This document shows positions 1 through 64,000 of a stretch of DNA of 64,000 nucleotides, one piece after another. The notes under the pieces are model-generated. The model worked only from the letters and a program-made list of their open reading frames with translations, had not been told where the DNA came from and did no database searches. The DNA comes from a virus. The position numbers and the translations under genes were made by a program. Location of the stretch: positions 1 to 64,000 of the IMG/VR virus record IMGVR_UViG_3300008119_000039. One strand, 5' to 3'. Each line of letters starts with the position of its first letter. Position 1 is the first letter of the stretch.

Positions 1-291
1 TTCTATAATTACATGGCGAAGTTCCCAAATGCAAAACAACAAACAATGTGGGCACGTGGGTCATTGGATCAGATGGCAATAGATTCTCTAGCAGTTAAAT
101 TTGACTTAGAAGAAATTACAGGGTATAATGTATGGAGGGATGTTAGAACGGCAGTCGATATCCTATACGGAACTACTAATGGATACGTTGAAGTAGTGCA
201 CCCACTATTTTCTAGACACGAAGTTATCAAGCATCATCCTGTTCACGACTGTGCCCTTGACGCAATGCAATTAATGTATGGAAAACAATAA
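1..291 (+). CDS. DexA-like 3'-5' exonuclease, C-terminal part (cut by window edge)
   Basis: The reading frame is open to the left edge, so the first ATG (13) is internal and only the C-terminal part is visible. The segment WARGSLDQMAIDSLA, then RDVRTAVDILYG, then HPVHDCALDAMQLM resembles the end of DnaQ-fold exonucleases of the DexA/exoribonuclease VIII-like type: a 'WARG' strand, the 'RDVRT' strand and the final HD..D exo III motif. Such enzymes degrade DNA or RNA from the 3' end using two metal ions. The stop overlaps the polymerase start (TAATG), so the two are probably co-translated. The exo I and exo II residues lie outside the window, so the assignment rests on the C-terminal motif only. 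Confidence 0.6.
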   Translation, partial: FYNYMAKFPNAKQQTMWARGSLDQMAIDSLAVKFDLEEITGYNVWRDVRTAVDILYGTTNGYVEVVHPLFSRHEVIKHHPVHDCALDAMQLMYGKQ

Positions 292-2780
292 TGATTTTTT
301 ATTCGCACGTATTCCCATTCGGCAACAAAATGTGTGTCCGTGGGTACGAGAATGGTAAACCCTTTCAACGCAAGATTGACTTTTATCCAACTCTGTATGT
401 AAACGCAAAGACTCCAAACACTGAGTGGGCTACTCTCACAGGGCAAGCTGTTGAAGAAATCAAACCTGGAACAGTAAAAGAAACACGAGAGTTTGTCAAA
501 CAGTATGAAGATGTCAGTGGCTTTGACATCTATGGTAATACCAACTACGTTTGTCAATACCTTAGCGACACTTATGAAAGTGATATTCGTTGGGACATGG
601 AACAGATCAAAGTGTTTACCATTGACATTGAGACTGCCACTGAGTCAGGATTCCCAGATATTAAATCAGCCAATGAAGAGATCCTATTAATCACGATTAA
701 AGATTTGCAGTCCAAGCGTATCATTACGTTTGGATCACGTGCATTTGTTCATGGTCGTGATGATGTAATCTACGTTCATTGTAAAGACGAACTGCACCTG
801 CTCAAAGAGTTTATGATTTGGTGGCAGCAAAACTACCCAGATGTTTTAACTGGTTGGAATATTAACTTCTTTGACGTGCCGTATTTAATCAAGCGTGTTT
901 CCCGTGAACTTGGCGAAACCATCGCCAATAAGTTTTCACCATGGGGTTATATCAATGAGCGTAAGATATTTGTTAAAGGTAACGAAGAAATCTCCTACGA
1001 CATTCATGGAGTTTCCCAGCTAGACTATCTTGACTTGTATAAAAAGTTTACTTATCAAAAGCAAGAGTCTTATCGTCTTGATTACATTGCACAAGAAGAA
1101 CTCGGTGATGCCAAGAAAGAAAATCCAGGTGATACGTTCAAAGACTTTTATAATGATCACTGGCAGCAGTTTGTTGAATATAACATCCACGACGTAGAGT
1201 TGGTTGATAAACTTGAAGACAAGATGCGACTAATTGAGTTGTGCCTAACTATGGCGTACAACGCAAAGATTAACTATGAAGATGTGTTCTCTCAAGTACG
1301 TATGTGGGATGCCATTATCTACAATCACTTGCGTAAGAAAAAGATTGCCATTCCAACAAAGACTGGTTCAAGTAAGAATGAACAGTTTGAAGGTGCGTAT
1401 GTAAAAGATGTTTTGGTTGGTGGTCATAAATGGGTAGCTTCCTTTGACTTGAACTCACTGTATCCGCATTTGATTATGCAGTATAATATCTCACCAGAAA
1501 CTCTTACCTCAGAAAAGATTAGCGTAACTGTTGACAAATTGCTGAACAAAGAAGTTGATACATCATATGCCAAACGTAGAGATCTAGCATTAACTGCCAA
1601 TGGTTGGACATATCGCAGAGACGTCAAAGGGTTTATGCCTGAGTTAATGGAAAAGATGTATGCCGATCGTTCAAAGTTTAAAAAGCAGATGCTTAAGATT
1701 GAACAAGAATATCAAAACGACAAATCCAAGAAAGATCTTCTCAAAGAGATTAGCCGACTGAACAATCTACAGATGGCTATGAAGATTGCACTGAACTCTG
1801 CTTATGGTGCCATGGGTAATCAGTACTTCCGATACTTTGATATTCGTATGGCTGAAGGCATTACTACCAGTGGTCAACTATCCATTCGTTGGATGGCGAA
1901 CAAACTAAACGCATTCTTGAACAAAACTCTCAAGACTGAAGGTAAAGACTTTGTTATTGCGATTGACACTGACTCAATCTATCTTACGCTTGAGCACTTG
2001 GTTGAGAAAGTTTGTGAAGGTAAAGATACTGCCGCAAAGATTAAGTTTATGGACAAGATCTGCGAAGAAGTCTTTCAACCATTCATTGATCAAGGTTATC
2101 AAGAACTAGCTGAGTATATGAACGCATACTCGCAAAAGATGATTATGAAGCGTGAGGTGCTGGCTGACAAAGGTATCTGGACTGCCAAGAAACGATATAT
2201 CCTTAACGTGCATAACTCTGAGGGTGTTCAATACGCAAAGCCCAAGCTAAAGGTAATGGGTCTTGAGATGGTTAAGTCAAGTACTCCTGCAGCAATTCGT
2301 GATAAGCTACGAGAATCTATTGATGTAATTCTTAAAGGTAATGAAGCTGACTTGCACGCATACATTGAAACATTCCGTGCCGAGTTTAACCAAATGCCTG
2401 TTGAAGCCATTGCATTCCCTCGTGGTGTTAATGGCTTGCGTCAGTATGCTGGTTCTCCGATCTATTCAAAAGGTACACCGATTCACGTGCGTGGTTCTCT
2501 GTTGTATAATCACTACGTTAAAAAGTTTGGACTAGATAGAAAGTACCAGCTAATTAAAGAAGGTGAGAAGATTAGGTTTATCTACGTCAAGAAACCAAAT
2601 CCATTTAATGAGGATGTCATTGCATTCCCGCAATCTATTCCTAAAGAGTTTGGACTTGAAGAGTTTATTGATTATGAACTGCAGTTTAAAAAGACTTTCC
2701 TTGACGCAATGCAAACTGTAATTGAACCACTTGGTTGGAAAGTTGAACATCAATCATCATTGGAAGACTTCTTTGGATAA
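291..2780 (+). CDS. 43: Family B DNA polymerase (T4 gp43-like)
   Basis: Replicative DNA polymerase with proofreading, 829 aa, slightly shorter than T4 gp43 (about 900 aa). The exonuclease motifs are visible: exo I FTIDIETAT near residue 110, exo II TGWNINFFD near 187, and exo III YNIHDVELVD near 297. Polymerase motif A is DLNSLYPHLI near 385, motif B is K.ALNSAYGAMGN near 497, and motif C is the metal-binding DTDS near 558. All catalytic carboxylates are present and the frame is intact. It follows the exonuclease with a TAATG overlap and is followed by an oxygenase whose start lies inside its 3' end. As in T4 it is close to uvsX and the replicative helicase. Confidence 0.97.
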   Translation: MIFYSHVFPFGNKMCVRGYENGKPFQRKIDFYPTLYVNAKTPNTEWATLTGQAVEEIKPGTVKETREFVKQYEDVSGFDIYGNTNYVCQYLSDTYESDIRWDMEQIKVFTIDIETATESGFPDIKSANEEILLITIKDLQSKRIITFGSRAFVHGRDDVIYVHCKDELHLLKEFMIWWQQNYPDVLTGWNINFFDVPYLIKRVSRELGETIANKFSPWGYINERKIFVKGNEEISYDIHGVSQLDYLDLYKKFTYQKQESYRLDYIAQEELGDAKKENPGDTFKDFYNDHWQQFVEYNIHDVELVDKLEDKMRLIELCLTMAYNAKINYEDVFSQVRMWDAIIYNHLRKKKIAIPTKTGSSKNEQFEGAYVKDVLVGGHKWVASFDLNSLYPHLIMQYNISPETLTSEKISVTVDKLLNKEVDTSYAKRRDLALTANGWTYRRDVKGFMPELMEKMYADRSKFKKQMLKIEQEYQNDKSKKDLLKEISRLNNLQMAMKIALNSAYGAMGNQYFRYFDIRMAEGITTSGQLSIRWMANKLNAFLNKTLKTEGKDFVIAIDTDSIYLTLEHLVEKVCEGKDTAAKIKFMDKICEEVFQPFIDQGYQELAEYMNAYSQKMIMKREVLADKGIWTAKKRYILNVHNSEGVQYAKPKLKVMGLEMVKSSTPAAIRDKLRESIDVILKGNEADLHAYIETFRAEFNQMPVEAIAFPRGVNGLRQYAGSPIYSKGTPIHVRGSLLYNHYVKKFGLDRKYQLIKEGEKIRFIYVKKPNPFNEDVIAFPQSIPKEFGLEEFIDYELQFKKTFLDAMQTVIEPLGWKVEHQSSLEDFFG

Positions 2781-3324
2781 TATTCGTATCATTAAAACAG
2801 GAATCAATGTTTCAAAGATTTTGAAACAGTTGCAAGAATATCCACAAGATTGGGGTTCTCAGAAAAGCATTGAAGGTGTTAAAGACTTAACCAAAGATTA
2901 TGATGCTTTAAAATTCTTACAAATGGATGTTGGTGCTTTGCAATTAGTTATGGGTGTTGTTTCCAGCAAAGAACAATTTGTTGGAGATAGTGAAATCTCT
3001 AGACCAACACCAGCATATGAAAGACACACAGAAGTCGTTAGATTCTTAAAACGAAATTTTAAGAAATTTGACAGATGTGGATTTTTGTCATTGCCGATAG
3101 GTGGTATTGTCGGTCAGCATATTGACATTGGTAGTTACTATCAAACCAGAGATAGATACCATCTTGCAATTCAAGGCACATACATATACACAGTTGGTGG
3201 TGAATCTGTTACAGTTGAACCTGGAACTCTACTTTGGTTCAACAATAAACTACCTCACGGAACGCAAAACACTGGAGATTGTGTTCGCATAACATTTGTG
3301 TTTGATGTACCTCACAAGAAATAA
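2773..3324 (+). CDS. Aspartyl/asparaginyl beta-hydroxylase-like 2OG-Fe(II) oxygenase
   Basis: A small protein of about 183 aa ending in a double-stranded beta-helix. The iron-binding HxD is seen in GQHIDIG and the distal His in LPHGTQN, with an R in the last strand (VRITFVFDV). This is the pattern of the aspartyl/asparaginyl hydroxylase family, which hydroxylates protein side chains with 2-oxoglutarate and O2. A TTG at 2773 is the best start: GGAAG lies six bases upstream and the overlap with the polymerase is only 8 bases. An ATG at 2722 would overlap by 59 bases. The substrate is unknown. It is one of eight probable 2OG oxygenases in this window. Confidence 0.7.
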   Translation: MDNIRIIKTGINVSKILKQLQEYPQDWGSQKSIEGVKDLTKDYDALKFLQMDVGALQLVMGVVSSKEQFVGDSEISRPTPAYERHTEVVRFLKRNFKKFDRCGFLSLPIGGIVGQHIDIGSYYQTRDRYHLAIQGTYIYTVGGESVTVEPGTLLWFNNKLPHGTQNTGDCVRITFVFDVPHKK

Positions 3325-3327
3325 AAC

Positions 3328-3356
3328 TTTACTTATATACATATATCACGTATAAT
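3328..3356 (+). promoter_or_regulatory. Sigma70-like promoter before uvsX
   Basis: TTTACT (3328-3333), 17-nt spacer, TATAAT (3351-3356). Same architecture as nine other boxes in the window. It lies in the gap between the oxygenase and uvsX, about 28 nt before the uvsX ATG. Confidence 0.75.
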
Positions 3357-3384
3357 AGTTATTGAAACTCAACGAAAGGCTAAA

Positions 3385-4455
3385 ATGGGCATTCTAGATA
3401 AAATTAAAAAGAACAGTACGATTAAAGAATCTGCTATTCTATCACAATCAAAGTTCTTTCAAAAGAAAGATATGATTCCTACTTCAGTACCAATGATCAA
3501 TGTGGCATTGAGTGGTCGTTTGGATGGTGGTTTAACTCCTGGACTTACAATGTGGGCTGGTCCAAGTAAACACTTTAAGACAGCATTTTCTTTGTTAATG
3601 GCAAAAGCATATATGGAAAAGTATGCTGATGCTGTTTTGCTATTCTATGATTCAGAGTTTGGTACACCACAGTCTTACTTTGATTCGTTTGGTATTGATA
3701 CTGAGCGTGTCATTCATACCCCAATCACTGACGTTGAAGAATTGAAGTTTGATATTATGAATCAGCTTGGTGGTATTGAACGTGGTGAACACGTAATTAT
3801 CGTTGTAGATTCTATTGGTAACTTGGCTTCAAAGAAAGAAGTTGAAGACGCATTAGACCAAAAGTCTGTTGGTGATATGACTCGTGCAAAACAAATGAAG
3901 TCATTGTGGCGTATGGTTACTCCGCACTTAAACCTTAAAGATATTCCTTGTGTGGTTGTGAATCATACTTATATGGAAATTGGTTTATATCCAAAAGCTA
4001 TCGTTGGTGGTGGTACTGGTTCTTACTACTCTGCTGACAATATCTTTATTCTTGGTCGTCAGCAAGAAAAGGATGGCACCGAAGTTGTTGGATACAATTT
4101 TATTATTAACGTAGAAAAGTCAAGATATGTGCGAGAAAAATCTAAAATCCCTGTTAGCGTATCTTTTGATGGTGGCATTAGCCGTTGGTCTGGTTTGCTT
4201 GACGTTGCTCTTGAATCTGGACATGTCATCAAACCTAGCAATGGTTGGTATCAAAAGGTAGATGTAGAAAGTGGTGAGATGGACGATAAGAAATATCGCA
4301 TCAAAGAAACTGATACCAAAGAGTTTTGGATGCCAGTTCTAAAGCAGAAATCTTTTATTGATTTTGTCAAAGGTAAGTACACAGTTGCATCTAGCGATAT
4401 TTTAAAAGACGAAGACATCGATGCAGAACTTGCAGCAATTGATGATGAAGAATAA
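3385..4455 (+). CDS. uvsX: UvsX-like RecA-family recombinase
   Basis: 356 aa, RecA fold. The Walker A segment is AGPSKHFKTAF near residues 58-68, matching the T4 UvsX form (GPSKxFK) rather than bacterial RecA. Walker B is the hydrophobic strand before DSIGNLA near residue 143, and EFGTPQSYFDSFGI is the expected segment after strand 2. It forms filaments on single-stranded DNA and performs strand exchange in recombination-dependent replication. It has its own promoter just upstream and an AAAGG ribosome site. It is followed by a small gene overlapping its 3' end and then the helicase, the usual T4-type order. Confidence 0.93.
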   Translation: MGILDKIKKNSTIKESAILSQSKFFQKKDMIPTSVPMINVALSGRLDGGLTPGLTMWAGPSKHFKTAFSLLMAKAYMEKYADAVLLFYDSEFGTPQSYFDSFGIDTERVIHTPITDVEELKFDIMNQLGGIERGEHVIIVVDSIGNLASKKEVEDALDQKSVGDMTRAKQMKSLWRMVTPHLNLKDIPCVVVNHTYMEIGLYPKAIVGGGTGSYYSADNIFILGRQQEKDGTEVVGYNFIINVEKSRYVREKSKIPVSVSFDGGISRWSGLLDVALESGHVIKPSNGWYQKVDVESGEMDDKKYRIKETDTKEFWMPVLKQKSFIDFVKGKYTVASSDILKDEDIDAELAAIDDEE

Positions 4456-4774
4456 ACCTTACGTTGTCGTTGAAAACAAAGAAGGGTTTGATGCGATAAA
4501 GTTGACCGAAAATCCGTTTGATGGTATAATTTATACTTACGGTAGAGTTTCTTTTGATGAAGATGAAACAACTGGGTATATCAAACTTAAATTTGATTAC
4601 GAGATTTTAGATTATGCGGATAAAGGTTTAAGTGATAAAAAACCATTTGAAAAATACATTGGTGATATATTGCAAGAACTTATTCGTGAAGGTATTGAAA
4701 ATAACAATTTAACATACGCAGGTGGTATTGATGAGAATAGAACAGGCGATCCTATCGAACCTGATTCACAATGA
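4442..4774 (+). CDS. Conserved small phage protein between uvsX and helicase
   Basis: About 110 aa, acidic, no motif that I recognise. The start is probably the tandem ATG at 4442/4445 inside the last codons of uvsX. An upstream in-frame GTG/TTG is less likely because it lengthens the overlap. The 3' end overlaps the helicase start by 44 bases. In T4 this slot holds gene 40, but I see no convincing similarity to gp40. The end pattern (GGIDENRTGDPIEPDSQ) is low complexity. Function unknown. Confidence 0.75.
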   Translation: MMKNKPYVVVENKEGFDAIKLTENPFDGIIYTYGRVSFDEDETTGYIKLKFDYEILDYADKGLSDKKPFEKYIGDILQELIREGIENNNLTYAGGIDENRTGDPIEPDSQ

Positions 4775-6128
4775 GGAATATTGCCGCAAGGTAGTCCCTC
4801 ATTTAAAGAAAGAGTATTTCGCTGATAGAAAAGAAGCAGCAATCGTTATGATTCTGCTTAATTTCTTTGAGCAATACAATAAGCCAGCAAGTCCTGATAT
4901 TTTACAGATTGAATTATCTAATCTTAAAGGGTTCACGGATAAAGAGATTCCTGAGATGCAGGAATACGCCAAGACTTTACAAGCTGATGTTGCTACCAAT
5001 CAAGATTGGTTGATTGAAAATAGTGAGAAGTTTTGTAAAGATCGTGCCGTGTATAATGCCATTCTAGATTCAATTAAGATTATTGACGGTAGAGATAAGG
5101 TACATACTCAAGACGCCATTCCAACAATTCTTTCTGAAGCACTTGGTGTGTGTTTTGATAATCACGTTGGTCACGATTACTTACAAGATGCTGAATCTCG
5201 ATTTGACTTTTACCATAGAGTTGAAGAAAAGGTGGCTTTTGATCTTGAGATGTTTAACAAGATTACCAAAGGTGGATTGTCCAAGAAAACCTTAAACATT
5301 GCCCTAGCTGGTACTGGTGTTGGTAAGTCACTCTTTATGTGTCACGTTGCTGCTGGTGTTCTTATGCAAGGTAAGAATGTTCTATACATTACTCTAGAAA
5401 TGGCTGAAGAACGTATCGCTGAACGTATTGACGCAAACTTGTTGAATCTTACTATGGATGAACTAAAGGTAGTTGATAAAGATATCTTTGATTCACGTCT
5501 AGCAAAGATCGCCAATAAAACCAAAGGTACGTTGATTGTAAAAGAATATCCTACTGCAAGTGCACATGCTGGTCACTTCCGTGGATTGCTTGAGGAACTT
5601 AAATTGAAGCGTGAGTTTACGCCAGATATTATTATGATTGACTATCTTAATATCTGCGCATCTTCCAGAATGAAGCAAGGTGCAAATGTAAACTCTTATA
5701 CATATATTAAGGCTATTGCTGAAGAACTACGTGGACTTGCTGTTGAGTATAACGTACCTATTCTTAGTGCAACTCAAACTACAAGATCTGGTTTTACTAA
5801 TTCAGATCCAGGACTTGAAGATACTTCAGAGTCATTTGGTTTGCCAGCAACTGCTGACTTTATGTTTGCCTTAGTGAGTAATGAAGAACTCGAGCAGTTG
5901 AATCAGATTATTGTAAAGCAGTTAAAGAATCGTTATAACGATCCAGGTTTTTATAAACGATTTGTTATTGGTATTGATCGCAGCAAAATGAAACTGTATG
6001 ACGTTGAGATCTCGGCACAAAGCGGATTATCTGATGCAGGTACTAAAGACGATAAGCCTATGTTCGATAAAAGTGAATTTGGTAAACGTATACATAATGA
6101 AGAACAATTTAGTGGATTTAAGTTTTAA
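4731..6128 (+). CDS. 41: Replicative DNA helicase (T4 gp41/DnaB-like)
   Basis: About 465 aa DnaB-family hexameric helicase that unwinds the fork 5' to 3' and partners with the gp61 primase encoded at 23490. The N-terminal helical domain starts MRIEQAILSNLIHNEEYCRKV. Walker A is AGTGVGKSLF near residue 193, followed by YITLEMAEERIAERIDA, the DnaB H1a region. Walker B is DIIMIDYLNIC, and the H3-like segment ends in SATQTTRSG with a Gln sensor. ATG 4731 is chosen over an upstream GTG at 4722. The C-terminus FSGFKF is short. It is followed by the oxygenase cassette after only nine bases, so both are probably transcribed together. Confidence 0.92.
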   Translation: MRIEQAILSNLIHNEEYCRKVVPHLKKEYFADRKEAAIVMILLNFFEQYNKPASPDILQIELSNLKGFTDKEIPEMQEYAKTLQADVATNQDWLIENSEKFCKDRAVYNAILDSIKIIDGRDKVHTQDAIPTILSEALGVCFDNHVGHDYLQDAESRFDFYHRVEEKVAFDLEMFNKITKGGLSKKTLNIALAGTGVGKSLFMCHVAAGVLMQGKNVLYITLEMAEERIAERIDANLLNLTMDELKVVDKDIFDSRLAKIANKTKGTLIVKEYPTASAHAGHFRGLLEELKLKREFTPDIIMIDYLNICASSRMKQGANVNSYTYIKAIAEELRGLAVEYNVPILSATQTTRSGFTNSDPGLEDTSESFGLPATADFMFALVSNEELEQLNQIIVKQLKNRYNDPGFYKRFVIGIDRSKMKLYDVEISAQSGLSDAGTKDDKPMFDKSEFGKRIHNEEQFSGFKF

Positions 6129-6137
6129 GGAGCCAAA

Positions 6138-7445
6138 ATGGTAAAAGTTATTGTAGCAGAAAACAAATATGATGCAAAACACATGTTGGGTCAATTTCCA
6201 ACTGAAGCAGATTACGATCTTTTAATTGAAGAAGATATGGACGTTTATATGCCAGAAGTTCCAGGACATCCTGAACTGACATATACCGAAGAACGTATTG
6301 TTCTTAAGTTTCGTAAGAATTACTTTACAAAAGAACAGCAAGAGCAAGCATACGTTGGTTTGAGAGAAGCTGCTGTTGAATCTCAGAATCGTGGTATTGC
6401 TGCTGGTCCACGTCAAGGTTCATTGGGTAATCGCCAGTGGGTAACAGACTACGAATATGATATGCTTGACGTATTCTTAAAGCCAAGTGAAAACTTGTTT
6501 GGTGACGATCCAGTTGAAGTTGTTCGCAATAAACATAAAAATATTGCTGCCAATGCTTCTAATCGTGCACGTGTTTGGTCAGTTGATGGTGTCAAGAAAG
6601 AGAACTTTGTATTTGACACTTGGGTTGATACTGTTCGTAAACTGACACCCGATGCTGCCAAAGCAGAAGCAGAACGTGTAGCTGAAGATCTTATCTGCGC
6701 AACAACTTACGCAAACTCAGTTCACTCTGGCATTGCTGGTTGGTTCGATAGATATCCACGCATTCCTTATGGTCGTGCCACAAGTTATACTCGTGACAAC
6801 TTTGACAAGTTTAAGATGGCCTTTCCTTTCTTACAAACTCTATCACAGGGTTTTAAAGAATTGTTACCGTGGAGATATGGCAATCAAATGGCAGCAGCAA
6901 ATAAACTAGATCCAAACTATTTGGTTCCAGGTACGCCATTTACTACCATTACCGTAAACAAAACTTTCCGTACTGCTTGCCATTATGATGCTGGCGATCT
7001 AACAAGTGGATTGTCTAATCTACTGACTCTTTCAAACACTGGTAACTATTCTGGTTGTTACTTGGTTGCACCTGAGTATCGTGTAGCGGTTAATGTGCGT
7101 CCAGGAGATTTGTTGTTGATTAATAACCACGAAGTTATGCACGGAAATACTGAAATTAAAGTGCACGATGAAATCTCAGAACGTATTAGCTTGGTTTGCT
7201 ACTTCCGTGAAAAGATGCTTGAGTTGGGTTCAAAAGAGTATGAAGATACTCGTTTCCAATTCGTTGAAGATCGTCGTAAGAATAAAGAACATCCAGAGAA
7301 CAGAGCATTGTGGAATGGCGTATCTCCAGGTATGTGGGAATCAGATGAGTGGTATGATTACCTACGCAGCAAACTTGGTGAAGAACAACTGGTGAAGTAT
7401 CATCCAGAATCACAAAAGGCTAACTCACTAGAAAGTTTCTTCTGA
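6138..7445 (+). CDS. TET/JBP-like 2OG-Fe(II) dioxygenase (predicted DNA base oxidase)
   Basis: 435 aa. The C-terminal half carries the signature I associate with phage TET/JBP-type nucleic-acid dioxygenases: TITVNKTFRTACHYDAGDL with H282 and D284, then a Gly-rich strand, VRPGDLLLINNHEVMHGNT with distal His 335, and an Arg near 349 in the last strand (ERISLVCYF), the probable 2OG ligand. In this family the enzyme hydroxylates the methyl group of 5-methylcytosine or thymine in DNA. The N-terminal 180 residues are charged and of unknown role. A strong ribosome site (AAGGAG) precedes the ATG. The stop overlaps the next gene (TGATG). No C5-cytosine methyltransferase is seen nearby, which favours thymine as substrate, but this is inference. 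Confidence 0.78.
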   Translation: MVKVIVAENKYDAKHMLGQFPTEADYDLLIEEDMDVYMPEVPGHPELTYTEERIVLKFRKNYFTKEQQEQAYVGLREAAVESQNRGIAAGPRQGSLGNRQWVTDYEYDMLDVFLKPSENLFGDDPVEVVRNKHKNIAANASNRARVWSVDGVKKENFVFDTWVDTVRKLTPDAAKAEAERVAEDLICATTYANSVHSGIAGWFDRYPRIPYGRATSYTRDNFDKFKMAFPFLQTLSQGFKELLPWRYGNQMAAANKLDPNYLVPGTPFTTITVNKTFRTACHYDAGDLTSGLSNLLTLSNTGNYSGCYLVAPEYRVAVNVRPGDLLLINNHEVMHGNTEIKVHDEISERISLVCYFREKMLELGSKEYEDTRFQFVEDRRKNKEHPENRALWNGVSPGMWESDEWYDYLRSKLGEEQLVKYHPESQKANSLESFF

Positions 7446-8122
7446 TGTGTGCCGTCATTGGAGCCATCCTGCAGAAACCAACTCTGCAGGATTTTGATAT
7501 GTTACATCGTGTATTCCTAGAGTCCAAGATTCGTGGTATGCACGCAACTGGAATATCTTATGTCAAGAATGACCGAGTTGTTACTGAGAAGCACCCTGTA
7601 CCTGCCAATGAGTTTCCTTTTAATTTTGCAGAGTATGTTAATGAAGATGGGAATCTCTACCTTATTGGTCACTGTCGTTACAGCACTAGCGATCTTGAGT
7701 ATAATCAGCCAATTGGTAATGATTTACATTCAATAGTTCACAATGGAGTTATCACTCAAGAACTACCAGAACGTTGGAAAGAATTGTATAATTATGATTG
7801 TGAAACAAAGAACGATAGCGAGTTAGTCCTACACTCGCATTCGCCACTTGAAGAGTTTCCTGATATGTCTATGGGTGTTTGTGAATTAACCAACGATAAG
7901 AAGCTACTTGCGTATCGTAACGGCAAGCGACCATTATACTTGACTAGTATTTCAAATGGATGTATAATTACTTCTACTGCTGATATTCCTAAACGTGCAG
8001 AAGTAGAAGGATTCCCTATTAACCTTTTACCAAACCACTATACTACATTTGATAGTGAGTTGGCTATGACTATTGAAAAGGTTAATATTGATGCTGTTGA
8101 TTACCAACTTATAGGTGACTGA
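7445..8122 (+). CDS. Class II glutamine amidotransferase (stand-alone)
   Basis: 225 aa. It begins M-C-A-V-I-G, so after Met removal Cys1 would be the Ntn-type nucleophile that releases ammonia from glutamine. Further family motifs are RGMHATGISY (Arg and Gly loop), GHCRYST near residue 78, HNGVI, and NDSELVLHSH. It lacks any synthetase or sugar-isomerase domain, so it must feed ammonia or act with a separate partner. The neighbour downstream is an amidoligase, joined through a TGATG overlap, and the upstream dioxygenase is also joined by TGATG. Stand-alone class II amidotransferases beside amidoligases are a recognised arrangement. A role in making an amide on a DNA base or small molecule is inferred. 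Confidence 0.85.
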   Translation: MCAVIGAILQKPTLQDFDMLHRVFLESKIRGMHATGISYVKNDRVVTEKHPVPANEFPFNFAEYVNEDGNLYLIGHCRYSTSDLEYNQPIGNDLHSIVHNGVITQELPERWKELYNYDCETKNDSELVLHSHSPLEEFPDMSMGVCELTNDKKLLAYRNGKRPLYLTSISNGCIITSTADIPKRAEVEGFPINLLPNHYTTFDSELAMTIEKVNIDAVDYQLIGD

Positions 8123-8997
8123 TGAACTATCCAAAAGAAAAATTTACATACGGTATGGAAATAGAGTGGGGTGATGTTCCTCGCTCTTTTTCAATTCCAG
8201 AACATCTTGGTACTTGGGAATACTCCGAGCGAGATATTATTAACCTACGTGATCCATACAAAAATGTATGTGCAGATCCATTGGGTGAAGATCCTCCATT
8301 TGGTGGCGAGATTAATACCAAGCCAACTCGTACTTGGGCTGGTCAAGTAGAACGATACTTTGAACTGCAGAAACTATTTACTGATGCTGGTCATCCACCA
8401 ACAGTAGGTGTTACTGCCCATACACACATTCACTGTCGCATTCCTGGATTGCGTGACGACATCGATGCACTAAAGCGACTAACCAAATATATTAAAGATA
8501 ACCAAACAACAACAGTTGATCGTGTTTATGGTTTCTATGACCACAATCAAATGAAAGGTGCCAAAGGTGCCAAGATGTATTTGAAGTTTGATGGTGGTCG
8601 CACTATGCCAGATTATATGAGTGATAACATTATCAATCTAGCCACTGACTTCAATTCTTTTATTAAGATGCACGCTGCAGGTAAAGATGGCGTTTCAATG
8701 GGTAGACCATTTCGTTATGCCATTAATATGTATGCACTGAAACATATTGATACTGTAGAGTTTCGTTTATTCCGTGGCACGTTGGATAAAGTAGAATTGG
8801 AATCTTGCTTTCGTTTCGTTGAAGACTTTCTTGATGCTGCATTAAATGATGGTGCCAGTGTAGATGATCTAATCAATACCAATGGTTATACGTTTCCACC
8901 AATGCAGTGGGATCTTGCTCAATTCATTGGATGGGAAAAGACAAAGCACCCAGAAGATCGTGGTGAGAAAGTGAGAACTCTTGTTGAGGTTGAGTAA
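8122..8997 (+). CDS. Amidoligase-like enzyme (COOH-NH2 ligase, glutamine-synthetase-like fold)
   Basis: 291 aa. The N-terminus YGMEIEWGDV is the acidic metal-binding strand expected of amidoligases (F/YG.E.E). GGEINTKPT, THIHCRIPG near residue 107, and VEFRLFRGTL near residue 213 are further conserved strands with His, Glu and Arg residues. Such enzymes use ATP to join a carboxylate to an amine. The gene overlaps the amidotransferase before it and the acetyltransferase after it, so the three are a translational unit. Peptide or glutamate-type ligation onto a metabolite or hypermodified base is plausible; the real substrate cannot be read from sequence. Confidence 0.72.
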   Translation: MNYPKEKFTYGMEIEWGDVPRSFSIPEHLGTWEYSERDIINLRDPYKNVCADPLGEDPPFGGEINTKPTRTWAGQVERYFELQKLFTDAGHPPTVGVTAHTHIHCRIPGLRDDIDALKRLTKYIKDNQTTTVDRVYGFYDHNQMKGAKGAKMYLKFDGGRTMPDYMSDNIINLATDFNSFIKMHAAGKDGVSMGRPFRYAINMYALKHIDTVEFRLFRGTLDKVELESCFRFVEDFLDAALNDGASVDDLINTNGYTFPPMQWDLAQFIGWEKTKHPEDRGEKVRTLVEVE

Positions 8998-9532
8998 ATG
9001 TTCACGTGATGATTTTGTAAATAGTATATCTACTGACAAGGGAGATAACTTTGCAAAAACATTTGTTGCTAAAGCAGATATGCAAGATCAATGGGAGTAT
9101 TGTATCGGTGCTTGGGATGGTAACGAATTAACAGCTGCAATTATAACTACCATATCCAAAAATAAACCCCACGTGGCTAACCTGCAACTCTTACATACCT
9201 TTGTAAAACACCGAGGAAAGGGAGCTGCCAGGATCCTATGCGAGGACTCTTTAAAGCGTGCTAGAGCGTCTGCAGCGACTTACTTTAGGGTATCCTCAGA
9301 GAAGTCTGCCGTAGGCTTCTACGAGCGTCTAGGGTTCCGATTCTGGGGTTCCCAAAAGAGTGGTTGTCAGCTGTCCATCTTTAGGATAGGGGGAGATACC
9401 TTCCTACAGGGCGACTACGACCTTTCCGACATGACCATCAATAAAGCGGTCAACCGTAAGGGTAAGGGAGGTTGTACGACCCTCTACGACCTTGCTACGA
9501 GCCAAATAGGGGTCAAATTAGATCAAATTTAG
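8981..9532 (+). CDS. GNAT-family N-acetyltransferase
   Basis: About 180 aa. The acetyl-CoA loop is LLHTFVKHRGKGAARILCE (R..GKGAA), followed by YFRVSSEKSAVGFYERLGF, the classic strand-helix end of a GNAT fold. No ATG is available in frame; TTG codons at 8981, 8984 and 8990 are candidate starts inside the 3' end of the amidoligase. The 3' half is visibly richer in GC than the neighbours (two 60-nt samples gave 50 and 52 percent against 40 percent in the amidoligase) and uses codons such as AGG and CTA more freely, suggesting separate acquisition. In the phage Mu Mom system a GNAT-fold enzyme modifies DNA, so a base-modifying role fits the context. Confidence 0.8.
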   Translation: MLRLSKCSRDDFVNSISTDKGDNFAKTFVAKADMQDQWEYCIGAWDGNELTAAIITTISKNKPHVANLQLLHTFVKHRGKGAARILCEDSLKRARASAATYFRVSSEKSAVGFYERLGFRFWGSQKSGCQLSIFRIGGDTFLQGDYDLSDMTINKAVNRKGKGGCTTLYDLATSQIGVKLDQI

Positions 9533-9533
9533 C

Positions 9534-9562
9534 TTTACTTTAATTGCAAAATAGGGTATAAT
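9534..9562 (+). promoter_or_regulatory. Sigma70-like promoter inside the modification cassette
   Basis: TTTACT (9534-9539), 17-nt spacer containing TTAATTGCAAA, TATAAT (9557-9562). It starts right after the GNAT stop and would drive the Cys-rich protein, the transferase-like gene and the kinase. Confidence 0.85.
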
Positions 9563-9589
9563 AAAGGTTGGACAATTGAGGAATTTATT

Positions 9590-9889
9590 ATGACACACTT
9601 GAGAAAAGAAAATTTAGCTGTTGTTACAAGAGAAATCGCAAAAGACCATTGGGTTGCAAACTTAGATGGAACTAAATCAAGAGCAGTTTCTTGGTGTAAG
9701 ACTTGTAGAGTTTATAAACCATTGACTGCATTTTATTTGAAATCAAAAAGTACAAGAAAACATAGCAATCATGTCAGAGGTGATTGTTGTATTTGTTTTG
9801 ATGAAAAGGTTAAATCATCAAGAGAGATACGAGAAGACTTACAAGCACAAAAATCATTAGGTAAAATCTTTCAGATAAATGGATTATAG
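9590..9889 (+). CDS. Small Cys-rich putative zinc-binding protein
   Basis: 99 aa. Two Cys pairs are seen: WCKTC near residues 35-39 and GDCCIC near residues 64-69, separated by a basic stretch with KSKSTRKHSNH. The spacing suggests one zinc finger, reminiscent of the N-terminal zinc region of HNH or endonuclease VII proteins, but no HNH catalytic motif follows. A GAGGA ribosome site precedes the ATG. It overlaps the next gene by 11 bases and lies under a dedicated promoter. A DNA-binding accessory to the adjacent transferase and kinase is possible; function unproven. Confidence 0.7.
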   Translation: MTHLRKENLAVVTREIAKDHWVANLDGTKSRAVSWCKTCRVYKPLTAFYLKSKSTRKHSNHVRGDCCICFDEKVKSSREIREDLQAQKSLGKIFQINGL

Positions 9890-10898
9890 GCTACAACAAA
9901 ATCGCAGAGAAGCATTCATACGCTGGTACGCATGGTCATTGAAGTATGATGATTGCGACCCAGCAGTATGGGCAACTAACTATATAAACGATCGTTACGA
10001 ACATAACGACGAGCAGAAACTTTGGTTGTGTTGGTTATATGGTAATACATACTATCTGCCAACTGCTTGGGTATTGATGAACGAGTTTCCCGACTATGAG
10101 TTGGCAACTGTTGATCGTATGACTCAATGGAATACTGCTAATTATAAACGTCTACGTTATCAGACTGACACAAAATGGAACAAGGGGCATCTTCCAACCA
10201 TGTTCGCATCGTATCAACAATTCATTGGTGGAAGAACACAAAGGGACAGATTGGAAAGTTATTATGGAAACACTGAGAAGGACAACTTTGATAACTTGTG
10301 GGAAGGCATTAAGTCTAGCTTGCATAAGTTTGGTCGTTACAGTACTTGGTTTTATCTTCAGCATCTTAAGCATACCTCTGGTGTTCGGATCGATCCTACT
10401 TCTCTCATGCTGGACGATTATGATGGCTCTCGCTCTCATCGTAATGGATTACTTTATGCCCTCGGACAAGAAGACAGTGTGGATAGAAAACTCACTGCAG
10501 TGGAGTATGCAAATCTTGAGTCACAAGCCCAAGAGATTCTTGCAGAGACGAAAGCAAGATTTCCAGAACTCGCATCGTCTATAGATTACTTTACAATGGA
10601 AACCTGCCTTTGTTCGTATAAGAAAATCTTTAGAGAACACCACGGCAGATACCTTGGGTATTACCTAGATCGTCAAGCTGAGGAAATTATTAAAGTTGAA
10701 GGTGATGGATGGTATGGTATTGATTGGGATGTGCTGTGGCAATCCCGAGAAGAAACTATTGATTTACGTCTAGATCACAAGCGTGGTATAGATAAAGAAA
10801 AGTTTAAGTATTTTACCAATACAGGTAAAATGGATAATCTTGAGTGGATGTTTGATGATGAACAGCGACAAGCTATTGGACTAGAGGAATTTTTATGA
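9879..10898 (+). CDS. aGPT-PPlase/AADT-like protein (predicted DNA base hypermodification transferase)
   Basis: 339 aa, mostly helical, rich in Trp and Tyr. The N-terminal half runs RREAFIRWYAWSLK, then DCDPA, then DEQKLWLCWLYG, then NEFPDYEL, and the middle has KFGRYSTWFYLQHLKH and DYDGSRSHRNGLLYAL. From memory this pattern matches the phage family grouped as alpha-glutamyl/putrescinyl thymine pyrophosphorylase or amino acid:DNA transferase, helical proteins that act with a P-loop kinase on 5-hydroxymethyluracil in DNA. The very next gene is such a kinase, joined by a four-base overlap (ATGA). I cannot name catalytic residues with certainty, and the family call needs a profile search. Confidence 0.55.
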   Translation: MDYRLQQNRREAFIRWYAWSLKYDDCDPAVWATNYINDRYEHNDEQKLWLCWLYGNTYYLPTAWVLMNEFPDYELATVDRMTQWNTANYKRLRYQTDTKWNKGHLPTMFASYQQFIGGRTQRDRLESYYGNTEKDNFDNLWEGIKSSLHKFGRYSTWFYLQHLKHTSGVRIDPTSLMLDDYDGSRSHRNGLLYALGQEDSVDRKLTAVEYANLESQAQEILAETKARFPELASSIDYFTMETCLCSYKKIFREHHGRYLGYYLDRQAEEIIKVEGDGWYGIDWDVLWQSREETIDLRLDHKRGIDKEKFKYFTNTGKMDNLEWMFDDEQRQAIGLEEFL

Positions 10899-11434
10899 GA
10901 AAATTGATTGCAGTTGGTGGTTCTCCAGGAACAGGTAAAACTACCTTGTTCCGTAAATTTATGGAAGGTAAAACTTGGGAGAGAGTTGAGCCCAAGAAAA
11001 TGTTACCTGCACTCTACTGTGCCGAGTTAGATCTTTACATTCTAGGCAAGTACGAAGATGGTGAAACATTCGCTGGAACAGATCGTTTAAGTATGGCTGT
11101 TCAACCAGTGGCTCAACAGTTCGTTAAGGAAACTACGTCAAATATCTTATTTGAAGGCGATCGTATCTTTAACCAGTCTTTCCTAGAATTCTCTATGGAG
11201 TTACCCGATACCGATCTACAAGTGATATTCCTAAAGGTTCCCAAGGAAATGCTTGAGCAAAGGTATAAGGATCGTGGATCCGACCAATCGGAGATATTCC
11301 TAAAGGGTCGTAATACTAAATATAATAACCTATTGTCAAATTTTGAGTTGATGCCGTACATTACTGAGTTTGTGAACACTAACTTAGAGGAGCAGGGGAA
11401 AGTTCTAACCTTTTTAGAAGGTCAATTAGGGTAA
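10895..11434 (+). CDS. P-loop kinase (candidate 5-hydroxymethyl-base DNA kinase)
   Basis: 179 aa. Walker A is GGSPGTGKTTL at residues 8-18. ILFEGDRIF near residue 86 supplies the Walker B-like acidic strand, and QVIFLKVP followed by RYKDRGSDQ is the lid region of nucleotide-kinase-type P-loop proteins. In thymine-hypermodifying phages a P-loop kinase phosphorylates 5-hydroxymethyluracil in DNA before an amino acid transferase replaces the phosphate. The tight coupling with the preceding transferase-like gene and the upstream TET/JBP-like oxidase supports that reading. A kinase for a nucleotide or another metabolite is the main alternative. Confidence 0.7.
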   Translation: MRKLIAVGGSPGTGKTTLFRKFMEGKTWERVEPKKMLPALYCAELDLYILGKYEDGETFAGTDRLSMAVQPVAQQFVKETTSNILFEGDRIFNQSFLEFSMELPDTDLQVIFLKVPKEMLEQRYKDRGSDQSEIFLKGRNTKYNNLLSNFELMPYITEFVNTNLEEQGKVLTFLEGQLG

Positions 11435-11454
11435 GGATAGGACTTTCTAGGATT

Positions 11455-12162
11455 ATGAATTACCTAGAAACCGCAGACTTCAATTGGATGGAAATGCTCA
11501 ATTTCTATGAGCAACCATTTAGAGCTAAACTCATTCCATCAAAAGTATGGAGAGATCTCGACAAGTATAAAAACGATAGCGTTGGTTTAGCCAACTATAC
11601 TAAAAAGTGGCGTACCAAAATAGAGTTTAGAAAAGCACCATCTGCAGCAAAGGTTTGGAAAACCTACGCATCAATCGGTGGTGAATATTCCCCAGATGAA
11701 CGTCAGTGTGCCTTACAAATCTACACACTGGACTTTGATAAGTTTCCATTCACCAAGGTATCTTGGGATAGATTTAAGTATCGCTTTATTCAAACTCTGA
11801 TGCACGAGTTGATTCACTTTATGCAGTACGATCGTCGTGGTGACGAGTGGAGCAATTACGTATTACCGCATAAGAAAGTTGGTCACATTAAGAAAGATGC
11901 TGAGCGTAGATATCTTTCTGAGTTTGATGAGATACAAGCATACGCTCATTGCATTTATCTAGACTTTAAAATGTTTCGCCCAAGATTAGAGATAGAAACT
12001 TTACTTGGCAGAGCGGGACAATATACAGATTCAAAGACTTTACATTACTTCCTAAAGACATTCAACTACGACTACAAGAATAACGCTGCGATTCCAAAGA
12101 TAATGCAGCAGATTATCAAGTGGGACAACAAGTATCAACGATACGCCAACAAGCCTAAATAG
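11455..12162 (+). CDS. Putative zinc metallopeptidase with HELIH motif
   Basis: 235 aa. LMHELIHFMQYDRRGDEW gives an HExxH zinc motif at residues 117-121. A downstream segment YLSEFDEIQAYAH near residue 160 could provide the third Glu ligand, as in gluzincin-type proteases. The rest is rich in aromatic and basic residues. An AGGA ribosome site precedes the ATG. It sits between the modification cassette and probable virion proteins, so a role in maturation or host peptide cleavage is possible. No named family is claimed. A late-promoter-like CTAAATAG overlaps its stop codon. Confidence 0.65.
   Translation: MNYLETADFNWMEMLNFYEQPFRAKLIPSKVWRDLDKYKNDSVGLANYTKKWRTKIEFRKAPSAAKVWKTYASIGGEYSPDERQCALQIYTLDFDKFPFTKVSWDRFKYRFIQTLMHELIHFMQYDRRGDEWSNYVLPHKKVGHIKKDAERRYLSEFDEIQAYAHCIYLDFKMFRPRLEIETLLGRAGQYTDSKTLHYFLKTFNYDYKNNAAIPKIMQQIIKWDNKYQRYANKPK
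12155..12162 (+). promoter_or_regulatory. T4-late-like promoter box CTAAATAG
   Basis: CTAAATAG at the end of the zincin gene, 18 nt before the ATG at 12181. GCCTAAATAGTAGT is repeated identically at 21413, before another probable late gene. Confidence 0.5.
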
Positions 12163-12180
12163 TAGTCTAATAGGATTACT

Positions 12181-12312
12181 ATGGCAACAGATTATTCAAA
12201 ACTAGCAACATCAGCCAAGAAGATGGTAGATTATCTTTCTACCAAAGGTATCAAGGTATCTTTAAAATCTTCAAGATATAAAAACTGTTGGTATAACTGC
12301 AACAGTTACTGA
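12181..12312 (+). pseudogene. N-terminal fragment of frameshifted gene
   Basis: An ATG at 12181 with AGGA upstream opens MATDYSKLATSAKKMVDYLSTK..SLKSS and meets a TGA at 12310. From 12266 on the next frame (+1) is open and reads DIKTVGITATVTDLTPTEEKA, joining the long gene that follows. Continuous protein-like sequence on both sides of about 12262-12280 suggests one gene broken by a single-base shift. The break may be a real mutation, a programmed +1 shift, or an assembly error. Confidence 0.6.
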
Positions 12313-12364
12313 CCTAACTCCCACAGAAGAAAAAGCAATTTCTGGTAAGTACAAAGCCAAGCTA

Positions 12365-13501
12365 ATGACTCTTACCAAAGTTCTTGGTACTATTGCCAAG
12401 GGTGAAACCTTTTACATTGTAAATACCTATACTGAAAAAGGTACGCTAAAAACAAAAGAGTTAGCACCAGAAAAGTTTAATCTAACTACTAGCAAATACA
12501 CAACACTAGAATCTCTGGATAAAGCTGTATTGACTGGTATTAAAGAAAACGCTACCCTACCATCAGATATTAAAGTTGTGCTAACAGAATTATATAAAAC
12601 AGTTAGCACAAACAAAAACCCCAAAGACATTATTCCAATGACTACTCCAGCCAAGAAATCACTTGCTGGAGTTAAGCCACAAGACAAACAAGCTATTGGT
12701 AAAGACTTTGGTGAAGTTCTTTCTATGCGTTGGTATTTAACTCAACCATTTGCTTCCACTTGGCAACAAGCATTCTTTTCAGATATTAGTAATGAAGCAT
12801 TGGTAGACTTTGTTGTTATGAAAAAATCTGGCAAAGAAACTATTCGTACTGACATATCAGCAAAGTTTGAAGCAGGTGCTGCACCATCTATTGGTGCCAT
12901 TGTTACTAATATTGATAAAGTTTATAAAGCTCCAAACAAAGATGAAGCCATTGTAATTAATGTGCTAAAAGCATTGGCTGGCGAAAATGATAATACATCA
13001 ACTAAGATTTTAGCTGCCATGAAATCTCTTAATCTGCCAGCGTATACCACACTAAAGAAAACTATTGGTGCCAAAGGTAACTTTACTATTCAAGATATTT
13101 CTGCACATATTCAACAGATTGCCAAAGTAGGTAAAACTGATAAGGCTAGAATTAAATTATTTAAATCTACATATGAAGAGTTTTATAATGTTCTTGGTAA
13201 AAACGCAAGCGATGATTCTGTTAATATTGTAATGACACCAACTACATATAAAAAGTATTATTCATTGGTAATGGCACCAATGGGTTATGCCCTAGTTGAT
13301 TATATGAATAAACAACCACAGTATCAAGAAGTGTTAAATAAGATTAGTCAGTATATGAAAACCGAGCAAGTATACTTAAATTTCTCTGGTGATAACCTAG
13401 AGTTTAAAAAGAAACTGTTTTCAAAGGCTGAGTTTAAATTTGCCTACGGAGCCAACGCTAAAGACTCCGACAACACAGGCATCAAGTTCTCTATGAAATA
13501 A
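12365..13501 (+). CDS. Probable virion protein, main part of frameshifted gene
   Basis: 378 aa from the first in-frame ATG, but coding-quality sequence extends back to 12266, so this ATG is probably internal. With the upstream fragment the complete product would be about 440 aa. No catalytic motif is seen. The protein is Lys- and Thr-rich with alternating helical and strand segments such as MRWYLTQPFASTWQQAFFSD and MAPMGYALVDYMNK. It follows a late-promoter-like box and precedes the KxDG protein, so it lies with probable late genes. Function unknown. Confidence 0.7.
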   Translation: MTLTKVLGTIAKGETFYIVNTYTEKGTLKTKELAPEKFNLTTSKYTTLESLDKAVLTGIKENATLPSDIKVVLTELYKTVSTNKNPKDIIPMTTPAKKSLAGVKPQDKQAIGKDFGEVLSMRWYLTQPFASTWQQAFFSDISNEALVDFVVMKKSGKETIRTDISAKFEAGAAPSIGAIVTNIDKVYKAPNKDEAIVINVLKALAGENDNTSTKILAAMKSLNLPAYTTLKKTIGAKGNFTIQDISAHIQQIAKVGKTDKARIKLFKSTYEEFYNVLGKNASDDSVNIVMTPTTYKKYYSLVMAPMGYALVDYMNKQPQYQEVLNKISQYMKTEQVYLNFSGDNLEFKKKLFSKAEFKFAYGANAKDSDNTGIKFSMK

Positions 13502-13533
13502 CCCTCAATTTCTGAGGGGATTACATAAATCGC

Positions 13534-13562
13534 TTGACTTTAATTGCAAGATAAGGTATAAT
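13534..13562 (+). promoter_or_regulatory. Sigma70-like promoter with ATG at the expected start of transcription
   Basis: TTGACT (13534-13539), 17 nt, TATAAT (13557-13562). The next ATG is at 13569, seven bases after the -10 box, so the transcript would be leaderless. Confidence 0.8.
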
Positions 13563-13568
13563 AAAGGT

Positions 13569-14798
13569 ATGAAGTTGAAAAGTTTAAAGGGTTTTATAGT
13601 CGAAGAAAAGAATACCCACATGGAACATCTAGAAGATCTAGTGTTCAATGAAGGTACAGTCGGCACTCAAAAAGCCATCAACTTTATCAAAGACCTCCGT
13701 GATATGTTGGCAGGTCACAGCAAAACTAAAATCTCAGCCACGGTAAAGTGGGATGGTGCACCAGCTATCTTTGCTGGTATCGATCCAAGAGATGGCAAGT
13801 TCTTTATCGCCAAAAAAGGTGTATTCAATAAAGAGCCAAAGATTTATAAAACTGCCGCAGAAATTGATGCTGATACAGATGGCGATCTAGCCGCAAAATT
13901 CAAAGTTGCTCTTACTGAGTTTAAGAAACTTGGTATCAAGTCTGGTGTGTATCAAGGCGATCTAATGTTTACCAAATCTGACTTAAAGAAACAAGTCATT
14001 GATGGCGAGTCATACATTACCTTTCACCCAAACACTATTGTGTATGCTGTTCCAGAAAACAGCGACCTAGCCACGAAAATCAAGAAAGCAAAGATTGGTG
14101 TTGTATGGCATACTACCTATACTGGAACTTCATTTGAAACAATGAAAGCATCCTTTGGTAAAGGTATTGTTGAACACTTAACAGCTTCACCAAGTATCTG
14201 GATGGATGATGCCACATATAAAGACTACTCTGGCACTGCTTCTTTTACTGCCGATGAAACCGTAAAACTAAATTCTATTATTACCGCAGCCCAAGCTAAA
14301 TTAAATAGTATTACGCCAGCAGCTTTAAATGCCATAAGTCAAAATGAAGAATTGTTAATTCAGATTAAAACATACAACAATACAAAGATTCGTTCTGGTG
14401 AGGGATTCGCAAATACCAAAGAACACGTTAAAGGATTGTTTGATTATATCCACGCTAAACTAGAACCAAAGCAAAAAACCGAAAAGGGTAAAGCTGCTGG
14501 TGAAGCAAAACGCAAAGAAATATTAAAATACTTTGCTGAGCATAAACCAAGTGATGTTCAAGCAATCTTTGATCTAGTCAATATTCTTACCGATGCCAAA
14601 GAAATGGTTGTCACAAAGATGAATCAAGCTGGTCATATTTCTACGTTTCTTAAAACTGCAAGCGGATTTAAAACAACAAGCGTTGAGGGATTTGTTGCCA
14701 TTGATAGATTGAAGGGTGGTGCTGTTAAAGTTATTAACCGCATGGAATTTAGTCGTTCAAATTTCTCTGCTGACATTATCAAAGGGTGGCAAAGATGA
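13569..14798 (+). CDS. KxDG nucleotidyltransferase/ligase-like protein
   Basis: 409 aa. SATVKWDGAPAIF near residue 62 carries the KxDG motif I of the DNA/RNA ligase and capping enzyme superfamily, where the Lys takes AMP. GVYQGDLMF near residue 135 fits motif III, VEGFVAIDRL near residue 378 fits motif IV (EGFV), and GGAVKVINR follows as a motif V candidate with its Lys. The order and spacing agree with a nucleotidyltransferase core, though a long insert lies between motifs III and IV. The N-terminus (LKGFIVEEKNTHMEHLEDL) resembles other T4-like phage proteins. It could seal nucleic acid or adenylate a partner. Its ATG is seven bases from a -10 box. Confidence 0.65.
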   Translation: MKLKSLKGFIVEEKNTHMEHLEDLVFNEGTVGTQKAINFIKDLRDMLAGHSKTKISATVKWDGAPAIFAGIDPRDGKFFIAKKGVFNKEPKIYKTAAEIDADTDGDLAAKFKVALTEFKKLGIKSGVYQGDLMFTKSDLKKQVIDGESYITFHPNTIVYAVPENSDLATKIKKAKIGVVWHTTYTGTSFETMKASFGKGIVEHLTASPSIWMDDATYKDYSGTASFTADETVKLNSIITAAQAKLNSITPAALNAISQNEELLIQIKTYNNTKIRSGEGFANTKEHVKGLFDYIHAKLEPKQKTEKGKAAGEAKRKEILKYFAEHKPSDVQAIFDLVNILTDAKEMVVTKMNQAGHISTFLKTASGFKTTSVEGFVAIDRLKGGAVKVINRMEFSRSNFSADIIKGWQR

Positions 14799-15133
14799 AA
14801 TATATTTTAGTAGCTGCACTATTTTTAAGCGGATGTTCAGTAATATTACCAGTTAAACACGACCCAGCATTATTCAATAATCTAGTTGAAGTTAAGGTTG
14901 CTGTTGATAAACTAAATTGTGAAAACAAAGACTGGTTAGATGCGCAAAATAAAATTACACATCTAAGAGTTTATACTGAATTGAGAAAAGACCCACAAGC
15001 AAATTCTGTGGTTCAACTTGGTGAAGCGATCGAAAAGGCAAAACAATCTAACAACAAGACGTTTTGTGAGTCTATTTTAAGAATCAATAAGACTCGCATT
15101 GACGTTATCGCAGACGCATGGAGAGGCAGATGA
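14795..15133 (+). CDS. Small lipoprotein
   Basis: About 112 aa. The N-terminus MKYILVAALFLSGCSVILP is a lipoprotein signal with lipobox L-S-G-C, so Cys would be lipidated after cleavage. Two further Cys residues (LNCEN and TFCES) could form a disulfide in the periplasm. ATG 14795 overlaps the stop of the previous gene (ATGA) and has AAGGG upstream; the GTG at 14786 is less likely. No family is recognised. Placement in the membrane is clear, function is not. Confidence 0.7.
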   Translation: MKYILVAALFLSGCSVILPVKHDPALFNNLVEVKVAVDKLNCENKDWLDAQNKITHLRVYTELRKDPQANSVVQLGEAIEKAKQSNNKTFCESILRINKTRIDVIADAWRGR

Positions 15134-15363
15134 TTCTAGAAGAATTAAGAGAAGTGGCTGGAGTAGGTGGACCTGCTGCACAATTAGCCAATGAACTATT
15201 GGTATTAGCCGATAAAAAGGCTATTGGTGAGTTAAGTCAAGAAGAGTTTGAGTATCTAGTTAGAGAAATCGCTGATATACGTGCTCAACAGGATTTAGCC
15301 AATGATGAGATTGCTTGTCGTTGGATCGTTGCTGCTGCCCAAGCTATTATTTCTGTGGTGTAG
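15130..15363 (+). CDS. Small acidic protein, unknown
   Basis: 77 aa from ATG 15130, which has GGAG six bases upstream and forms an ATGA overlap with the lipoprotein stop. An in-frame ATG at 15118 is less well placed. The sequence is helical and alanine/glutamate-rich (EELREVAGVGGPAAQLANELLVLADKKA shows the style), ending with a hydrophobic patch. No motif recognised. It ends just before a late-promoter-like box. Confidence 0.65.
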   Translation: MILEELREVAGVGGPAAQLANELLVLADKKAIGELSQEEFEYLVREIADIRAQQDLANDEIACRWIVAAAQAIISVV

Positions 15364-15377
15364 GAGATAGAGAAAAG

Positions 15378-15385
15378 CTAAATAA
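15378..15385 (+). promoter_or_regulatory. T4-late-like promoter box CTAAATAA
   Basis: CTAAATAA in the 55-base gap before the 822-codon gene, 33 nt before its ATG at 15419. Confidence 0.45.
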
Positions 15386-15418
15386 TAGGTTGAAACTACA
15401 ATTTTATAGATGGATTAA

Positions 15419-17887
15419 ATGAAGAAATACAGACAATTAATAAAAGAACTTCCTACAAAGAAAGTAGTGTTTGCCTTTGGTCGGTTCAATCCACCGACAA
15501 CAGGTCACGAATTGCTTGTAAAGACAGTCAAAAAGCTGGCTAGCACTGGTAGTGCTGACCACGCCATCTACGCTTCAAAAACTCAAGATGCTAAAAAGAA
15601 TCCACTCTCAGTGGATAAAAAAGTTCAGTACCTTGGCAAAATGTTCCCAAGCACAAAGTTTGTGGCTGCCAATCAAAACGTAAGAACTTACATCGAAGCA
15701 GTTAAAGAACTCAATAAAAAATACAAAAACCTTGTTATGGTCGCAGGTAGTGACCGTGTTCAAGCGTATCAAGAATTACTAAACAAATACAACGGCAAAG
15801 AATTTCACTTTGATACTATCGAAGTAGTATCTGCAGGTGAGCGTGATCCAGACGCAGATGATGCTTCTGGCATGTCTGGAACAAAGATGCGTAGCTTAGC
15901 TTCAAAAGGAGATTATTCTTCTTTCAAGAAAGGGTTGCCCTCAACCTTACGTGATATTGACGGTAAGCGTTTGATGAATGATGTGCGTTTAGGTATGGGC
16001 ATTGAAGCTATCAAAGAACAAGTTCGTTTTGACGTTGATGCTTTACGTGAGGAATTCTTCAAAGGTAAGATTTACACAGTTGGTCAATTTGTTGAGTCAG
16101 ACAATCAACGTTACGAAATCATTGATCGTGGTAGCAACTATCTTGTGCTAGTAAACAGCACAGGAGAAACTTGTAAGAAGTGGATTCAAGATGTTACTTT
16201 ATCTGAAGACCAATTACAAGAAGATGTTACAGGTGGACCAGCCCCAGAGCAAATTACATTTAAAGGTTACACAACTAAAAACTTTGGCAGAACTGCTGAT
16301 GCAGCCAAAGCGTTTCAAGATACAATCGCTCGTGCTTCAGAAAAAGATCCAGTGGCAGTTTTGAATGCGTTAAAGTCAACTGACACTTATATGGGTATTA
16401 ATGATCGTCACATTGCTGGCGAAGAATTAACTGACGCTGAGATTACTCAGTGGAAAGAAGCTAGAGTTAAAGCACAAGAATCATTGGCTCGTGTTGGAGA
16501 ATTTATGCATCATATGGATTACTTCCATACGCATGAACACGAACTAGAAGGTCTATTAACCAATTTCAAAGATAGCGGTAAAGGCGAATTTATGGAAGCA
16601 TTATCAGATAAGACATTACGTCCAACAGACAAGATTAAAGTTGCACGTATTATTGCTACTATGCTGGGAGTTGATAAAGTTGAAGCAACTGCAAACCCAG
16701 AGTTGTTGGTCAATACTGCATTGCGCAGAATTAAGACCAAGACATTAAATCCTGAAGCACTTAACATTGTAAATAAGATGTTGGCTTTGGCAAACGAAAT
16801 GGGCATCGATTACGATACAAATCTTATCCCACAGAAATTACAAGTTACGGAAGATGCTTCTGTAGTTGAGTTTGATCCAAAGAAAACGAATAATATCGCT
16901 CAAGGTATTATGACGTTTGATGATTACCAAAAGCTAAAACGCATGACCAATAAAGCTGGACACAGTCTTGGTCACGAAGATAATGATACATTGCGCAAGA
17001 TGAAAGTCAAGCACATGACTGAAGCCAGTGCACTGGAAAGATTCCGTGCCGCAGCTGCTGAGCGTGAAAAGAAACACGATGAGATTGAGCGTAAGCGTAA
17101 AGAAGATGCAGCAAAAGGCAAAGAAAATATGTCTGGTGCCATTGATCGTTTGGAAAAACACCTAAACAAAGAAGAAACTATTCAAGAAGATGAATTAGCC
17201 ACTTCTGATTATAAGTTATCCGCCAGTGGTCGTAAAATTCGTGCTCATCGTATCAAAGTTGGCGACAATAAAAAAGATGATGTGGAAGATATGAAAGAAG
17301 AAGCTGATATGTCTCACATTGAAGACCATAAAGATCAGCAAGAGAAAAATATCGAAGACCAGTTAATGGCTGAGTTAGATTTAACTGACGAGCAAATTGA
17401 TCACATTGTTGATTCTGCTCAAGAAGATGACTTTATCGAAGAGTATGATGATGAAGAATTATCTATTGTTGATGAAGACAGTGGCGAAGAAATCCCAGAA
17501 GAAGAATACACTGGTGTCAATGAAGAAAAACTAATGGAAGTTCTATCCAAAGTAGAACGCATCCGTGCTCGTTTACGTTTTGCTAAAACCAAAGGCAAGC
17601 GTGAGCGTAAAGCACAAATTGCCCTAAGAACACGTTCGACAAATGCTGTTGCAAATAAACGTGCACGTCGTTTGGCAATTAAGTTAATGAAGAATCGTTT
17701 ACTGCGTGGTAGAGATGCCAACAAAATCTCCATTGGTGAGAAAGAACGCATTGAACGTATAATCCAAAAACGTAAAGTTATCGTTGGACGTATTGCTTTA
17801 AAGTTAGTACCACGCATCCGTCAGATTGAGAAGTCACGTTTATCACATACTAAATTTACAAAAGGTGCACCAAATGTTGCGTTTTAA
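15419..17887 (+). CDS. HIGH-family nucleotidyltransferase fused to coiled, acidic and very basic tails
   Basis: 822 aa. Residues 1-190 form a nucleotidyltransferase of the HxGH class: FAFGRFNPPTTGHELLVKTV near residue 18 (T-T-G-H for HIGH) and MSGTKMRSLASKGDY near residue 158 as the ISS-type signature. Similar domains make NAD or CDP compounds. The remaining 600 residues are not enzymatic: a helical part, a long charged region with runs of E and K, an acidic stretch (EEYDDEELSIVDEDSGEE) and a final Arg/Lys-rich 130 residues (RARLRFAKTKGKRERKAQ) that should bind nucleic acid. T4-like relatives carry similar large proteins near virion genes. A packaged internal protein is a reasonable guess. 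Confidence 0.75.
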   Translation: MKKYRQLIKELPTKKVVFAFGRFNPPTTGHELLVKTVKKLASTGSADHAIYASKTQDAKKNPLSVDKKVQYLGKMFPSTKFVAANQNVRTYIEAVKELNKKYKNLVMVAGSDRVQAYQELLNKYNGKEFHFDTIEVVSAGERDPDADDASGMSGTKMRSLASKGDYSSFKKGLPSTLRDIDGKRLMNDVRLGMGIEAIKEQVRFDVDALREEFFKGKIYTVGQFVESDNQRYEIIDRGSNYLVLVNSTGETCKKWIQDVTLSEDQLQEDVTGGPAPEQITFKGYTTKNFGRTADAAKAFQDTIARASEKDPVAVLNALKSTDTYMGINDRHIAGEELTDAEITQWKEARVKAQESLARVGEFMHHMDYFHTHEHELEGLLTNFKDSGKGEFMEALSDKTLRPTDKIKVARIIATMLGVDKVEATANPELLVNTALRRIKTKTLNPEALNIVNKMLALANEMGIDYDTNLIPQKLQVTEDASVVEFDPKKTNNIAQGIMTFDDYQKLKRMTNKAGHSLGHEDNDTLRKMKVKHMTEASALERFRAAAAEREKKHDEIERKRKEDAAKGKENMSGAIDRLEKHLNKEETIQEDELATSDYKLSASGRKIRAHRIKVGDNKKDDVEDMKEEADMSHIEDHKDQQEKNIEDQLMAELDLTDEQIDHIVDSAQEDDFIEEYDDEELSIVDEDSGEEIPEEEYTGVNEEKLMEVLSKVERIRARLRFAKTKGKRERKAQIALRTRSTNAVANKRARRLAIKLMKNRLLRGRDANKISIGEKERIERIIQKRKVIVGRIALKLVPRIRQIEKSRLSHTKFTKGAPNVAF

Positions 17888-18809
17888 AGAATACATCTCA
17901 GAAGTAAAGACATGTAACTGTTGGAATGGTTACAAGCGTGTTCCAGGAACTAAGCCATGTGAGCCAGGTTCTTGTGTTAAAGAATCTGCCATTGCTGAAG
18001 GTGGTCTCTGGGATAATATCCACGCTAAACAAAAACGTATTAAGGCTGGTTCTGGTGAACGTATGCGCAAACCTGGAAGCAAAGGTGCTCCAACTGATGC
18101 TGCGTTAAAAGCATCTCAAAATGAAGAAGTTGAACAGATTGATGAGTTAGATACAAAAACTTTAAAATCTTATGTTAATAAAAATCTAAAGTCTAATGAC
18201 ACTAGCTCTAAAAGAGATACTGGATTGTATACAGCGACTAATAAAATTGCTAAAACACAAGCAACTTCAACATTAGATAAAAAAGTTAAAACACTTGGTA
18301 ACACATCAGCAAGAGATCATAAAAATCCATATGAGTATGAAGCATCTCGTTCTGAATTAAAGAACAGAGGATCTCATAATTTTGCAGGACGCAAAACTAA
18401 AACTGAAGAAGTTGACCTAGAAGAAACAACCCCATACTACAACAAACCATCTTTTCTAAAGAAGATGTCTCGTATTGCTAAACAAGAACGCCAAGCACGT
18501 GAAAAAAAAGAAGCCGAAGCTAAGAAACCAGTTAAAGAAGAAACTATGGATGAAGCAGCCATCGATGCTAAAGGGCACAAAAGTTCTACTGGTGGTTTAA
18601 CTCAAAAGGGACGTGATGCATACAATGCTAAAGGTGCTAATCTACAAGCACCAGTAACTACCCCACCATCAAAGTTAAAAGCTGGCAGCAAAGCATACAA
18701 TCGTCGCAAGTCTTTCTGTGCTCGTATGAGTGGCGTTGATGGTCCAATGAAAGATGAAAAGGGTCGTCCGACTCGTAAAGCACTAGCACTACGTAAATGG
18801 AATTGTTAA
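17874..18809 (+). CDS. Modular internal-head-type protein with Cys motif and IDE/LEE sites
   Basis: About 311 aa starting at ATG 17874 inside the end of the previous gene. Near the N-terminus CNCWNGYKRVPGTKPCEPGSC has four Cys of a compact metal-binding or disulfide motif. The centre is low complexity with repeated acidic linkers EEVEQIDEL and EEVDLEET, each holding an I/L-x-E site of the kind cut by the T4 prohead protease. The C-terminus RRKSFCARMSGVDGPMKDEKG is Lys/Arg-rich. This build, shared with the protein at 19262, suggests a scaffold or packaged protein processed in the head. No enzyme motif seen. Confidence 0.7.
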   Translation: MLRFKEYISEVKTCNCWNGYKRVPGTKPCEPGSCVKESAIAEGGLWDNIHAKQKRIKAGSGERMRKPGSKGAPTDAALKASQNEEVEQIDELDTKTLKSYVNKNLKSNDTSSKRDTGLYTATNKIAKTQATSTLDKKVKTLGNTSARDHKNPYEYEASRSELKNRGSHNFAGRKTKTEEVDLEETTPYYNKPSFLKKMSRIAKQERQAREKKEAEAKKPVKEETMDEAAIDAKGHKSSTGGLTQKGRDAYNAKGANLQAPVTTPPSKLKAGSKAYNRRKSFCARMSGVDGPMKDEKGRPTRKALALRKWNC

Positions 18810-18810
18810 T

Positions 18811-19260
18811 ATGGATGAATTGAAATTATCTCTTAAAATAACATTAGCAAATACATTTTTAATGTATTTCAAAACACAATCCTATCACTGGAATGTTGAA
18901 GGTATGTTCTTCCCGTTGTTCCACGATTTCTTTGGTGAACTTTACCAAGAAGTCTACGGAGCAGTTGATCCTCTTGCAGAAGAAATTCGTGCACTTGATG
19001 ATTACGCTCCGATGTCTCTTGACGAGTTGCACAGTACTGCAACTGTTAAAGAAGATGTAGTAAGACCAGTACTCATAAGAGATATGCTGGAAAACTTGCA
19101 ACAAGCTAATCAAGAAGTCTTAGATAGCCTAAATAAAGTGTTCGATCTAGCAACAGCAGAAAAAGAGCAAGGACTTGCTGATTTTGCTGGCAGCAGAATA
19201 GATGCCCATAAGAAACATGCTTGGATGATTCGTTCAAGTCTAAAAAAGATAGAGGAATAA
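18811..19260 (+). CDS. Dps/ferritin-like protein
   Basis: 149 aa. SYHWNVEGMFFPLFHDFFGELYQEVYGAVDPLAEEIRALDDYAP matches the ferroxidase region of Dps in short form: H at SYHWN, H and D in FHDFFGEL, then D and E in DPLAEEIR. These residues form the inter-subunit di-iron site of Dps. Dps cages oxidise and store iron and protect DNA. The C-terminal helix with DAHKKHAWMIRSSL also fits. It lies one base after the modular protein and one base before the next, inside a late operon, so it might act in or on the packaged DNA, or in the infected cell against oxidative stress. Confidence 0.85.
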   Translation: MDELKLSLKITLANTFLMYFKTQSYHWNVEGMFFPLFHDFFGELYQEVYGAVDPLAEEIRALDDYAPMSLDELHSTATVKEDVVRPVLIRDMLENLQQANQEVLDSLNKVFDLATAEKEQGLADFAGSRIDAHKKHAWMIRSSLKKIEE

Positions 19261-19261
19261 T

Positions 19262-21133
19262 ATGAATTTTAAAACATTTTTAGAGACTGTTAATAAGTCT
19301 GACATTCCAGCGTACTTACGCAAGAATGATAAGATGACCACTAAAGATCTAGAAAAAGAACGTACACAGAATCGTTCCCATCCAGAAACTATTAAAAAGA
19401 TTAATGGTACTCAGATGGAAGAAGTTGAACAGATCGATGAAAAGTCTGAACAAGCTAAACGTAATAAGACCATGAAGAATATGATGGACGCATCTCGTGG
19501 TGCACGTTATAAAGTTCAGAACAAACTAAGTGGTGATGATGTTCGTGACTGGGACGGTAAACATCCTACTCCAAGAGCACAAAACGTAGCAATTGGTCGT
19601 GCCTTGCGTAATGAAGACGCTGAACAAGTAGACGAAGGACGTATGAAAGCCATCGCAACAAATGCTCAAGAAACAGATCGTTTAAAGAAAAAAGATGATG
19701 TTCCATTCGATGGTCCATACACTAAGACTCCAGCAACTACAACAGACAAGTCTGGTGCAGTTCATACAGCTATGAGTCGTGCAAAGCACTTGGCTAAACA
19801 AGCAATGAAGAATGTTAAAGAAGAAGCTGAGGTTTTAGACGAACTGCGTCCACTAACTTATATGTCATATCACAATAAAGCTACCGCAATAGGACGAGAT
19901 GGAAAAAAAGCATTTGACAAAAGTGGTAAAGACCGATCTACTAATATTGCAAAAGCAGATAAGCGAGTGATCGACGCTGTCCATGGAAGGGGACCTCTGC
20001 CTAAACTATACCCAACTGCTAAGAAAACTACACTAGGTAAGAAAGCACAAGCTGCTATTCGCTCTGATGCTAAGTGGAATGAAGAAGTTGAATTAGAAGA
20101 AGGTTACGATAAATCTTCAGAGCATCATAAAAATGCTCGTAAAATGGCAAAAGACTATGATGGTAAAGCAACTTTTCATCCCAATGGTCACGCTGAAGTA
20201 AGAATGCGTTCAATAGTTCATGGGTATAGCACTCTTAATCCGAAAGGAACTACTTTAATGTCTGGTGAAGATTTGGCCAATCGTGCTTGTAAGGAACATG
20301 GTAAAGGTAAAGTTCAAGGTAATGTAGTTCACTTCAAAGAAGAAAAAGACGAACAAGAGTATGGTTATGAAGGCGATATGGCTTTGAATCAGTTGGCAAC
20401 GCTAACACGTTGCGCTGAAATGATTAAAGATACACTAAAGCCAGATACTGATTTGCCAGAGTGGGTTCAGTCTAAGATTACTCTTGCCACTGATTACATT
20501 CAAACTGCAGCTGACTATTTGTATTCTGAGTCTGAAGTTAATGAGGGCTACTACGAAAAGCCAGCATCAGCATATCGCCGTAAAGGTGACGAAGTGAGAG
20601 ATCCAACTCCAGTTGCTCCAGTTCCAGCTAAGAAGTATATCAAAGGTACACCTGAGAATAAAGCAGCAAGAGCAGCAAGCAAGCCAATCAATGGTATGCC
20701 AACTAATGTAAAGTCAGAAGAACTTAAAGGCAATCAACACAAGATTGATAAAAACAAGAATGGTAAGATTGATGCCCATGACTTTAAGTTACTGCGTAAA
20801 GAAGAGCAGTCTAAAGAACAATTTGAAAACGGAGAATTGGAAACAATGTCAAAATCATACAAACAATTTGTTGAATCATTAAACGAAATTAAAATGTCAG
20901 ATTTGCCATCGCGTAAAATAAGTGGTTCAAGCTACGGTGCTCAATACCACGATTCAGAAGGCGATGATGAAGAAGAAAAACCAAAAGCTAAACCAGCAGC
21001 AGATGCTGTAAAGCGTGGTCGTGGTCGTCCAGCAGGTGCTAAATCTGGTGCACGTCAAAGTGGCTCTGCCGTTAAGTCAAAGAATGGCGCAGACTACACT
21101 GGTTATAAATTACACTTACCAAATAAGAACTAA
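19262..21133 (+). CDS. Modular late protein with cleavage-like linkers, EF-hand-like loop and AT-hook
   Basis: 623 aa of short modules separated by acidic linkers: EEVEQIDE near 55, EQVDEG near 121, EVLDEL near 195, EEVELEEG near 278. Linkers of this kind carry I/L-x-E sites typical of T4-like prohead protease cleavage. DKNKNGKIDAHDF near residue 496 is an EF-hand/dockerin-like calcium loop. KRGRGRPAGAKSG near residue 590 has the GRP core of an AT-hook, which binds the minor groove of AT-rich DNA. It is expressed with Dps and the previous modular protein. I read it as an internal-head or scaffolding protein that is processed and binds DNA; this is inference. Confidence 0.7.
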   Translation: MNFKTFLETVNKSDIPAYLRKNDKMTTKDLEKERTQNRSHPETIKKINGTQMEEVEQIDEKSEQAKRNKTMKNMMDASRGARYKVQNKLSGDDVRDWDGKHPTPRAQNVAIGRALRNEDAEQVDEGRMKAIATNAQETDRLKKKDDVPFDGPYTKTPATTTDKSGAVHTAMSRAKHLAKQAMKNVKEEAEVLDELRPLTYMSYHNKATAIGRDGKKAFDKSGKDRSTNIAKADKRVIDAVHGRGPLPKLYPTAKKTTLGKKAQAAIRSDAKWNEEVELEEGYDKSSEHHKNARKMAKDYDGKATFHPNGHAEVRMRSIVHGYSTLNPKGTTLMSGEDLANRACKEHGKGKVQGNVVHFKEEKDEQEYGYEGDMALNQLATLTRCAEMIKDTLKPDTDLPEWVQSKITLATDYIQTAADYLYSESEVNEGYYEKPASAYRRKGDEVRDPTPVAPVPAKKYIKGTPENKAARAASKPINGMPTNVKSEELKGNQHKIDKNKNGKIDAHDFKLLRKEEQSKEQFENGELETMSKSYKQFVESLNEIKMSDLPSRKISGSSYGAQYHDSEGDDEEEKPKAKPAADAVKRGRGRPAGAKSGARQSGSAVKSKNGADYTGYKLHLPNKN

Positions 21134-21148
21134 CTAAGGGGAATTAAA

Positions 21149-21418
21149 ATGGCACTATGGTCAAATACAGACGCAGAAGGCAGCAAACCAAAATATCTAA
21201 ACACTGCTGGTAAAGCAGCTGTTGAAGGTATCTCTGCAGCAGAAGCAGCAATTGCAGCAAACAAAGCAAAGGGTGTTGCTCATGCTGGTTGGGTTACTAC
21301 TCGTACTTATACTGATGCACAAGGTCGTACTCGCAACAAGACTGAAGTTCTAGTTGCTATGGGTTCAATGACTGGCGATGATAATACTGATGATACTACT
21401 ATTGGTATTGATGCCTAA
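21149..21418 (+). CDS. Small conserved T4-like virion-associated protein
   Basis: 89 aa. It begins MALWSNTDAEGSKPKYL and ends with a Tyr/Arg-rich strand (GWVTTRTYTDAQGRTRNKTEVLV) and MGSMTGDD, a build I recall from T4-like cyanophage structural gene lists. An AAGGGG ribosome site precedes the ATG. No signal or membrane segment. It closes the late block and is followed by a hairpin terminator. The structural role is inferred from resemblance and position only. Confidence 0.65.
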   Translation: MALWSNTDAEGSKPKYLNTAGKAAVEGISAAEAAIAANKAKGVAHAGWVTTRTYTDAQGRTRNKTEVLVAMGSMTGDDNTDDTTIGIDA

Positions 21419-21422
21419 ATAG
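21415..21422 (+). promoter_or_regulatory. T4-late-like promoter box CTAAATAG
   Basis: CTAAATAG across the stop of the preceding gene. The 14 bases GCCTAAATAGTAGT match those at 12153 exactly. It is upstream of the terminator hairpin, so readthrough would be needed for the gene at 21472. Confidence 0.4.
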
Positions 21423-21429
21423 TAGTAAT

Positions 21430-21457
21430 GAGGGGAGATTGGCTCCCCTCTCGTTTT
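21430..21457 (+). terminator. Rho-independent terminator
   Basis: GAGGGGAG, five-base loop, CTCCCCTC (21430-21450), then TCGTTTT. Perfect eight-base-pair stem after the late block. Confidence 0.85.
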
Positions 21458-21471
21458 ACGATTGATTGGAA

Positions 21472-21849
21472 ATGAGAGAACCTTTGAGTGAAAATAACTT
21501 TCTTCTACATGCTATGCATCACTATGATAATCCGCAGTGTTCTAACATAGAAGAGTTTGAAGATGATTTAAAGAAGTTTGTTTATCTTAAGAAACTAATA
21601 TATCGTTATAAGAATGTTGGTGAGTTAAGAGAAAGATTAATCTTAAATCATATAATTGTTCTCTACAATATTTTTGGCGATGAAACAACTCGTATGTTGT
21701 TTCATAAGATTGAAGAGCCATTGTGGCCACAGTTAGTCACGTTTTTGGTTTATCTTAATCGTATGCCTGAAAGCGTACCTGAGTATGGAATTACCTTGGC
21801 AGATATTAAACTAGACGAAACTATTATTGCTGTATTAAGGAAGATATGA
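21472..21849 (+). CDS. Conserved T4-like protein, unknown function
   Basis: About 125 aa from ATG 21472 (TTG 21466 is an alternative). Helical and rich in Leu, Tyr and Glu, with FEDDLKKFVYLKKLIYRY and LRERLILNHIIVLYNIFG. No catalytic motif. The stop overlaps the next ATG (ATGA). The pair with 21846 recurs, to my recollection, in T4-like marine phages near head genes, but no function is known to me. Confidence 0.7.
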   Translation: MREPLSENNFLLHAMHHYDNPQCSNIEEFEDDLKKFVYLKKLIYRYKNVGELRERLILNHIIVLYNIFGDETTRMLFHKIEEPLWPQLVTFLVYLNRMPESVPEYGITLADIKLDETIIAVLRKI

Positions 21850-22379
21850 GTAGGTTAGTAGACAATCTTATTGCATACCGAATTCTGTCAATGCTTATCA
21901 AACCATTTTCAGAAACAAGTGCATACCAATTGGGTATTATCGATGATAAAGGTAAGAACCTAAAGAAGAGCAGCACACTCACAACTACCAAAGAAAAAGA
22001 CGCATACACATATTTACATCGTTTGGTGTTTAATATGAAAAAGATTATCAATCGTCTTCCAGGTGGTGAGTCAAAGCTAAAGAATTTAGTTAGTGCGTTC
22101 TTTCTAGTAAAAGAATACTACGAAACAAACGATCGTTCATTATCACTTATGGAAGAACGATATAATACACTACTGGAAAAAGTAAGTAAATATAATTTAA
22201 CTCTAGTTGAAGAAGAAATGCTTATTGTTGAATTTCTTGAGCGTGGTATTATATTAGAAGATGGTGTGGCAAATGTTACTGGTGCTGCTGTTTCAACAGA
22301 TACTCCTGCTCCATTGAAGAAAGATATTAAAAAGTATAAACAGATCGCTAGAAGAAAAATTCCAGTAGAGGTTGCATAA
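21846..22379 (+). CDS. Conserved T4-like protein, unknown function
   Basis: 177 aa. MSRLVDNLIAYRILSMLIKPF opens an amphipathic helical domain, with AYTYLHRLVFNMKKIINRLPGG next and a long helix around residue 90. The end is basic (KKYKQIARRKIPVEVA). No catalytic motif. It is coupled by overlaps to both neighbours (ATGA before, TAATG after). The order, a helical pair before a lysis-type module, is all the context gives. Confidence 0.7.
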   Translation: MSRLVDNLIAYRILSMLIKPFSETSAYQLGIIDDKGKNLKKSSTLTTTKEKDAYTYLHRLVFNMKKIINRLPGGESKLKNLVSAFFLVKEYYETNDRSLSLMEERYNTLLEKVSKYNLTLVEEEMLIVEFLERGIILEDGVANVTGAAVSTDTPAPLKKDIKKYKQIARRKIPVEVA

Positions 22380-22822
22380 TGTGGATGTTGAGTTTTATTC
22401 CAGACGCAATACTACTCTGGACAATTCATATTATATTGATAGCTGGTGTAATTGGTGTTGCTGCATCATACACAGTATTTAAATTTCCATTTATAAATCG
22501 TTATCGTTTACCAATTCAAATAATTTCATTTCTGTTGGTAGTTGTTGGTATCTTCTTTGAAGGTAGTTATGCAACAGAGAAAAGCTGGCGTGATCGTGTA
22601 GCGGAATTACAAGAAAAAGTAGCAAAAGCAGAAGCCCAGTCTAAAGTAGCAAATGAAAATATAAAAACTGTCTACGTAGACAAAGTAAGAATTGTTAAAG
22701 AACAACAAGTAGTTGTTCAAGAAAAGATTAAAACTGTTGAATTAAAGATTGATTCACAGTGTAAAATAACTGCGGATACCGTTGATATTTTAAACGAAGC
22801 AGCAAAGGGTAGTAAGAAATGA
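22379..22822 (+). CDS. Probable inner-membrane spanin (Rz-like)
   Basis: 147 aa. Two hydrophobic segments (residues 3-35 and 47-62) are followed by a predicted coiled coil with RVAELQEKVAKAEAQSK and a Val/Lys-rich tail. The next gene is a small lipoprotein that starts inside its last codons (ATGA-type overlap). Inner membrane anchor plus coiled coil, paired with an overlapping outer-membrane lipoprotein, is the pattern of two-component spanins, which fuse the membranes at the last step of lysis. Rz proteins normally have one transmembrane segment, so the second is unusual. Confidence 0.65.
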   Translation: MWMLSFIPDAILLWTIHIILIAGVIGVAASYTVFKFPFINRYRLPIQIISFLLVVVGIFFEGSYATEKSWRDRVAELQEKVAKAEAQSKVANENIKTVYVDKVRIVKEQQVVVQEKIKTVELKIDSQCKITADTVDILNEAAKGSKK

Positions 22823-23079
22823 AACTCTTGTTACTTATTCCTGCAGTTCTTTTAACTGGATGTTTGGTCACTCCAGTTAAACAAAACTTTCCTGAAGTAC
22901 CACCTGAAATTATGATAGCATGTCCTGACCTAAAAACTGTGGAGCCAACTGAAAAACTATCTGAAGTTTTGAAAGTTGTTGTCGATAACTATGGGCAATA
23001 TCACGAGTGTCGTGCCAAAGTAGATGCATGGCTAGAGTGGTATAAAACCCAGAAACAAATTTTTAAGACTGTAAACTAA
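22819..23079 (+). CDS. Probable outer-membrane spanin lipoprotein (Rz1/LysC-like)
   Basis: 86 aa. Signal MKLLLLIPAVLLTGC with lipobox L-T-G-C, then Pro-containing linker (VPPEIMIACPDL) and a helix with YGQYHECRAKVDAWLEWY. CPDL near residue 34 and the Y..C helix resemble P2 LysC/Rz1-type outer spanins. It overlaps the preceding membrane protein by four bases. It would be lipidated in the outer membrane and bind the inner spanin across the periplasm. Confidence 0.7.
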   Translation: MKLLLLIPAVLLTGCLVTPVKQNFPEVPPEIMIACPDLKTVEPTEKLSEVLKVVVDNYGQYHECRAKVDAWLEWYKTQKQIFKTVN

Positions 23080-23080
23080 G

Positions 23081-23437
23081 ATGGAACTACCAGAAAGACT
23101 CGCTAAATTGGAAGCACAAGTAGAAACAATAAAAGAGGATGTCAAAGAATTGAAGCACGATATCAAAGAAGTGCATTCTCGTTTGACTACTTCAAACAGA
23201 GAAATCGTGGACAAGATTGACGATATGCAAACACGTATTGAACACAAGATGCAAGCTAATGCAAAGATCAATCAAGATCAACACGAAGTCATTCGTAAAG
23301 ATGTCGTTGAAGATCTAGAAAGAATGAATACCCGTGTTTCTGCATTGGAACAGTGGAAGTGGTATGTAATCGGTGGTGCTGCTGTTGCAGGGTTTGTTCT
23401 TGGACACATCAACGAGATCGCAAACTACATAAAATAA
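23081..23437 (+). CDS. XhlA-like coiled-coil membrane protein
   Basis: 118 aa. Residues 1-90 form a long heptad coiled coil (LAKLEAQVETIKEDVKELKHD), and WKWYVIGGAAVAGFVLGHI is a C-terminal transmembrane segment. This is the layout of XhlA-type haemolysin/lysis accessory proteins that sit in the cytoplasmic membrane. It follows the spanin pair by one base, supporting a lysis function. A virion or adhesion protein cannot be excluded; a related layout is seen at 33234. Confidence 0.6.
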   Translation: MELPERLAKLEAQVETIKEDVKELKHDIKEVHSRLTTSNREIVDKIDDMQTRIEHKMQANAKINQDQHEVIRKDVVEDLERMNTRVSALEQWKWYVIGGAAVAGFVLGHINEIANYIK

Positions 23438-23458
23438 ATTTTCTTTTTATTATGAATC

Positions 23459-23477
23459 AGAGTAAAATTGTTACTCT
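23459..23477 (+). promoter_or_regulatory. Hairpin upstream of primase
   Basis: AGAGTAA (23459-23465), loop AATTG, TTACTCT (23471-23477), ending 12 bases before the primase ATG, so it could cover the ribosome site (TGTGGGG). No T-run follows the stem, so a terminator is unlikely. Confidence 0.4.
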
Positions 23478-23489
23478 TGTGGGGTTATT

Positions 23490-24512
23490 ATGCTATACAT
23501 TGACAACAAATTTGCAAGTATTCTTGGATCACGTCTAAGAAACTTTAAACAAAAAAACGATTATCTGTGGAACTATTCTTGCCCAGTATGCGGGGATAGT
23601 TCTAAGAATAAATTAAAGGCACGTGGATACATCTACCGTAAAGGTTCTGATTTATTCGTTCGGTGTCATAACTGCAACTACGGTTCAAATCTTGGTAGCT
23701 TAATCAAGTATGTAGATGCTAAACTTTATGATGAGTACGTTCTTGAACGCTACAAAGGTGGTGCTAGTAAACACAACGCACACAAAGATGTGGCAGCAAT
23801 CCTCCCAGAAGAAACCCCAGAAGTATTTCTAGAAGATGCTATTCTAGAGAGTTTGGCTCGCCTAGATACGTTAGACATCACACACCCTGCTGTAAAATAT
23901 TTAATTAAAAGAAAGATTCCAAAACAATATTGGAATCTACTTTATTTTGCACCTAAGTTTAAAAAGTTTACCAACTCAGTAACACCTAAGTTTCAGGAAC
24001 CAATTGAAGGTGATCATCCAAGAATGATCATTCCGTTTTTTAACCCAGCAGGTAAATGTTTTGCTTATCAAGGTAGAGCGTATGGCGATGAGCAACCCAA
24101 GTACTATACAATTAAAGTTGATGAAACACAGGAGAAAATATATGGACTCGATCGCTTGGATTATAGCAAACGCATATACGTTGTTGAAGGACCAATTGAT
24201 TCGTTATTCTTACCGAATTCAATTGCTGTTTCAGGAGCAAGTTTTGATACCCCTACTATTCGGCAGTTACTTACTAATGCAACGATTGTAATGGACAATG
24301 AACCCCGCAATAAAGATATAGCAAGACAACTTGAAAAATATATCGATTTGGGGTATAATGTAGTTATGTATCCTGATTCAGTTCAGGAAAAAGATATTAA
24401 CGATATGGTTTTATCGGGTAGATCGCCTGATGAAATTCTAGAACTCATAAATACCAATACCTTCACTGGTATGGAAGCGAAATTAAAATATGCGAATTGG
24501 AGAAAGAATTGA
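23490..24512 (+). CDS. 61: DNA primase (T4 gp61-like)
   Basis: 340 aa, the length of T4 gp61 (342). The zinc motif is CPVCGDS near residue 31 and CHNC near residue 58. The Toprim core is YVVEGPIDSLFLP (Glu of the metal site) near residue 231 and IVMDNEPRNK (DxD-like Asp) near residue 268. It makes short RNA primers for lagging-strand synthesis and associates with the gp41-type helicase at 4731. The end overlaps thyX by four bases, so the two are coupled. A hairpin lies just upstream of the start. Confidence 0.93.
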   Translation: MLYIDNKFASILGSRLRNFKQKNDYLWNYSCPVCGDSSKNKLKARGYIYRKGSDLFVRCHNCNYGSNLGSLIKYVDAKLYDEYVLERYKGGASKHNAHKDVAAILPEETPEVFLEDAILESLARLDTLDITHPAVKYLIKRKIPKQYWNLLYFAPKFKKFTNSVTPKFQEPIEGDHPRMIIPFFNPAGKCFAYQGRAYGDEQPKYYTIKVDETQEKIYGLDRLDYSKRIYVVEGPIDSLFLPNSIAVSGASFDTPTIRQLLTNATIVMDNEPRNKDIARQLEKYIDLGYNVVMYPDSVQEKDINDMVLSGRSPDEILELINTNTFTGMEAKLKYANWRKN

Positions 24513-25189
24513 AAGTCAATTTAATTAGTTATAGTAAGCCCTCCATTACCATGTATGAAGAAGGTCTCAAAGATGCTCAAGAACTCATAGCTTATTGCGC
24601 ACGAGTTTCTAATCCAAGCAATCAATTTAATGTTGAAACAGCTGACAAGCTAATTCGTTATCTAATTAAACACAAACACTGGTCACCACTAGAAATGGTT
24701 AGTGCTTGTCTCGAAATTGAAACAACTCGAGATATTGCTCGCCAAATTTTACGCCATCGCTCTTTTAGTTTTCAAGAATTCAGCCAACGCTACGCAGATC
24801 CAACTAAGGACTTATCATTTGTCTTAAGAGAAGCAAGACTCCAAGACGAAAAGAATCGTCAAAATAGTGTAGAGTTACCAGCCACAATTGCTGGGCAGAA
24901 TATTGCTGAAGAGTGGTATGCTAGACAAAGAGAAATTCTAGCATTAGTGACAAAAACGTATGACTGGGCAATCTCACAAGGTATTGCTAAAGAACAAGCA
25001 AGAGCAATTCTACCAGAAGGAAATACAGTTAGTCGTTTATACATGAACGGTACACTGCGTAGTTGGATACACTACATCGAGTTGCGCAGTGGTAATGGTA
25101 CACAAAAAGAACATGTGGAAGTAGCAAGGGAATGTGCTAAAGTTATTGCTGAAGCATTTCCAATGTCTACGGATTTTATTAATCAATAA
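24509..25189 (+). CDS. thyX: Flavin-dependent thymidylate synthase ThyX
   Basis: About 226 aa. RHRSFSFQEFSQRY near residue 80 is the ThyX signature RHRx7S, with the Ser as substrate-binding residue. HWSPLEMVSACLEIE and RSWIHYIELRSG are other family motifs. It converts dUMP to dTMP with FAD, NADPH and methylene-tetrahydrofolate. There is no suitable ATG; TTG at 24509 has GGAG six bases upstream and gives the usual KVNLIS start, so it is preferred to TTG 24497. It overlaps the primase stop and precedes the RNR genes, a dNTP supply block. Confidence 0.92.
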   Translation: MKVNLISYSKPSITMYEEGLKDAQELIAYCARVSNPSNQFNVETADKLIRYLIKHKHWSPLEMVSACLEIETTRDIARQILRHRSFSFQEFSQRYADPTKDLSFVLREARLQDEKNRQNSVELPATIAGQNIAEEWYARQREILALVTKTYDWAISQGIAKEQARAILPEGNTVSRLYMNGTLRSWIHYIELRSGNGTQKEHVEVARECAKVIAEAFPMSTDFINQ

Positions 25190-25208
25190 GAAATATAACA
25201 GGAAGTTT

Positions 25209-27008
25209 ATGGAAAATATTGTGCATGGCATAAAGGTTGATTATTCTCGTGATGCGTTGTTTGACGAACTAGGAAGAATAAGATTAAAAGAAAGTTACAT
25301 GAAAGATGACGAAACATCTCCTCAAGAAAGATTTGCTTTTGTTAGTAGTAAGTTTGGTAGTGATCCTGCCCATGCTCAAAGGTTGTATGACTACTCCAGT
25401 AGACACTGGTTGTCTTATTCTACCCCAATCCTCAGTTTCGGGAGGAGTAAACGTGGTTTGCCGATCTCATGTTTTTTAAATTATATTGAAGATACAGCGG
25501 AGGGTTTAGTTGATAATCTTAGTGAAACTAATTGGCTTAGTATGCTTGGTGGTGGCGTTGGTATCGGTTTTGGTATACGTTCGGCAGACGATAAGAGCAC
25601 TGGCGTTATGCCGCACCTCAAGATGTACGATGCATCAAGTTTGGCTTATCGCCAAGGTCGTACTCGTCGTGGATCTTATGCTGCTTACCTTGATATTAGT
25701 CATCCAGATATTATAAATTTCTTGGAGATGCGTAAACCAACAGGTGACCAGAATATGCGTTGCTTGAACTTGCACCATGGTATTAACATTCCAGATGCAT
25801 TTATGGAATTAGTTGAGCAATCTATGATTGACCCAAATTTCGATGACTCTTGGAATCTAGTTGACCCAGCATCAAACGAAATTCGTGAAACTGTTTCAGC
25901 CAAAGAAATGTGGCAACGTATTCTAGAAATGCGTATGATGACAGGTGAACCATACATACACTTTATTGATGAATCAAATCGTAAACTTCCACAGTGGTTA
26001 AAGGATAAAGGTTTAAAGGTTCATCAATCAAATCTATGTTCAGAGATTATTCTACCAACAGATGAAAAGCGTACTGCTGTTTGTTGCTTGTCATCACTAA
26101 ACTTGGAGTATTACGATGAGTGGAAAACAGATCCTCTTTTCCTTGCTGATATTGCAGAAATGCTTGACAATGTTCTTCAGTATTTTATTGATAATGCACC
26201 TTCCACCATCAAAAGAGCTAAATATTCCGCCATGCGTGAGCGAAGTATCGGCATCGGTGCGTTGGGTTGGCATGCCTACTTGCAGAAAAACAAGTTACCT
26301 TGGGAATCACCAATGGCAATTGGTCGCAACAAACAAATCTTTACACACATAAGAGGAAAGTTAGATGAGGCAAACAAATTATTGGGATCTAAGCGTGGTG
26401 AAGCGTTGGACGCAGTGGGTACTGGGAATCGCTTTAGTCATCTTATGGCTATTGCTCCCAATGCTTCTTCTTCCATTCTCATGGGCAATACTAGTCCTAG
26501 TATTGAACCTTACCGTGCCAATGCTTATCGCCAAGACACTCTATCGGGTTCTCACCTAAATAAAAATCGCTTCTTAGATATTATTATTCAAGAAGAATCC
26601 CAGAAAAATAAAGAAGGTTGGGCAGATGATGTTTGGCGTAGCATTATTGCCAATGATGGTTCTGTTCAGCATCTCGATTGGATGGATCAGTGGACTAAAG
26701 ATGTTTATAAAACATCAATGGAGATTGATCAGCGTTGGGTAGTTCAGCATGCTGCAGATCGTCAAGAGTTTATTGACCAAGCCCAATCACTAAACGTATT
26801 CTTCAGACCAGACTCACACATTAAATACATTCATGCTGTTCACTTTATGGCTTGGAAATTAAAGCTAAAGACGATGTACTACTGCCGTTCTGATAAGATC
26901 GCAAAAGCGGATAAAGTTAGTAAGCGTATTGAACGTGAGGTTATCAAAGAAATCAATCTCCATGCACTAACTGGTGACGCAGATACTTGCTTAGCCTGCG
27001 AAGGATAA
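25209..27008 (+). CDS. nrdA: Class I ribonucleotide reductase alpha subunit NrdA
   Basis: About 599 aa, much shorter than E. coli or T4 NrdA (about 755). It lacks an N-terminal ATP-cone, so activity regulation by dATP is probably absent. The redox Cys pair is present as PISCFLNY and AVCCLSSLNL, the thiyl Cys as SNLCSEI, and the radical-transfer Tyr pair as KTMYYCRSD. The C-terminal reducing motif is CLACEG. AGGA precedes ATG 25209. With NrdB it turns NDPs into dNDPs. Intact catalytic residues argue against decay. Confidence 0.95.
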   Translation: MENIVHGIKVDYSRDALFDELGRIRLKESYMKDDETSPQERFAFVSSKFGSDPAHAQRLYDYSSRHWLSYSTPILSFGRSKRGLPISCFLNYIEDTAEGLVDNLSETNWLSMLGGGVGIGFGIRSADDKSTGVMPHLKMYDASSLAYRQGRTRRGSYAAYLDISHPDIINFLEMRKPTGDQNMRCLNLHHGINIPDAFMELVEQSMIDPNFDDSWNLVDPASNEIRETVSAKEMWQRILEMRMMTGEPYIHFIDESNRKLPQWLKDKGLKVHQSNLCSEIILPTDEKRTAVCCLSSLNLEYYDEWKTDPLFLADIAEMLDNVLQYFIDNAPSTIKRAKYSAMRERSIGIGALGWHAYLQKNKLPWESPMAIGRNKQIFTHIRGKLDEANKLLGSKRGEALDAVGTGNRFSHLMAIAPNASSSILMGNTSPSIEPYRANAYRQDTLSGSHLNKNRFLDIIIQEESQKNKEGWADDVWRSIIANDGSVQHLDWMDQWTKDVYKTSMEIDQRWVVQHAADRQEFIDQAQSLNVFFRPDSHIKYIHAVHFMAWKLKLKTMYYCRSDKIAKADKVSKRIEREVIKEINLHALTGDADTCLACEG

Positions 27009-27010
27009 AA

Positions 27011-27199
27011 ATGGATGCCTATGACATTGCGGATAAAATTAAAAAGTATTGGTGTGCAGTAGTTCCAAAGAACTCTGGTGAAATTACTAAAACAAATAAA
27101 AAAATCAGAGTAGTTGTTAATACTGACGAAGGTTATCGTGAAGTTGTAGGTGTTTATATCAAAGATGATATGATAGAACTAACATTGGACAAGGAATAA
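27011..27199 (+). CDS. Small protein between nrdA and nrdB
   Basis: 62 aa, MDAYDIADKIKKYWCAVVPK, then mixed beta-strand-like sequence ending ELTLDKE. One Cys only, so a glutaredoxin or thioredoxin active site (CxxC) is absent. It sits two bases after nrdA and one base before nrdB, so it is co-transcribed with both. Function unknown. Confidence 0.7.
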   Translation: MDAYDIADKIKKYWCAVVPKNSGEITKTNKKIRVVVNTDEGYREVVGVYIKDDMIELTLDKE

Positions 27200-27200
27200 G

Positions 27201-28190
27201 ATGGTAAAGACTAAAACAAAAATGACAGATGAACGTAGCTACTTTAAGCCGTTCAACTATCCATGGGCATACGAAGCATGGTTAAAGCACGAACAAGCAC
27301 ATTGGTTGCACACAGAAGTACCAATGATGGAAGACGTTAAGCAATGGAAGAAAAGTTTAACACCACACGAGAAAACATTCTTGACAAACATCTTTCGTTT
27401 CTTTACGCAAGGTGACATTGACGTAGCTGGTGGATATGTAAAGAACTACTTACCATACTTCCCACAACCAGAAGTACGTATGATGCTAATGGGTTTTGCT
27501 GCACGTGAAGCACTACACATTGCTGCGTATTCACATCTAATTGAAACACTTGGTTTACCTGAGATTACATATTCTCAGTTTATGGAATACCAAGAGATGA
27601 AAGACAAGCACGATTACGTTCTTGATATTTCTTCTAAGAATGGCACTATTGAATCAACTGCTACTCACATTGCGGTATTCTCTGCCTTTACTGAAGGTAT
27701 GCAATTATTCTCTTCATTCATTATGTTGTTGAACTTCCCACGTCATGGATTGATGAAGGGGATGGGACAGATTGTTACTTGGAGTATTGTTGATGAAACA
27801 ATGCACGCTGAGAATATGATGAAGTTGTTTAAAGAATACATCAAAGAAAATCCAGAGATCTGGGGTGATGATCTAAAAGGTAAGATTTATACAATCGCTG
27901 AAAAGATGGTTCAGTTGGAAGATAAGTTTATTGATCTGGCATTTGCTGAAGGCGAGATGCGTGATCTTAAGCCAGAAGATGTTAAGACTTATATTCGTTA
28001 TATCGCAGATCGTCGTTTAATTGGTCTTGGTATGAAAGGTATCTTTAAAGTTAAAAAGAATCCACTACCATGGGTTGAAGAAATGATCAATGCACCTGTT
28101 CACGGTAACTTCTTTGAGAATCGTGTAACAGATTACGCTAAAGGTGCATTGTCTGGTTCTTGGGATGACGTTTGGGGAGCAGCTGCTTAA
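27201..28190 (+). CDS. nrdB: Class I ribonucleotide reductase beta subunit NrdB
   Basis: 329 aa ferritin-like R2 protein. AREALHIAAYSHLIE gives E..H...Y, so the radical-forming Tyr equivalent to Y122 is conserved, placing it in the tyrosyl-radical class Ia type. AFTEGMQLFSSF and VDETMHAENMMKL supply the second Glu, Glu and His ligands. It generates the radical used by NrdA. It is followed by the aldolase-like gene with a TAATG overlap. Confidence 0.95.
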   Translation: MVKTKTKMTDERSYFKPFNYPWAYEAWLKHEQAHWLHTEVPMMEDVKQWKKSLTPHEKTFLTNIFRFFTQGDIDVAGGYVKNYLPYFPQPEVRMMLMGFAAREALHIAAYSHLIETLGLPEITYSQFMEYQEMKDKHDYVLDISSKNGTIESTATHIAVFSAFTEGMQLFSSFIMLLNFPRHGLMKGMGQIVTWSIVDETMHAENMMKLFKEYIKENPEIWGDDLKGKIYTIAEKMVQLEDKFIDLAFAEGEMRDLKPEDVKTYIRYIADRRLIGLGMKGIFKVKKNPLPWVEEMINAPVHGNFFENRVTDYAKGALSGSWDDVWGAAA

Positions 28191-28855
28191 TGTTAGAAAC
28201 TATATGTGACACAATGCTGGATGCTTACAAGCGTAACTGGATTACCAGTCGTGACGGTAATGTAAGCATTCGACATCACGATCGTGATCATTTTTATATT
28301 ACGCCAAGTGGTGTGCGTAAGCAGACTATGCAGCCTGATCAGTTTAAAAAGATTATAATTAAACCACCAATGTCGTGGAATGAACCAAAGACTGGATTGA
28401 TTGCAGAACGCTGGGGATGGAAAGAAGATAATTATACTGAGATCAGTGGAAATTTAAAACCTAGTGGAGAAATCCCATTACACTTTGGTTTACAAAAACA
28501 AATGGGTCAACACAGTAATGATGTTCGTGTAGTTATGCACTTTCATCCAACTTACTGTGTTGCTGCTATGCACGCTGGTATTGAACTGGGTGATATCGCA
28601 AATGATTTCCCAGAACTAAGTAGATATACTAAAGTAGCAAAGAATGTGCCTGATGTTCCACCAATCTCTCAAGAATTAGCTGATCACTGCCATCGTAACT
28701 TGGAGTTAGATGATAGCGGTAATATCGCATATGATATTGTTGGTATTAAGGGACATGGAGTAGTTTCCATTGACACTAGCCCATGGCGTGCTTATGAACA
28801 CATTGAACGTCTTGAACACATTTGCAAGATAGTACTTGCATCTAGAAAATACTAA
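28190..28855 (+). CDS. Class II aldolase/adducin-family protein
   Basis: About 221 aa from ATG 28190. SRDGNVSIRHHD, FYITPSG, PSGEIPLHFGL, VVMHFHPTYCVAAM and GIKGHGVVSID give the class II aldolase/adducin fold with the HxH...H zinc ligands and the catalytic Glu in PSGEIPLH. Family members split sugar phosphates such as fuculose-1-phosphate or act in methionine salvage. It overlaps nrdB by one base (TAATG), so it is expressed with nucleotide synthesis. In a phage it is an auxiliary metabolic gene; the substrate is not readable. Confidence 0.85.
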   Translation: MLETICDTMLDAYKRNWITSRDGNVSIRHHDRDHFYITPSGVRKQTMQPDQFKKIIIKPPMSWNEPKTGLIAERWGWKEDNYTEISGNLKPSGEIPLHFGLQKQMGQHSNDVRVVMHFHPTYCVAAMHAGIELGDIANDFPELSRYTKVAKNVPDVPPISQELADHCHRNLELDDSGNIAYDIVGIKGHGVVSIDTSPWRAYEHIERLEHICKIVLASRKY

Positions 28856-28866
28856 AAGGTAGAAAT

Positions 28867-29016
28867 ATGACAACAAAAGTATTTGAATGTGAATCATGTG
28901 GAACTTCAGGAAAGATAGTTATCAAAGGTACTGATACTCAGTACGAAGATATTGTCTATTGCCCGATTTGTTCCGCAGACATTTACGAAGAAGAGGACTT
29001 AGACACAGAAGACTAA
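28867..29016 (+). CDS. Zinc-ribbon small protein
   Basis: 49 aa, MTTKVFECESCGTSGK, then YCPICSADIYEEEDL. Two CxxC knuckles (CESC, CPIC) about 24 residues apart make a classic zinc ribbon. AAAAGG lies upstream of the ATG, and the gene ends over a late-promoter-like box. It may bind nucleic acid or a protein partner. Confidence 0.7.
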   Translation: MTTKVFECESCGTSGKIVIKGTDTQYEDIVYCPICSADIYEEEDLDTED

Positions 29017-29020
29017 ATAG
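29013..29020 (+). promoter_or_regulatory. T4-late-like promoter box CTAAATAG
   Basis: CTAAATAG over the stop of the zinc-ribbon gene, 25 nt before the next ATG (29046). Confidence 0.45.
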
Positions 29021-29045
29021 ATGTTTACATCTATGAATTAGTCTA

Positions 29046-29471
29046 ATGTGGTTATATAATAACGAACAACTTAATGAGTTACCAGAAGATTGCGTTGGAT
29101 TTGTTTATCTAATAACAAATCTAACAAACGATCGTAAGTACATCGGTAAGAAACTTGCTAAGTTTTCAAAAACCAGTACCAAAACAGTTACACTTAAAAA
29201 TGGTACTAAAAAGAAAAAAAAGATTCGTAGTAAAATTGATTCCGATTGGTTAGAATACTACGGATCAAGTATTGAATTAAATAAAGACATTGAAACTTTG
29301 GGAAAAGAACATTTTACCCGAGAAATTTTATATTTCTGTAAGTCAAAGGCTGAGTGTTCTTACGTTGAAGCACGAGAACAGTTTAGTCGTAGAGTTTTAG
29401 AATCAACTGAATATTATAATGGACAAATCTCAGTACGAGTACACGGATCACACATCATAGGTAAGGTATGA
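29046..29471 (+). CDS. GIY-YIG-like nuclease-family protein
   Basis: 141 aa. GFVYLITNLTNDRKYIGKK near residue 18 is a variant of the GIY-(x)n-YIG core, followed by a Lys-rich insert and WLEYYGSSIELNKDI, FTREIL and YVEAREQF with the likely catalytic Glu. Free-standing GIY-YIG proteins in T4-like phages include homing enzymes and host-genome nucleases. The lack of the first Ile (GFVY) is common in phage variants. It is preceded by a late-like box and coupled to the next gene (ATGA). Confidence 0.75.
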   Translation: MWLYNNEQLNELPEDCVGFVYLITNLTNDRKYIGKKLAKFSKTSTKTVTLKNGTKKKKKIRSKIDSDWLEYYGSSIELNKDIETLGKEHFTREILYFCKSKAECSYVEAREQFSRRVLESTEYYNGQISVRVHGSHIIGKV

Positions 29472-30472
29472 CAAAAATACTTTTTATAACAGCAATAGCA
29501 TTATCAGCTTGTGCAGCTTATTACTCTGTAATGGGCTTGCTTGCTATTTTCTCAGCAGCTGTTATTCCAATTCTTATTATGGGTTCACTACTAGAAGCTG
29601 CAAAACTTGTAGTAGCTTCTTGGCTCTATCGTTCGTGGAAAGAAATTCCATTAATAATGAAGTCTTATTTCACCTCAGCATTAGTTATTTTGATGATACT
29701 AACTTCGATGGGTATCTTTGGTTATCTATCGAAAGCACACCTAGATCAAGCAGTCCCAAGTGGGGATGTTGCTTCAAAGGTATCAATACTTGATGAGAAA
29801 ATAAAAACAGAAAAAGATAACATAGATGTCGCAAGAAAACAAATCAAACAACTTGATGATCAAGTGGACCAAACGATCGGAAGAAGTTCTGACTCGCAAG
29901 GAGTGGAGAGATCTCTACAGATTAGACGAGGACAGCAAAAGGAAAGAACCGCACTTCTTGCTGAAATTGGATCAGCTCAAACCAGAATCGCCAGATTAAA
30001 TGAAGAACGTGCACCAATTGCTGCTGACTTAAGAAAAGTTGAAGCTGAGGTTGGTCCGATTAAATATATTGCTGCGTTAATCTACGAAGACACTGCATCA
30101 GAAGATGTGCTAGAAAAAGCAGTTCGTTGGGTTATTATTATGATTGTTTTGGTATTTGACCCACTGGCTGTTTTACTATTGGTAGCAGCAAACTGGCAAA
30201 TGCGTAAAGATTCTGAGATCATCGTACAATCTGAAGAATTACCTGAACCACAACCTCTACAACCCAAGCCAGAGCCAGAGCCATTACCAGAAGAAAGTAA
30301 GAGTATAATCTCTAACTTCTTTCGTAAGCCTAAAGAAGACACGTCAACATTAGAAGTCTTTGAACACGCCACAACTAAGAAAGTTATAAACTTAAAAAAT
30401 GAAGCTGTGGTGAATGATCAGATTCAAATAGAACTTACACAAGAAAAACCTCCTAGACCACCTTTAAGGTAG
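29468..30472 (+). CDS. Multi-pass membrane protein with coiled coil
   Basis: 334 aa. Three or four hydrophobic segments lie in residues 1-90 (including AIFSAAVIPILIMGSLLEAAKLVVASW), then a long coiled coil (residues 100-195), a further membrane segment (VIIMIVLVFDPLAVLLLVAA near 217), and a Pro-rich C-terminus (EPQPLQPKPEPEPLPEE). The last 20 residues are Pro- and Lys-rich. Proteins with this order occur in T4-like marine phages, to my recollection without known function. A role in host membrane takeover or in tape-measure-like length control is possible but not shown. Confidence 0.7.
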   Translation: MTKILFITAIALSACAAYYSVMGLLAIFSAAVIPILIMGSLLEAAKLVVASWLYRSWKEIPLIMKSYFTSALVILMILTSMGIFGYLSKAHLDQAVPSGDVASKVSILDEKIKTEKDNIDVARKQIKQLDDQVDQTIGRSSDSQGVERSLQIRRGQQKERTALLAEIGSAQTRIARLNEERAPIAADLRKVEAEVGPIKYIAALIYEDTASEDVLEKAVRWVIIMIVLVFDPLAVLLLVAANWQMRKDSEIIVQSEELPEPQPLQPKPEPEPLPEESKSIISNFFRKPKEDTSTLEVFEHATTKKVINLKNEAVVNDQIQIELTQEKPPRPPLR

Positions 30473-30490
30473 TGTAAAACATAATTAACC

Positions 30491-30498
30491 CTAAATAA
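30491..30498 (+). promoter_or_regulatory. T4-late-like promoter box CTAAATAA
   Basis: CTAAATAA in the 81-base gap, 55 nt before the secreted protein at 30554. Confidence 0.45.
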
Positions 30499-30553
30499 TA
30501 TTAGAGTGAACGCAATACCTCGTTATTTTCCGTATAACTAAAAAGGTTTAAAA

Positions 30554-31027
30554 ATGACCAAAAAGATCGCTACAGCGGTGCTTTTTGTCATGTATTTGTC
30601 TTCTGCGATGGCTGATCCCATCGTGACTGATTCGACTAGTAGAAGTACAACTGATTCTACTTCAAATAGCACTACAACAGTAAAATCCCCTCCACCAACA
30701 GCAGTGGCTCCAGCAATCACGATTATTAATAGTGATGTTTGCGCTGTAGCTGTATCTGGTGCAACTCAAACTCAAATTCTTGGTATCTCCTTTGGTGCCA
30801 CGATGACTGATAAGAATTGCGAAAGATTAAAGTTAGCTCGTTCCACATATGATATGGGTATGAAGGTAGCAGCAGTTGCTATTATGTGCCAAGATGAAAG
30901 AGTCTTTACAGCAATGATGAATGCTGGAACACCATGCCCAGTAGATGGTAAAATTGGTGAGCAAGCCAAGAAAATCTGGGAAGACAATCCTGATCGTCAA
31001 CCACAAAAAGTCAAGAGTAAAGACTAA
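30554..31027 (+). CDS. Secreted protein with Ser/Thr-rich linker
   Basis: 157 aa. Signal peptide MTKKIATAVLFVMYLSSAMA with probable cleavage after AMA, a 25-residue Ser/Thr/Pro-rich linker, then a Cys-containing domain (DVCAVAVSG, KNCERLKLARST, IMCQDERV, TPCPVDGK), four Cys that could form two disulfides. It ends one base before the large secreted protein at 31028, with which it is surely co-expressed. Such pairs may be exported to the envelope of the infected cell. Function unknown. Confidence 0.7.
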   Translation: MTKKIATAVLFVMYLSSAMADPIVTDSTSRSTTDSTSNSTTTVKSPPPTAVAPAITIINSDVCAVAVSGATQTQILGISFGATMTDKNCERLKLARSTYDMGMKVAAVAIMCQDERVFTAMMNAGTPCPVDGKIGEQAKKIWEDNPDRQPQKVKSKD

Positions 31028-33232
31028 ATGAGATTTTGGGTATTAGTGTTTTTGGTTGTTGGCTTGGTTGCACTCACACCAAGAGCTAAAGCACAAACTC
31101 CAATAACATCACAAAACATTCTAACACCAACAGTTGATGCATGGACTGGTTCTGTTGCAGGACAAAATGGTGGATACTCTGGTGGTGGTAATGGACCAGC
31201 ATTTAATGCAGGAACAAATACTTTAATTTTTGGATATACAACTGCAACAGCAACTCAAAGAATCACTGCTGAAGCATTTGCTATTCAACACGCATTAGAT
31301 TTGTCCAACTCTGGTATTAAAATTAATGGATATAATTATTCATGGCAGATTAATAATTCTGGTGAGCAATCTGGAACTTTGACTGGACAGGTAAATTTGT
31401 TAAGAGGTACTAGTGTTTTAAGAACTGACATCTATAATTACAATACTCCAACGAATGGTTTTCAGTTATACTCTGGCACTCAAACTTTTGTTAATCAAGA
31501 AAGTATGCTTGCTGGTGATTCAATGACACTTTCGTTTACTGGTAAAGATAGTAGATTCTGGGCAGGTTATTATGGACCACAAGTTCGTAATCCATCAATT
31601 ACATTAAACTATACTACTGATCCGTGCGCAGGCAATCCAGCATATTCACCATCGTGTTCAGGATATAACACAGTAGTAACCAGTCCAAATTTATTAACTG
31701 GAATGACTGGACCACAAGCATATGCTATCAACCAAGCATTATCCAATGCTGGTGCTGGCGCAATGATACATGGTTTTAATTATGGATATGACTATAGCGT
31801 AGCTGGAAGAACATGTTCCTTTTTTGATTTGTTTGGTTTTTGTTTAACAGGTTGGCAGTATTCAGATGCAGGAGTTGCCACTGTTATTACAGACAGTAAT
31901 AATTCTACTATCTACAGTTCATCTAATACACACAATGGTGGTGATAATGGAACTTTTGGAACATATAGTAAACAATTTAGATTTGGAACTTCCAGACAAA
32001 TAACTACACTTGGTGGCTTTGCTATGGCACCATGGACTAGTGGAAATGCCAGCATAACAAATATGTATAGCAATGCGGTATATACAGCAGATCCTTGTTT
32101 AGATCCTCTATCTTCACCATCATGTTCAGGTTATGCTGCAGCATATTTCACTCAACAATGTACTGCTAATCCTCTGTATAATTCTGCATGTCCTGGATAC
32201 GCACAAGCATATTTTACTCAACAATGTACTGTCAATGCAATGTTTGATCCTGCATGTCCTGGATACGCATCGGCATATCTAACATATCAATGTTCAATCA
32301 ATCCATTGTATAGCACCACATGTGCTGGATATGCAGAAGCCTATAAAACTCAACAATGTGCATTGGATGGATTATATGATAGAACTTGTACAAACTATGC
32401 AGACGCATATGCTAGAAAATATGTAATAGGTATTCCATCTTCTGGAACAATAAGCTATGGACCAGCTGATTCAAGATGCACAGTTGGTTGTGACACATCC
32501 AATACCCTAAACACAAATGCTGGACCAGCTACATCAGGCTATTCTGGTCCAGGTGCCACTAATGTATCAACAACACAGCCAGTAACTTCGATTAGTAACT
32601 CAGGACAAATTTCTACTGGTGTTGCTGTTACTAATGATAGTAACGTGAACGCTGTAATTGCAACTCCAAAAATGGATGGACCAGCTGCATCTACTGGCAA
32701 TAGTCCTGTTGCCTCATCAATGAATTCGCCTGGACCAGCTGCATCAGGATCTTCAACCCAAACAGCAAATGCTGGACCCGCCACTAGACAAGAACAAAAA
32801 TCAGAGGATAAAAGAGATGATGCTCCGAAAGGCACTGGAGGCAACAATTCGCCACAGACTACTAATACTGCTCAAGCGTCATCTGATAAACCAGCAGCAC
32901 CAACTGCTCGTCAAGCAATCCAAGAACGAAGAGAAGCTGCAGCAAAAGCTGAAGCAGTAGAAAAAGGTAAAAACCTTGCCAATGAAATGGGTAAGGCATC
33001 TGACATGGAATCACAAAAACAAGTTCAGAATGTAGTTATTCAAGCAATGGGGTTTACACCTGGATTTGATACATACGGTAAAGCAATGTTACCAGATGTT
33101 GCTGGATATAAACCATATTCAGTTTATAACAATCAAAAAACTATTGATAATCGTGCTAACCTAAGAATGTTTGGTGGCACTGATCGCATACATAACGAAA
33201 TGGTAAACTCACAATATAACAAAGGAAATTAA
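31028..33232 (+). CDS. Large secreted protein with five 22-residue Cys repeats
   Basis: 734 aa. An N-terminal signal peptide (MRFWVLVFLVVGLVALTPRAKAQ) precedes two similar domains of about 170 residues, each starting near an NLLT/NILT-type strand and ending TDPC. From residue 357 five near-identical units with Cys, NPLY, Cys, GYA.AY and TQQ follow. The rest is Gly/Ser/Pro/Ala-rich with GPAAS repeats, then a charged helix (QAIQERREAAAKAEAVEKGK) and a basic tail. Repeats and low complexity suggest an exported surface, adhesion or structural protein. No enzyme motif. Confidence 0.75.
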   Translation: MRFWVLVFLVVGLVALTPRAKAQTPITSQNILTPTVDAWTGSVAGQNGGYSGGGNGPAFNAGTNTLIFGYTTATATQRITAEAFAIQHALDLSNSGIKINGYNYSWQINNSGEQSGTLTGQVNLLRGTSVLRTDIYNYNTPTNGFQLYSGTQTFVNQESMLAGDSMTLSFTGKDSRFWAGYYGPQVRNPSITLNYTTDPCAGNPAYSPSCSGYNTVVTSPNLLTGMTGPQAYAINQALSNAGAGAMIHGFNYGYDYSVAGRTCSFFDLFGFCLTGWQYSDAGVATVITDSNNSTIYSSSNTHNGGDNGTFGTYSKQFRFGTSRQITTLGGFAMAPWTSGNASITNMYSNAVYTADPCLDPLSSPSCSGYAAAYFTQQCTANPLYNSACPGYAQAYFTQQCTVNAMFDPACPGYASAYLTYQCSINPLYSTTCAGYAEAYKTQQCALDGLYDRTCTNYADAYARKYVIGIPSSGTISYGPADSRCTVGCDTSNTLNTNAGPATSGYSGPGATNVSTTQPVTSISNSGQISTGVAVTNDSNVNAVIATPKMDGPAASTGNSPVASSMNSPGPAASGSSTQTANAGPATRQEQKSEDKRDDAPKGTGGNNSPQTTNTAQASSDKPAAPTARQAIQERREAAAKAEAVEKGKNLANEMGKASDMESQKQVQNVVIQAMGFTPGFDTYGKAMLPDVAGYKPYSVYNNQKTIDNRANLRMFGGTDRIHNEMVNSQYNKGN
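32096..32422 (+). repeat. Five tandem coding repeats of 63-66 bp
   Basis: Units start with TGT (Cys) at 32096, 32159, 32225, 32291 and 32357. The first is 63 bp and the others 66 bp. Each codes for C-x-x-(N/D)-P-L-Y or a variant, x3 C, (P/A)GYA, x, AY, then TQQ or a variant. A single earlier degenerate copy of the same C..NPAY...C.GY pattern lies near 31627. Confidence 0.85.
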
Positions 33233-33233
33233 A

Positions 33234-33734
33234 ATGGCAGAGGAAATTAAAGACGTCAATAAAAAGATTGACGAAGCAGAAGCAGCAGTAAAGAAGTATG
33301 CAAGTAAAGATACTGTAATTAGTATTGGTGGTTACGAATTTACACCTGCAAAACTAATGGTAGCTGCAACATTAGTATCATCTATTCTTGGTGGTTTATA
33401 TGGTGCGTTTGAAGTCTATAAAGATTATCAGGGTATGAAGAAAAAGATTGCAGAATATGTTTCACCAGATTTAGCAGAAGTTTATAAAAAGCTAGATGTT
33501 ATTCAAGTAGAGTCTGGTAAAACTGCTGAGTATACTCGTGATATCAAGAACGATCTTAAAAATGACATTCGTCGTTTAGAGTCAGTTGTTGAGCAAGTAG
33601 AGCGTTCAGCCAAACAATCTGCACGTGAATCAAGCGAATCGCAAAAAGAACAAGAGCGTGAACTACGTCAATTACGTAAAGAAATCGATACTAAGATCCA
33701 AAGAGCGTTAGACAACCCATTATCGAATAAATAA
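33234..33734 (+). CDS. Membrane protein with C-terminal coiled coil
   Basis: 166 aa. One hydrophobic segment (KLMVAATLVSSILGGLYGAFEVY near residues 39-60) is followed by a long charged coiled coil to the end. The N-terminus is acidic and helical. It follows the repeat protein by one base, so the two are co-translated. The layout resembles lysis-accessory or virion-assembly proteins, but no family is recognised. Confidence 0.65.
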   Translation: MAEEIKDVNKKIDEAEAAVKKYASKDTVISIGGYEFTPAKLMVAATLVSSILGGLYGAFEVYKDYQGMKKKIAEYVSPDLAEVYKKLDVIQVESGKTAEYTRDIKNDLKNDIRRLESVVEQVERSAKQSARESSESQKEQERELRQLRKEIDTKIQRALDNPLSNK

Positions 33735-33758
33735 CCTTTCTAGATCAATGACTTACGA
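33735..33758 (+). repeat. Intergenic repeat copy A1 (24 nt)
   Basis: CCTTTCTAGATCAATGACTTACGA-type sequence, found again at 61191-61214 with one mismatch. Here it stands before a terminator-promoter pair. Confidence 0.8.
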
Positions 33759-33783
33759 AAACCCTACTGCTAGTAGGGTTTTT
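33758..33783 (+). terminator. Rho-independent terminator
   Basis: AAAACCCTACT, loop GCT, AGTAGGGTTTT, then T. Eleven-base-pair stem ending in a T-run. The same CCCTACT/AGTAGGG stem is used at 57460. Confidence 0.9.
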
Positions 33784-33794
33784 CAACATTTAGC

Positions 33795-33823
33795 TTTACT
33801 TTTATTTGACTTTAGCGTATAAT
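33795..33823 (+). promoter_or_regulatory. Sigma70-like promoter for the small-gene run
   Basis: TTTACT (33795-33800), 17 nt, TATAAT (33818-33823), directly after the terminator. It would drive the dense set of small genes from 33855. Confidence 0.85.
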
Positions 33824-33840
33824 AACTGTGTTAGGGTTGA
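33823..33840 (+). repeat. Intergenic repeat copy B1 (18 nt)
   Basis: TAACTGTGTTAGGGTTGA right after the -10 box, identical to 61136-61153. It would be the first bases of the transcript. Confidence 0.8.
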
Positions 33841-33854
33841 AAAAGGAACTTATT

Positions 33855-34016
33855 ATGATACGATTTATTATTGGTCTACTGTTGACCTTTGGTGCTGTTG
33901 GTGGTTTGGATAACGATCCAGATGCACCACTGTTGGTATTGACTTTGATTGCCGTGATTGGCTTGGGGTTGATGCATTCTGGTGTGCATGCTCTTGGGAG
34001 AAACAATAATGAGTAA
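33855..34016 (+). CDS. Small membrane protein
   Basis: 53 aa from ATG 33855, which has AAGGA eight bases upstream. Two hydrophobic helices (FIIGLLLTFGAVGG and LLVLTLIAVIGLGLMH). No other motif. The stop overlaps the next ATG (ATGAGTAA). First gene after an early-type promoter. Confidence 0.65.
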   Translation: MIRFIIGLLLTFGAVGGLDNDPDAPLLVLTLIAVIGLGLMHSGVHALGRNNNE

Positions 34017-34221
34017 AATGGCTGAGTTAGCGTTAGACATTGAAGAGTTGTTGGCTGAAGGTATGTCACCAAAGTTTGTTGCAGTTACACTGAACTGTCC
34101 GATTGAAATGGTTTATGATACCATTGAACAACTTGAGTGTTTAGAATTAGAAAAGCAGTATGAAATGTTGTCATATGATGAAGAGATGGCAAATGACGAT
34201 GCACAATATTATGGAGCTTGA
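34009..34221 (+). CDS. Small acidic protein, unknown
   Basis: 70 aa from ATG 34009 with GGGAG upstream. MAELALDIEELLAEGMSPKFVAVTLNCP looks like a short helix-turn-helix-type segment (a bipartite pattern seen in small phage regulators), followed by an acidic tail ending in DDAQYYGA. No strong family. Co-expressed with the membrane protein upstream and the next gene. Confidence 0.65.
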   Translation: MSKMAELALDIEELLAEGMSPKFVAVTLNCPIEMVYDTIEQLECLELEKQYEMLSYDEEMANDDAQYYGA

Positions 34222-34222
34222 T

Positions 34223-34525
34223 ATGATTATTACTTACAAAGAAGCACAATTAGCAACTGAACATTTTGATAAGAGTCATGGATCGTTTTTCGATCGTGGT
34301 TCTGCAGATTCTTACTACCATCGTCCACGTGACCCACATCGTGGTGGTGTTGGTGGTATGTCTGGTCCTAGAATTGATGCTGTGCGTGAAAATAAACTTA
34401 AACCTAGAGATCCAATAGCAAAGGATCTACGTACTCCCAAATACCGAATGCGTGTAGTTGAGAGTAAGGTTAAGTACACACGCAAATCCAAACACACAAA
34501 GGACAATTATGGACAATACTTATGA
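34223..34525 (+). CDS. Small conserved phage protein with FDRGSADSYY motif
   Basis: 100 aa from ATG 34223, which has GGAG upstream (34213). FFDRGSADSYYHRPRDPHRGG is a motif I have seen in small phage and bacterial proteins of unknown function. The C-terminal half is strongly basic (RKSKHTKDNYG), which suits nucleic-acid binding. Its start lies one base after the previous stop and its end overlaps the next gene by 17 bases. Confidence 0.65.
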   Translation: MIITYKEAQLATEHFDKSHGSFFDRGSADSYYHRPRDPHRGGVGGMSGPRIDAVRENKLKPRDPIAKDLRTPKYRMRVVESKVKYTRKSKHTKDNYGQYL

Positions 34526-34757
34526 AATAGGCAGAGGTGGTGCTCTTACTACTGTTAAGATTAAAGACTACCCATACGATGTTGTTGAGTTTACCATTAC
34601 CAAATATCTTGCTGATGAAAAAGGTAGGGAGATTGTCAACAGCGGATACACCACATTCTTTTCCAATAAAGAATTCGTAGATTTTTTCACACCAATTGTA
34701 AATGACTTGAAAGCGAGATTTGATAATGCAAACAATGCCAGCAAACCAAACACCTGA
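34509..34757 (+). CDS. Small protein, unknown
   Basis: 82 aa from ATG 34509, inside the 3' end of the previous gene. Beta-strand-rich start (GGALTTVKIKDYPYDVVEFTI) and a helical end (FVDFFTPIVNDLKARFDNANN). No motif. Overlaps the next start by 32 bases. Confidence 0.6.
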   Translation: MDNTYEIGRGGALTTVKIKDYPYDVVEFTITKYLADEKGREIVNSGYTTFFSNKEFVDFFTPIVNDLKARFDNANNASKPNT

Positions 34758-34977
34758 ATTTAAAACTTGGCTCAAAGGACTACTAGTCGATGAAAATACA
34801 AAAGATCTGTGCGTTGTGTTTACCAAGAAAGATGGTACTGAGCGAGAACTATTCTGCACACTCGATGAAAGCAGAATCCCCTCAGCCAAACTTCCAAAAG
34901 TCCAAGAAAGTGGCTCGGTTGTTAGAAACTTCAGCGATGAGTCAGCCAGAGTGTTTGACACAGAAAGTAAGGTTTGA
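34726..34977 (+). CDS. Small SH3-like/WYL-like protein, possibly truncated by a frameshift
   Basis: 83 aa. TPEFKTWLKGLLVDENTKDLCVVFTKKDGTERELFCTL and the end SARVFDTESKV match the pattern of a short phage family (about 85-90 aa) that I recall ending with RVFD..W.SFR. Here the frame meets TGA just after TESKV. The adjacent frame continues VRFELS and stops at 34987, next to the following ATG. The ATG at 34735 is an alternative start. Confidence 0.6.
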   Translation: MQTMPANQTPEFKTWLKGLLVDENTKDLCVVFTKKDGTERELFCTLDESRIPSAKLPKVQESGSVVRNFSDESARVFDTESKV

Positions 34978-34983
34978 ACTATC

Positions 34984-35181
34984 ATGAATAATACTATGTT
35001 AACAATCGGTCTTTTGTTGGTTGCAATTGCTGCAGTAATTGGTATGCCTATTGCCCTTATCTGGGCACTCAATACCTTATTCCCTGTGTTGGCAATTCCA
35101 TACGGCATTGAAACTTGGTTGGCTGCATTTATTATTCCAGCTGCATTTAAAACTGAATTTTCGTTTAAACAGAAAGCATAA
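34984..35181 (+). CDS. Small membrane protein
   Basis: 65 aa. Two hydrophobic segments (MLTIGLLLVAIAAVIGMPIALIWALNTLF and WLAAFIIPAAF) and a short basic tail. This short two-helix type is common among phages. Function unknown. Confidence 0.65.
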   Translation: MNNTMLTIGLLLVAIAAVIGMPIALIWALNTLFPVLAIPYGIETWLAAFIIPAAFKTEFSFKQKA

Positions 35182-35183
35182 TT

Positions 35184-35462
35184 ATGAGTATTTCCTCAAT
35201 TGAAGATCGTAAAAAGATTTTTGGTGCCATCCGTGAGATTAGTAATTCTATGGTTCGCATCGAAGCAGAACGTGATCTAATCAAAGACATCGTGAAAGAT
35301 GTTTCTGATAATTATCAACTTTCTCGTAAAGTTGTAAATAAGATGGCTAAAGTTTATCATAAACAATCACTATCTCAAACTGTTGCTGAACACGAAGAGT
35401 TTGTAGACATGTATGACCAAGTAACCAGTGCGAATAATACCAACACTGCACCCAACCCATAA
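35184..35462 (+). CDS. DsbA-like double-stranded DNA-binding protein
   Basis: 92 aa. MVRIEAERDLIKDIVKDVSDNYQLSRKVVNKMAKVYHKQ resembles the T4 DsbA/dsDNA-binding family: an amphipathic E..RI.AERD.IK.I helix, then a charged helix with K..AK/VYHK. T4 DsbA binds late promoters and assists late transcription. It overlaps the next gene by 35 bases. Assignment from memory of family pattern only. Confidence 0.6.
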   Translation: MSISSIEDRKKIFGAIREISNSMVRIEAERDLIKDIVKDVSDNYQLSRKVVNKMAKVYHKQSLSQTVAEHEEFVDMYDQVTSANNTNTAPNP

Positions 35463-36030
35463 GTACAAGTTACTTTATGTTTCTGGATACGCTCAGGAGG
35501 GTGATGGTACATTCGATGCTTTATTCTCAAAGACAACTATAACAGATAATTTTAAAGAACTTTTCTATAAAAATGAAATAGAAACATATGCGTGTGAGTT
35601 TAGTAAAACAGACACGCATTTTTCAGTGTATCATAAATGTAGAGAATTTGTTATAAAGAATAAAATTGATTTTGTCTTTGGTTTTTGCTATGGATCGTTT
35701 CCGTCTTTATACTCTGCCATAGATAGTAGTGTAAAAGGTGTTATTCTTTTAGATACTTCTACTATTCCTCCTGTTTGGTCTAATCGGGGAATTACCTCAA
35801 ACTTAACAAAACCAATTCCGCCAATTAAACTGGATAGTATAACATGTCCTGTTAAATTATTTTATTCAGAGTGGGGAGTTAATAATAAGATTAATACCTT
35901 TAATAAATTACAAACTGAGTTTATTAAAACACTTGACGTTGAAGTCATCCCAAATAGTACACATGCTATTATGCTTGAACCACAACGATATATCTTAATG
36001 GATAAAATAATGGAGTTTATAAATGCTTGA
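35428..36030 (+). CDS. Alpha/beta hydrolase-like protein with Cys nucleophile position
   Basis: About 200 aa. LLYVSGYAQEG is the first strand with the oxyanion region, and FVFGFCYGSFPSLYSA has the nucleophile elbow as G-F-C-Y-G, with Cys where esterases have Ser. The Asp strand may be LFYSEWGVNN and the His is in NSTHAIMLEP. Dienelactone hydrolases use Cys at this place, so it may be active. The start is uncertain: only a GTG at 35428 fits and overlaps the previous gene by 35 bases. Confidence 0.65.
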   Translation: MRIIPTLHPTHKYKLLYVSGYAQEGDGTFDALFSKTTITDNFKELFYKNEIETYACEFSKTDTHFSVYHKCREFVIKNKIDFVFGFCYGSFPSLYSAIDSSVKGVILLDTSTIPPVWSNRGITSNLTKPIPPIKLDSITCPVKLFYSEWGVNNKINTFNKLQTEFIKTLDVEVIPNSTHAIMLEPQRYILMDKIMEFINA

Positions 36031-36841
36031 CTATCCAGCTTGGAAAAATGGTAAGTACTGTAAAGTTAAAGATCTGACCGTATCAGTTCTTGATTTTGGT
36101 TTGATTCATTGTGATGCTACATATGATGTTCTTGCCGTTAAAAATGGCGAGATACAAAATCTCGAAGCACACCTGAGTAGATTTATTAACAGTTCACAGG
36201 GGTGGCGCATTCCAGTTGAATACTCTGATAATGATATTGAGATTGTAATTCAAACACTGGTGGCTATTGCTCCAACTGATGATCTATTAGTTTGGATTGG
36301 TTTAACACGTGGAACACCTACATCTGGCAATCCAAGAGATCTAGACAGTTGTAAACCTAATTTGTTTATATACGTTAAACCTTACTATGGTTTCAACAAG
36401 GATAACACAGCAACTGTTTGTTTGGCTAAACAATTACGCAATACTGCCATTGATCAAACAATGAAGAACTTTGCATGGAATGATTTAAACCTTGCACAGT
36501 GGGAAGCAATTGATCGTGGTTATGATACAGCTGTGCTAATAGACCATAGAGGTTTCTTAACTGAAGGTCCAGGATTTAATATGGGTATTGTCCGTGACGG
36601 TAAAGTTTATGCCCCAAAGCAAAATCGCCTGGAAGGCACAGTTATGAAACTTGTTGAACAGTTATGTGTGGAAAATAACGTACAGTTTAGTTGGGCTGCA
36701 ATATCACCTGAGGATTGTCTTGATGCAGATGCTATGTTTTTAACATCAACTGCTGGTAATGTTATTGCAGTAAAGTGTTTTGAAAATAAATATTTTAATG
36801 ATAATGAGATTTTAAAATGGTTACAACAGAAGTTAGTCTAG
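36023..36841 (+). CDS. Class IV PLP-dependent aminotransferase (BCAT/D-amino acid type)
   Basis: 272 aa. The fold-type IV pattern is clear: FGLIHCDATYDVLAVKNGEI at the N-terminus, KNFAWNDLNLAQWEA around the probable PLP Lys (residue 152), GFLTEGPGFNMGIVRDGKVYAPK (TEG.G.N and the phosphate loop), and LEGTVMKLV. It would move amino groups between branched-chain or D-amino acids and keto acids, or lyse aminodeoxychorismate. It lies between two alpha/beta hydrolases with short overlaps to each, an unusual phage auxiliary block. Substrate not readable. Confidence 0.85.
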   Translation: MLDYPAWKNGKYCKVKDLTVSVLDFGLIHCDATYDVLAVKNGEIQNLEAHLSRFINSSQGWRIPVEYSDNDIEIVIQTLVAIAPTDDLLVWIGLTRGTPTSGNPRDLDSCKPNLFIYVKPYYGFNKDNTATVCLAKQLRNTAIDQTMKNFAWNDLNLAQWEAIDRGYDTAVLIDHRGFLTEGPGFNMGIVRDGKVYAPKQNRLEGTVMKLVEQLCVENNVQFSWAAISPEDCLDADAMFLTSTAGNVIAVKCFENKYFNDNEILKWLQQKLV

Positions 36842-37614
36842 AACAAAACAAACATCTATTATTCCTACTACCAGGACAAAGTTTATCGCCACGTGTTTTC
36901 TGGGATTTTAAACTACCAGATGGTTACACGCATATAGATTATTTTCTTGCAGCAGGTATAGATGTAATCTTATTTGATCCATGCGGTTATGGAGAGAGTA
37001 CTGAGAATTATCAGTACGATAGGCTTGGGTATGCAGACCAGATTGAATCTGCAATCAAAGAACTTAAGAAAGAATATGTTTCTAAAACTGTATTTGGTTT
37101 CTCTACATCAACTGCTCCTGCATTGATTGCTGGTGAGAGAGGTTTATTTGATAAAGTTATTATTCATAGTCCATCTGTTCGTATGGATAAACGGTATTAT
37201 GTTGAGTTTGACACTGAGCACTTTGAGACTGGTATCGAAAAACTTAAAAAAGAAAGACTTGAGAAGATTAGTGATAAGTTGATTGGTACACCAAATAGAA
37301 TTGACGGATGGGAGCAAAAGATTGTTGACGTTATTGGCAGCACTACTTGGAAAGTTCCATCGCAACCTGTTTATGATATAAACAATTACTGGGTTGATAC
37401 AGGACAGTTAGGGTTCGATCCTGCAAAGGTTCCACCGATCTTAAGCATTATTGGTGAGTATGACTATGAATCAACCACAGGTGGTTATGATACCTTTAAG
37501 GAACTATTCCCTCAATCCAAGGAAGTCATTATTCCTCAGTCTACCCATTTTTCTATGTGGGAAAATTCCTCTGCCCTAACTCGTTTGGAGATGATCCAAT
37601 GGGTCTTGCAATAA
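36817..37614 (+). CDS. Alpha/beta hydrolase with GFSTS nucleophile elbow
   Basis: 265 aa. LLFLLPGQSLSPRVFWDF and FDPCGYGEST are the first strands, FGFSTSTAPAL has the nucleophile Ser (GxSxS instead of GxSxG), IIGEYDYES supplies the acid and STHFSMWE the His, so the triad is complete. Overlaps the aminotransferase by 25 bases. Esterase, lipase or amidase activity is possible. The partner at 35428 has Cys at the same place, so this pair may be diverged duplicates or a heteromeric set. Confidence 0.8.
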   Translation: MVTTEVSLEQNKHLLFLLPGQSLSPRVFWDFKLPDGYTHIDYFLAAGIDVILFDPCGYGESTENYQYDRLGYADQIESAIKELKKEYVSKTVFGFSTSTAPALIAGERGLFDKVIIHSPSVRMDKRYYVEFDTEHFETGIEKLKKERLEKISDKLIGTPNRIDGWEQKIVDVIGSTTWKVPSQPVYDINNYWVDTGQLGFDPAKVPPILSIIGEYDYESTTGGYDTFKELFPQSKEVIIPQSTHFSMWENSSALTRLEMIQWVLQ

Positions 37615-37648
37615 CCCTCAAAACCGTAAGGGAATGATCAAAAATACC

Positions 37649-37677
37649 TTGCCTTTAATTCAAAGGTAGGGTATAAT
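37649..37677 (+). promoter_or_regulatory. Sigma70-like promoter
   Basis: TTGCCT (37649-37654), 17 nt, TATAAT (37672-37677), about 28 nt before the ATG at 37706. Same TTAATT spacer start as other boxes. Confidence 0.8.
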
Positions 37678-37705
37678 AGTTATATTAAATGGAGGTTATT
37701 GACCT

Positions 37706-38842
37706 ATGGCTGTAAATACTGCAAAACGTAAAGCTGCGATTGAGAAAGCAGATCGCATTATGAAGGGTGTTGAGGTTCAACTCAATCCTGAAACATATCA
37801 ACGTGACTTGATATGTGGTTTGAATTACTACAACGCAAATCACGATGACAAAGACAAGAAGAAGTGGTTCATCTCTCACTACGCTAAGATTGATAAGAAA
37901 TTAGCAGTTGAGATGTTGAAGATCGATGAATACCAATTTAGGTATGCTGGTATTCTTGCACGTCTTCAAGATGGTGGTTCTGTCCTTCAAGAAAAGGAAA
38001 TGAATTACTACAATGAACGTGTAGAGTTCTTGAAGTCTCAGATTGGTGCTCGTCAAAAATCCCAAGACAAACAAGACAAGAAAGATGCAGATGCTGCCAA
38101 AGAAGCACTGCCATCAAATGTAATTTCAATCCAACAACGTATGGAAGATAAAGCCCATGACTTGGCTGGTGAGATTGAAGGTGCGATTGATGACTTTATT
38201 CTTGCTGGTTGCAAGTCAGAATTTTCAACAAAGAATTATCTGTTGGCGAATCAAGTGGCTGGACCAATTGCTAAACGCATTGGAGAGTTGTTTGAGGGTA
38301 CTGCCAAAGAACTTAGAGAAGCGATTGAAGGTACTGATGAGCAATTGGTAGAAGGTTATTCACACTTAAACAAACGAGAGCTAAAACGATTCTTAGAGTT
38401 TGTTGAAACTATTATTGCTGATTGTCAGCAGATGGTTCAAACAGCCAAAGTGAATCGTGCACCACGTAAGCGTAAAGAAATTTCTCCTACAAAGCAAGTT
38501 GCTCGTATGAAGTTCTTGCGTGAATTTACAGAACTTGGCTTGAAGTCAGTACCACCTACTAACATTATTGGTTCTGCAGAAGTCTGGGTGTATAATACCA
38601 AATACCGTAAACTACAAAAGTATGCTGCGGAAAGTGGCACTATTGCAGTCAAGGGAACTACCTTGATTGGTATTAGTTTGAAAGATTCTGTTTCGTTTAC
38701 ACTACGTAAACCAGAAGAATTCTTCAAGGGATTGTCTATGGGTAAACGTGCATTGAGTAATGCACTCAAAACCCTAAAGACTAAACCAGCTGTACCAAAT
38801 GGTCGTGTGAATGAAGAATGTATTATCTTGGGAGCATTTTAA
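37706..38842 (+). CDS. Conserved T4-like phage protein, unknown
   Basis: 378 aa. Helical, Lys/Glu-rich N-terminal half (AKRKAAIEKADRIMKG, YFNVEF-type aromatic pairs), a middle helix bundle, and a basic segment (NRAPRKRKEISPTKQVARMK near 252) before a beta-rich C-terminal third. Basic central patch suggests nucleic-acid contact. It is under its own promoter and next to RNase H, the T4-like replication neighbourhood. No catalytic motif recognised. Confidence 0.65.
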   Translation: MAVNTAKRKAAIEKADRIMKGVEVQLNPETYQRDLICGLNYYNANHDDKDKKKWFISHYAKIDKKLAVEMLKIDEYQFRYAGILARLQDGGSVLQEKEMNYYNERVEFLKSQIGARQKSQDKQDKKDADAAKEALPSNVISIQQRMEDKAHDLAGEIEGAIDDFILAGCKSEFSTKNYLLANQVAGPIAKRIGELFEGTAKELREAIEGTDEQLVEGYSHLNKRELKRFLEFVETIIADCQQMVQTAKVNRAPRKRKEISPTKQVARMKFLREFTELGLKSVPPTNIIGSAEVWVYNTKYRKLQKYAAESGTIAVKGTTLIGISLKDSVSFTLRKPEEFFKGLSMGKRALSNALKTLKTKPAVPNGRVNEECIILGAF

Positions 38843-38844
38843 TT

Positions 38845-39735
38845 ATGATTTTAGTTGACTATTCGCAAGTTGCTCTCAGCAACATTCTATCTTTCCAGCG
38901 TGAGTTGAAAGGAAGTGACTCTGAAGTAAAGAACTTGATTCGTCACGTTACCCTTTCTACTTTGAAATCATACAAGAAGAAGTATGGTAAAGAGTATGGC
39001 GAACTTGTTATTTGTTGCGATGGACGCAAGTACTGGCGTAGAGAAATCTTCCCACACTACAAAGCTGGTCGCAAGAAATCCCGTGAAGCCAGTGAACTAA
39101 ACTGGACATTGATCTTTGATACACTATCAGAAATGCGTGAAGATATTGCAAAGCATTTTCCATATAAAGTTATTCATATCGATCGTGCTGAAGCTGATGA
39201 TATTATTGCAGTTCTTGCTAAGTGGACTCAGACCAATGACCTAGTTCAACAAGGATTGGTTGAAGACCCACAAAAGGTTTTAATTCTTTCTTCTGATGGT
39301 GACTTTATCCAACTGCAAAAGTTTGATAACGTGACACAATGGTCACCGATGCAAAAGAAACAGATCAAAGCCAATGCTCGTGAACTACACGAAAAGAAAA
39401 TCACCCACATCGTTAAAGCTGGTGATGATGGCATTCCAAATATCTTTAGTAAAGATGATGTGTTTGTTATTGGTGAACGACAGAAAGTTTGCTCAGCAAA
39501 ACGTCTTGCTGAGTTTATTGAGAATGGGTATGATGCATGTAAGAATGATGATGAACGTCGCAACTGGCACCGTAACGTACAGTTGATTGACTTTGATTAC
39601 ATTCCAGAAGACGTTTCTACGCAGATCATAGATACATATACAAAGTACAAAACAACTGGCGACAAGATGTCAATTATGCAATATCTTATTGACAACAAGT
39701 GTCGTTTACTTTTAGACGAGCTGGAGGACTTTTAA
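38845..39735 (+). CDS. rnh: RNase H (T4 rnh-like 5'-nuclease, FEN family)
   Basis: 296 aa, close to T4 RNase H (305). LVDYSQVAL at the N-terminus carries the first acidic residue, CCDGRKYWRREIFPHYKAGRK is the helical arch region with the conserved YK.R, AEADDIIAVLAKW the central acidic cluster, and ILSSDGDFIQLQ the second metal cluster. It removes RNA primers and 5' flaps during lagging-strand synthesis. ATG 38845 follows the previous stop by two bases. TAATG joins it to the next gene. Confidence 0.9.
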   Translation: MILVDYSQVALSNILSFQRELKGSDSEVKNLIRHVTLSTLKSYKKKYGKEYGELVICCDGRKYWRREIFPHYKAGRKKSREASELNWTLIFDTLSEMREDIAKHFPYKVIHIDRAEADDIIAVLAKWTQTNDLVQQGLVEDPQKVLILSSDGDFIQLQKFDNVTQWSPMQKKQIKANARELHEKKITHIVKAGDDGIPNIFSKDDVFVIGERQKVCSAKRLAEFIENGYDACKNDDERRNWHRNVQLIDFDYIPEDVSTQIIDTYTKYKTTGDKMSIMQYLIDNKCRLLLDELEDF

Positions 39736-40202
39736 TGGCAACAAAATATATCACTGAAATCTTAGACGATATCAATTCTGATCCTACTAAGATTGTTAAT
39801 TACAAAGAAAATGGAGCATTGCGTTTGGTTCTAGAACACGCATTTGATCCAGCAAAGAAATTTATCTTGCCTGAGGGTAGTCCTCCATATAAAGAAGACA
39901 CAGCACCTCAAGGTATGAATCCTTCTAATCTTCATATGGAAGCCAAGAAGCTATATGTGTTCTGTCGTGCAGATCTAAATCCTGTTCGCAGAGAAAGTCT
40001 TTTTATTCAATTGCTTGAGAACAGTCACCCAAGTGAAGCCAAGCTATTGCTTGCAGTCAAAGATCAAAAGCTAACTAAGATGTATCCTAAAATTACACAT
40101 AAGTTAGTCAGTAATACTTGGTCTGTTATTCCTGCTCCAGTTGCAAAGGAGAAAAAGGTAACAAAAAAAGAACAGGCTCCAGAGAATGGAGCAAGTGCCT
40201 AA
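39735..40202 (+). CDS. Conserved protein next to RNase H (cyanophage-like, DUF6433 type)
   Basis: 155 aa from ATG 39735 in a TAATG overlap with rnh. Motifs: YITEILDDINSDPTKIVNYKENGALRLVLEHAFDP near the N-terminus and FCRADLNPVRRESLFIQLLE in the middle. It ends in a Lys-rich tail (KEKKVTKKEQAPENG). I recall a protein of this form beside RNase H in T4-like cyanophages, without known function. Confidence 0.65.
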   Translation: MATKYITEILDDINSDPTKIVNYKENGALRLVLEHAFDPAKKFILPEGSPPYKEDTAPQGMNPSNLHMEAKKLYVFCRADLNPVRRESLFIQLLENSHPSEAKLLLAVKDQKLTKMYPKITHKLVSNTWSVIPAPVAKEKKVTKKEQAPENGASA

Positions 40203-40226
40203 CTGCAAGATATCAAGAATCTTTAC

Positions 40227-40255
40227 TTGACAAAATAAAGAAATTGCTGTATAAT
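40227..40255 (+). promoter_or_regulatory. Consensus sigma70 promoter
   Basis: TTGACA (40227-40232), 17 nt, TATAAT (40250-40255): a perfect consensus pair, also overlapped by a TTTACT at 40222. It drives the envelope gene run from 40285. Confidence 0.9.
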
Positions 40256-40284
40256 TATATTATGAAGCGTGTGAAAGGTTAATA

Positions 40285-40608
40285 ATGAAATCATTAATTA
40301 TGTTATCCTGTGTTGTTGCAACGAATGCCATGGCACTGGACTTTGATACAGAGTGGGCTAGGTATGCCAGTGATTTTGAAAGACTAAAACAAAAAACTGT
40401 TGTGGCTACAAAATCTACTGGTATTGAAGTTACAGATAAGTCTACTAAATTGCCTGAGAAAACTACTCAGATGAATGTATTACAGCAAGTTGACCCTAAG
40501 TCTCCTGAGAGATTGGGGTATAATTTGTCAGATCCAATTATGCGGGATCGTGTAATAGACGCATATAACAAACCCAATGCAGTAGTTTATTCTGTAACCT
40601 TGAATTGA
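40285..40608 (+). CDS. Small periplasmic protein
   Basis: 107 aa. Signal peptide MKSLIMLSCVVATNAMA with cleavage after AMA, then a charged, helical mature part (DFDTEWARYASDFERLKQK) and a Thr/Lys-rich linker. No Cys in the mature part. First gene of an envelope-directed run of four genes under the perfect promoter. Function unknown. Confidence 0.7.
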   Translation: MKSLIMLSCVVATNAMALDFDTEWARYASDFERLKQKTVVATKSTGIEVTDKSTKLPEKTTQMNVLQQVDPKSPERLGYNLSDPIMRDRVIDAYNKPNAVVYSVTLN

Positions 40609-40619
40609 AAGTATATATT

Positions 40620-41159
40620 ATGAAAAAAGTAATCCTAGCAGTTGCGGTTCTCGCACTATCAGCATGCAGTTCAACAAAACTAACTGATGCTGGTCAATCC
40701 TCAGATGCAGTTAAGTATACACAAGACTTTGGTAAAGTTGAAGTTACATTCAACGACAAGGGTGAGTGGGAATCTCTTAAGTCATCTGCAACATCTTCAG
40801 TGCCAATTTCTGTTGATGCTGGTCTTGAACAAGGTATGAATGTAGCACTTATGCGTGCTAAACGTAATATCGTTGAGTTTATTAATCAGGATCTAAAATC
40901 AAAAACAACCACAGATACAATTACCAAAGCACTTGAGAAAAACATATCGGATGACGATGCTAAATCTAAACAAAAAGCTGCAGATATTGCCAGTGAGATC
41001 ACTGAAAAGATTGCAGTTGAATCGAATGGTATCTTAAAGGGTATTTACATTGTTGAGCGTAAAATATCCCAAGATTCTAAAACTGTTGTTGTTACAGTGC
41101 AAGTTGACAAACGATCTATGAATGCAGCAAGTCAACTACGTGTAGCTATGGGGAACTAA
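40620..41159 (+). CDS. LPP20-like lipoprotein
   Basis: 179 aa. Lipoprotein signal MKKVILAVAVLALSACSS (lipobox L-S-A-C). The mature part has an ALMRAKRNIVEFIN helix and IVERKISQDSKTVVVTVQVDKRS strands, the pattern of LPP20/curli-assembly-like secreted domains. ATG 40620 is preferred over TTG 40605. It is followed after one base by a small membrane peptide and by the FlgT-like protein at 41289, which shares the same kind of domain. Confidence 0.7.
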   Translation: MKKVILAVAVLALSACSSTKLTDAGQSSDAVKYTQDFGKVEVTFNDKGEWESLKSSATSSVPISVDAGLEQGMNVALMRAKRNIVEFINQDLKSKTTTDTITKALEKNISDDDAKSKQKAADIASEITEKIAVESNGILKGIYIVERKISQDSKTVVVTVQVDKRSMNAASQLRVAMGN

Positions 41160-41160
41160 T

Positions 41161-41289
41161 ATGAAATCATTTATTCTAGGAACGATCTTTGGTTTAGTTT
41201 TGGCAACTGTTGGCTTCAGTGGAATTGCTAAAATTTTAGATCGAGGTATAGATACAGTTAAAACCCATTCAGAACAACTGGCAAAGTAA
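41161..41289 (+). CDS. Small membrane protein (42 aa)
   Basis: MKSFILGTIFGLVLATVGFSGIAKILDRG starts a 42-residue protein with one hydrophobic N-terminal segment and a short charged tail. It stands between the LPP20-like lipoprotein and the FlgT-like protein; its stop overlaps the next ATG (TAATG), a sign of a real gene. Confidence 0.6.
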   Translation: MKSFILGTIFGLVLATVGFSGIAKILDRGIDTVKTHSEQLAK

Positions 41290-42290
41290 TGAAATATACA
41301 TTGCTGGCACTTTCTTTAGTTGCGAGTTTATGTAGTGCAGAAGAAGTTGTTACCACAGGATACGGTAATACGTTTGAATCTGCACTACGTAATGCAAAAA
41401 TCTCAGCAATAGCAAAGGTTACTGGAACGTGGATATCAAGTGAGCATTTTGTCAAGAATGGTGCACTAACTGAGGAAATTGTTCAGTACAATGGTGGTGT
41501 CATTAAGAAGTATGAGGTTCTTTCGTATCACAATAATGAAGTTAAGATCAAAGCTGATGTTGATGTTGTAAAAGATAATAGAGTTGGAACTAAGTCTAAA
41601 GATATTCCAACTGAAATGCGCAATACTTTACTTGAGCAACAACAAAATCGTGATAAGATTCAAAAAGCTGTAAAGTTTCTTGATAGTAAATCCAAGGCAA
41701 TGAACCTGATGACACGAGATGTGTCTTACAATAATAAAGGTTCTATTACTGAGGTGACTATTAAAGGAACTATATCGTGGACACCTAAGTGGATTTCTGA
41801 TACAACTACGCTTGGTAAAACCATAGATGTATATGGCAGAGTTAATCGTGATACACATGAAAGAGTTTCTGGAAGTATTATCAATGCTGCATACAATACA
41901 CCAGTAATGTTACCTGCGTTATTTTTATATGGATTGACTAAACCTGAATCCTTGGAATTATCAGATCAAAATCAATTATGTTTCGTGAATGATTCATGTT
42001 ACGTAACAGGTGTTCCTTTCACAATGTTTGATAGTGATATACGTGTGATAGTTGAGGGTTCCAGAGATAAAGAAAAGATTTACAATACTGTAATTAAATT
42101 TAGAGATACTAATCTGTATGAAATAATTGCAGCAGGTGACGAGAAGCGAAGTTGGTTTGGAACTCGTATAACATACAATAACCCAACAGTGCAGATTAAT
42201 ACTAACACGCAGATGAATGTAACATTCTCTTTTGTGTTAGATACAAAGAAGTTGTCGGAAATTGATAAGTTTGACTTTGTTATTAACTAG
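41289..42290 (+). CDS. Exported FlgT/LPP20-like protein
   Basis: 333 aa. Signal peptide MKYTLLALSLVASLCSA, then VVTTGYGNTFESALRNAKISAIAKVTGTWISS, the pattern of the FlgT N-terminal/LPP20 domain (A.G.G.t.eeAl.nA). In bacteria such proteins assemble around the flagellar motor or the outer membrane. A second beta-rich domain fills the C-terminal half (GRVNRDTHERVSGS to VTFSFVLD). Together with 40285 and 40620 this is a set of host-type envelope proteins carried by the phage. Confidence 0.65.
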   Translation: MKYTLLALSLVASLCSAEEVVTTGYGNTFESALRNAKISAIAKVTGTWISSEHFVKNGALTEEIVQYNGGVIKKYEVLSYHNNEVKIKADVDVVKDNRVGTKSKDIPTEMRNTLLEQQQNRDKIQKAVKFLDSKSKAMNLMTRDVSYNNKGSITEVTIKGTISWTPKWISDTTTLGKTIDVYGRVNRDTHERVSGSIINAAYNTPVMLPALFLYGLTKPESLELSDQNQLCFVNDSCYVTGVPFTMFDSDIRVIVEGSRDKEKIYNTVIKFRDTNLYEIIAAGDEKRSWFGTRITYNNPTVQINTNTQMNVTFSFVLDTKKLSEIDKFDFVIN

Positions 42291-42299
42291 GAGATAATT

Positions 42300-42800
42300 A
42301 TGCCAAATTGGTGTGATAATATAGTGACTTTGCGTCATTCAGATAAAAGTAAAATTGATGCTCTAGAGCAAGAATTGTTGAAAGAAGATCCTTCAGTATT
42401 TAACTTGCTACAACCAAGACCAGCTGATCAAGAAGAAAATTGGTATGACTGGAATGTAAGTAATTGGGGAACTAAGTGGGATGCTAGTGTTCATGATTGG
42501 GGTCGTGATGATGATAATGAAATTTGGATTTCATTTGATTCCGCATGGTCACCACCAACAACATTATATGAATTCTTACTAGAATCTGGTTGGGATGTCA
42601 GTGCATATTACCATGAGGGTGGTGTGGGATATTGTGGTAAATTCACAACAGAAGATGGTGATGAATGCTACGAGTATGATATGAGTGATAGATCTAGTAT
42701 TGAAGAACTCCCTGAAGACATTGAAAATTACGCTGGTCTTTTAGACTACCACGATGAATGTGTAGCCAATGGAGACTTTGATGAAGCAAAAGTGGGTTGA
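42300..42800 (+). CDS. Api92-like (DUF1281-type) protein
   Basis: 166 aa. It opens MPNWCDNIVTLRHSD, the hallmark of the Api92-like family, and carries the aromatic pattern WYDWNVSNWGTKWD near residue 45 and the strand EIWISFDSAWSPP near 76. The C-terminal part is very acidic. Members are common in phages and genomic islands; their function is unclear. Overlaps the dCMP deaminase by 20 bases. Confidence 0.8.
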   Translation: MPNWCDNIVTLRHSDKSKIDALEQELLKEDPSVFNLLQPRPADQEENWYDWNVSNWGTKWDASVHDWGRDDDNEIWISFDSAWSPPTTLYEFLLESGWDVSAYYHEGGVGYCGKFTTEDGDECYEYDMSDRSSIEELPEDIENYAGLLDYHDECVANGDFDEAKVG

Positions 42801-43230
42801 TGCATTTATGGATACAGCTGAGAGATTTGCTCAGCTATCCAGTGCGAAACGATTGAAGGTAGGTTCGGTAGTTGTAAAAGACAATCGTATCATCTCAATC
42901 GGATACAATGGTATGCCTGCTGGGTGGGACAACTCATGCGAAGAAGTCATTGAGGTTCATGAAGATGGTGGAGTTGTAACTAAGACAAAAGATGAGGTAA
43001 TTCATGCTGAAGCAAATGCTATTCTCAAGTTGGCACGTGATGGTGAATCAGGCAATGGTTCCATTTTATTCTGTACTCATGCTCCTTGCGTACAATGTGC
43101 TAAATTAATCCACGGAGCAGGCATAAGTAAGATGTATTACCGAGATTCATACCGTGACGAACTTGGTATAGATTTTTTAAAGAAGTGTAATATTGAAGTT
43201 ATTAAGATAAAGGAAATAGAAAATGAGTAA
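42781..43230 (+). CDS. dCMP deaminase
   Basis: 149 aa. HAEANAI (zinc His and catalytic Glu) and APCVQCAKLI (two zinc Cys) form the cytidine/dCMP deaminase site, with MDTAERFAQLSSAKRLKVGSVVVKD at the N-terminus. It turns dCMP into dUMP, substrate for ThyX. ATG 42781 has GGAG upstream with a good spacing; ATG 42769 is an in-frame alternative. Overlaps rubrerythrin by eight bases. Confidence 0.9.
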   Translation: MKQKWVDAFMDTAERFAQLSSAKRLKVGSVVVKDNRIISIGYNGMPAGWDNSCEEVIEVHEDGGVVTKTKDEVIHAEANAILKLARDGESGNGSILFCTHAPCVQCAKLIHGAGISKMYYRDSYRDELGIDFLKKCNIEVIKIKEIENE

Positions 43231-43663
43231 AAATTTAAAAGGTACAATTACCGAGCAATCTTTAAAAGATGCATTCGCTGGTGAATCAAAAGCTAATCGT
43301 CGCTATTTGTATTTTGCAAACATGGCTGATATTGCTGGTGCACAAGATGTTGCATCAGTATTCCGTCACACAGCTGAAGGTGAAACTGGTCATGCCCATG
43401 GTCACATGGAGTATTTGATCGCTGGTGGTAGTGGAGATCCAGAAACAGGTTTACCTGCAGGTGATGTGGTTCAAGCATTGGAAAGTGCCATTGCTGGTGA
43501 GACACACGAGTATACAGATATGTATCCAGGTATGGCTAAAGCTGCACGTGATGAAGGTTTTGACGAGATCGCCGATTGGTTCGAGACTTTAGCTAAGGCA
43601 GAACGTAGTCACGCTAACAAGTTTACCAAAACATTGGCAGCGTACAAAGCAGAACAAGCCTAA
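43223..43663 (+). CDS. Rubrerythrin-like di-iron protein
   Basis: 146 aa. [19 protein letters not shown] near residue 15 and [13 protein letters not shown] near 53, then [14 protein letters not shown] near 88 and [11 protein letters not shown] near 127 form the two E..H-type ligand helices of the rubrerythrin di-iron site. The C-terminal rubredoxin domain (CxxC...CxxC) of classical rubrerythrins is missing. Such proteins reduce peroxide. Coupled with dCMP deaminase by overlap. Phage rubrerythrin suggests protection of iron enzymes from peroxide; this is inference. Confidence 0.85.
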
Positions 43664-43671
43664 AATAGTTA

Positions 43672-44235
43672 ATGACAACTACTAAACACGAGTGGTGGGC
43701 AACCCCAGTTTGGGAAATTGAAACTGGGTTTGACTCAACCTTTAATAATGAGTTATTGGTAGAAATTGAAAAGTGTAAACCACCAACAAATCCTTATATG
43801 TTTAACATATGGGATTATAATACACCAAATATAACTACACTAAAACAAAAGATACTTTCTGCTGCAAAAGAAAATGCATCACCTTATTTGGGACAGGCTT
43901 ATACATTTAATCCAATAATGTCACGTGGTTGGGTTAATCGTCAGCATCCTGGAAATTCTCTTGCACTACATAATCATGGCGATGCGATGTTGGCTTGCAC
44001 ATATTACATAAAAACTCCAAATAATAGCGGAGACCTTCAGCTAGTAGATCCACGTGGTGGCGTTAATTGGGATTTAATTAGAGAAGGTAATGTTATGGGC
44101 ATTAAATATAAACGCATAAAACCAACTGAAGGTAAGCTGGTTATGTTTCCTGCATTTTTAGTGCACATGGTAGAGCTAAATAAAAGTCAAACTACTAGGA
44201 TTAGTTTGGCTACTAACATTTATACAGGGAATTAA
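43672..44235 (+). CDS. 2OG-Fe(II) oxygenase (phage type, LVDPRGG signature)
   Basis: 187 aa. LHNHGDAMLACTYYIKTP holds HxxxD-type or HxD iron ligands, LQLVDPRGGVNW is a signature strand, GKLVMFPAFLVHMVELN gives the distal His, and TRISLATNI the 2OG Arg. A paralogue at 52176 shares LVLLDPRGGVMW and HPGYLVHFVEPT. Members hydroxylate protein or small-molecule substrates. A start with a poor ribosome site (ATG 43672) follows rubrerythrin by eight bases. Confidence 0.75.
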   Translation: MTTTKHEWWATPVWEIETGFDSTFNNELLVEIEKCKPPTNPYMFNIWDYNTPNITTLKQKILSAAKENASPYLGQAYTFNPIMSRGWVNRQHPGNSLALHNHGDAMLACTYYIKTPNNSGDLQLVDPRGGVNWDLIREGNVMGIKYKRIKPTEGKLVMFPAFLVHMVELNKSQTTRISLATNIYTGN

Positions 44236-44236
44236 A

Positions 44237-44911
44237 ATGAAACAATGGGTTGATTATCAATTAAAAAATCAAGTGCGTAACTGGGACTGGGAAAAGCGAG
44301 TTTACAAAATAGAAAATGTATCTCCAGTTCTTGGCGAACACTTCGATCAAATCGTGAATGGTATTGAAGATGGTTCAATTCCAACCAAATTTGAAAACGT
44401 ATTCTTTAATAAAGATTACATCGCAAGAACTGCAGCAAGCACCAATGGTGATGTCAGTGAAAACGATTTTAGAACTTGGTTGCTTGAGTACGCAGATTTA
44501 ATGTCTGGTCATGGTCACAATTATACTACCAACTTTGGTCCACACACCGAAGAAATTAATAAGAAATTTGCTGAGTTTTATAAACTAAAACTAGAAACAG
44601 TTTCTGCTAGAATTCAAATTGAAAAACCTGGACAATACTTTGTCGTTCATATGGATCGCCAGCGTTATAAAAAATGGACTTTAGATGAAGAAGTTGTTTA
44701 CGATAAAGTTCGTGATCAACATGCGCACGATATCTTTATTACATTCTTAACTGATCAACAGCTTGGTCAGAATTTTACTTTTGGATTGAATGCTATTAAT
44801 TGGAAGAAGGGTGACACCTTTACTTTTGAACATCAAAGTATCCCACACTACACTTCCAATGTTGGATATCATCCAAACTATATACTTGTTGTAACTGGCG
44901 AAAAGATTTAA
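44237..44911 (+). CDS. 2OG-Fe(II) oxygenase-like protein (HMD...H type)
   Basis: 224 aa. YFVVHMDRQRYKKW gives HxD (H-M-D), with HQSIPHYTSNVGYHPNYILVVTG providing the distal His on the last strands. IQIEKPGQYF precedes it as the first jelly-roll strand. This is the build of aspartyl hydroxylase/cupin-like dioxygenases. It starts one base after the previous stop, so both are co-expressed. Substrate unknown. Confidence 0.65.
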   Translation: MKQWVDYQLKNQVRNWDWEKRVYKIENVSPVLGEHFDQIVNGIEDGSIPTKFENVFFNKDYIARTAASTNGDVSENDFRTWLLEYADLMSGHGHNYTTNFGPHTEEINKKFAEFYKLKLETVSARIQIEKPGQYFVVHMDRQRYKKWTLDEEVVYDKVRDQHAHDIFITFLTDQQLGQNFTFGLNAINWKKGDTFTFEHQSIPHYTSNVGYHPNYILVVTGEKI

Positions 44912-44920
44912 GGAAAAAAA

Positions 44921-45814
44921 ATGAAAAAGTTTTTATTTATTGTATTGATGGGCATTTCTAGTATTGCATCTGCAACCCAGCAAGTTCCAAGTCTATGGGC
45001 ATTTAACATTGCCAACACTCAAGGCACTTACTATCGTGCATTGCTTGAACAAGCAAATCAGAATCAAACAAAGTATCAATTCATCCCTGAGCATAAGCCA
45101 GGAGCAGGTGGTTCTATTGCTGCTGGGTATGTAAACAACAGCGATCGACTTACACTACTTGGTACTGCTGCAGCATTTTTTGTTCGCCCACATTTATACG
45201 ATAATGCTGGTTATACCTTTGATCAATTCAAACCTGTATATCTTATTGCAAATAGTCCTGTGGCGTTGACATCAAAGAGTAAAGATTTAAAAACAATTTT
45301 AGCTCAAAAGAAAATTTCAATTGGCACTGCTGGTCCTGGATCTGGAACTCACCTTTATGCATTAAAGTTTAAGGCTCGCCACCCAAACAAAGACATATTA
45401 GTAGTTCCATACAAAAGCAGCACAGAAGCAATTCAAGATGTTCTTGGTGGTCACATTGACTTAGCGTATGAATTTCTTGGTGATGCTGAAGCCAAGGGTG
45501 TTAAAGTCTTGGGTACTACTGGCACAAAAAAGATTAAGAACTATCCATTGTTAAAAGATATGGGATATCCAGATAATGCACAACTTATTGGAATCTATCA
45601 CATCTTAGTTAAGAAAGACGTTTCTGATGAAGTCGTTAGAGAACTACGAGAAATTTTCAATGAAGCAGAAAAGTCAGTAAGATTTCAAGAGTTGTATAAA
45701 TCTGACTCGTCATTTAAACCTGTATTAAAAACTGATAAAGATTACACTGATTGGTACAATAATACTATCAAAACAAATAGATCTCTTATTACACCAGATA
45801 TGAAACTAGACTAA
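44921..45814 (+). CDS. TctC/Bug-type periplasmic solute-binding protein
   Basis: 297 aa. Signal peptide MKKFLFIVLMGISSIASA, then mature HKPGAGGSIAAGYV near residue 51, ISIGTAGPGSGTHLYALKFK near 130, VPYKSSTEAIQDVLGGHIDLAYE near 163, the signature order of the Bug receptor family (tripartite tricarboxylate transport). These proteins bind carboxylates for uptake. The family is hugely expanded in Burkholderiales. A phage copy next to a second one at 56476 is unusual. It could redirect nutrient uptake; the ligand is unknown. Confidence 0.85.
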   Translation: MKKFLFIVLMGISSIASATQQVPSLWAFNIANTQGTYYRALLEQANQNQTKYQFIPEHKPGAGGSIAAGYVNNSDRLTLLGTAAAFFVRPHLYDNAGYTFDQFKPVYLIANSPVALTSKSKDLKTILAQKKISIGTAGPGSGTHLYALKFKARHPNKDILVVPYKSSTEAIQDVLGGHIDLAYEFLGDAEAKGVKVLGTTGTKKIKNYPLLKDMGYPDNAQLIGIYHILVKKDVSDEVVRELREIFNEAEKSVRFQELYKSDSSFKPVLKTDKDYTDWYNNTIKTNRSLITPDMKLD

Positions 45815-45820
45815 GAACAC

Positions 45821-46630
45821 ATGAACGATTCTGATAAGATAAAAAACTGGATCAGAAGTAAAGATCCAGTTTTACAAATTACCCAATGTAAAGATATATT
45901 GGGTAAGATTTTTAATCCTCAATATAGATCAAACAATCCCGTGCACGCCACGGATATGTCAAAACCATTTCATTTTTTAATTGATATAAAAACCAATAGG
46001 ATTATGCTGGCTACGCATAATTCCGAATTGATTAGAATACTATCAAGAATACCAAATACATTTCAAGTTTATAATATTACTGTTAGCCAAATACCTGGAT
46101 GTAAAGACTGGAAGCTAAATGAACATTTTGATTTTGAGTATCCTTGGAATTCAAAATCACTAGACGTTCAATTCTTTATCAATGCTAGCGAACTTGCTGT
46201 AGAACCACTAACTTCTGATCAGATCTATTATTATTTTCTAATTCAACAAAAAGCTGTTTTGATAAGTGTAATATTAGCCATTCTTGAATCTATGAGATTG
46301 GATTGCAATGTTAGCGACAATACATATCAAGAATCAATATACCGAGAGAAGTATGAGCAAGCATTAAAAGTTATTGAGAATAATATTTTTCACGATTATG
46401 AAAATGAATATTATTATGTTACTGACTGGGCTTCTATTAAAGAATTAGATTTGGTTTCTGCAGCAAGAGATATTAAACTCAATCACGATTTACTACACCA
46501 TAGACTGTCTAAGATAGAATATGCTAGACTTATGTTTATTGACAAGATACGTAAAGAAGAAACTCTAAGCAATTTACCTGTAATTCTAAAAGAGTTTAGA
46601 ATGTTTAACTTTGGATATTTAAAATTATGA
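45821..46630 (+). CDS. Unknown protein coupled to PP-loop ATPase
   Basis: 269 aa. Hydrophobic and charged helices mixed with aromatic residues; no signal peptide, no Walker motif. A segment FINASELAVEPLTSDQIYYYFLIQQKAVLISVILAILESM is amphipathic and helical. The stop overlaps the PP-loop ATPase start (ATGA), so the two products probably work together. No family recognised. Confidence 0.7.
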   Translation: MNDSDKIKNWIRSKDPVLQITQCKDILGKIFNPQYRSNNPVHATDMSKPFHFLIDIKTNRIMLATHNSELIRILSRIPNTFQVYNITVSQIPGCKDWKLNEHFDFEYPWNSKSLDVQFFINASELAVEPLTSDQIYYYFLIQQKAVLISVILAILESMRLDCNVSDNTYQESIYREKYEQALKVIENNIFHDYENEYYYVTDWASIKELDLVSAARDIKLNHDLLHHRLSKIEYARLMFIDKIRKEETLSNLPVILKEFRMFNFGYLKL

Positions 46631-47766
46631 ACAACATTATCGCATATAATAGTGTTTATTATTTTGATAGAGAGTTTAGTGAAATATACCCTCAGCTATC
46701 ACATATGAACGATGTTAGATTGTTTGGTGGATTATTTTATCTTTATGCTAGAAATATGTCTATCAATGATAGAACAGAAACTATCCAGATACCATTGAAA
46801 ACAACAGTGCTTGATTACTGTAGGTTGCCAAAATTTGAAGTTAAAGATATTGACTTCGAACTTATTTGTAATAATAGAGCAAGATTGTTAATGGATCAAG
46901 CTAAACAAGGCAACCGTAAAATAGCAATTATGTGGAGTGGTGGCGTAGACAGTACACTAATTGCTACATCATTATTGAAAACTTGTACTAAAGATGAGCT
47001 AAAAGAAAACTGCGTAGTATTACTTTCTCAAGATTCTATTATTGAGAATCCAGCTTTTTATGATAAGCATATACTACCAAACTTTGAACTGATGGCAGCA
47101 AATAACTTTGCTCACATAATGGGCAACGACAAATACTTATATGTAACAGGCGAAGGTAATGACCAATTATTTGCCAGCTTGTTTGTAATTGAAGCATTTA
47201 AGGTTTTTCATAAAGATCCTGAAAGTCCATATAAAGAAATTTCAGATAGTCTTATGATTCCATTCATACAACATAGAACTTCTTTTAATGAAAAAGATTC
47301 TACAAAGTTGTATAGAATCTTAGAGAAACTTTGTGTAGCATCCCCAGTTAAAATTCAAACTCCGTATCAATTTTTCTGGTGGTGTAATTTTGCATTGAAG
47401 TGGCAAAATGTATATGTTCGTTCTATGTTGTTTAGTCATCCAATAAATCGAAACAATATTAAACCTGAGATTAACTATACTACGTTTTTCCACAATGATG
47501 AGTTCCAGCAATGGACTATGAATACTGTAAACAAGCATGGTAGAATAGGTAAAGATGATACCAACCATTCTTATAAAGAAGTGTGTAAAGAGATCATATA
47601 TGAATATGATGGTAACTTAGATTACAGAAAGAATAAAAATAAGTATGGTAGTTTCGGTAAAGTTATTATGAGTAAACACGCATCTAACTTTGTATTGGAA
47701 GATATATCGTTTTACAAGGATATTGATTTTATGGAAATGTATAACCCCATAAACGATTTCGTATAA
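46627..47766 (+). CDS. PP-loop ATP pyrophosphatase (asparagine-synthase-like)
   Basis: 379 aa. IAIMWSGGVDSTLIATSLL near residue 98 is the PP-loop SGGxDS of ATP-pyrophosphatases, which adenylate a carboxyl or carbonyl and release PPi. YVTGEGNDQLFASLF near residue 176 resembles the second ATP loop of asparagine synthases. A Zn-Cys cluster as in QueC is absent. The N-terminal 90 residues lack the Ntn amidotransferase Cys of asparagine synthase B. It lies in an ATGA pair with 45821 and next to the Fe-S genes. Likely role: amide or thiolation chemistry on an unknown substrate. Confidence 0.75.
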   Translation: MNNIIAYNSVYYFDREFSEIYPQLSHMNDVRLFGGLFYLYARNMSINDRTETIQIPLKTTVLDYCRLPKFEVKDIDFELICNNRARLLMDQAKQGNRKIAIMWSGGVDSTLIATSLLKTCTKDELKENCVVLLSQDSIIENPAFYDKHILPNFELMAANNFAHIMGNDKYLYVTGEGNDQLFASLFVIEAFKVFHKDPESPYKEISDSLMIPFIQHRTSFNEKDSTKLYRILEKLCVASPVKIQTPYQFFWWCNFALKWQNVYVRSMLFSHPINRNNIKPEINYTTFFHNDEFQQWTMNTVNKHGRIGKDDTNHSYKEVCKEIIYEYDGNLDYRKNKNKYGSFGKVIMSKHASNFVLEDISFYKDIDFMEMYNPINDFV

Positions 47767-47769
47767 ATA
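47762..47769 (+). promoter_or_regulatory. T4-late-like promoter TATAAATA
   Basis: Exact TATAAATA overlapping the stop of the PP-loop gene, followed by G. It precedes the IscU ATG by only five bases, so the transcript would start within the gene unless another site is used; it may be fortuitous. Confidence 0.35.
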
Positions 47770-47774
47770 GAGTT

Positions 47775-48164
47775 ATGGCATACTCAGATAAAGTAATAGA
47801 TCACTACGAAAACCCACGAAATGTGGGTTCTTTCTCCAAAGAAGAGGAAGGTGTAGGAACAGGCATGGTTGGCGCACCAGCGTGTGGCGACGTGATGAAA
47901 CTTCAAATTAAGGTGGATGCAGATGGCATTATTAGAGATGCTCGTTTCAAGACATATGGCTGCGGTTCAGCAATCGCCAGTTCGTCGCTGGTTACAGAGT
48001 TGGTTAAGGGTATGCACATTGATGCTGCTAGTAGCATATCTAACTCTGAAATCGCACAAGAACTAGCCTTACCTCCAGTAAAGATTCACTGCTCAATCCT
48101 AGCAGAAGATGCCATCAAAGCAGCAGTTGCAGATTATAAAGCAAAGAATGATAACACTAACTGA
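47775..48164 (+). CDS. iscU: IscU-like Fe-S cluster scaffold
   Basis: 129 aa. The three scaffold Cys are conserved: GAPACGDVMKLQIK, KTYGCGSAIASSSLV, and PVKIHCSILAEDAIKAA, with Asp in CGDV. MAYSDKVIDHYENPRNVGSF is the IscU N-terminus. It assembles 2Fe-2S clusters for delivery to apoproteins. The LPPVKIHC motif, recognised by HscA in bacteria, is present in near-standard form, so it may work with the host chaperone system. It overlaps an A-type carrier by 17 bases. Confidence 0.93.
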   Translation: MAYSDKVIDHYENPRNVGSFSKEEEGVGTGMVGAPACGDVMKLQIKVDADGIIRDARFKTYGCGSAIASSSLVTELVKGMHIDAASSISNSEIAQELALPPVKIHCSILAEDAIKAAVADYKAKNDNTN

Positions 48165-48468
48165 GATTGCAGCAGCAAAGATTACATCTCATCTATCTAA
48201 AAGAAAAACTGGAATTGGAATTAGGTTAGGTGTTAGAACAACAGGGTGTTCTGGCTTGGCTTACATTTTAGAATACGCTGACAAGTTGGAAGATACAGAT
48301 GTTGTTTATGAAGATCGTGGCATAAAATTGATTGTCGATCCAAAAAGTTTAGTATACCTAAGTGGAATGATAGTTGATTATGTACGAAATGGTCTGAACG
48401 AAGGATTTGAATTCAGTAACCCAAATGAACGTGACCGATGTGGTTGCGGAGAAAGTTTCAGGATATGA
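48148..48468 (+). CDS. A-type Fe-S carrier (IscA-like)
   Basis: 106 aa from ATG 48148. Cys ligands are in RTTGCSGLAYIL and RCGCGESF, the C-(x)60-65-C-G-C pattern of A-type carriers. GMIVDYVRNGLNEGFEFSNPNERD precedes them as in IscA. It can carry Fe-S clusters from IscU to targets. Overlaps IscU by 17 bases and the next carrier by four (ATGA), a tight operon. Confidence 0.92.
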   Translation: MITLTEIAAAKITSHLSKRKTGIGIRLGVRTTGCSGLAYILEYADKLEDTDVVYEDRGIKLIVDPKSLVYLSGMIVDYVRNGLNEGFEFSNPNERDRCGCGESFRI

Positions 48469-48770
48469 TAACAATCACAGAAAACGCTACTGCTAAAATT
48501 ACAGACTTGCTGGCTGAACACCAAGAACCATACATGCGCATTTCAGTTAAGGGTGGTGGATGTTCAGGTTTCTCATACGCATTTGGTTTTGAGTCACTTA
48601 AAGATGAAAGTGACTTTGAACTCGGTACAGTTCTTGTAGATTCTATGAGCATGCAATACTTGCAGGGTGGTACTGTTGACTATACTGAGGACTTGATGGG
48701 TGCTGCATTTAAAGTGTCTAATCCAAACGCAACTTCTACTTGTGGTTGTGGCTCCAGCTTTGCAGCATAA
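48465..48770 (+). CDS. A-type Fe-S carrier (ErpA/IscA-like), second copy
   Basis: 101 aa from ATG 48465. Cys ligands lie in GGGCSGFSYAF and STCGCGSSF. LVDSMSMQYLQGGTVDYTEDLMGAAFKVSNPNA is the standard A-type middle. It differs from the preceding copy in most positions, so the two are not a recent duplication. IscU with two A-type carriers is a rare set on a phage genome. Confidence 0.92.
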   Translation: MITITENATAKITDLLAEHQEPYMRISVKGGGCSGFSYAFGFESLKDESDFELGTVLVDSMSMQYLQGGTVDYTEDLMGAAFKVSNPNATSTCGCGSSFAA

Positions 48771-48775
48771 AATAC

Positions 48776-48804
48776 TTTACTTTAATTCAATAAAGGTGTA
48801 TAAT
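48776..48804 (+). promoter_or_regulatory. Sigma70-like promoter before the tRNA array
   Basis: TTTACT (48776-48781), 17 nt, TATAAT (48799-48804). It lies right after the carrier gene and upstream of two tiny ORFs and the first tRNA. Confidence 0.85.
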
Positions 48805-48822
48805 TCTTACGTGAACTCGAAA

Positions 48823-48924
48823 ATGATATCCTTAGGTAATAAGCATCTACCACTACTAAGTGGTTGGGGATGTCCACACCCACAGTATACATTTGCGATT
48901 GAGTTAGATAGTGGGGTTCTGTAA
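48823..48924 (+). CDS. Tiny ORF (33 aa) at the start of the tRNA transcript
   Basis: MISLGNKHLPLLSGWGCPHPQYTF opens a 33-codon frame that starts about 18 bases after the -10 box. An in-frame GTG at 48811 could lengthen it. No clear ribosome site. It may be a leader peptide or non-functional. Confidence 0.35.
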   Translation: MISLGNKHLPLLSGWGCPHPQYTFAIELDSGVL

Positions 48925-48952
48925 ATGTCTCAATATAACTAAGGAGAAACAT

Positions 48953-49000
48953 ATGTCAGTAGAAGAATATTGGAAATGGATTCACGATAACGTACAATAA
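48953..49000 (+). CDS. 15-codon ORF with strong ribosome site
   Basis: MSVEEYWKWIHDNVQ, preceded by AAGGAGAAACAT, a consensus Shine-Dalgarno at ideal spacing. It ends six bases before tRNA-Leu. The strong ribosome site suggests that it is translated. Confidence 0.45.
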   Translation: MSVEEYWKWIHDNVQ

Positions 49001-49006
49001 AAATTT

Positions 49007-49091
49007 GCGACTGTGGTGAAATAGGTAGACACAAGAGACTTAAAATCTCTCGCTGCAGAGCGTACCAGTTCGATTCTGGTCAGTCGCACCA
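49007..49091 (+). tRNA. tRNA-Leu (anticodon TAA)
   Basis: Acceptor GCGACTG/CAGTCGC, loop CTTAAAA gives anticodon TAA, long class II variable arm, encoded CCA. First of the array. Confidence 0.93.
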
Positions 49092-49096
49092 AATTT

Positions 49097-49173
49097 GTCT
49101 CGTTAGCTCAGTTGGATAGAGCAACAGCCTTCTAAGCTGTGGGTCAGGAGTTCGAATCTCTTACGAGACGCCA
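49097..49173 (+). tRNA. tRNA-Arg (anticodon TCT)
   Basis: Acceptor GTCTCGT/ACGAGAC, anticodon loop CTTCTAA on stem ACAGC/GCTGT, T-arm with TTCGAAT, discriminator G, encoded CCA. Confidence 0.93.
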
Positions 49174-49180
49174 AGTTGTT

Positions 49181-49255
49181 GGGCTGATAGCTTAATGGTA
49201 AAGCGTTCGACTCATAATCGATTGAGTGAGAGTTCAATTCTCTCTCAGCCCACCA
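49181..49255 (+). tRNA. tRNA with anticodon CAT (elongator Met or Ile2)
   Basis: Acceptor GGGCTGA/TCAGCCC, D-stem GCTT/AAGC, anticodon loop CTCATAA, T-stem GAGAG/CTCTC, encoded CCA. Elongator Met and lysidine-modified Ile share this anticodon and cannot be told apart by eye. The minus-strand gene 49245-49733 ends inside its 3' half. Confidence 0.88.
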
Positions 49256-49733
49256 CTACTTTAATTGGGAAAGGTTTTCTAGAGTTTGCGTATTCTTTTG
49301 CAAAAGGAACTGTTGAGCAACCATTTGTTTCGTCGCATTTGCCAGCGAATCGCTCGCATGTATTTGTAAGACAGTTAGTTAATTGCCTTACAGGTAATCC
49401 AGTTATAATGTTTATAACTTCTACTTTTGAAAGTATTTTATTTTGTTGATTCCAAACTCTTGCCTCATCTCTAATGAGTTCAGTAGAATCTACGTAATCA
49501 ACAAAGAAATCTCTGGCATAAGTAACAGTTTTAAATATACCTAGTTTTGTATGAAGAACATAGTTGTCTTCTTCATCTCGTTCTCGAGTGACTTCTAATT
49601 TATGTTTAAAGAAATACTTTTTATTTTTAATCAGTAAGTTTTGCATTAATGTGTTCATTTCTTGAACATCACCAACGTCACGATGAAAAAGATCTTCTTT
49701 TGTGTTTATAAGTTTCATTGATAAAAGATACAT
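49245..49733 (-). CDS. Lone minus-strand gene with Cys-rich C-terminus
   Basis: 162 aa on the minus strand, running against the tRNA genes that flank it. The start (49733) has a strong site GGGAGAAAT directly upstream on that strand, so it is translated. N-terminal part is charged and helical (MYLLSMKLINTKEDLFHRDV). The C-terminal third holds four or five Cys (NCLTNTCERFAGKCDETNGC), likely a metal site or disulfides. The stop TGA is built from bases of the tRNA with anticodon CAT. The only convincing minus-strand gene in the 64 kb. No family recognised. Confidence 0.7.
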   Translation of the reverse strand: MYLLSMKLINTKEDLFHRDVGDVQEMNTLMQNLLIKNKKYFFKHKLEVTRERDEEDNYVLHTKLGIFKTVTYARDFFVDYVDSTELIRDEARVWNQQNKILSKVEVINIITGLPVRQLTNCLTNTCERFAGKCDETNGCSTVPFAKEYANSRKPFPIKVVVG

Positions 49734-49754
49734 ATTTCTCCCAAGTAGTTTTAT

Positions 49755-49831
49755 GTGGGTGTGCTGCTGAATGGTTAGGCGACGGATTGCAAATCCGTTT
49801 TATGCAGGTTCAAGTCCTGTCACCCACTCCA
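49755..49831 (+). tRNA. tRNA-Cys (anticodon GCA)
   Basis: Acceptor GTGGGTG/CACCCAC, anticodon stem ACGGA/TCCGT with loop TTGCAAA, T-arm TTCAAGT, discriminator U as in tRNA-Cys, encoded CCA. Confidence 0.92.
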
Positions 49832-49840
49832 AAATAATAT

Positions 49841-49869
49841 TTTACTTTAATTCACTTTTAAAGTATAAT
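49841..49869 (+). promoter_or_regulatory. Sigma70-like promoter inside the tRNA array
   Basis: TTTACT (49841-49846), 17 nt, TATAAT (49864-49869), directly before tRNA-Glu. It restarts transcription past the opposing minus-strand gene. Confidence 0.85.
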
Positions 49870-49890
49870 TGTATTTAGTTAGTTATTAAT

Positions 49891-49966
49891 GCTCGGTTCG
49901 TCTATCGGTCTAGGACACTGCCCTTTCACGGCAGGAAGAGGGGTTCGATTCCCCTACCGAGTACCA
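49891..49966 (+). tRNA. tRNA-Glu (anticodon TTC)
   Basis: Anticodon stem CTGCC/GGCAG, loop CTTTCAC, T-arm GGGG-TTCGATT-CCCC, encoded CCA. The acceptor has a G:U-type first pair. Confidence 0.9.
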
Positions 49967-49967
49967 T

Positions 49968-50052
49968 GGAGATGTAGGAAAATTGGTAACCCCAGCTGAC
50001 TGTAAATCAGCCACCTCTGGTATTGTTGGTTCAAGTCCAGCCATCTCCACCA
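49968..50052 (+). tRNA. tRNA-Tyr (anticodon GTA)
   Basis: Acceptor GGAGATG/CATCTCC, anticodon stem GCTGA/TCAGC, loop CTGTAAA, class II long variable arm as in bacterial tRNA-Tyr, encoded CCA. Confidence 0.92.
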
Positions 50053-50273
50053 AATCTCGTCGGTAGCAAACGTGATTGCTATAGCTTACTCAGTTTCATC
50101 GAGTCGGAGGTGGTCATCCGTAAAGCAGAGTGCCCAGTATTTTCCAGGAAAAATACATAAAAGGGAGTCCGAACCACTGGATAGAACTGTAACTATCAAG
50201 AGATCAAAACACAGTGACAGAGTGTGCAACTCAAGTAGGGGCGATGTGGAAGTTGTAGCCTACACCAAATTAT
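50053..50273 (+). other. Unexplained structured segment between tRNA genes
   Basis: 221 bases with no convincing gene. Pairings seen by eye: GTATTTT/AAAATAC-type stem around 50138-50158, GTGGT with ACCAC bridging about 50110 and 50176, CGGA/TCCG, and near the end GTGT/ACAC, CAACT/AGTTG and GTAGG/CCTAC nested. It ends GCCTACACCA, like a tRNA 3' end, but no matching 5' half is seen. A small RNA or decayed tRNA is possible. Confidence 0.3.
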
Positions 50274-50347
50274 AGCGGATTAGAGAAACGGTATCTCGGA
50301 AGTTTCATATGCTTCAGTTGTTGGTTCGATTCCAGCATCCGCAACCA
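50274..50347 (+). tRNA. Initiator-like tRNA with anticodon CAT and A1:A72 mismatch
   Basis: Position 1 is A facing A72 (no pair), followed by GCGGAT/ATCCGC. The D-stem GAGA/TCTC gives A11:U24 (purine:pyrimidine), a mark of bacterial initiators. The end GCAACCA equals that of tRNA-fMet. The anticodon stem GAAGT/GCTTC lacks the three G:C pairs of initiators and the loop is TTCATAT, so it is divergent. T-arm GTTGG/CCAGC is good. Confidence 0.7.
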
Positions 50348-50374
50348 AACATAAGTAGTAGTGAGCGCAAGTGG

Positions 50375-50448
50375 TGGAATGGTATACACGCTGGTCTTAG
50401 AAGCCAGTTCCGAAGGGATTGAGAGTTCGAGTCTCTCCTTGCGCACCA
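50375..50448 (+). tRNA. tRNA-Leu (anticodon TAG)
   Basis: Acceptor GCGCAAG/CTTGCGC, anticodon stem CTGGT/GCCAG, loop CTTAGAA, variable arm TTCCGAAGGGATT, T-arm GAGAG-TTCGAGT-CTCTC, encoded CCA. Second leucine tRNA. Confidence 0.9.
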
Positions 50449-50475
50449 AATAACAATAACTGAAAGAGGTTAATC

Positions 50476-50652
50476 ATGGCAACAAAAGGTGGTAATCAAA
50501 AAACTCGTAAAGCAGATCCAATGAAAACCAAGACTGGCAAAGATCGTCTTGGTCCATTAAATGTTGCACAGTTGACTGCATTAAAAGAAAGAACTTCTCA
50601 TAAGAAAACAATTGCCAAGATTCAAAAAGAAATAGATCGTAAATCAAAGTAA
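50476..50652 (+). CDS. Small basic protein (58 aa)
   Basis: MATKGGNQKTRKADPMKTK opens the frame; KDRLGPLNVAQLTALKERTSHKKT and IAKIQKEIDRKSK fill the rest. Strongly basic, one helix predicted in the middle. GAAAGAGG lies upstream of the ATG. It stands between tRNA genes, and I recall similar short basic proteins in other phages. May bind nucleic acid. Confidence 0.65.
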   Translation: MATKGGNQKTRKADPMKTKTGKDRLGPLNVAQLTALKERTSHKKTIAKIQKEIDRKSK

Positions 50653-50677
50653 AGAATATTCCGCAGTAGTTTAGTTT

Positions 50678-50753
50678 GCCCCAGTAGCTCATTTGGTAGA
50701 GCAACTGATTAGTAATCAGTAGGTGGGCGGTTCGAATCCGTCCTGGGGCACCA
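50678..50753 (+). tRNA. tRNA-Thr with anticodon AGT
   Basis: Acceptor GCCCCAG/CTGGGGC, D-stem GCTC/GAGC, anticodon stem ACTGA/TCAGT, loop TTAGTAA, T-arm GGCGG-TTCGAAT-CCGTC, encoded CCA. The wobble base is A34, which bacteria almost never use outside tRNA-Arg(ACG). Confidence 0.88.
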
Positions 50754-50757
50754 ATAT

Positions 50758-50831
50758 GTCTCGATGGTGTAATGGCAGCATAAGTGTCTCCAAAACACTT
50801 GGTTGGGGTTCGAGTCCCTATCGGGATGCCA
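50758..50831 (+). tRNA. tRNA-Trp (anticodon CCA)
   Basis: Anticodon stem AGTGT/ACACT with loop CTCCAAA, T-arm TGGGG-TTCGAGT-CCCTA, discriminator G as in tRNA-Trp, encoded CCA. D-arm is irregular. Confidence 0.85.
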
Positions 50832-50836
50832 AATAT

Positions 50837-50910
50837 GCAGGTAAGCCTAAGGTGGGACGCCAGCCTTCCAAGCTGCGCTGAGTGGAGTTCGATTCTCCCT
50901 ACCTGCTCCA
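50837..50910 (+). tRNA. tRNA-Gly (anticodon TCC)
   Basis: Acceptor GCAGGTA/TACCTGC, loop CTTCCAA on an anticodon stem with one C:C mismatch, T-arm with TTCGATT, discriminator U, encoded CCA. Last of the array. Confidence 0.82.
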
Positions 50911-50930
50911 ATTTTTTAATGGAGTGTAAT

Positions 50931-51413
50931 ATGAAACGTATCGACATCGATGAAGTAAAACAATTCATCGAAGCACAGAGTCCCAGCACTAAGATCTATA
51001 TCGGTGGTGACTCTGACAGATTTCTTATCGGAAAAGATTGGTACGCAGATTACACACTTGCCATTGTTGTTCATATTAATGGTAATAATGGATGTAAAAT
51101 ATTTGGCGAAGTTCATCGTGAGCGTGACTACGACCAGAGAAGAGATAAACCACGTATGCGTTTAATGAATGAAGTTTATAAGATTGCTGACTTGTATTTA
51201 AAATTACATGATGTATTAGAAGATCGTCAGGTAGAAGTACACCTAGATATTAACCCAAACGAAATGTATGGTTCGTCATGCGTTATCAATGAAGCAGTTG
51301 GATATATTCGTGGAATGTGCAACGTAATTCCAATGGTTAAACCAAATGCATTCGCTGCTAGTTACTGTGCAGATCGTATGAAACAAATTATGTCTGACCG
51401 TAAGGCAGCATAA
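50931..51413 (+). CDS. YkuK-like RNase H-fold protein
   Basis: 160 aa from ATG 50931 with GGAG upstream. STKIYIGGDSDRFLIG near residue 18 is the first acidic strand, YTLAIVVHI the second, VEVHLDINPNEMYGSS the third with Asp, and NAFAASYCADRM the C-terminal helix. This matches the YkuK/DUF458 branch of RNase H-like proteins. Nuclease activity is not proven for the branch. It follows the tRNA array. Confidence 0.75.
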   Translation: MKRIDIDEVKQFIEAQSPSTKIYIGGDSDRFLIGKDWYADYTLAIVVHINGNNGCKIFGEVHRERDYDQRRDKPRMRLMNEVYKIADLYLKLHDVLEDRQVEVHLDINPNEMYGSSCVINEAVGYIRGMCNVIPMVKPNAFAASYCADRMKQIMSDRKAA

Positions 51414-51416
51414 ATA
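51409..51416 (+). promoter_or_regulatory. T4-late-like promoter box CATAAATA
   Basis: CATAAATA at the stop of the previous gene, 24 nt before ATG 51440. Confidence 0.4.
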
Positions 51417-51439
51417 TATACATTGATAACTGAGGTGAT

Positions 51440-52174
51440 ATGAAAACATATAGTGTTGAAACTTACGATGACTTGATACCTGACGATCTTAGATGGAGAG
51501 TCTGGGAATATATTCAAAATCAAACATTTCATGCTACCCGCAAAGATGTGTCCTACCCAACTCCTGGACACATCATTCACTATAAACCTATCGATAACAA
51601 GAAAGAATATCTTGACGATAGCGTACCTTCAGTAAACAATCAATACATGCATCGTTGTGTCTTTGGCGATTCCGAAAATGAATTGTTGTTTAAACACAAA
51701 GTTATACACGAACTTTGGAAAACAATAAACAAGTCTACAGGTAACAAGTATGAGATAGCTGGAGACCAAGAAGGTATTGCAGATACTCCACCAAGATTGG
51801 CTCGTGTTTATTGTAATGCTCAACCAGAAGAAACTATTAAACGAAGTCATGGCATACATAGAGATACCATTGACCTAGATGAAACAAAACATTTCACATT
51901 AATGTATATTGCCAATCTACATTGGTATCCAACATGGATGGCAGAAAATGTTTTTTATTCAGAAGATGCTAGTACAAGTGATAATCAAATCTGGCAACGT
52001 GGTTACGGACAATCTCGAGGTTTCCCTGTTGGATGGCCATATAAAATAGTTTCTCCTGTTGCTGGACGTGTAATCATTTATGACGGAAGAGCATTGCATA
52101 CTACAAAACCATGTGCCCCATGGGCTGACGAAATGCGTTATGCTGTAATTTTTAGAATTCGTGAAAAGGATTGA
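51440..52174 (+). CDS. 2OG-Fe(II) oxygenase (HRD...H type)
   Basis: 244 aa. SHGIHRDTIDL gives HxD (H-R-D), LMYIANLHW the next strand, GRVIIYDGRALHTTKPC the distal His, and MRYAVIFRI the 2OG Arg. First gene of a run of four oxygenase-type proteins and two methyltransferases. A GAGG ribosome site lies upstream. Substrate unknown. Confidence 0.75.
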   Translation: MKTYSVETYDDLIPDDLRWRVWEYIQNQTFHATRKDVSYPTPGHIIHYKPIDNKKEYLDDSVPSVNNQYMHRCVFGDSENELLFKHKVIHELWKTINKSTGNKYEIAGDQEGIADTPPRLARVYCNAQPEETIKRSHGIHRDTIDLDETKHFTLMYIANLHWYPTWMAENVFYSEDASTSDNQIWQRGYGQSRGFPVGWPYKIVSPVAGRVIIYDGRALHTTKPCAPWADEMRYAVIFRIREKD

Positions 52175-52175
52175 T

Positions 52176-52868
52176 ATGGAATCTATGGAACAAAAACCAA
52201 TTACTTATGTAAAACATAATGATGAGGTTATTGATGAAGTACACAATCTCTGGCAAACTCCAGTAATTACTGCCAGACCATTTAGTGAAGACTTTATCTG
52301 TCAACTAGAAGAAGATGTAAAGTATCTGTTAAAACCTGGAGCACCTGCCACACTAAACAAAACTAATATCTGGGAATTGCCTGATCTACCTGATAGCTTT
52401 AGGGAAGTAGAGAAAAAGTTTATCGAACTAACAGACAAGTACTATCGTCCACTAACAGAAATGCCCTTACCACCACTGTACTGTTCAAAGGGTTACTTCA
52501 GAGATATTAAACAGAATAGTATATATCGTATTTCACCACATAAGCATGCTCAGACATTGGGTGTTGGTATAATCTATCTTACTGTGCCAAAACGCAATGC
52601 TGGTAATCTAGTTTTACTGGACCCTCGTGGTGGCGTTATGTGGCACAATCAATTCACGCCATTTAAACGTATTGCTGTTGAGCGTGGTTTGCTGGTTATT
52701 CATCCAGGATATCTCGTACACTTTGTGGAACCAACTGATTATGACAACGCTAGATATGATTATAGAAATGCATTGGTTTCTAATATTCACTGGAAGCACG
52801 CTGACTTTATTAAAGAACTTGAAAAGAATGAAGAATCCGTTTTTAAAATGGGGAGCATAGAAGTATGA
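52176..52868 (+). CDS. 2OG-Fe(II) oxygenase (LLDPRGG paralogue)
   Basis: 230 aa from ATG 52176. SPHKHAQTLGVGIIYLTV supplies the first His, LVLLDPRGGVMWHN the signature strand, LVIHPGYLVHFVEPT the distal His, and YRNALVSNIHW the end strand. Close in form to 43672. One base separates it from the previous stop. Paralogy within the genome suggests separate substrates. Confidence 0.75.
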   Translation: MESMEQKPITYVKHNDEVIDEVHNLWQTPVITARPFSEDFICQLEEDVKYLLKPGAPATLNKTNIWELPDLPDSFREVEKKFIELTDKYYRPLTEMPLPPLYCSKGYFRDIKQNSIYRISPHKHAQTLGVGIIYLTVPKRNAGNLVLLDPRGGVMWHNQFTPFKRIAVERGLLVIHPGYLVHFVEPTDYDNARYDYRNALVSNIHWKHADFIKELEKNEESVFKMGSIEV

Positions 52869-53509
52869 TAAAGGTTAATATACCTCCTAGAAAAAAATCA
52901 AATCCTGGGGATACTGTAGAAACAGAATTTCTTTTTAAAATTTTGCCAGATTTACCACATCCACCTGAAGAGTTATTGCGTCAAAACTTAGCCACAAATA
53001 AACACAATAACATACCACAAATTCCGCACTTTGATGGATTCAAACGGGAAGATGGACAAACTGTTTCTCCAGAAATCAAAGCGTGGTTGTGTCCAGATAA
53101 TTTAGATAAATGGGTACAGGACAATATTGGTCCAACCAATCGTGGATTGATATATCGTAAAGTCTTGATTCAAGATGATAAGAAATTTTACCCACCACAT
53201 ATAGATGTAAATCGTAAATTTGTTATGCTCTATAATTTGGTGGATTCGGGTGGTGAGTTTTGTTACTGGCAAGAAAAGAACTTGCCTGTTATAAGAAGTA
53301 TGCTAACTCGTGCTATGTGTTTTGATTATTCACAATTAACATTGATTGAGAAGTTTGTTCCACCAGTTAGAACTTGGTACCTAACTAATGTTCAAGCATT
53401 ACACAGTGTTGAGAACTTATCTGCAGTTAGAGAGAATATTCAGTTTAATCTTGAGCCATGGGATCCGTTGGTAGTTGAACATTTAAAACCTATTAATAGA
53501 AATGTTTGA
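52865..53509 (+). CDS. Aspartyl-hydroxylase-like 2OG oxygenase
   Basis: 214 aa. PPHIDVNRKFVMLYNLVDSGGE holds HxD (H-I-D), and WYLTNVQALHSVENLSAVRENIQFNLE the distal His and 2OG Arg. The N-terminal 90 residues are extended and Pro-rich. Overlaps the neighbours by four and eight bases, so the operon is continuous. Substrate unknown. Confidence 0.7.
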   Translation: MIKVNIPPRKKSNPGDTVETEFLFKILPDLPHPPEELLRQNLATNKHNNIPQIPHFDGFKREDGQTVSPEIKAWLCPDNLDKWVQDNIGPTNRGLIYRKVLIQDDKKFYPPHIDVNRKFVMLYNLVDSGGEFCYWQEKNLPVIRSMLTRAMCFDYSQLTLIEKFVPPVRTWYLTNVQALHSVENLSAVRENIQFNLEPWDPLVVEHLKPINRNV

Positions 53510-54236
53510 GCAGTTTATTGAATCCGATGTTAGGAAGACTAGATTACATTTACCTGTAAATGAAGAGTCTGTTAGTAAAAAACTAACTGCCATGCTACCC
53601 AGCGATATAATTGATAATGCTACTATTTTAGATTTAGGATGTGCAACAGGTTCAGCTGGACATTGGTGCAATTTAAACAAATGTAAAAGTTATACTGGTG
53701 TAGAATTACAAGATAATTATTATAGAACAGCAAAACAGCTTTTACCAGATTCAGAAATCGTACAGAGTGATGTAATTGAGTTTTTAAAAACCACAGATAG
53801 AAATTGGGAAGTTGTAATTGCCGCTGGTTTATTGCATGGTGTGTTCAATCCATTTGAAATCATTTCATTGATAGACAAAGTAGCTACTGATTATATTATC
53901 ATTGAAAATAATGAAACAGTTGAAGGTAAAATTCCAAGCATTCATTTCCGCAAAACCAATATGGTTAATGATACCGATATGAATAATCCCTACTATGGAT
54001 ATGCTACTTATATTGGTAGTTCTGCTCTTGAGTTTATTATGAATGAATATGGTTGGGTGGGTACTAGAGTTTATCCTGAAGAACTAATTAATGGAATAGA
54101 TCCATATCACCACAAAACAGTTTTTGATCCTAGTATTCCTGAACACGTACATAGATACATATACATCTTTCAAAGATCTAATACCATAAAGCAATCACTT
54201 GAGCATTTAGTAAGGAATTCAAATGTGGAAGTTTGA
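53502..54236 (+). CDS. SAM-dependent methyltransferase
   Basis: 244 aa. ATILDLGCATGSAGHW near residue 43 is motif I of class I methyltransferases, YTGVELQDNYYRTAK the acidic loop, SEIVQSDVIEF motif II and VVIAAGLLHGV motif IV. The C-terminal 100 residues are a substrate domain of unknown type. It overlaps the oxygenase before it and the CmoA-like gene after it. Target could be nucleic acid, protein or small molecule. Confidence 0.8.
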   Translation: MFEQFIESDVRKTRLHLPVNEESVSKKLTAMLPSDIIDNATILDLGCATGSAGHWCNLNKCKSYTGVELQDNYYRTAKQLLPDSEIVQSDVIEFLKTTDRNWEVVIAAGLLHGVFNPFEIISLIDKVATDYIIIENNETVEGKIPSIHFRKTNMVNDTDMNNPYYGYATYIGSSALEFIMNEYGWVGTRVYPEELINGIDPYHHKTVFDPSIPEHVHRYIYIFQRSNTIKQSLEHLVRNSNVEV

Positions 54237-54840
54237 TAAGGAAGTTGCTGATAGATTTGAAACTGAGGCTATAAACAATATTCCAGATTACCATCGTGTA
54301 ATTGATATGTGTGTAGATATAGCCAAGCAAAAAAGGTTTTCTAGCGAAATAAATGTAGTTGACGTTGGCAGTGCACTTGGATTCACTGTTGATAGATTTA
54401 TCAATGCTGATTATCCTTACACATATGGTGTTGAGTCCAGTGCAGATATGATTGAAAAATCTTTACATAAAGATAAAATTTTTATGTCAAACACATTCCC
54501 AGTTATGCCAGTTGAATTTGTAATGGCTAATTGGACTCTGCACTTTGTAAAAGAACGCAAACAGTATATACAAGACATATACAATAATATGACTGGTGGT
54601 GTGTTTATACTATCAGAAAAAACTACACAGACCAAAGAAGTGAAAGAGTTGTACTATAACTTCAAGATAGCTAATGGTGTCTCTGAAGAATACATAGCAA
54701 AGAAAGAACAGCTACTACAGGGATTTATGGATTTGTACCCAGTAGATTGGTACATACAAACCTTAACTGACGTAGGGTTTAAAAACATACAGATTATAAA
54801 TGCAAGATACGGATTTGTAACTTTCTATTGTGAGAAATAA
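54223..54840 (+). CDS. CmoA-like methyltransferase-fold protein
   Basis: 205 aa. VVDVGSALGFTVDRF is motif I, YTYGVESSADMI the SAM acid loop. LYYNFKIANGVSEEYIAKKEQLLQGFMD and VGFKNIQIINARYGF follow the CmoA C-terminus (hdFKR.nGyse.ei..KR..Le), so it may make carboxy-SAM from SAM and prephenate. CmoA products serve tRNA wobble modification in bacteria. With the tRNA array and the second methyltransferase nearby, a tRNA or DNA carboxymethyl product is possible. Confidence 0.65.
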   Translation: MWKFDKEVADRFETEAINNIPDYHRVIDMCVDIAKQKRFSSEINVVDVGSALGFTVDRFINADYPYTYGVESSADMIEKSLHKDKIFMSNTFPVMPVEFVMANWTLHFVKERKQYIQDIYNNMTGGVFILSEKTTQTKEVKELYYNFKIANGVSEEYIAKKEQLLQGFMDLYPVDWYIQTLTDVGFKNIQIINARYGFVTFYCEK

Positions 54841-55328
54841 TGAGATATCATTGTCTAAAAGAATTTGCAAATATACCATTTCATGTGGTTGAAGAAGCTA
54901 AACGTGCCACATATGAAATGGGTAGATACCCAAATGTACTAAAAGCTGGATCATCATTTAATCACAGTTCAATTATGAAATCACTGCGTAAACAATTTGG
55001 TGATAATGTTGGTGGTATATACATAAAAAATAATCCTTGGTCATTTTATGACTGGCACATCGATATGAATAGACAATGTTCTATAAATTGGTTATTAAAA
55101 ACCAATTCAAATGCACTGACATTACATCGAGAGAAAACTGAACCCGAAAGATTAAACTCTATAATATATAACATATTTCCAGTCGAATACGTTTTATATA
55201 AACCAACTATTATGGACACTACAGTAGAACACTGCGTAATCAATTCTTCAGATGAAGAACGAATCATATTCAGCGTTAGTTTAGATGTTCCTTTTAATGA
55301 TGTGAAAGGATTCCTCAGTGTGGTTTAA
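54840..55328 (+). CDS. Small 2OG-oxygenase/aspartyl-hydroxylase-like protein
   Basis: 162 aa. FYDWHIDMNRQCSINWLL gives HxD (H-I-D), and IMDTTVEHCVINSSDEERIIFSVSLDV supplies the distal His and Arg. The fold is a minimal jelly roll. It starts on the last base of the previous stop (TAATG) and overlaps the next gene. With 51440, 52176 and 52865 it makes four such genes in 3.9 kb. Confidence 0.65.
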   Translation: MRYHCLKEFANIPFHVVEEAKRATYEMGRYPNVLKAGSSFNHSSIMKSLRKQFGDNVGGIYIKNNPWSFYDWHIDMNRQCSINWLLKTNSNALTLHREKTEPERLNSIIYNIFPVEYVLYKPTIMDTTVEHCVINSSDEERIIFSVSLDVPFNDVKGFLSVV

Positions 55329-55578
55329 CAATCATCTAAAAGAAGCTGCACTTTACTCCAGAACTAAGACTGGCGTAAAGTTTTATTTCATTCATATGAT
55401 ATGGGCAATACACTTGGCTAGTTTACTATTTGTGTGGTCATTACTTATGATAGTACATGCCATTGTACCGCAGTTAGTTGGGTTTGTAGTTATAGATAAA
55501 ATGATAAACTTACTAAAAAATCTTAAAACAAAACATCCTGATGATCCTATACTATCTAAAATAAAATTTGATGAGTAG
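55318..55578 (+). CDS. DUF6356-like membrane protein
   Basis: 86 aa with GTG start at 55318. FYFIHMIWAIHLASLLFVWSLLMIVHAIVPQLVGF has two hydrophobic helices and the IHAxxP pattern that I associate with the DUF6356 family of small phage and bacterial membrane proteins. The C-terminus is charged (KHPDDPILSKIK). Overlaps both neighbours. Confidence 0.6.
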   Translation: MWFNNHLKEAALYSRTKTGVKFYFIHMIWAIHLASLLFVWSLLMIVHAIVPQLVGFVVIDKMINLLKNLKTKHPDDPILSKIKFDE

Positions 55579-56272
55579 ATACGAAATAACTAGAGTTGGC
55601 TTACCAATTACACGTGCCACGGTAACTGATGAGTTTTTAGATATAATTACAGAACTTAAAAGCAATCCAAAATCTATTGCAATAACAGTTAGTGATGATT
55701 CTAAAAACGCACCAGAAGGTTATCGCATACTGGAACAAAACGGTATAACCTACACTAACATTGATGTTTGGGAATCTGATAGAGATCCAGTTAAGGCAAC
55801 TCTAAAGTTACTAAGTACGTTAAAGCAAATGCACAGTGAGTTGTTGTTTGACCATGTTATGTTATTTACACCTGGAAATCCATATATTGATGATGCAATT
55901 ACCAAAGTGTTATTGTCTGCGTATGACGATATAAAAGTTGTTACAACAAAAAGTGCCGCAGAAATTAGCAGTGATGTTATTATAGAACTAACCAATCGTA
56001 ATACTATAATCCGAAATTATTACGACGACTTTGTGTTGATGTTAAATCCAACCATAGATAGATCTCGGGTGAATATTTTTAGTTGTTTACAAAATCTATA
56101 TAATGTAGATTTACGCACAGTGATAACTACCTTACAACCTACCAAGGTAATAACGGTAACCATAGGTGCAGAAACTATTACGAAGCAGTATACGTATGAA
56201 GAGATCCTAGAATGTAGTGACACACTATCCAGCAGCGATACTACGTATACATTTGGGTTTATATTTGACTAA
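55571..56272 (+). CDS. Unknown protein, mixed alpha/beta
   Basis: 233 aa from ATG 55571. Repeated beta strands and helices (AITVSDDSKNAPEGYRILEQNG, VMLFTPGNPYIDD) hint at a Rossmann-like domain, without a clear cofactor motif. The stop precedes an AAGGAG site for the next gene. Last member of the oxygenase/methyltransferase operon. No family recognised. Confidence 0.65.
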   Translation: MSRYEITRVGLPITRATVTDEFLDIITELKSNPKSIAITVSDDSKNAPEGYRILEQNGITYTNIDVWESDRDPVKATLKLLSTLKQMHSELLFDHVMLFTPGNPYIDDAITKVLLSAYDDIKVVTTKSAAEISSDVIIELTNRNTIIRNYYDDFVLMLNPTIDRSRVNIFSCLQNLYNVDLRTVITTLQPTKVITVTIGAETITKQYTYEEILECSDTLSSSDTTYTFGFIFD

Positions 56273-56281
56273 GGAGAAATT

Positions 56282-56476
56282 ATGACAGAACCACTATCAT
56301 TTAAAGAGCAATGGGAAGCAAAGAAGCTACTCAAGAAGTCAAAGAAGAAAGCACGCAATAATGCCATGAAGGAACACGGCATGACCAAAAGCGAAGCTAC
56401 CTCGGCAGTTAAAAAAGCAGTAGGTCGCATTGCTTCAAACAAACCAACCACACGTTCAGCTGGTAGAGGTCGATAA
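56282..56476 (+). CDS. Small highly basic protein
   Basis: 64 aa, MTEPLSFKEQWEAKKLLKKSKKKARNN, ending SAGRGR. About a third Lys/Arg. AAGGAG stands before the ATG. Its stop overlaps the Bug protein (TAATG). Nucleic-acid binding is likely from composition only. Confidence 0.6.
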   Translation: MTEPLSFKEQWEAKKLLKKSKKKARNNAMKEHGMTKSEATSAVKKAVGRIASNKPTTRSAGRGR

Positions 56477-57354
56477 TGCGTTTATTTGTTATGGTGGTAT
56501 CGCTGCTATTAAGCACAGTAGTTACAGCCCAAGAAACTGTGCGTATCTATAGTCCGTACTCAGCAACGCATTCTGGTACGCCAGCAATGTACCGTATTAT
56601 TGAAGAAGCCAATAAGTCTCAGAACATCTATAAGTTTATTCTTGAGTTCAAACCAGGTGGTAACCAGATTATTGCTCTGAAAGCCATGGACGAAAACAGT
56701 CTAGGTATTATTGCACCTGCATTCGTTGAGAACGTAAACAAAGGTGCTATCAAAGAAGAATACATTCCCATTCATACCATCGGTGACGCATGCTGGGTAG
56801 TTATTACCAATGGTTCAATTAAGGGCATCAAGGAACTAACAGTTGGTGGTGTGGGTTTTGGTAACTCGGCTCACCTAACTGGTTTATCCATGGGTGAAAA
56901 GTACGGATTTGCAGTTCGATATATTGTTTTTAAATCCAACAACGATGCTCTGGTAAATATGGCAGGCAATAATGGCGTAACTATGGTTGTTGATCGTTGG
57001 GAAGCATATGAAGCAATGAAAACCAAGAATCCAAATCTAGAAGCATTCGCAGCATCTTGTCCAACCAGATTACCCCAAGCACCAAAGTTAAAGACACTGG
57101 CAGAAATGGGAATCCGTGCACCATACGTATTTAACATTACAGTTGCACCAAAGTCAATGGATTTTGTAAAGCGTAGAGTTATTGGCATTATACTAAACGA
57201 TGCTCAGAACAAAGTTGGAGCAGATGAGATATTCAAGATCTCAGGTATGAAGATACCAAAAGAATCTCCTGAGCAATTCTATACAAAATCAATTAATACG
57301 GTACGCACGCTACAAGATAAGTATCGTAAAGAAATCGAGGAAGCCAGTCGATGA
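56476..57354 (+). CDS. TctC/Bug-like periplasmic solute-binding protein, second copy
   Basis: 292 aa. Signal peptide MRLFVMVVSLLLSTVVTA, mature part with FKPGGNQIIALKAM, VGGVGFGNSAHLTGLSM and a Bug-like final domain (RAPYVFNITVAP). More divergent than 44921, with no GTAGPGSGT and a changed ligand loop. Extracytoplasmic binding of a carboxylate is the family role. It overlaps the previous gene (TAATG). Retention of two copies suggests a selected function. Confidence 0.7.
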   Translation: MRLFVMVVSLLLSTVVTAQETVRIYSPYSATHSGTPAMYRIIEEANKSQNIYKFILEFKPGGNQIIALKAMDENSLGIIAPAFVENVNKGAIKEEYIPIHTIGDACWVVITNGSIKGIKELTVGGVGFGNSAHLTGLSMGEKYGFAVRYIVFKSNNDALVNMAGNNGVTMVVDRWEAYEAMKTKNPNLEAFAASCPTRLPQAPKLKTLAEMGIRAPYVFNITVAPKSMDFVKRRVIGIILNDAQNKVGADEIFKISGMKIPKESPEQFYTKSINTVRTLQDKYRKEIEEASR

Positions 57355-57461
57355 GATGTTGTAATGATAACTGCCGTCAGGGAAGAGATTGCCCAGTTCG
57401 TAGGTATAACGAAAGGTATCTAGACCTGTTCCGATGGCTACGATCCCTATTCCGTAAATAA
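57351..57461 (+). CDS. Tiny Cys-rich protein (36 aa)
   Basis: MRCCNDNCRQGRDCPVRRY opens a 36-residue frame with four Cys and a basic C-terminus (FRWLRSLFRK). The ATG overlaps the Bug stop (ATGA). I recall short proteins with a C..C.QGRDCP start in other phages and proteobacteria. It ends in the terminator stem. Confidence 0.65.
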   Translation: MRCCNDNCRQGRDCPVRRYNERYLDLFRWLRSLFRK

Positions 57462-57484
57462 CCCTACTTTTAGTAGGGTTTTTT
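57460..57484 (+). terminator. Rho-independent terminator
   Basis: AACCCTACT, loop TTT, AGTAGGGTT then TTTT. Same stem as the terminator at 33758. Confidence 0.9.
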
Positions 57485-57494
57485 CATAAATCGC

Positions 57495-57523
57495 TTGCCT
57501 TTAATTGCAAAAAGACCTATAAT
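57495..57523 (+). promoter_or_regulatory. Sigma70-like promoter
   Basis: TTGCCT (57495-57500), 17 nt, TATAAT (57518-57523). The next ATG (57530) is seven bases after the box. Confidence 0.85.
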
Positions 57524-57529
57524 AGTCTT

Positions 57530-57754
57530 ATGATGAATGAAAAGGAAATAAAAATGTTTGAAACTTGTGTGAGTCAGTTGGTTAAGATGCATCTTGGCAA
57601 TGAGTACCATCGTACCGAGTGGTGCAATGGTACGCTGTTTGTTGAGTGTACCATCGCTGAAGCTGTCTCGGTGGAAACGATGTTGTTGAAGCGTAAAATC
57701 GGTGGCATCATTATGTCTCGTGTTGGAAATGAAACGGCATACGACTTTGTTTAA
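57530..57754 (+). CDS. Small protein, unknown
   Basis: 74 aa from ATG 57530 (leaderless) or 66 aa from ATG 57554, which has an AAAGGAAAT ribosome site. The core FETCVSQLVKMHLGNEYHRTEW and FVECTIAEAVSVETMLLKRKIGG is compact and mixed. Two or three Cys. Overlaps the next gene by 26 bases. Function unknown. Confidence 0.6.
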   Translation: MMNEKEIKMFETCVSQLVKMHLGNEYHRTEWCNGTLFVECTIAEAVSVETMLLKRKIGGIIMSRVGNETAYDFV

Positions 57755-57962
57755 TACTGTACTGGAATGGTTGGCAACGATCGTAACTATCGGTGCCGCA
57801 ATCGCAACTGCCCAGTCAATGGATCCTCTAAACATCTATCTGTTTAATCTTGGTTCAATCTTGTGGTTGATCTGGGCAATACGAATCAAGAAACCCTCAC
57901 TGATAGTTGTCAACGTTGGATTGCTGTTGGTTTATTTTTACGGAGTAGTGGTAAGGATATAA
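57729..57962 (+). CDS. Small membrane protein
   Basis: 77 aa from ATG 57729. Three hydrophobic segments (EWLATIVTIGAAIATA, LGSILWLIWAIRI, LIVVNVGLLLVYFYGVVV). Unknown role; it precedes the LpxH-like gene across a late-like box. Confidence 0.6.
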   Translation: MKRHTTLFNTVLEWLATIVTIGAAIATAQSMDPLNIYLFNLGSILWLIWAIRIKKPSLIVVNVGLLLVYFYGVVVRI

Positions 57963-57965
57963 ATA
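57958..57965 (+). promoter_or_regulatory. T4-late-like promoter TATAAATA
   Basis: Exact TATAAATA followed by G, at the stop of the membrane protein, five bases before the next ATG (57971). Confidence 0.35.
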
Positions 57966-57970
57966 GTGGT

Positions 57971-58762
57971 ATGCTTAAAACATACCGCACCATCTTCATC
58001 TCCGATGTTCATCTTGGTACTCGTGACTGTAAAGCAGACGCACTGAATAACTTTCTGAAGCACAATACCTGTGATACTCTCTACCTCGTTGGAGATATCA
58101 TTGATGCTTGGAAAATCAAACAAAACAAGTGGAGATGGAAACAGAGCCACACCAACGTAGTTCGTCGTGTTCTAGGACATGCAAAGCGAGATACGAGAGT
58201 GGTTTATGTTGCAGGGAATCACGATGAGTTTTTAAGACCAATGATACCCTATGGATTTTCCTTTGGTCTGGTTGAGATAAAAAATCAAACCGAACACATT
58301 GGTGCCGATGGCAAACGATATCTCGTGACTCATGGCGATCTGTTTGATGGAATTACTCGACTGGCTCCATGGTTGGCATTTCTTGGTGATAAGTTATACG
58401 ATCTAGTCCTAGACTGGAACTCTCGTTTTAATTGGGTTCGTCATAAGCTGGGTTTTGGATACTGGTCGCTGAGTAAATACCTAAAGAATAGAGTGAAGAA
58501 GGCATCGGACTTTATGTTTCAGTTCGAAAGAAATCTGGCAACATATTGCAAGAAACGTGGTTATGATGGTGTGATCTGCGGACATATACACCATGCGGAG
58601 ATAAAAGAAATCGATGGTGTGGTATACATGAACGATGGCGACTGGGTTGAGTCAATGACTGCTCTGGTTGAACATCACGATGGTCGTTGGGAAATTATAA
58701 CATGGACGAAAACAAGTGATAAAAATATTGATAGTGACGGACAATCTACCAGACCAGATTAA
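57971..58762 (+). CDS. LpxH-like calcineurin-type metallophosphoesterase
   Basis: 263 aa. The five metallophosphoesterase blocks are present: IFISDVHLGTRD, LVGDIIDAW, VAGNHDEF, VTHGDLFD, and CGHIHHAEIKE. The C-terminal DGDWVESM resembles the UDP-2,3-diacylglucosamine diphosphatase-like branch. These enzymes act on lipid-A precursors or related phosphodiesters at the inner membrane. The next gene is a GT4 glycosyltransferase and overlaps its 3' end by 47 bases. Host genomes carry the same pair, so it is probably acquired from a bacterium. Confidence 0.85.
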   Translation: MLKTYRTIFISDVHLGTRDCKADALNNFLKHNTCDTLYLVGDIIDAWKIKQNKWRWKQSHTNVVRRVLGHAKRDTRVVYVAGNHDEFLRPMIPYGFSFGLVEIKNQTEHIGADGKRYLVTHGDLFDGITRLAPWLAFLGDKLYDLVLDWNSRFNWVRHKLGFGYWSLSKYLKNRVKKASDFMFQFERNLATYCKKRGYDGVICGHIHHAEIKEIDGVVYMNDGDWVESMTALVEHHDGRWEIITWTKTSDKNIDSDGQSTRPD

Positions 58763-59696
58763 TGGTGTTGTTACCACGTTCAAAAATCTGGAAGATTACG
58801 CTACTCGTGATGGGTATAGCATTGTTTATCTTGATCCCAGGAAGTTCCCTTATTTTAATGCTGTGGGCTATCCTGAAGTTAAGATCTCACTCCCCATTGG
58901 TATTGGTAAAAAGATTGAAGCGATACATGCGGATCATATTCACATCGCCACAGAAGGTCCAATAGGTCTAGCTGCTAGACTGTATCTGGATCGAAAAAAG
59001 ATACGCTACAACACTAGCTATCATACAAAATTCCCTGAGTTCCTGAAGCAAATCTATGGCATTCCAACGTCATGGACGTATGCCTATGTTCGCTGGTTTC
59101 ATAAGCACTCTGGAATAGTTCTTACCACCACAAAGACCATGGTCAACGATCTAAGAGACAATGGATTTGATGGTAATATTATTCCTTGGACTCGTGGTGT
59201 CAATCGTGCCAATCTACAACCGAATCAACATCGCATTGAAAGTGACATTCCAAGAGTTCTCTACGTTGGTCGTGTATCAAGAGAAAAGAATCTGGATGCT
59301 CTTTGTAGACTTACAGACTATCATATACGTATTGTTGGTGATGGTCCAGATCGTACCAGACTAGAGAAAATGTATCCTCACGTGAAGTTTCTTGGATATA
59401 AGTCTGGATCCGATCTAGCCAATGAGTACCATAATAGTGATGTTTTTGCATTTCCAAGTAAGACTGATACCTTTGGAATTGTCATTATTGAAGCACTATC
59501 TCTTGGCACTCCAGTTGCTGCGTATCCAGTTCCTGGACCAATAGATATACTTACCCCCAATAGTGGCGTAATGGACGATGAGTTAAAGATTGCAATAGAT
59601 CGAGCACTACTATTAAATAGAGCGACAGTCCAACAAGAATCAACTCGATGGACGTGGCTAGAATGTTGGAATATATTTAAAAGGAATCTGGTATGA
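58716..59696 (+). CDS. GT4-type glycosyltransferase
   Basis: 326 aa with GTG start at 58716 (MIKILIVTDNLPDQINGVVTT). NGVVTTF is the N-terminal sugar-acceptor loop, RVLYVGRVSREKNLDAL the donor-site start, VGDGPDRTRLE the second block, and SKTDTFGIVIIEALSLGTPV the EX7E-type nucleotide-sugar motif. GT-B fold, alpha-retaining. It could glycosylate a lipid or LPS acceptor; DNA or hydroxymethyl bases are another possibility given the upstream modification cassette. Confidence 0.85.
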   Translation: MIKILIVTDNLPDQINGVVTTFKNLEDYATRDGYSIVYLDPRKFPYFNAVGYPEVKISLPIGIGKKIEAIHADHIHIATEGPIGLAARLYLDRKKIRYNTSYHTKFPEFLKQIYGIPTSWTYAYVRWFHKHSGIVLTTTKTMVNDLRDNGFDGNIIPWTRGVNRANLQPNQHRIESDIPRVLYVGRVSREKNLDALCRLTDYHIRIVGDGPDRTRLEKMYPHVKFLGYKSGSDLANEYHNSDVFAFPSKTDTFGIVIIEALSLGTPVAAYPVPGPIDILTPNSGVMDDELKIAIDRALLLNRATVQQESTRWTWLECWNIFKRNLV

Positions 59697-59929
59697 ACAC
59701 GCAAATCGGAGACAATCTATTCTCAGCGGAAGAGATCCACTCGGACAAAGGATATACCCTATCCACTCACGAGAAACAAGCCCAATTTGCCAAGAAACGA
59801 GATGATTCTCTGGAAGAATACCGTAAGCAAGCCCAAGAACTATGGAATGATTCCTGCACATCCCAAAGAAAACCAAAGGAAGAGAAGTGCCCTTGGGATA
59901 ATTGGAAAGCAAGTAGAGATATTGTATGA
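59693..59929 (+). CDS. Small charged protein, unknown
   Basis: 78 aa, MNTQIGDNLFSAEEIHSDKGYTL start, Lys/Glu-rich helical middle and CPWDNWKASRDIV at the end. ATGA overlap with the glycosyltransferase stop. No motif. Confidence 0.6.
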   Translation: MNTQIGDNLFSAEEIHSDKGYTLSTHEKQAQFAKKRDDSLEEYRKQAQELWNDSCTSQRKPKEEKCPWDNWKASRDIV

Positions 59930-59948
59930 ATAACCAAAAGGAAGAAAA

Positions 59949-60143
59949 ATGCTAAGAGATCGTAAATTACTGGTAGAAACAGAAATCACCAAACTAACTG
60001 ATACAGCTGCACATATGTATCTAGATGCTATGGTATCCGTAAGTACCCTAAACCCAGAGTATCATGACATCCGAGAAAGAATTACGGATCTACAACATGA
60101 GCGTAAGATGATTCAGCTACTACTGGACAAAGGTCATCAATGA
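59949..60143 (+). CDS. Small helical protein, unknown
   Basis: 64 aa, MLRDRKLLVETEITKLTDTAAHMYL start; a predicted helical hairpin with charged faces, like a coiled-coil adapter. AAGGAAGAAAA precedes the ATG. ATGA overlap with the next gene. Confidence 0.6.
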   Translation: MLRDRKLLVETEITKLTDTAAHMYLDAMVSVSTLNPEYHDIRERITDLQHERKMIQLLLDKGHQ

Positions 60144-60442
60144 AACCTAAAATAGTGGCAATATTACTGGCAATACCTCTATTGGTATACGCTCAGTCAA
60201 TTATCATAGAAAAACCCCTACAGTGTCTTCCAACAGACCAAGTACTAAGAGAATTAACTAGAGAATATGCAGAGCAGATCGTATGGCATGGTGTAGGAGT
60301 GGATCAAGAATTACGTAGATATGGTCTCTGGGTAAACGAAAGTAGCAAGACTTGGACACTGGTACAGTTTGATGAAACAATAGCTTGTATACTGGGAGCA
60401 GGTAGTACAAGTACTGAGGTATTCTACGGTCCAAAGATATGA
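60140..60442 (+). CDS. Small secreted protein
   Basis: 100 aa. Signal peptide MKPKIVAILLAIPLLVYA with cleavage after VYA, then a mature domain with two Cys (LQCLPTD, IACILGAG) that could form one disulfide and an aromatic-rich strand set. Unknown family, periplasmic by signal. Confidence 0.65.
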   Translation: MKPKIVAILLAIPLLVYAQSIIIEKPLQCLPTDQVLRELTREYAEQIVWHGVGVDQELRRYGLWVNESSKTWTLVQFDETIACILGAGSTSTEVFYGPKI

Positions 60443-60455
60443 TCCTATAACAGAA

Positions 60456-60728
60456 ATGATACACTATTACTTACTTTCCGCAATACTTGAAATCCTTGGA
60501 TGCCTGTTATTCCTAAGAGGAAACTACGCTATATCAATCCCAGTGTTAATACTATTTGCTTGGAGTTTAACCTTACAACCGTATGAGCCAGCCAAGGCAT
60601 ATGTAATCTACGGTGGAATCTATATCTTATGCTCTGCTATATTTGCAACTATAAGTGGAACGATACTAAGTCCAAGAGATATTGCAGGGATATCACTACT
60701 ATTAATTGGTGTGCTACTAATGCTATAA
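60456..60728 (+). CDS. YnfA-like small multidrug-type membrane protein
   Basis: 90 aa with four hydrophobic helices. ILEILGCLLFLR, FAWSLTLQPYEPAKAYVIYGGIYI and DIAGISLLLIGVLLML match the YnfA/UPF0060 pattern (AEI.GC, L.TLQP..AGR.YAAYGG.YI, D..G). YnfA proteins are homodimeric drug exporters of the SMR-like group. Unusual on a phage. The alternative is a small transport protein with the same fold. Confidence 0.75.
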   Translation: MIHYYLLSAILEILGCLLFLRGNYAISIPVLILFAWSLTLQPYEPAKAYVIYGGIYILCSAIFATISGTILSPRDIAGISLLLIGVLLML

Positions 60729-60792
60729 ACAGGCATCATCGCAGTAGTCTAAAAACACACTTTGTCTTTATACGCCCATCTTTACACACATA

Positions 60793-61089
60793 ATGCCAGA
60801 AAAACGCCAACGAAAATATCCTGCCAAGAAATGCCCCACGTGTTCTGCTGTATTCTCCAAGCAAGGCAAGTACTGTTCTAGGGCATGCGGCAACTCTCGT
60901 ACCTTTACGCCAACGTACAAGGCAAAGGTCTCTAATAGCATCAAGCAAAAGATGATAGATGATCCTGAGTTTCGAGAAGCAGCCATTGCCAAGATCCTTC
61001 CTGATATACCCATCCCACCCCAAGTAGAAGCACCTATCGGTCTCAACCAGTTCGTCTCGGATGGTGACCTATGGACCGAGATAGACTAG
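60793..61089 (+). CDS. Zinc-finger protein
   Basis: 98 aa. KKCPTCSAVFSKQGKYCSRACGNSR gives CxxC...CxxxC, one zinc finger near the N-terminus, on a basic background (PEKRQRKYPAKK). The C-terminal half is helical and acidic. Such fingers occur in phage HNH-associated proteins. No nuclease motif here. Confidence 0.65.
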   Translation: MPEKRQRKYPAKKCPTCSAVFSKQGKYCSRACGNSRTFTPTYKAKVSNSIKQKMIDDPEFREAAIAKILPDIPIPPQVEAPIGLNQFVSDGDLWTEID

Positions 61090-61107
61090 ATTTGCAAGAA
61101 AATAAAC

Positions 61108-61136
61108 TTGCCTTTTACTTGCCGTAGAGGTAAACT
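61108..61136 (+). promoter_or_regulatory. Weak sigma70-like promoter
   Basis: TTGCCT (61108-61113), 17 nt, TAAACT (61131-61136). The -10 is poor, but the next 17 bases repeat the leader found at 33824. Confidence 0.4.
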
Positions 61137-61153
61137 AACTGTGTTAGGGTTGA
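61136..61153 (+). repeat. Intergenic repeat copy B2 (18 nt)
   Basis: TAACTGTGTTAGGGTTGA, identical to 33823-33840, again just after a -10 box. Confidence 0.8.
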
Positions 61154-61164
61154 TCGGTAGTAAT

Positions 61165-61189
61165 CCCTCCAGTAGTTGAGGGTTATTTT
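61165..61189 (+). terminator. Weak hairpin, possible terminator
   Basis: CCCTC (61165-61169), eight-base loop, GAGGG (61178-61182), then TTATTTT. Five base pairs only. Confidence 0.4.
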
Positions 61190-61190
61190 C

Positions 61191-61214
61191 CCTTTCTAAA
61201 TCAATGACTTACGA
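61191..61214 (+). repeat. Intergenic repeat copy A2 (24 nt)
   Basis: Same 24 bases as 33735-33758 with one mismatch (AAATC for AGATC). It lies between the weak hairpin and the promoter of the ATPase. Confidence 0.8.
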
Positions 61215-61230
61215 GTGTGCAAGAAATCGC

Positions 61231-61259
61231 TTTACGTTAATTCGTTTTCGTCGTATAAT
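61231..61259 (+). promoter_or_regulatory. Sigma70-like promoter before the AAA ATPase
   Basis: TTTACG (61231-61236), 17 nt, TATAAT (61254-61259), seven bases before the ATG at 61266. Confidence 0.8.
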
Positions 61260-61265
61260 TCTCTT

Positions 61266-62192
61266 ATGATGAATAAAAACGTGAAAGAAAACTCTGTGAA
61301 ATCCAATATCTCTTTTGACTCTGCTTCTGGTAAATTTGTTGGTACTGTAAACGGTAAAGTTGTGGTTCGTTCCAAGTATGAATCCGCTGTTAAGGATCGT
61401 ATCTCCGAACTGTCTGGTTCTATCGCTATCGCCCAAACAGCCCTTGACGAAAAGAACGAAAAGTACGGTATCAATGAGCGATTTGGTTTCGTTGAGAAAT
61501 TAGTGACTATGGTTGCCAATGGTGTTCAGCCCTCAGCTGTGATTACTGGTGAAGGTGGATTGGGTAAGACTTATACTGTTACCAAAACTCTTGAAGCCAA
61601 TGGTCTCAAGGATATCTCTGATCTTGCTGACTTTCAAGTTGGTAGTATCATTAACACTCGCAAGTGTTTTACCTTTGTTAAGGGGTATTCTACTGCAAAG
61701 GGTCTCTATCGTACACTCTTTGAGAATCAGAAAAGCACCATTGTGTTTGATGACTGTGATGCTGTTCTTAAAGATCCAGTTGCTCTTAACATTCTTAAGT
61801 CGGCTCTTGATTCTTACGGTAAGCGTATCATTAGCTGGAATGCTGATATGCGTGATGATGATCTCCCACGTAGCTTTAACTTTGAAGGTCGGGTCATCTT
61901 TATCTCTAATATGCCTCAGGACAAGATTGATCAAGCGATTCGTTCACGTAGTATGATGATTGATCTCTCTATGAGTCTGACACAAAAGATTGATCGTATG
62001 GAACACATTGCTCTGTCCGCCGAGTTCCTGCCTGAGTATGATGCTGAGATCAAGAAGGATGCTCTCGGCTTGATTCGTGAGATCAAAGATGACTGCAAAG
62101 AAATCTCTCTGCGTACACTTATCTCTGTTGCCAAGGTTCGTGCCAGTAACAAAGACTGGAAAGATCTGGCTACTTATATGTTGACTGCGTAA
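61266..62192 (+). CDS. AAA+ ATPase
   Basis: 308 aa from ATG 61266. ITGEGGLGKTYTVTKTL near residue 92 is Walker A, TIVFDDCDAVLKDPVALNIL near residue 160 is Walker B with DD, and RVIFISNMPQDKIDQAIRSR supplies sensor 1 (Asn) and the arginine finger. The N-terminal 90 residues are not assigned. The ATG is only seven bases from the -10 box. It may be a motor for DNA or protein handling in the phage; T4-like relatives carry a similar ATPase. Next comes a 450-base non-coding stretch. Confidence 0.8.
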   Translation: MMNKNVKENSVKSNISFDSASGKFVGTVNGKVVVRSKYESAVKDRISELSGSIAIAQTALDEKNEKYGINERFGFVEKLVTMVANGVQPSAVITGEGGLGKTYTVTKTLEANGLKDISDLADFQVGSIINTRKCFTFVKGYSTAKGLYRTLFENQKSTIVFDDCDAVLKDPVALNILKSALDSYGKRIISWNADMRDDDLPRSFNFEGRVIFISNMPQDKIDQAIRSRSMMIDLSMSLTQKIDRMEHIALSAEFLPEYDAEIKKDALGLIREIKDDCKEISLRTLISVAKVRASNKDWKDLATYMLTA

Positions 62193-62278
62193 TAAAGAAG
62201 TCTTAATGGAGGGATATCCGTGGCAAGACTTTAAACTAGCCAAAACAGCAGTCTACATCTACAGGTCGTTGCGTCCTT

Positions 62279-62359
62279 TGACTGAGAGACTATAAAGAAA
62301 GAGTCATAAACTGATGCAGTCTATTTTTGCTTGTTACAGACTATAAAGAAAAACAAGCA
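62279..62359 (+). other. Twin hairpins with identical loop sequence
   Basis: Hairpin 1: TGACT (62279-62283) with AGTCA (62302-62306). Hairpin 2: TGCTTGTT (62328-62335) with AACAAGCA (62352-62359). AGACTATAAAGAAA is identical in both loops (62287-62300 and 62338-62351). Stems differ in sequence, so the shared loop looks selected. Confidence 0.5.
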
Positions 62360-62364
62360 CTAAT

Positions 62365-62481
62365 TTGAACACAGTAGATAGCCTAGAGCAATTGGTGTAC
62401 TGGGCAGAGCTAGATGAGATTAGCTGTGTGTCCGATGCTGCTAGGATTCTTAAGGGGTATCGCTTAGGGGGTCAGGTTTAA
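62365..62481 (+). CDS. Possible small ORF or gene remnant
   Basis: TTG start, 38 codons: LNTVDSLEQLVYWAELDE and SCVSDAARILKGYRLGG. Amphipathic, protein-like composition, but no ribosome site and no ATG. It may be the tail of a lost gene. Confidence 0.25.
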   Translation: MNTVDSLEQLVYWAELDEISCVSDAARILKGYRLGGQV

Positions 62482-62641
62482 AACGATGACTTTAGAGCAC
62501 GGGTCCCCTTTCTTGGTTTATTGGGGTATGGTATTATCCCCCATCATATAATATCATCCCTAAGAAAAAGTTAATGACTTTGATTTCGTTTCTCGGTGAA
62601 AAATCGCCCGTATATTTTTTTGTGAAAAAGGTTCGATAGAT

Positions 62642-62743
62642 ATGATTGCATTCTACATTGTCATTGGGTTTCTCTTGGCACAACTTATTGTTGGTTTGAT
62701 TATCACTCTCTGTATTCGTAAGTGGGGTATCTATGTCTCTTGA
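62642..62743 (+). CDS. Single-span membrane peptide (33 aa)
   Basis: MIAFYIVIGFLLAQLIVGLIITLCIRKWGIYVS, with one hydrophobic helix and a positive tail. AAAAAGG lies upstream. Its 3' end overlaps the next gene (62733). Confidence 0.55.
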   Translation: MIAFYIVIGFLLAQLIVGLIITLCIRKWGIYVS

Positions 62744-62918
62744 AAAGGTTGCTAATATGAATGAGTATTATAGGTATCTAGATAAACTCCGTAAGAGTGG
62801 CGTTATTAATATGATGGGAGCGAGTGTGTATCTTCAGCGGGATTTTGGTCTCTCTAGGGTAGAAGCTAGGACTGTACTAAAATCGTGGATGGAACAATAT
62901 AGGAGTTGTTATGAATAA
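62733..62918 (+). CDS. Small HTH-like phage protein
   Basis: 61 aa, YRYLDKLRKSGVINMMGASVYLQRDFGLSRVEARTVLKSWM. The pattern SGV.NM.GA..YLQ..FGLSR.EAR.VL resembles a short winged-helix-like protein found in many phages and proteobacteria. Overlaps both neighbours by a few bases. Confidence 0.65.
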   Translation: MSLEKVANMNEYYRYLDKLRKSGVINMMGASVYLQRDFGLSRVEARTVLKSWMEQYRSCYE

Positions 62919-63177
62919 ATTGAATGAACATCTAGGAGGATTGGTTATTCCTCACGAGGTGGCAGATGGCATTGTTCTTGCAGTAATGAGAGATCAGCTG
63001 GATTATCTGTTACGAGAACAGCGTTGGTTTGAATGTCCAGACGCAGATCGCTTCGCTCTGGAAGGAGAGTATGGATATAGAATGTGGGTGCATCCTGATG
63101 ACTATGCAAAGAATCGAGATGAACTAATCCCAGCCATTAGGATAGTGATAGCTTACTTTGGAGGTCAGCATGAGTGA
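62911..63177 (+). CDS. Small protein, unknown
   Basis: 88 aa. GLVIPHEVADGIVLAVMRDQLDYLLREQRW and RMWVHPDDYAKNRDELIPAIRIVIAYFG form helical segments. No motif. Overlaps the preceding gene by eight bases and the next by eight. Confidence 0.6.
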   Translation: MNKLNEHLGGLVIPHEVADGIVLAVMRDQLDYLLREQRWFECPDADRFALEGEYGYRMWVHPDDYAKNRDELIPAIRIVIAYFGGQHE

Positions 63178-63277
63178 TGCAGATCTATGGATTGTTGCGT
63201 ACTACCTATTGGGATTATTCTTACTTGCTTCCGCTGTGGGAGTAATTCTCAATAGATTGGTGCGTTCTTTGTTTTGA
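63170..63277 (+). CDS. Single-span membrane peptide (35 aa)
   Basis: MSDADLWIVAYYLLGLFLLASAVGVILNRLVRSLF. One hydrophobic helix with a basic C-terminal end. GGAGG stands before the ATG. The stop overlaps the -35 box of the next promoter. Confidence 0.55.
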   Translation: MSDADLWIVAYYLLGLFLLASAVGVILNRLVRSLF

Positions 63278-63302
63278 CTTTTATTAAGATTGCGAGTATA
63301 AT
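63274..63302 (+). promoter_or_regulatory. Sigma70-like promoter
   Basis: TTGACT (63274-63279), 17 nt, TATAAT (63297-63302), eight bases before the next ATG (63310), so the transcript would be nearly leaderless. Confidence 0.85.
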
Positions 63303-63309
63303 TAATAGT

Positions 63310-63558
63310 ATGAGTACACTTAAAGAACAATTTGAAAAGCGAGATGCTGACAAACCACTAGCAAAGTGGGTATACGGAGATCGTGTATCTGGCAAGGTCG
63401 GTGGAATTCCTGTAATTGGATCTGTTATCCGAGAAGATTATAATGAGAGTGGGATAGTCTTGTGTCATCTGGATCTACCCATTAATGTTAATGGTGAGTA
63501 TGTGCACGTGGTAAAAGTCCCTGCTAAGGGTATGAAACGATTAAAGGTGATAGAATGA
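63310..63558 (+). CDS. Small protein, unknown
   Basis: 82 aa from ATG 63310. Beta-rich: LAKWVYGDRVSGKVGGIPVIGSVIRED and HVVKVPAKGMKRLKVIE, resembling a small OB or SH3-like barrel. No motif. ATGA overlap with the next gene. Confidence 0.6.
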   Translation: MSTLKEQFEKRDADKPLAKWVYGDRVSGKVGGIPVIGSVIREDYNESGIVLCHLDLPINVNGEYVHVVKVPAKGMKRLKVIE

Positions 63559-63773
63559 ACAACAATCAACTAATCCAGATCTCCGCTGAGATTGATAACT
63601 TTTTAATTAAGCTGGCAACTGAGAATGAAGTTCCTGCTCTTAATTTAACAGCTGTAGTTCTTGCACGTCTTGCAATTATGTGCGATGATCTAGAATGCCG
63701 TGATGATATGAATAAACTTTTAACAACTGTGGCTACTGTTAATAAACAAGTACCCCATGCAACTTTACAGTGA
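63555..63773 (+). CDS. Small helical protein, unknown
   Basis: 72 aa. ISAEIDNFLIKLATENEVPALNLTAVVLARLAIMCDD is an amphipathic helix set with two Cys nearby (CDDLEC). No family recognised. Confidence 0.6.
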   Translation: MNNNQLIQISAEIDNFLIKLATENEVPALNLTAVVLARLAIMCDDLECRDDMNKLLTTVATVNKQVPHATLQ

Positions 63774-63780
63774 GAATTAA

Positions 63781-64000
63781 ATGAAAATCGCAATTTGCTC
63801 AGACGTGCATTTAGAGTTTGGACAACTACACTTGGAGAATACTCAAGATGCTGAAGTACTTATTTTATCTGGTGATATTTGTACTGCTTGCGATATTCGT
63901 GTTACCGATAGCATTCTTTCTAGTGCTAAAACTGATCGCTATCTTGAGTTTTTTACTGCTTGCTCTCGGAACTTCCCTCATGTTGTTTATGTTATGGGTA
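63781..64000 (+). CDS. Calcineurin-type metallophosphoesterase, N-terminal part (cut by window edge)
   Basis: The frame is open to the right edge (73 codons seen). ICSDVHLEFG is block I (D-x-H), LILSGDIC block II (GD), and VVYVMG at the edge should begin block III (GNHE). Metal-dependent phosphoesterases of this type act on nucleotides, RNA or DNA ends. The second of this fold in the window, after 57971. The rest lies outside. Confidence 0.8.
   Translation, partial: MKIAICSDVHLEFGQLHLENTQDAEVLILSGDICTACDIRVTDSILSSAKTDRYLEFFTACSRNFPHVVYVMG

Follow-up and report, generated by a model that had tools for sequence, protein, structure and literature searches.

A probable post-replicative thymine hypermodification cassette with exchangeable modules in a T4-like freshwater phage

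Layout of the locus

The window analysed here is a stretch of 64,000 nucleotides from the IMG/VR record IMGVR_UViG_3300008119_000039, itself an 84.5-kb fragment. Seven ORFs were found in place as initially annotated, all on the plus strand and almost gapless (Table 1). The overlaps were 1 bp for TET/GAT and GAT/AML, 17 bp for AML/GNAT, 11 bp for the Cys-rich ORF and ADDT, and 4 bp for ADDT and the kinase, the last pair being joined by ATGA as proposed. The first five genes had been described as joined; only four were, up to a 57-bp gap between GNAT and the Cys-rich ORF. The cassette started 9 bp 3' of a DnaB-like helicase gene. A putative metalloprotease followed the island in the 69 distinct complete islands compared below, and is the conserved right-hand boundary of a modular island, outside the pathway.

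No cultured phage matched the region in BLASTN searches, and protein searches were therefore used instead. The same gene set was found in the same order in more than 100 IMG/VR contigs of uncultured T4-like phages, which is far more than chance would give. Of the seven genes, six make up a genuine base-hypermodification cassette: the TET/JBP oxygenase, the glutaminase, the COOH-NH2 ligase, the GNAT, the ADDT and the P-loop kinase. The seventh, encoding the Cys-rich protein, had been counted as part of the cassette and is probably a passenger outside the pathway. In relatives its slot held HNH, ParB-like or other genes, or was empty, which argues against the protein being a pathway enzyme.

The putative internal promoter of the initial annotation had a decent consensus, but promoter-like sites were not enriched in the region (16 found vs 20.2 expected from shuffled sequence, i.e., fewer). 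No enrichment was found for the T4 late promoter TATAAATA.

Table 1 Features of the locus and of its surroundings in the window.
Feature	Position	Strand	Evidence or remark
Polymerase C-terminal tag SLEDFFG	2757..2777	+	Own family B DNA polymerase, 291-2780
TET/JBP-family 2-oxoglutarate/Fe(II) oxygenase (TET)	6138..7445	+	PF12851, 5.2e-26
TET C-terminal tag SLESFF, predicted sliding-clamp-binding peptide	7425..7442	+	Same tail as DNA polymerase
Stand-alone class II (Ntn) glutaminase domain (GAT)	7445..8122	+	PF13522, 7.1e-9
COOH-NH2 ligase/Amidoligase_2-like (AML)	8122..8997	+	Pfam 0.12, PHROG amidoligase 0.018
GNAT N-acyltransferase (GNAT)	8981..9532	+	PF13673, 1.3e-11; TTG start
Putative sigma70-like promoter consensus	9534..9562	+	TTTACT-17-TATAAT
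Cys-rich zinc-ribbon/HNH-like small ORF	9590..9889	+	Weak HNH/EndoVII PHROG matches, 7e-4
Amino acid:DNA transferase family (ADDT)	9879..10898	+	PF18724, 3.9e-22
ADDT C-terminal tag GLEEFL, predicted clamp-binding peptide	10878..10895	+	Motif in 110/111 relatives
P-loop kinase, Ploopntkinase3 (KIN)	10895..11434	+	PF18751, 4.1e-8
HExxH putative metalloprotease	11455..12162	+	Right-hand boundary of the 69 islands compared
ThyX, makes dTMP	24497..25189	+	PF02511, 6e-43; present in G000, G001, G002, G003, G010

Protein families of the cassette

The TET/JBP-like oxidase named initially was borne out by the Pfam profile search, in which its Tet_JBP domain reached 91.3 bits vs a curated cut-off of 34.9. 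The HxD...H iron ligands and the 2OG-binding Arg of TET (H282, D284, H335 and R349) showed ≥99% conservation across 77 relatives, and homologues with 42–49% identity were found in C48C1 and in the cultured Caulobacter phage Cr30 and Stenotrophomonas phage DLP6. The enzyme is predicted to hydroxylate the 5-methyl group of thymine within DNA.

Profile matches also upheld the amidotransferase (GATase_6) and the GNAT. The former had its N-terminal catalytic Cys (C2) and glutamine-binding residues (R78, N100-G101 and D124) conserved in 117 relatives, and the latter carried the acyl-CoA motif RGKGAA. An AsnB-like ORF (46627-47766), without a Pfam match and 35 kb distant, was rejected as a glutaminase partner. 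For the proposed amidoligase the profile match was weak, below the Pfam Amidoligase_2 cut-off (12.6 bits vs 22, with 16.5 for its homologue in phage Simon), but conserved motifs and the structure model spoke for it. ExE, GGEINT, HxH, RxxxN and TxEFR were invariant, the protein fitted a GS/GCS2 fold with ExE...H...R...ExR motifs, and Foldseek matched the model with YbdK (prob 1.00) and glutamine synthetases, at E ~1e-3 and TM ~0.4.

The ORFs starting at 9879 and 10895, annotated before as an aGPT-PPlase/AADT-like protein and a P-loop kinase, fell into the ADDT (79.6 bits vs a cut-off of 26.2) and Ploopntkinase3 (33.4 bits vs 27) families, and not into unrelated ones. ADDT had ~29% identity with Ackermannviridae proteins, and homologues in ViI-like phages. 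The kinase, whose Walker A motif GGSPGTGKTT was invariant among relatives, is predicted to be a 5-hydroxymethyl-pyrimidine DNA kinase; a member of its family adjoins TET and ADDT in mycobacteriophage VioletZ. PDB sequence searches with TET, the glutaminase, ADDT and the kinase gave no useful match, and an ADDT scan of GTDB genomes revealed neither a relative in cells or prophages nor a host.

Exchange of modules among relatives

On related viral contigs we compared 69 islands, all of them complete and distinct. GAT, GNAT, ADDT and KIN were found together in 58 of them and were all missing from the other 11. The replacement was strict, with a gene for a TET-associated glycosyltransferase (TAGT, 4.8e-19) or one resembling a glycosyltransferase sitting directly behind TET instead. 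The 335-aa product of the variant-C gene, which we take to be glycosyltransferase-like only from where its gene lies and from an apparent alpha/beta pattern, had a structure model too poor for classification (pLDDT 49). Six module changes were mapped on the TET tree, indicating repeated swapping. The alternation of the ADDT block with glycosyltransferases suggests that TET makes a hydroxymethyl base, which would be capped by alternative modules. Such swapping of amine-type vs sugar-type blocks resembles an arms-race response to modification-dependent restriction.

The strict replacement behind TET also argues against a role of these genes in making a small molecule or modifying tRNA or protein, with TET a mere neighbour. 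Amidoligase, GATase and GNAT are known to occur as sets for making peptides and metabolites (Iyer 2009, as cited by PMC7824862), and LUZ24/tf-like phages pair an amidoligase with a GATase without TET. Nevertheless, TET, ADDT and GNAT have C-terminal tags like that of the polymerase, and phage Simon offers an ADDT and hmdU-kinase context; we consider such a role very improbable.

Thymine or cytosine as target

ThyX was encoded in the window and, like gp45-type clamp genes, in all four relatives of ~160 kb (G001, G002, G003 and G010), which speaks for normal T being incorporated into the DNA first and modified afterwards. Cytosine-C5 methyltransferases (PF00145) were found neither in these four nor in six further records, and dUMP hydroxymethylases (PF00303) were not found in G000, G001, G002, G003 and G005. 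Together, these results suggest thymine as the likely substrate of the cassette. With ThyX present instead of PF00303, the cassette would be a TET-initiated variant and not the classical route. The earlier proposal that the hydroxymethyl group is made in DNA thus gained support from the genes missing in near-genome-length relatives. The closest cultured homologue of the ligase was found in a hmdU-type operon of the unrelated phage Simon, together with ADDT, hmdU-kinase domains (HMUDK_hel 1e-42) and a dUMP-hydroxymethylase-type gene.

Alternatively, TET could oxidise 5-methylcytosine to 5-hydroxymethylcytosine, followed by phosphorylation and decoration. Characterised phage TET systems are reportedly active on 5mC, and Methylophilales phage Melnitz, the only one in which a C5-cytosine methyltransferase was found, encodes it beside TET and the same kinase family, so that the kinase alone is no proof of thymine. 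A cytosine target is quite unlikely, however, given the lack of the methyltransferase in the records searched and the hmdU genes that accompany AML and ADDT homologues elsewhere.

Polymerase-like C-terminal tails

TET and ADDT ended in short tags resembling the tail of the phage's own DNA polymerase. The motif xL[DEQN]xF at the C-terminus, defined after the sequences had been inspected, was found in TET (121/125), ADDT (110/111), TAGT (5/5) and the polymerase (51/57), and in 0/1110 members of 40 other protein families. GNATs carried it in 90/110 and 16/27 cases, the latter being relatives of the window's GNAT, whose own copy was degenerate. The kinase, the glutaminase and the ligase were without a tag. 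T4 gp43 ends in ASLDFLFG, and the C-terminal tail of the T4 polymerase binds the clamp. The T4 alpha-GT binds gp45 (PMC13216743). We predict that the tails of TET, ADDT and the GNATs, hydrophobic L-x-x-F peptides of the T4 gp43/gp55 type, are clamp-binding peptides copying the polymerase tail; that of TAGT may be one as well. Such tails point to a coupling between modification and replication, and would give a simple, testable rule for spotting unknown base-modifying enzymes in T4-like phages.

Proposed pathway

The gene content makes it very probable that thymine in the phage's own DNA is oxidised and that a group containing nitrogen is then added to it. We have fair confidence in the full reading, clamp tethering included, of a post-replicative thymine hypermodification cassette in a T4-like freshwater phage. 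Once thymine is part of the DNA, TET/JBP would hydroxylate it to 5-hydroxymethyluracil, the P-loop kinase would put a phosphate on the hydroxymethyl group, and at the ADDT step this phosphate would be displaced by a nitrogen nucleophile. GNAT would cap the resulting amine and, in the window's variant, the ATP-dependent amide ligase would extend it. The stand-alone glutaminase would provide ammonia for a step common to all variants, either the ADDT step or the amidation of an added amino acid. The C-terminal peptides would hold TET, ADDT and the GNATs at the replication fork.

The initial annotation proposed that the amidotransferase, the amidoligase and the GNAT could elaborate the amino acid; the glutaminase, however, tracks ADDT and not the amidoligase. 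In 44/58 ADDT-type islands it was found without any amidoligase, which excludes the ligase as the general acceptor of ammonia, and the association of the glutaminase with ADDT suggests the use of glutamine-derived ammonia. The same count weighs against an M6/ViI-type transfer of a whole amino acid by ADDT, in which the glutaminase and the amidoligase would amidate the carboxylate and GNAT would acetylate the amine; thymine would then carry the amide of an N-acyl amino acid, the version favoured by the initial annotation. This chemistry is possible, if somewhat unlikely; it agrees with the family name of ADDT, with the homologues in ViI-like phages, and with the window's ATP-dependent COOH-NH2 ligase lying next to the glutaminase.

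Cr30 had TET, ADDT and a related kinase without a GATase_6 match, suggesting that ammonia is not universal for ADDT. This negative is weak, since the same search missed the known GAT of G000 and G001. In its most specific form, the clamp-tethered pathway would have TET making hmU behind the fork, the kinase activating it, and ADDT with the glutaminase swapping the phosphate for glutamine-derived ammonia to 5-aminomethyl-dU. Acylation by GNAT or extension by the GS-fold ligase would then give an undescribed base, and the exchanged glycosyltransferases of sister phages may be clamp-tagged. We regard this exact version as unlikely.

Comparison with known systems

Triads of TET, ADDT/PPlase2 and kinase are already known from actinophages. 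Rhodococcus phage Tonitrus has a published thymidine-hypermodification cluster (PMC11955845), and in both Tonitrus and VioletZ the TET/JBP, ADDT/aGPT-PPlase2-type transferase and 5hmU/P-loop kinase genes are adjacent, as in the window. In contrast, the clusters of these unrelated phages list no glutaminase, amidoligase or GNAT, and those of VioletZ and Margaery adjoin terminase genes.

The thymidine hypermodification systems of phages M6, ViI and PhiW-14 (PMC6449724) share with the cassette a hydroxymethyl-dU intermediate, a DNA kinase and amine/amino-acid transfer, and their ADDT homologues are ~29% identical. They use a dUMP hydroxymethylase at the nucleotide level, whereas no PF00303 gene was found here and TET would act in DNA. 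In the operon of Simon (PQ683277.1), too, ADDT and a kinase accompany an amidoligase (29% identical), but the route is of the dUMP-hydroxymethylase type, no TET was found nearby, and there are an extra DAO oxidase and LMW phosphatase.

In TET+TAGT systems the corresponding locus holds a TET of the same family with alternative capping, by a sugar vs an amine/amide group; here, these systems and the ADDT block were mutually exclusive. The CmoX/CmoY carboxymethylcytosine-glycine amide system (PMC12783734) also extends a phage DNA base with an ATP-dependent amide ligase, and some of its relatives have glutamine-hydrolysing domains. It differs in acting on cytosine, with a C5-MTase homologue using Cx-SAM and an AMP-forming ligase, not a GS-fold amidoligase; no C5-MTase-type CmoX was found in G001, G002, G003 and G010.

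Three features appear to be new within the searchable literature: the branch with amide/acyl chemistry, the swapping of blocks and the clamp tags. In hundreds of contigs from uncultured T4-like phages, the cassette would widen thymine hypermodification to amide/acyl chemistry, which starts from a hydroxymethyl group produced in DNA and not at the nucleotide level.

Cassette genes and their surroundings

All seven plus-strand ORFs of the initial annotation were confirmed: four overlap head to tail and, after a 57-bp gap, three more overlap. A DnaB-like helicase gene directly precedes the cassette, with UvsX-like and family B polymerase genes farther upstream. The polymerase shared ~55% identity with its counterparts in T4-like cyanophages. 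The record holding the window is an 84.5-kb viral fragment.

Pfam matches above the curated cut-offs bore out the proposed TET/JBP oxidase (TET_JBP, 5e-26), amidotransferase (GATase_6, 7e-9), GNAT (1e-11), transferase (ADDT, "amino acid:DNA transferase", 4e-22) and kinase (Ploopntkinase3, 4e-8). For the amidoligase, the Pfam match (0.12) was below the cut-off, but the ExE, GGE-N-T, HxH, R-x3-N and TxEFR motifs were invariant among its relatives. Its AlphaFold model (pLDDT 72) matched the GCS2 protein YbdK with probability 1.00. The model also overlapped in part with many glutamine synthetases, at E ~1e-3 and TM ~0.4. Motifs and model fit the COOH-NH2 ligase superfamily. Three sets of residues were strictly conserved: those binding iron and 2OG in TET, the catalytic residues C2, R78, N100-G101 and D124 of the glutaminase, and the Walker A motif of the kinase.

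The Cys-rich ORF, previously counted as a cassette member, gave only weak zinc-ribbon/HNH matches. In the closest relative, its slot was occupied by an HNH gene; elsewhere the slot held ParB-like genes, other genes or nothing. Because of this variation we treated the ORF as a passenger. ParB-like proteins of ~430 aa, recognized by eye, recurred beside cassettes, and other base-modification clusters also have ParB-domain proteins.

Features of the window and of the loci compared
Feature	Sequence	Positions	Content
Cassette	window	6138-11434	TET, glutaminase, amidoligase, GNAT, Cys-rich ORF, ADDT, P-loop kinase
Aminotransferase	window	35428-37614	class IV (PF01063, 9e-32), flanked by two alpha/beta-hydrolase-like ORFs
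Oxygenase/methyltransferase loci	window	43672-44911; 51440-55328	small 2OG-Fe oxygenase-like ORFs and two SAM methyltransferases (by eye); 51440-52174 without Pfam match
TctC-type ORFs	window	44921-45814; 56476-57354	two tricarboxylate transporter binding protein-like ORFs (by eye)
ATP pyrophosphatase-like ORF	window	46627-47766	SGGVDS motif of the N-type (asparagine synthetase-like); no Pfam match
Iron-sulphur assembly-like ORFs	window	47775-48770	three adjacent small ORFs, one IscU/NifU-like and two IscA/ErpA-like (by eye)
Phage Simon operon	L152	4852-12531	ADDT, DAO oxidase, amidoligase, LMW phosphatase, hmdU-kinase-type protein, HMUDK helical domain (1e-42), PF00303 gene (2e-22)
Methylophilales phage Melnitz	L151	4010-8090	C5-methyltransferase (7e-55), TET (4e-11), same P-loop kinase family; 427-aa gene in between
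Caulobacter phage Cr30 (cultured)	L148	14001-22894	TET, ADDT (1e-52), TAGT-like protein, P-loop kinase, spread over 9 kb
Radical-SAM protein	L058	6881-8392	Pfam 9e-16
Radical-SAM protein	L139	11017-12513	
ParB-like protein	L033	4375-5670	
ParB-like protein	L151	6269-7552	

Target base

A C5-cytosine methyltransferase was not found in the near-genome-length relatives G001, G002 and G003 (~160 kb each; the G001 TET was 97% identical to that of the window) nor in G010, and a thymidylate-synthase-type hydroxymethylase was not found in the first three. All four encoded ThyX and a gp45-type clamp. With ThyX present and the other two enzymes not found, ordinary T should enter the DNA. TET acting on T is then the one way to a hydroxymethylpyrimidine that can be seen in these phages.

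Among cultured phages, Simon, an unrelated 61-kb phage whose record carries no annotation, had the closest amidoligase (29% identical, 4e-23). Its operon gives independent support for thymine as target. Its amidoligase-phosphatase pair was repeated in a contig of the window's own group (L116). A counter-example is the Melnitz locus, which likely corresponds to the cassette but acts on cytosine; the presence of the kinase by itself therefore does not identify the base. The Cr30 genes are annotated in the record as "SNF2 DNA repair", hypothetical or terminase small subunit.

Islands in related phages

Scans of IMG/VR gave 319 TET relatives, 80 of which were fetched, and 292 ADDT relatives. We counted 69 distinct islands, with TET at one border and a conserved HExxH protein at the other; as related sequences, these are not 69 independent events. 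Glutaminase, a GNAT, ADDT and kinase were all present in 58, with amidoligase and GNAT as in the window in 14 and a different GNAT without amidoligase in 44. The remaining 11 had none of the four genes and instead carried TAGT, a TET-associated glycosyltransferase (4.8e-19; five islands), or a putative glycosyltransferase-like 335-aa gene followed by a small HAD-like ORF (variant C; six islands). Islands mixing the two types were not seen among the 69.

In the TET phylogeny, at least six changes are needed to account for the four module types, and a glycosyltransferase-type clade is sister to the window's clade (100/99). Module swapping thus occurred several times. In the simplest reading, a hydroxymethyl base made by TET is capped by alternative modules. 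A few relatives (L058, L135, L137, L139) had a radical-SAM gene between ADDT and kinase, as expected of further decoration.

C-terminal tails

Similar C-terminal ends were found in TET (SLESFF), ADDT (GLEEFL), the alternative GNAT (PSLEEFLV), TAGT (NTLDEFFG) and the phage polymerase (SLEDFFG). The pattern xL[DEQN]xF, at most two residues from the C-terminus and defined after inspecting the sequences, was present in TET (121/125), ADDT (110/111), polymerase (51/57), TAGT (5/5) and two GNAT families (90/110 and 16/27). Across 40 other families it was absent from all 1110 members, and 0.23% of internal positions matched it. The window GNAT has a degenerate tail (KLDQI); kinase, glutaminase and amidoligase do not carry the tag. 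The putative variant C glycosyltransferase-like protein carries an N-terminal MSLHEFLG, invariant in 6/6.

T4 gp43 (ASLDFLFG) and gp55 (SPSLDFLYEAND) end in gp45-binding tails. T4 gp45 co-purifies with alpha-glucosyltransferase, not with beta-GT (PMC13216743). We infer that these tags tether the DNA-acting enzymes to the clamp.

Other loci in the window

The oxygenase/methyltransferase loci are perhaps another biosynthetic island. A tRNA cluster comes right after the iron-sulphur-type ORFs. TctC-type ORFs are unusual for a phage.

Proposed pathway and known systems

The best supported order is TET, kinase, ADDT, then GNAT and amide ligase. TET would convert T in DNA to 5-hydroxymethyluracil (hmU), the kinase would phosphorylate it, and ADDT would displace the phosphate with a nitrogen nucleophile. 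GNAT would act next, joined in the window's variant by the amide ligase. The glutaminase is not fused to a synthase domain, and all complete islands with ADDT and kinase also had it, whether or not an amidoligase was present; glutamine ammonia therefore most likely feeds a step shared by all ADDT-type islands. In the boldest version, ADDT itself would use ammonia, giving 5-aminomethyl-dU that is then acylated by GNAT. For the window's variant, the product may instead be an added amino acid carrying both an amide and an acyl group, in line with the first proposal.

In Rhodococcus phage Tonitrus, the annotation already groups TET, PPlase2/ADDT and 5hmU kinase into a thymidine-hypermodification system (PMC11955845), and in Mycobacterium phage VioletZ we found TET (3.5e-6), ADDT (8e-9) and Ploopntkinase3 (4e-72) adjoining one another. 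In M6, ViI and PhiW-14, hmdU is made at the nucleotide stage and, once in DNA, receives a phosphate before it is substituted (PMC6449724), whereas the TET of the cassette would hydroxylate T in DNA. Carboxymethylcytosine is a known case of a phage base extended by amide ligation (PMC12783734). Part of the combination could already have been predicted in Iyer 2013, Lee 2018/2022 or Burke 2021. As far as searchable papers tell, three features are new: a glutaminase/amidoligase/GNAT branch in a thymine pathway that TET initiates, the exchange of this branch as a block for glycosyltransferase modules, and polymerase-like tails on modification enzymes.
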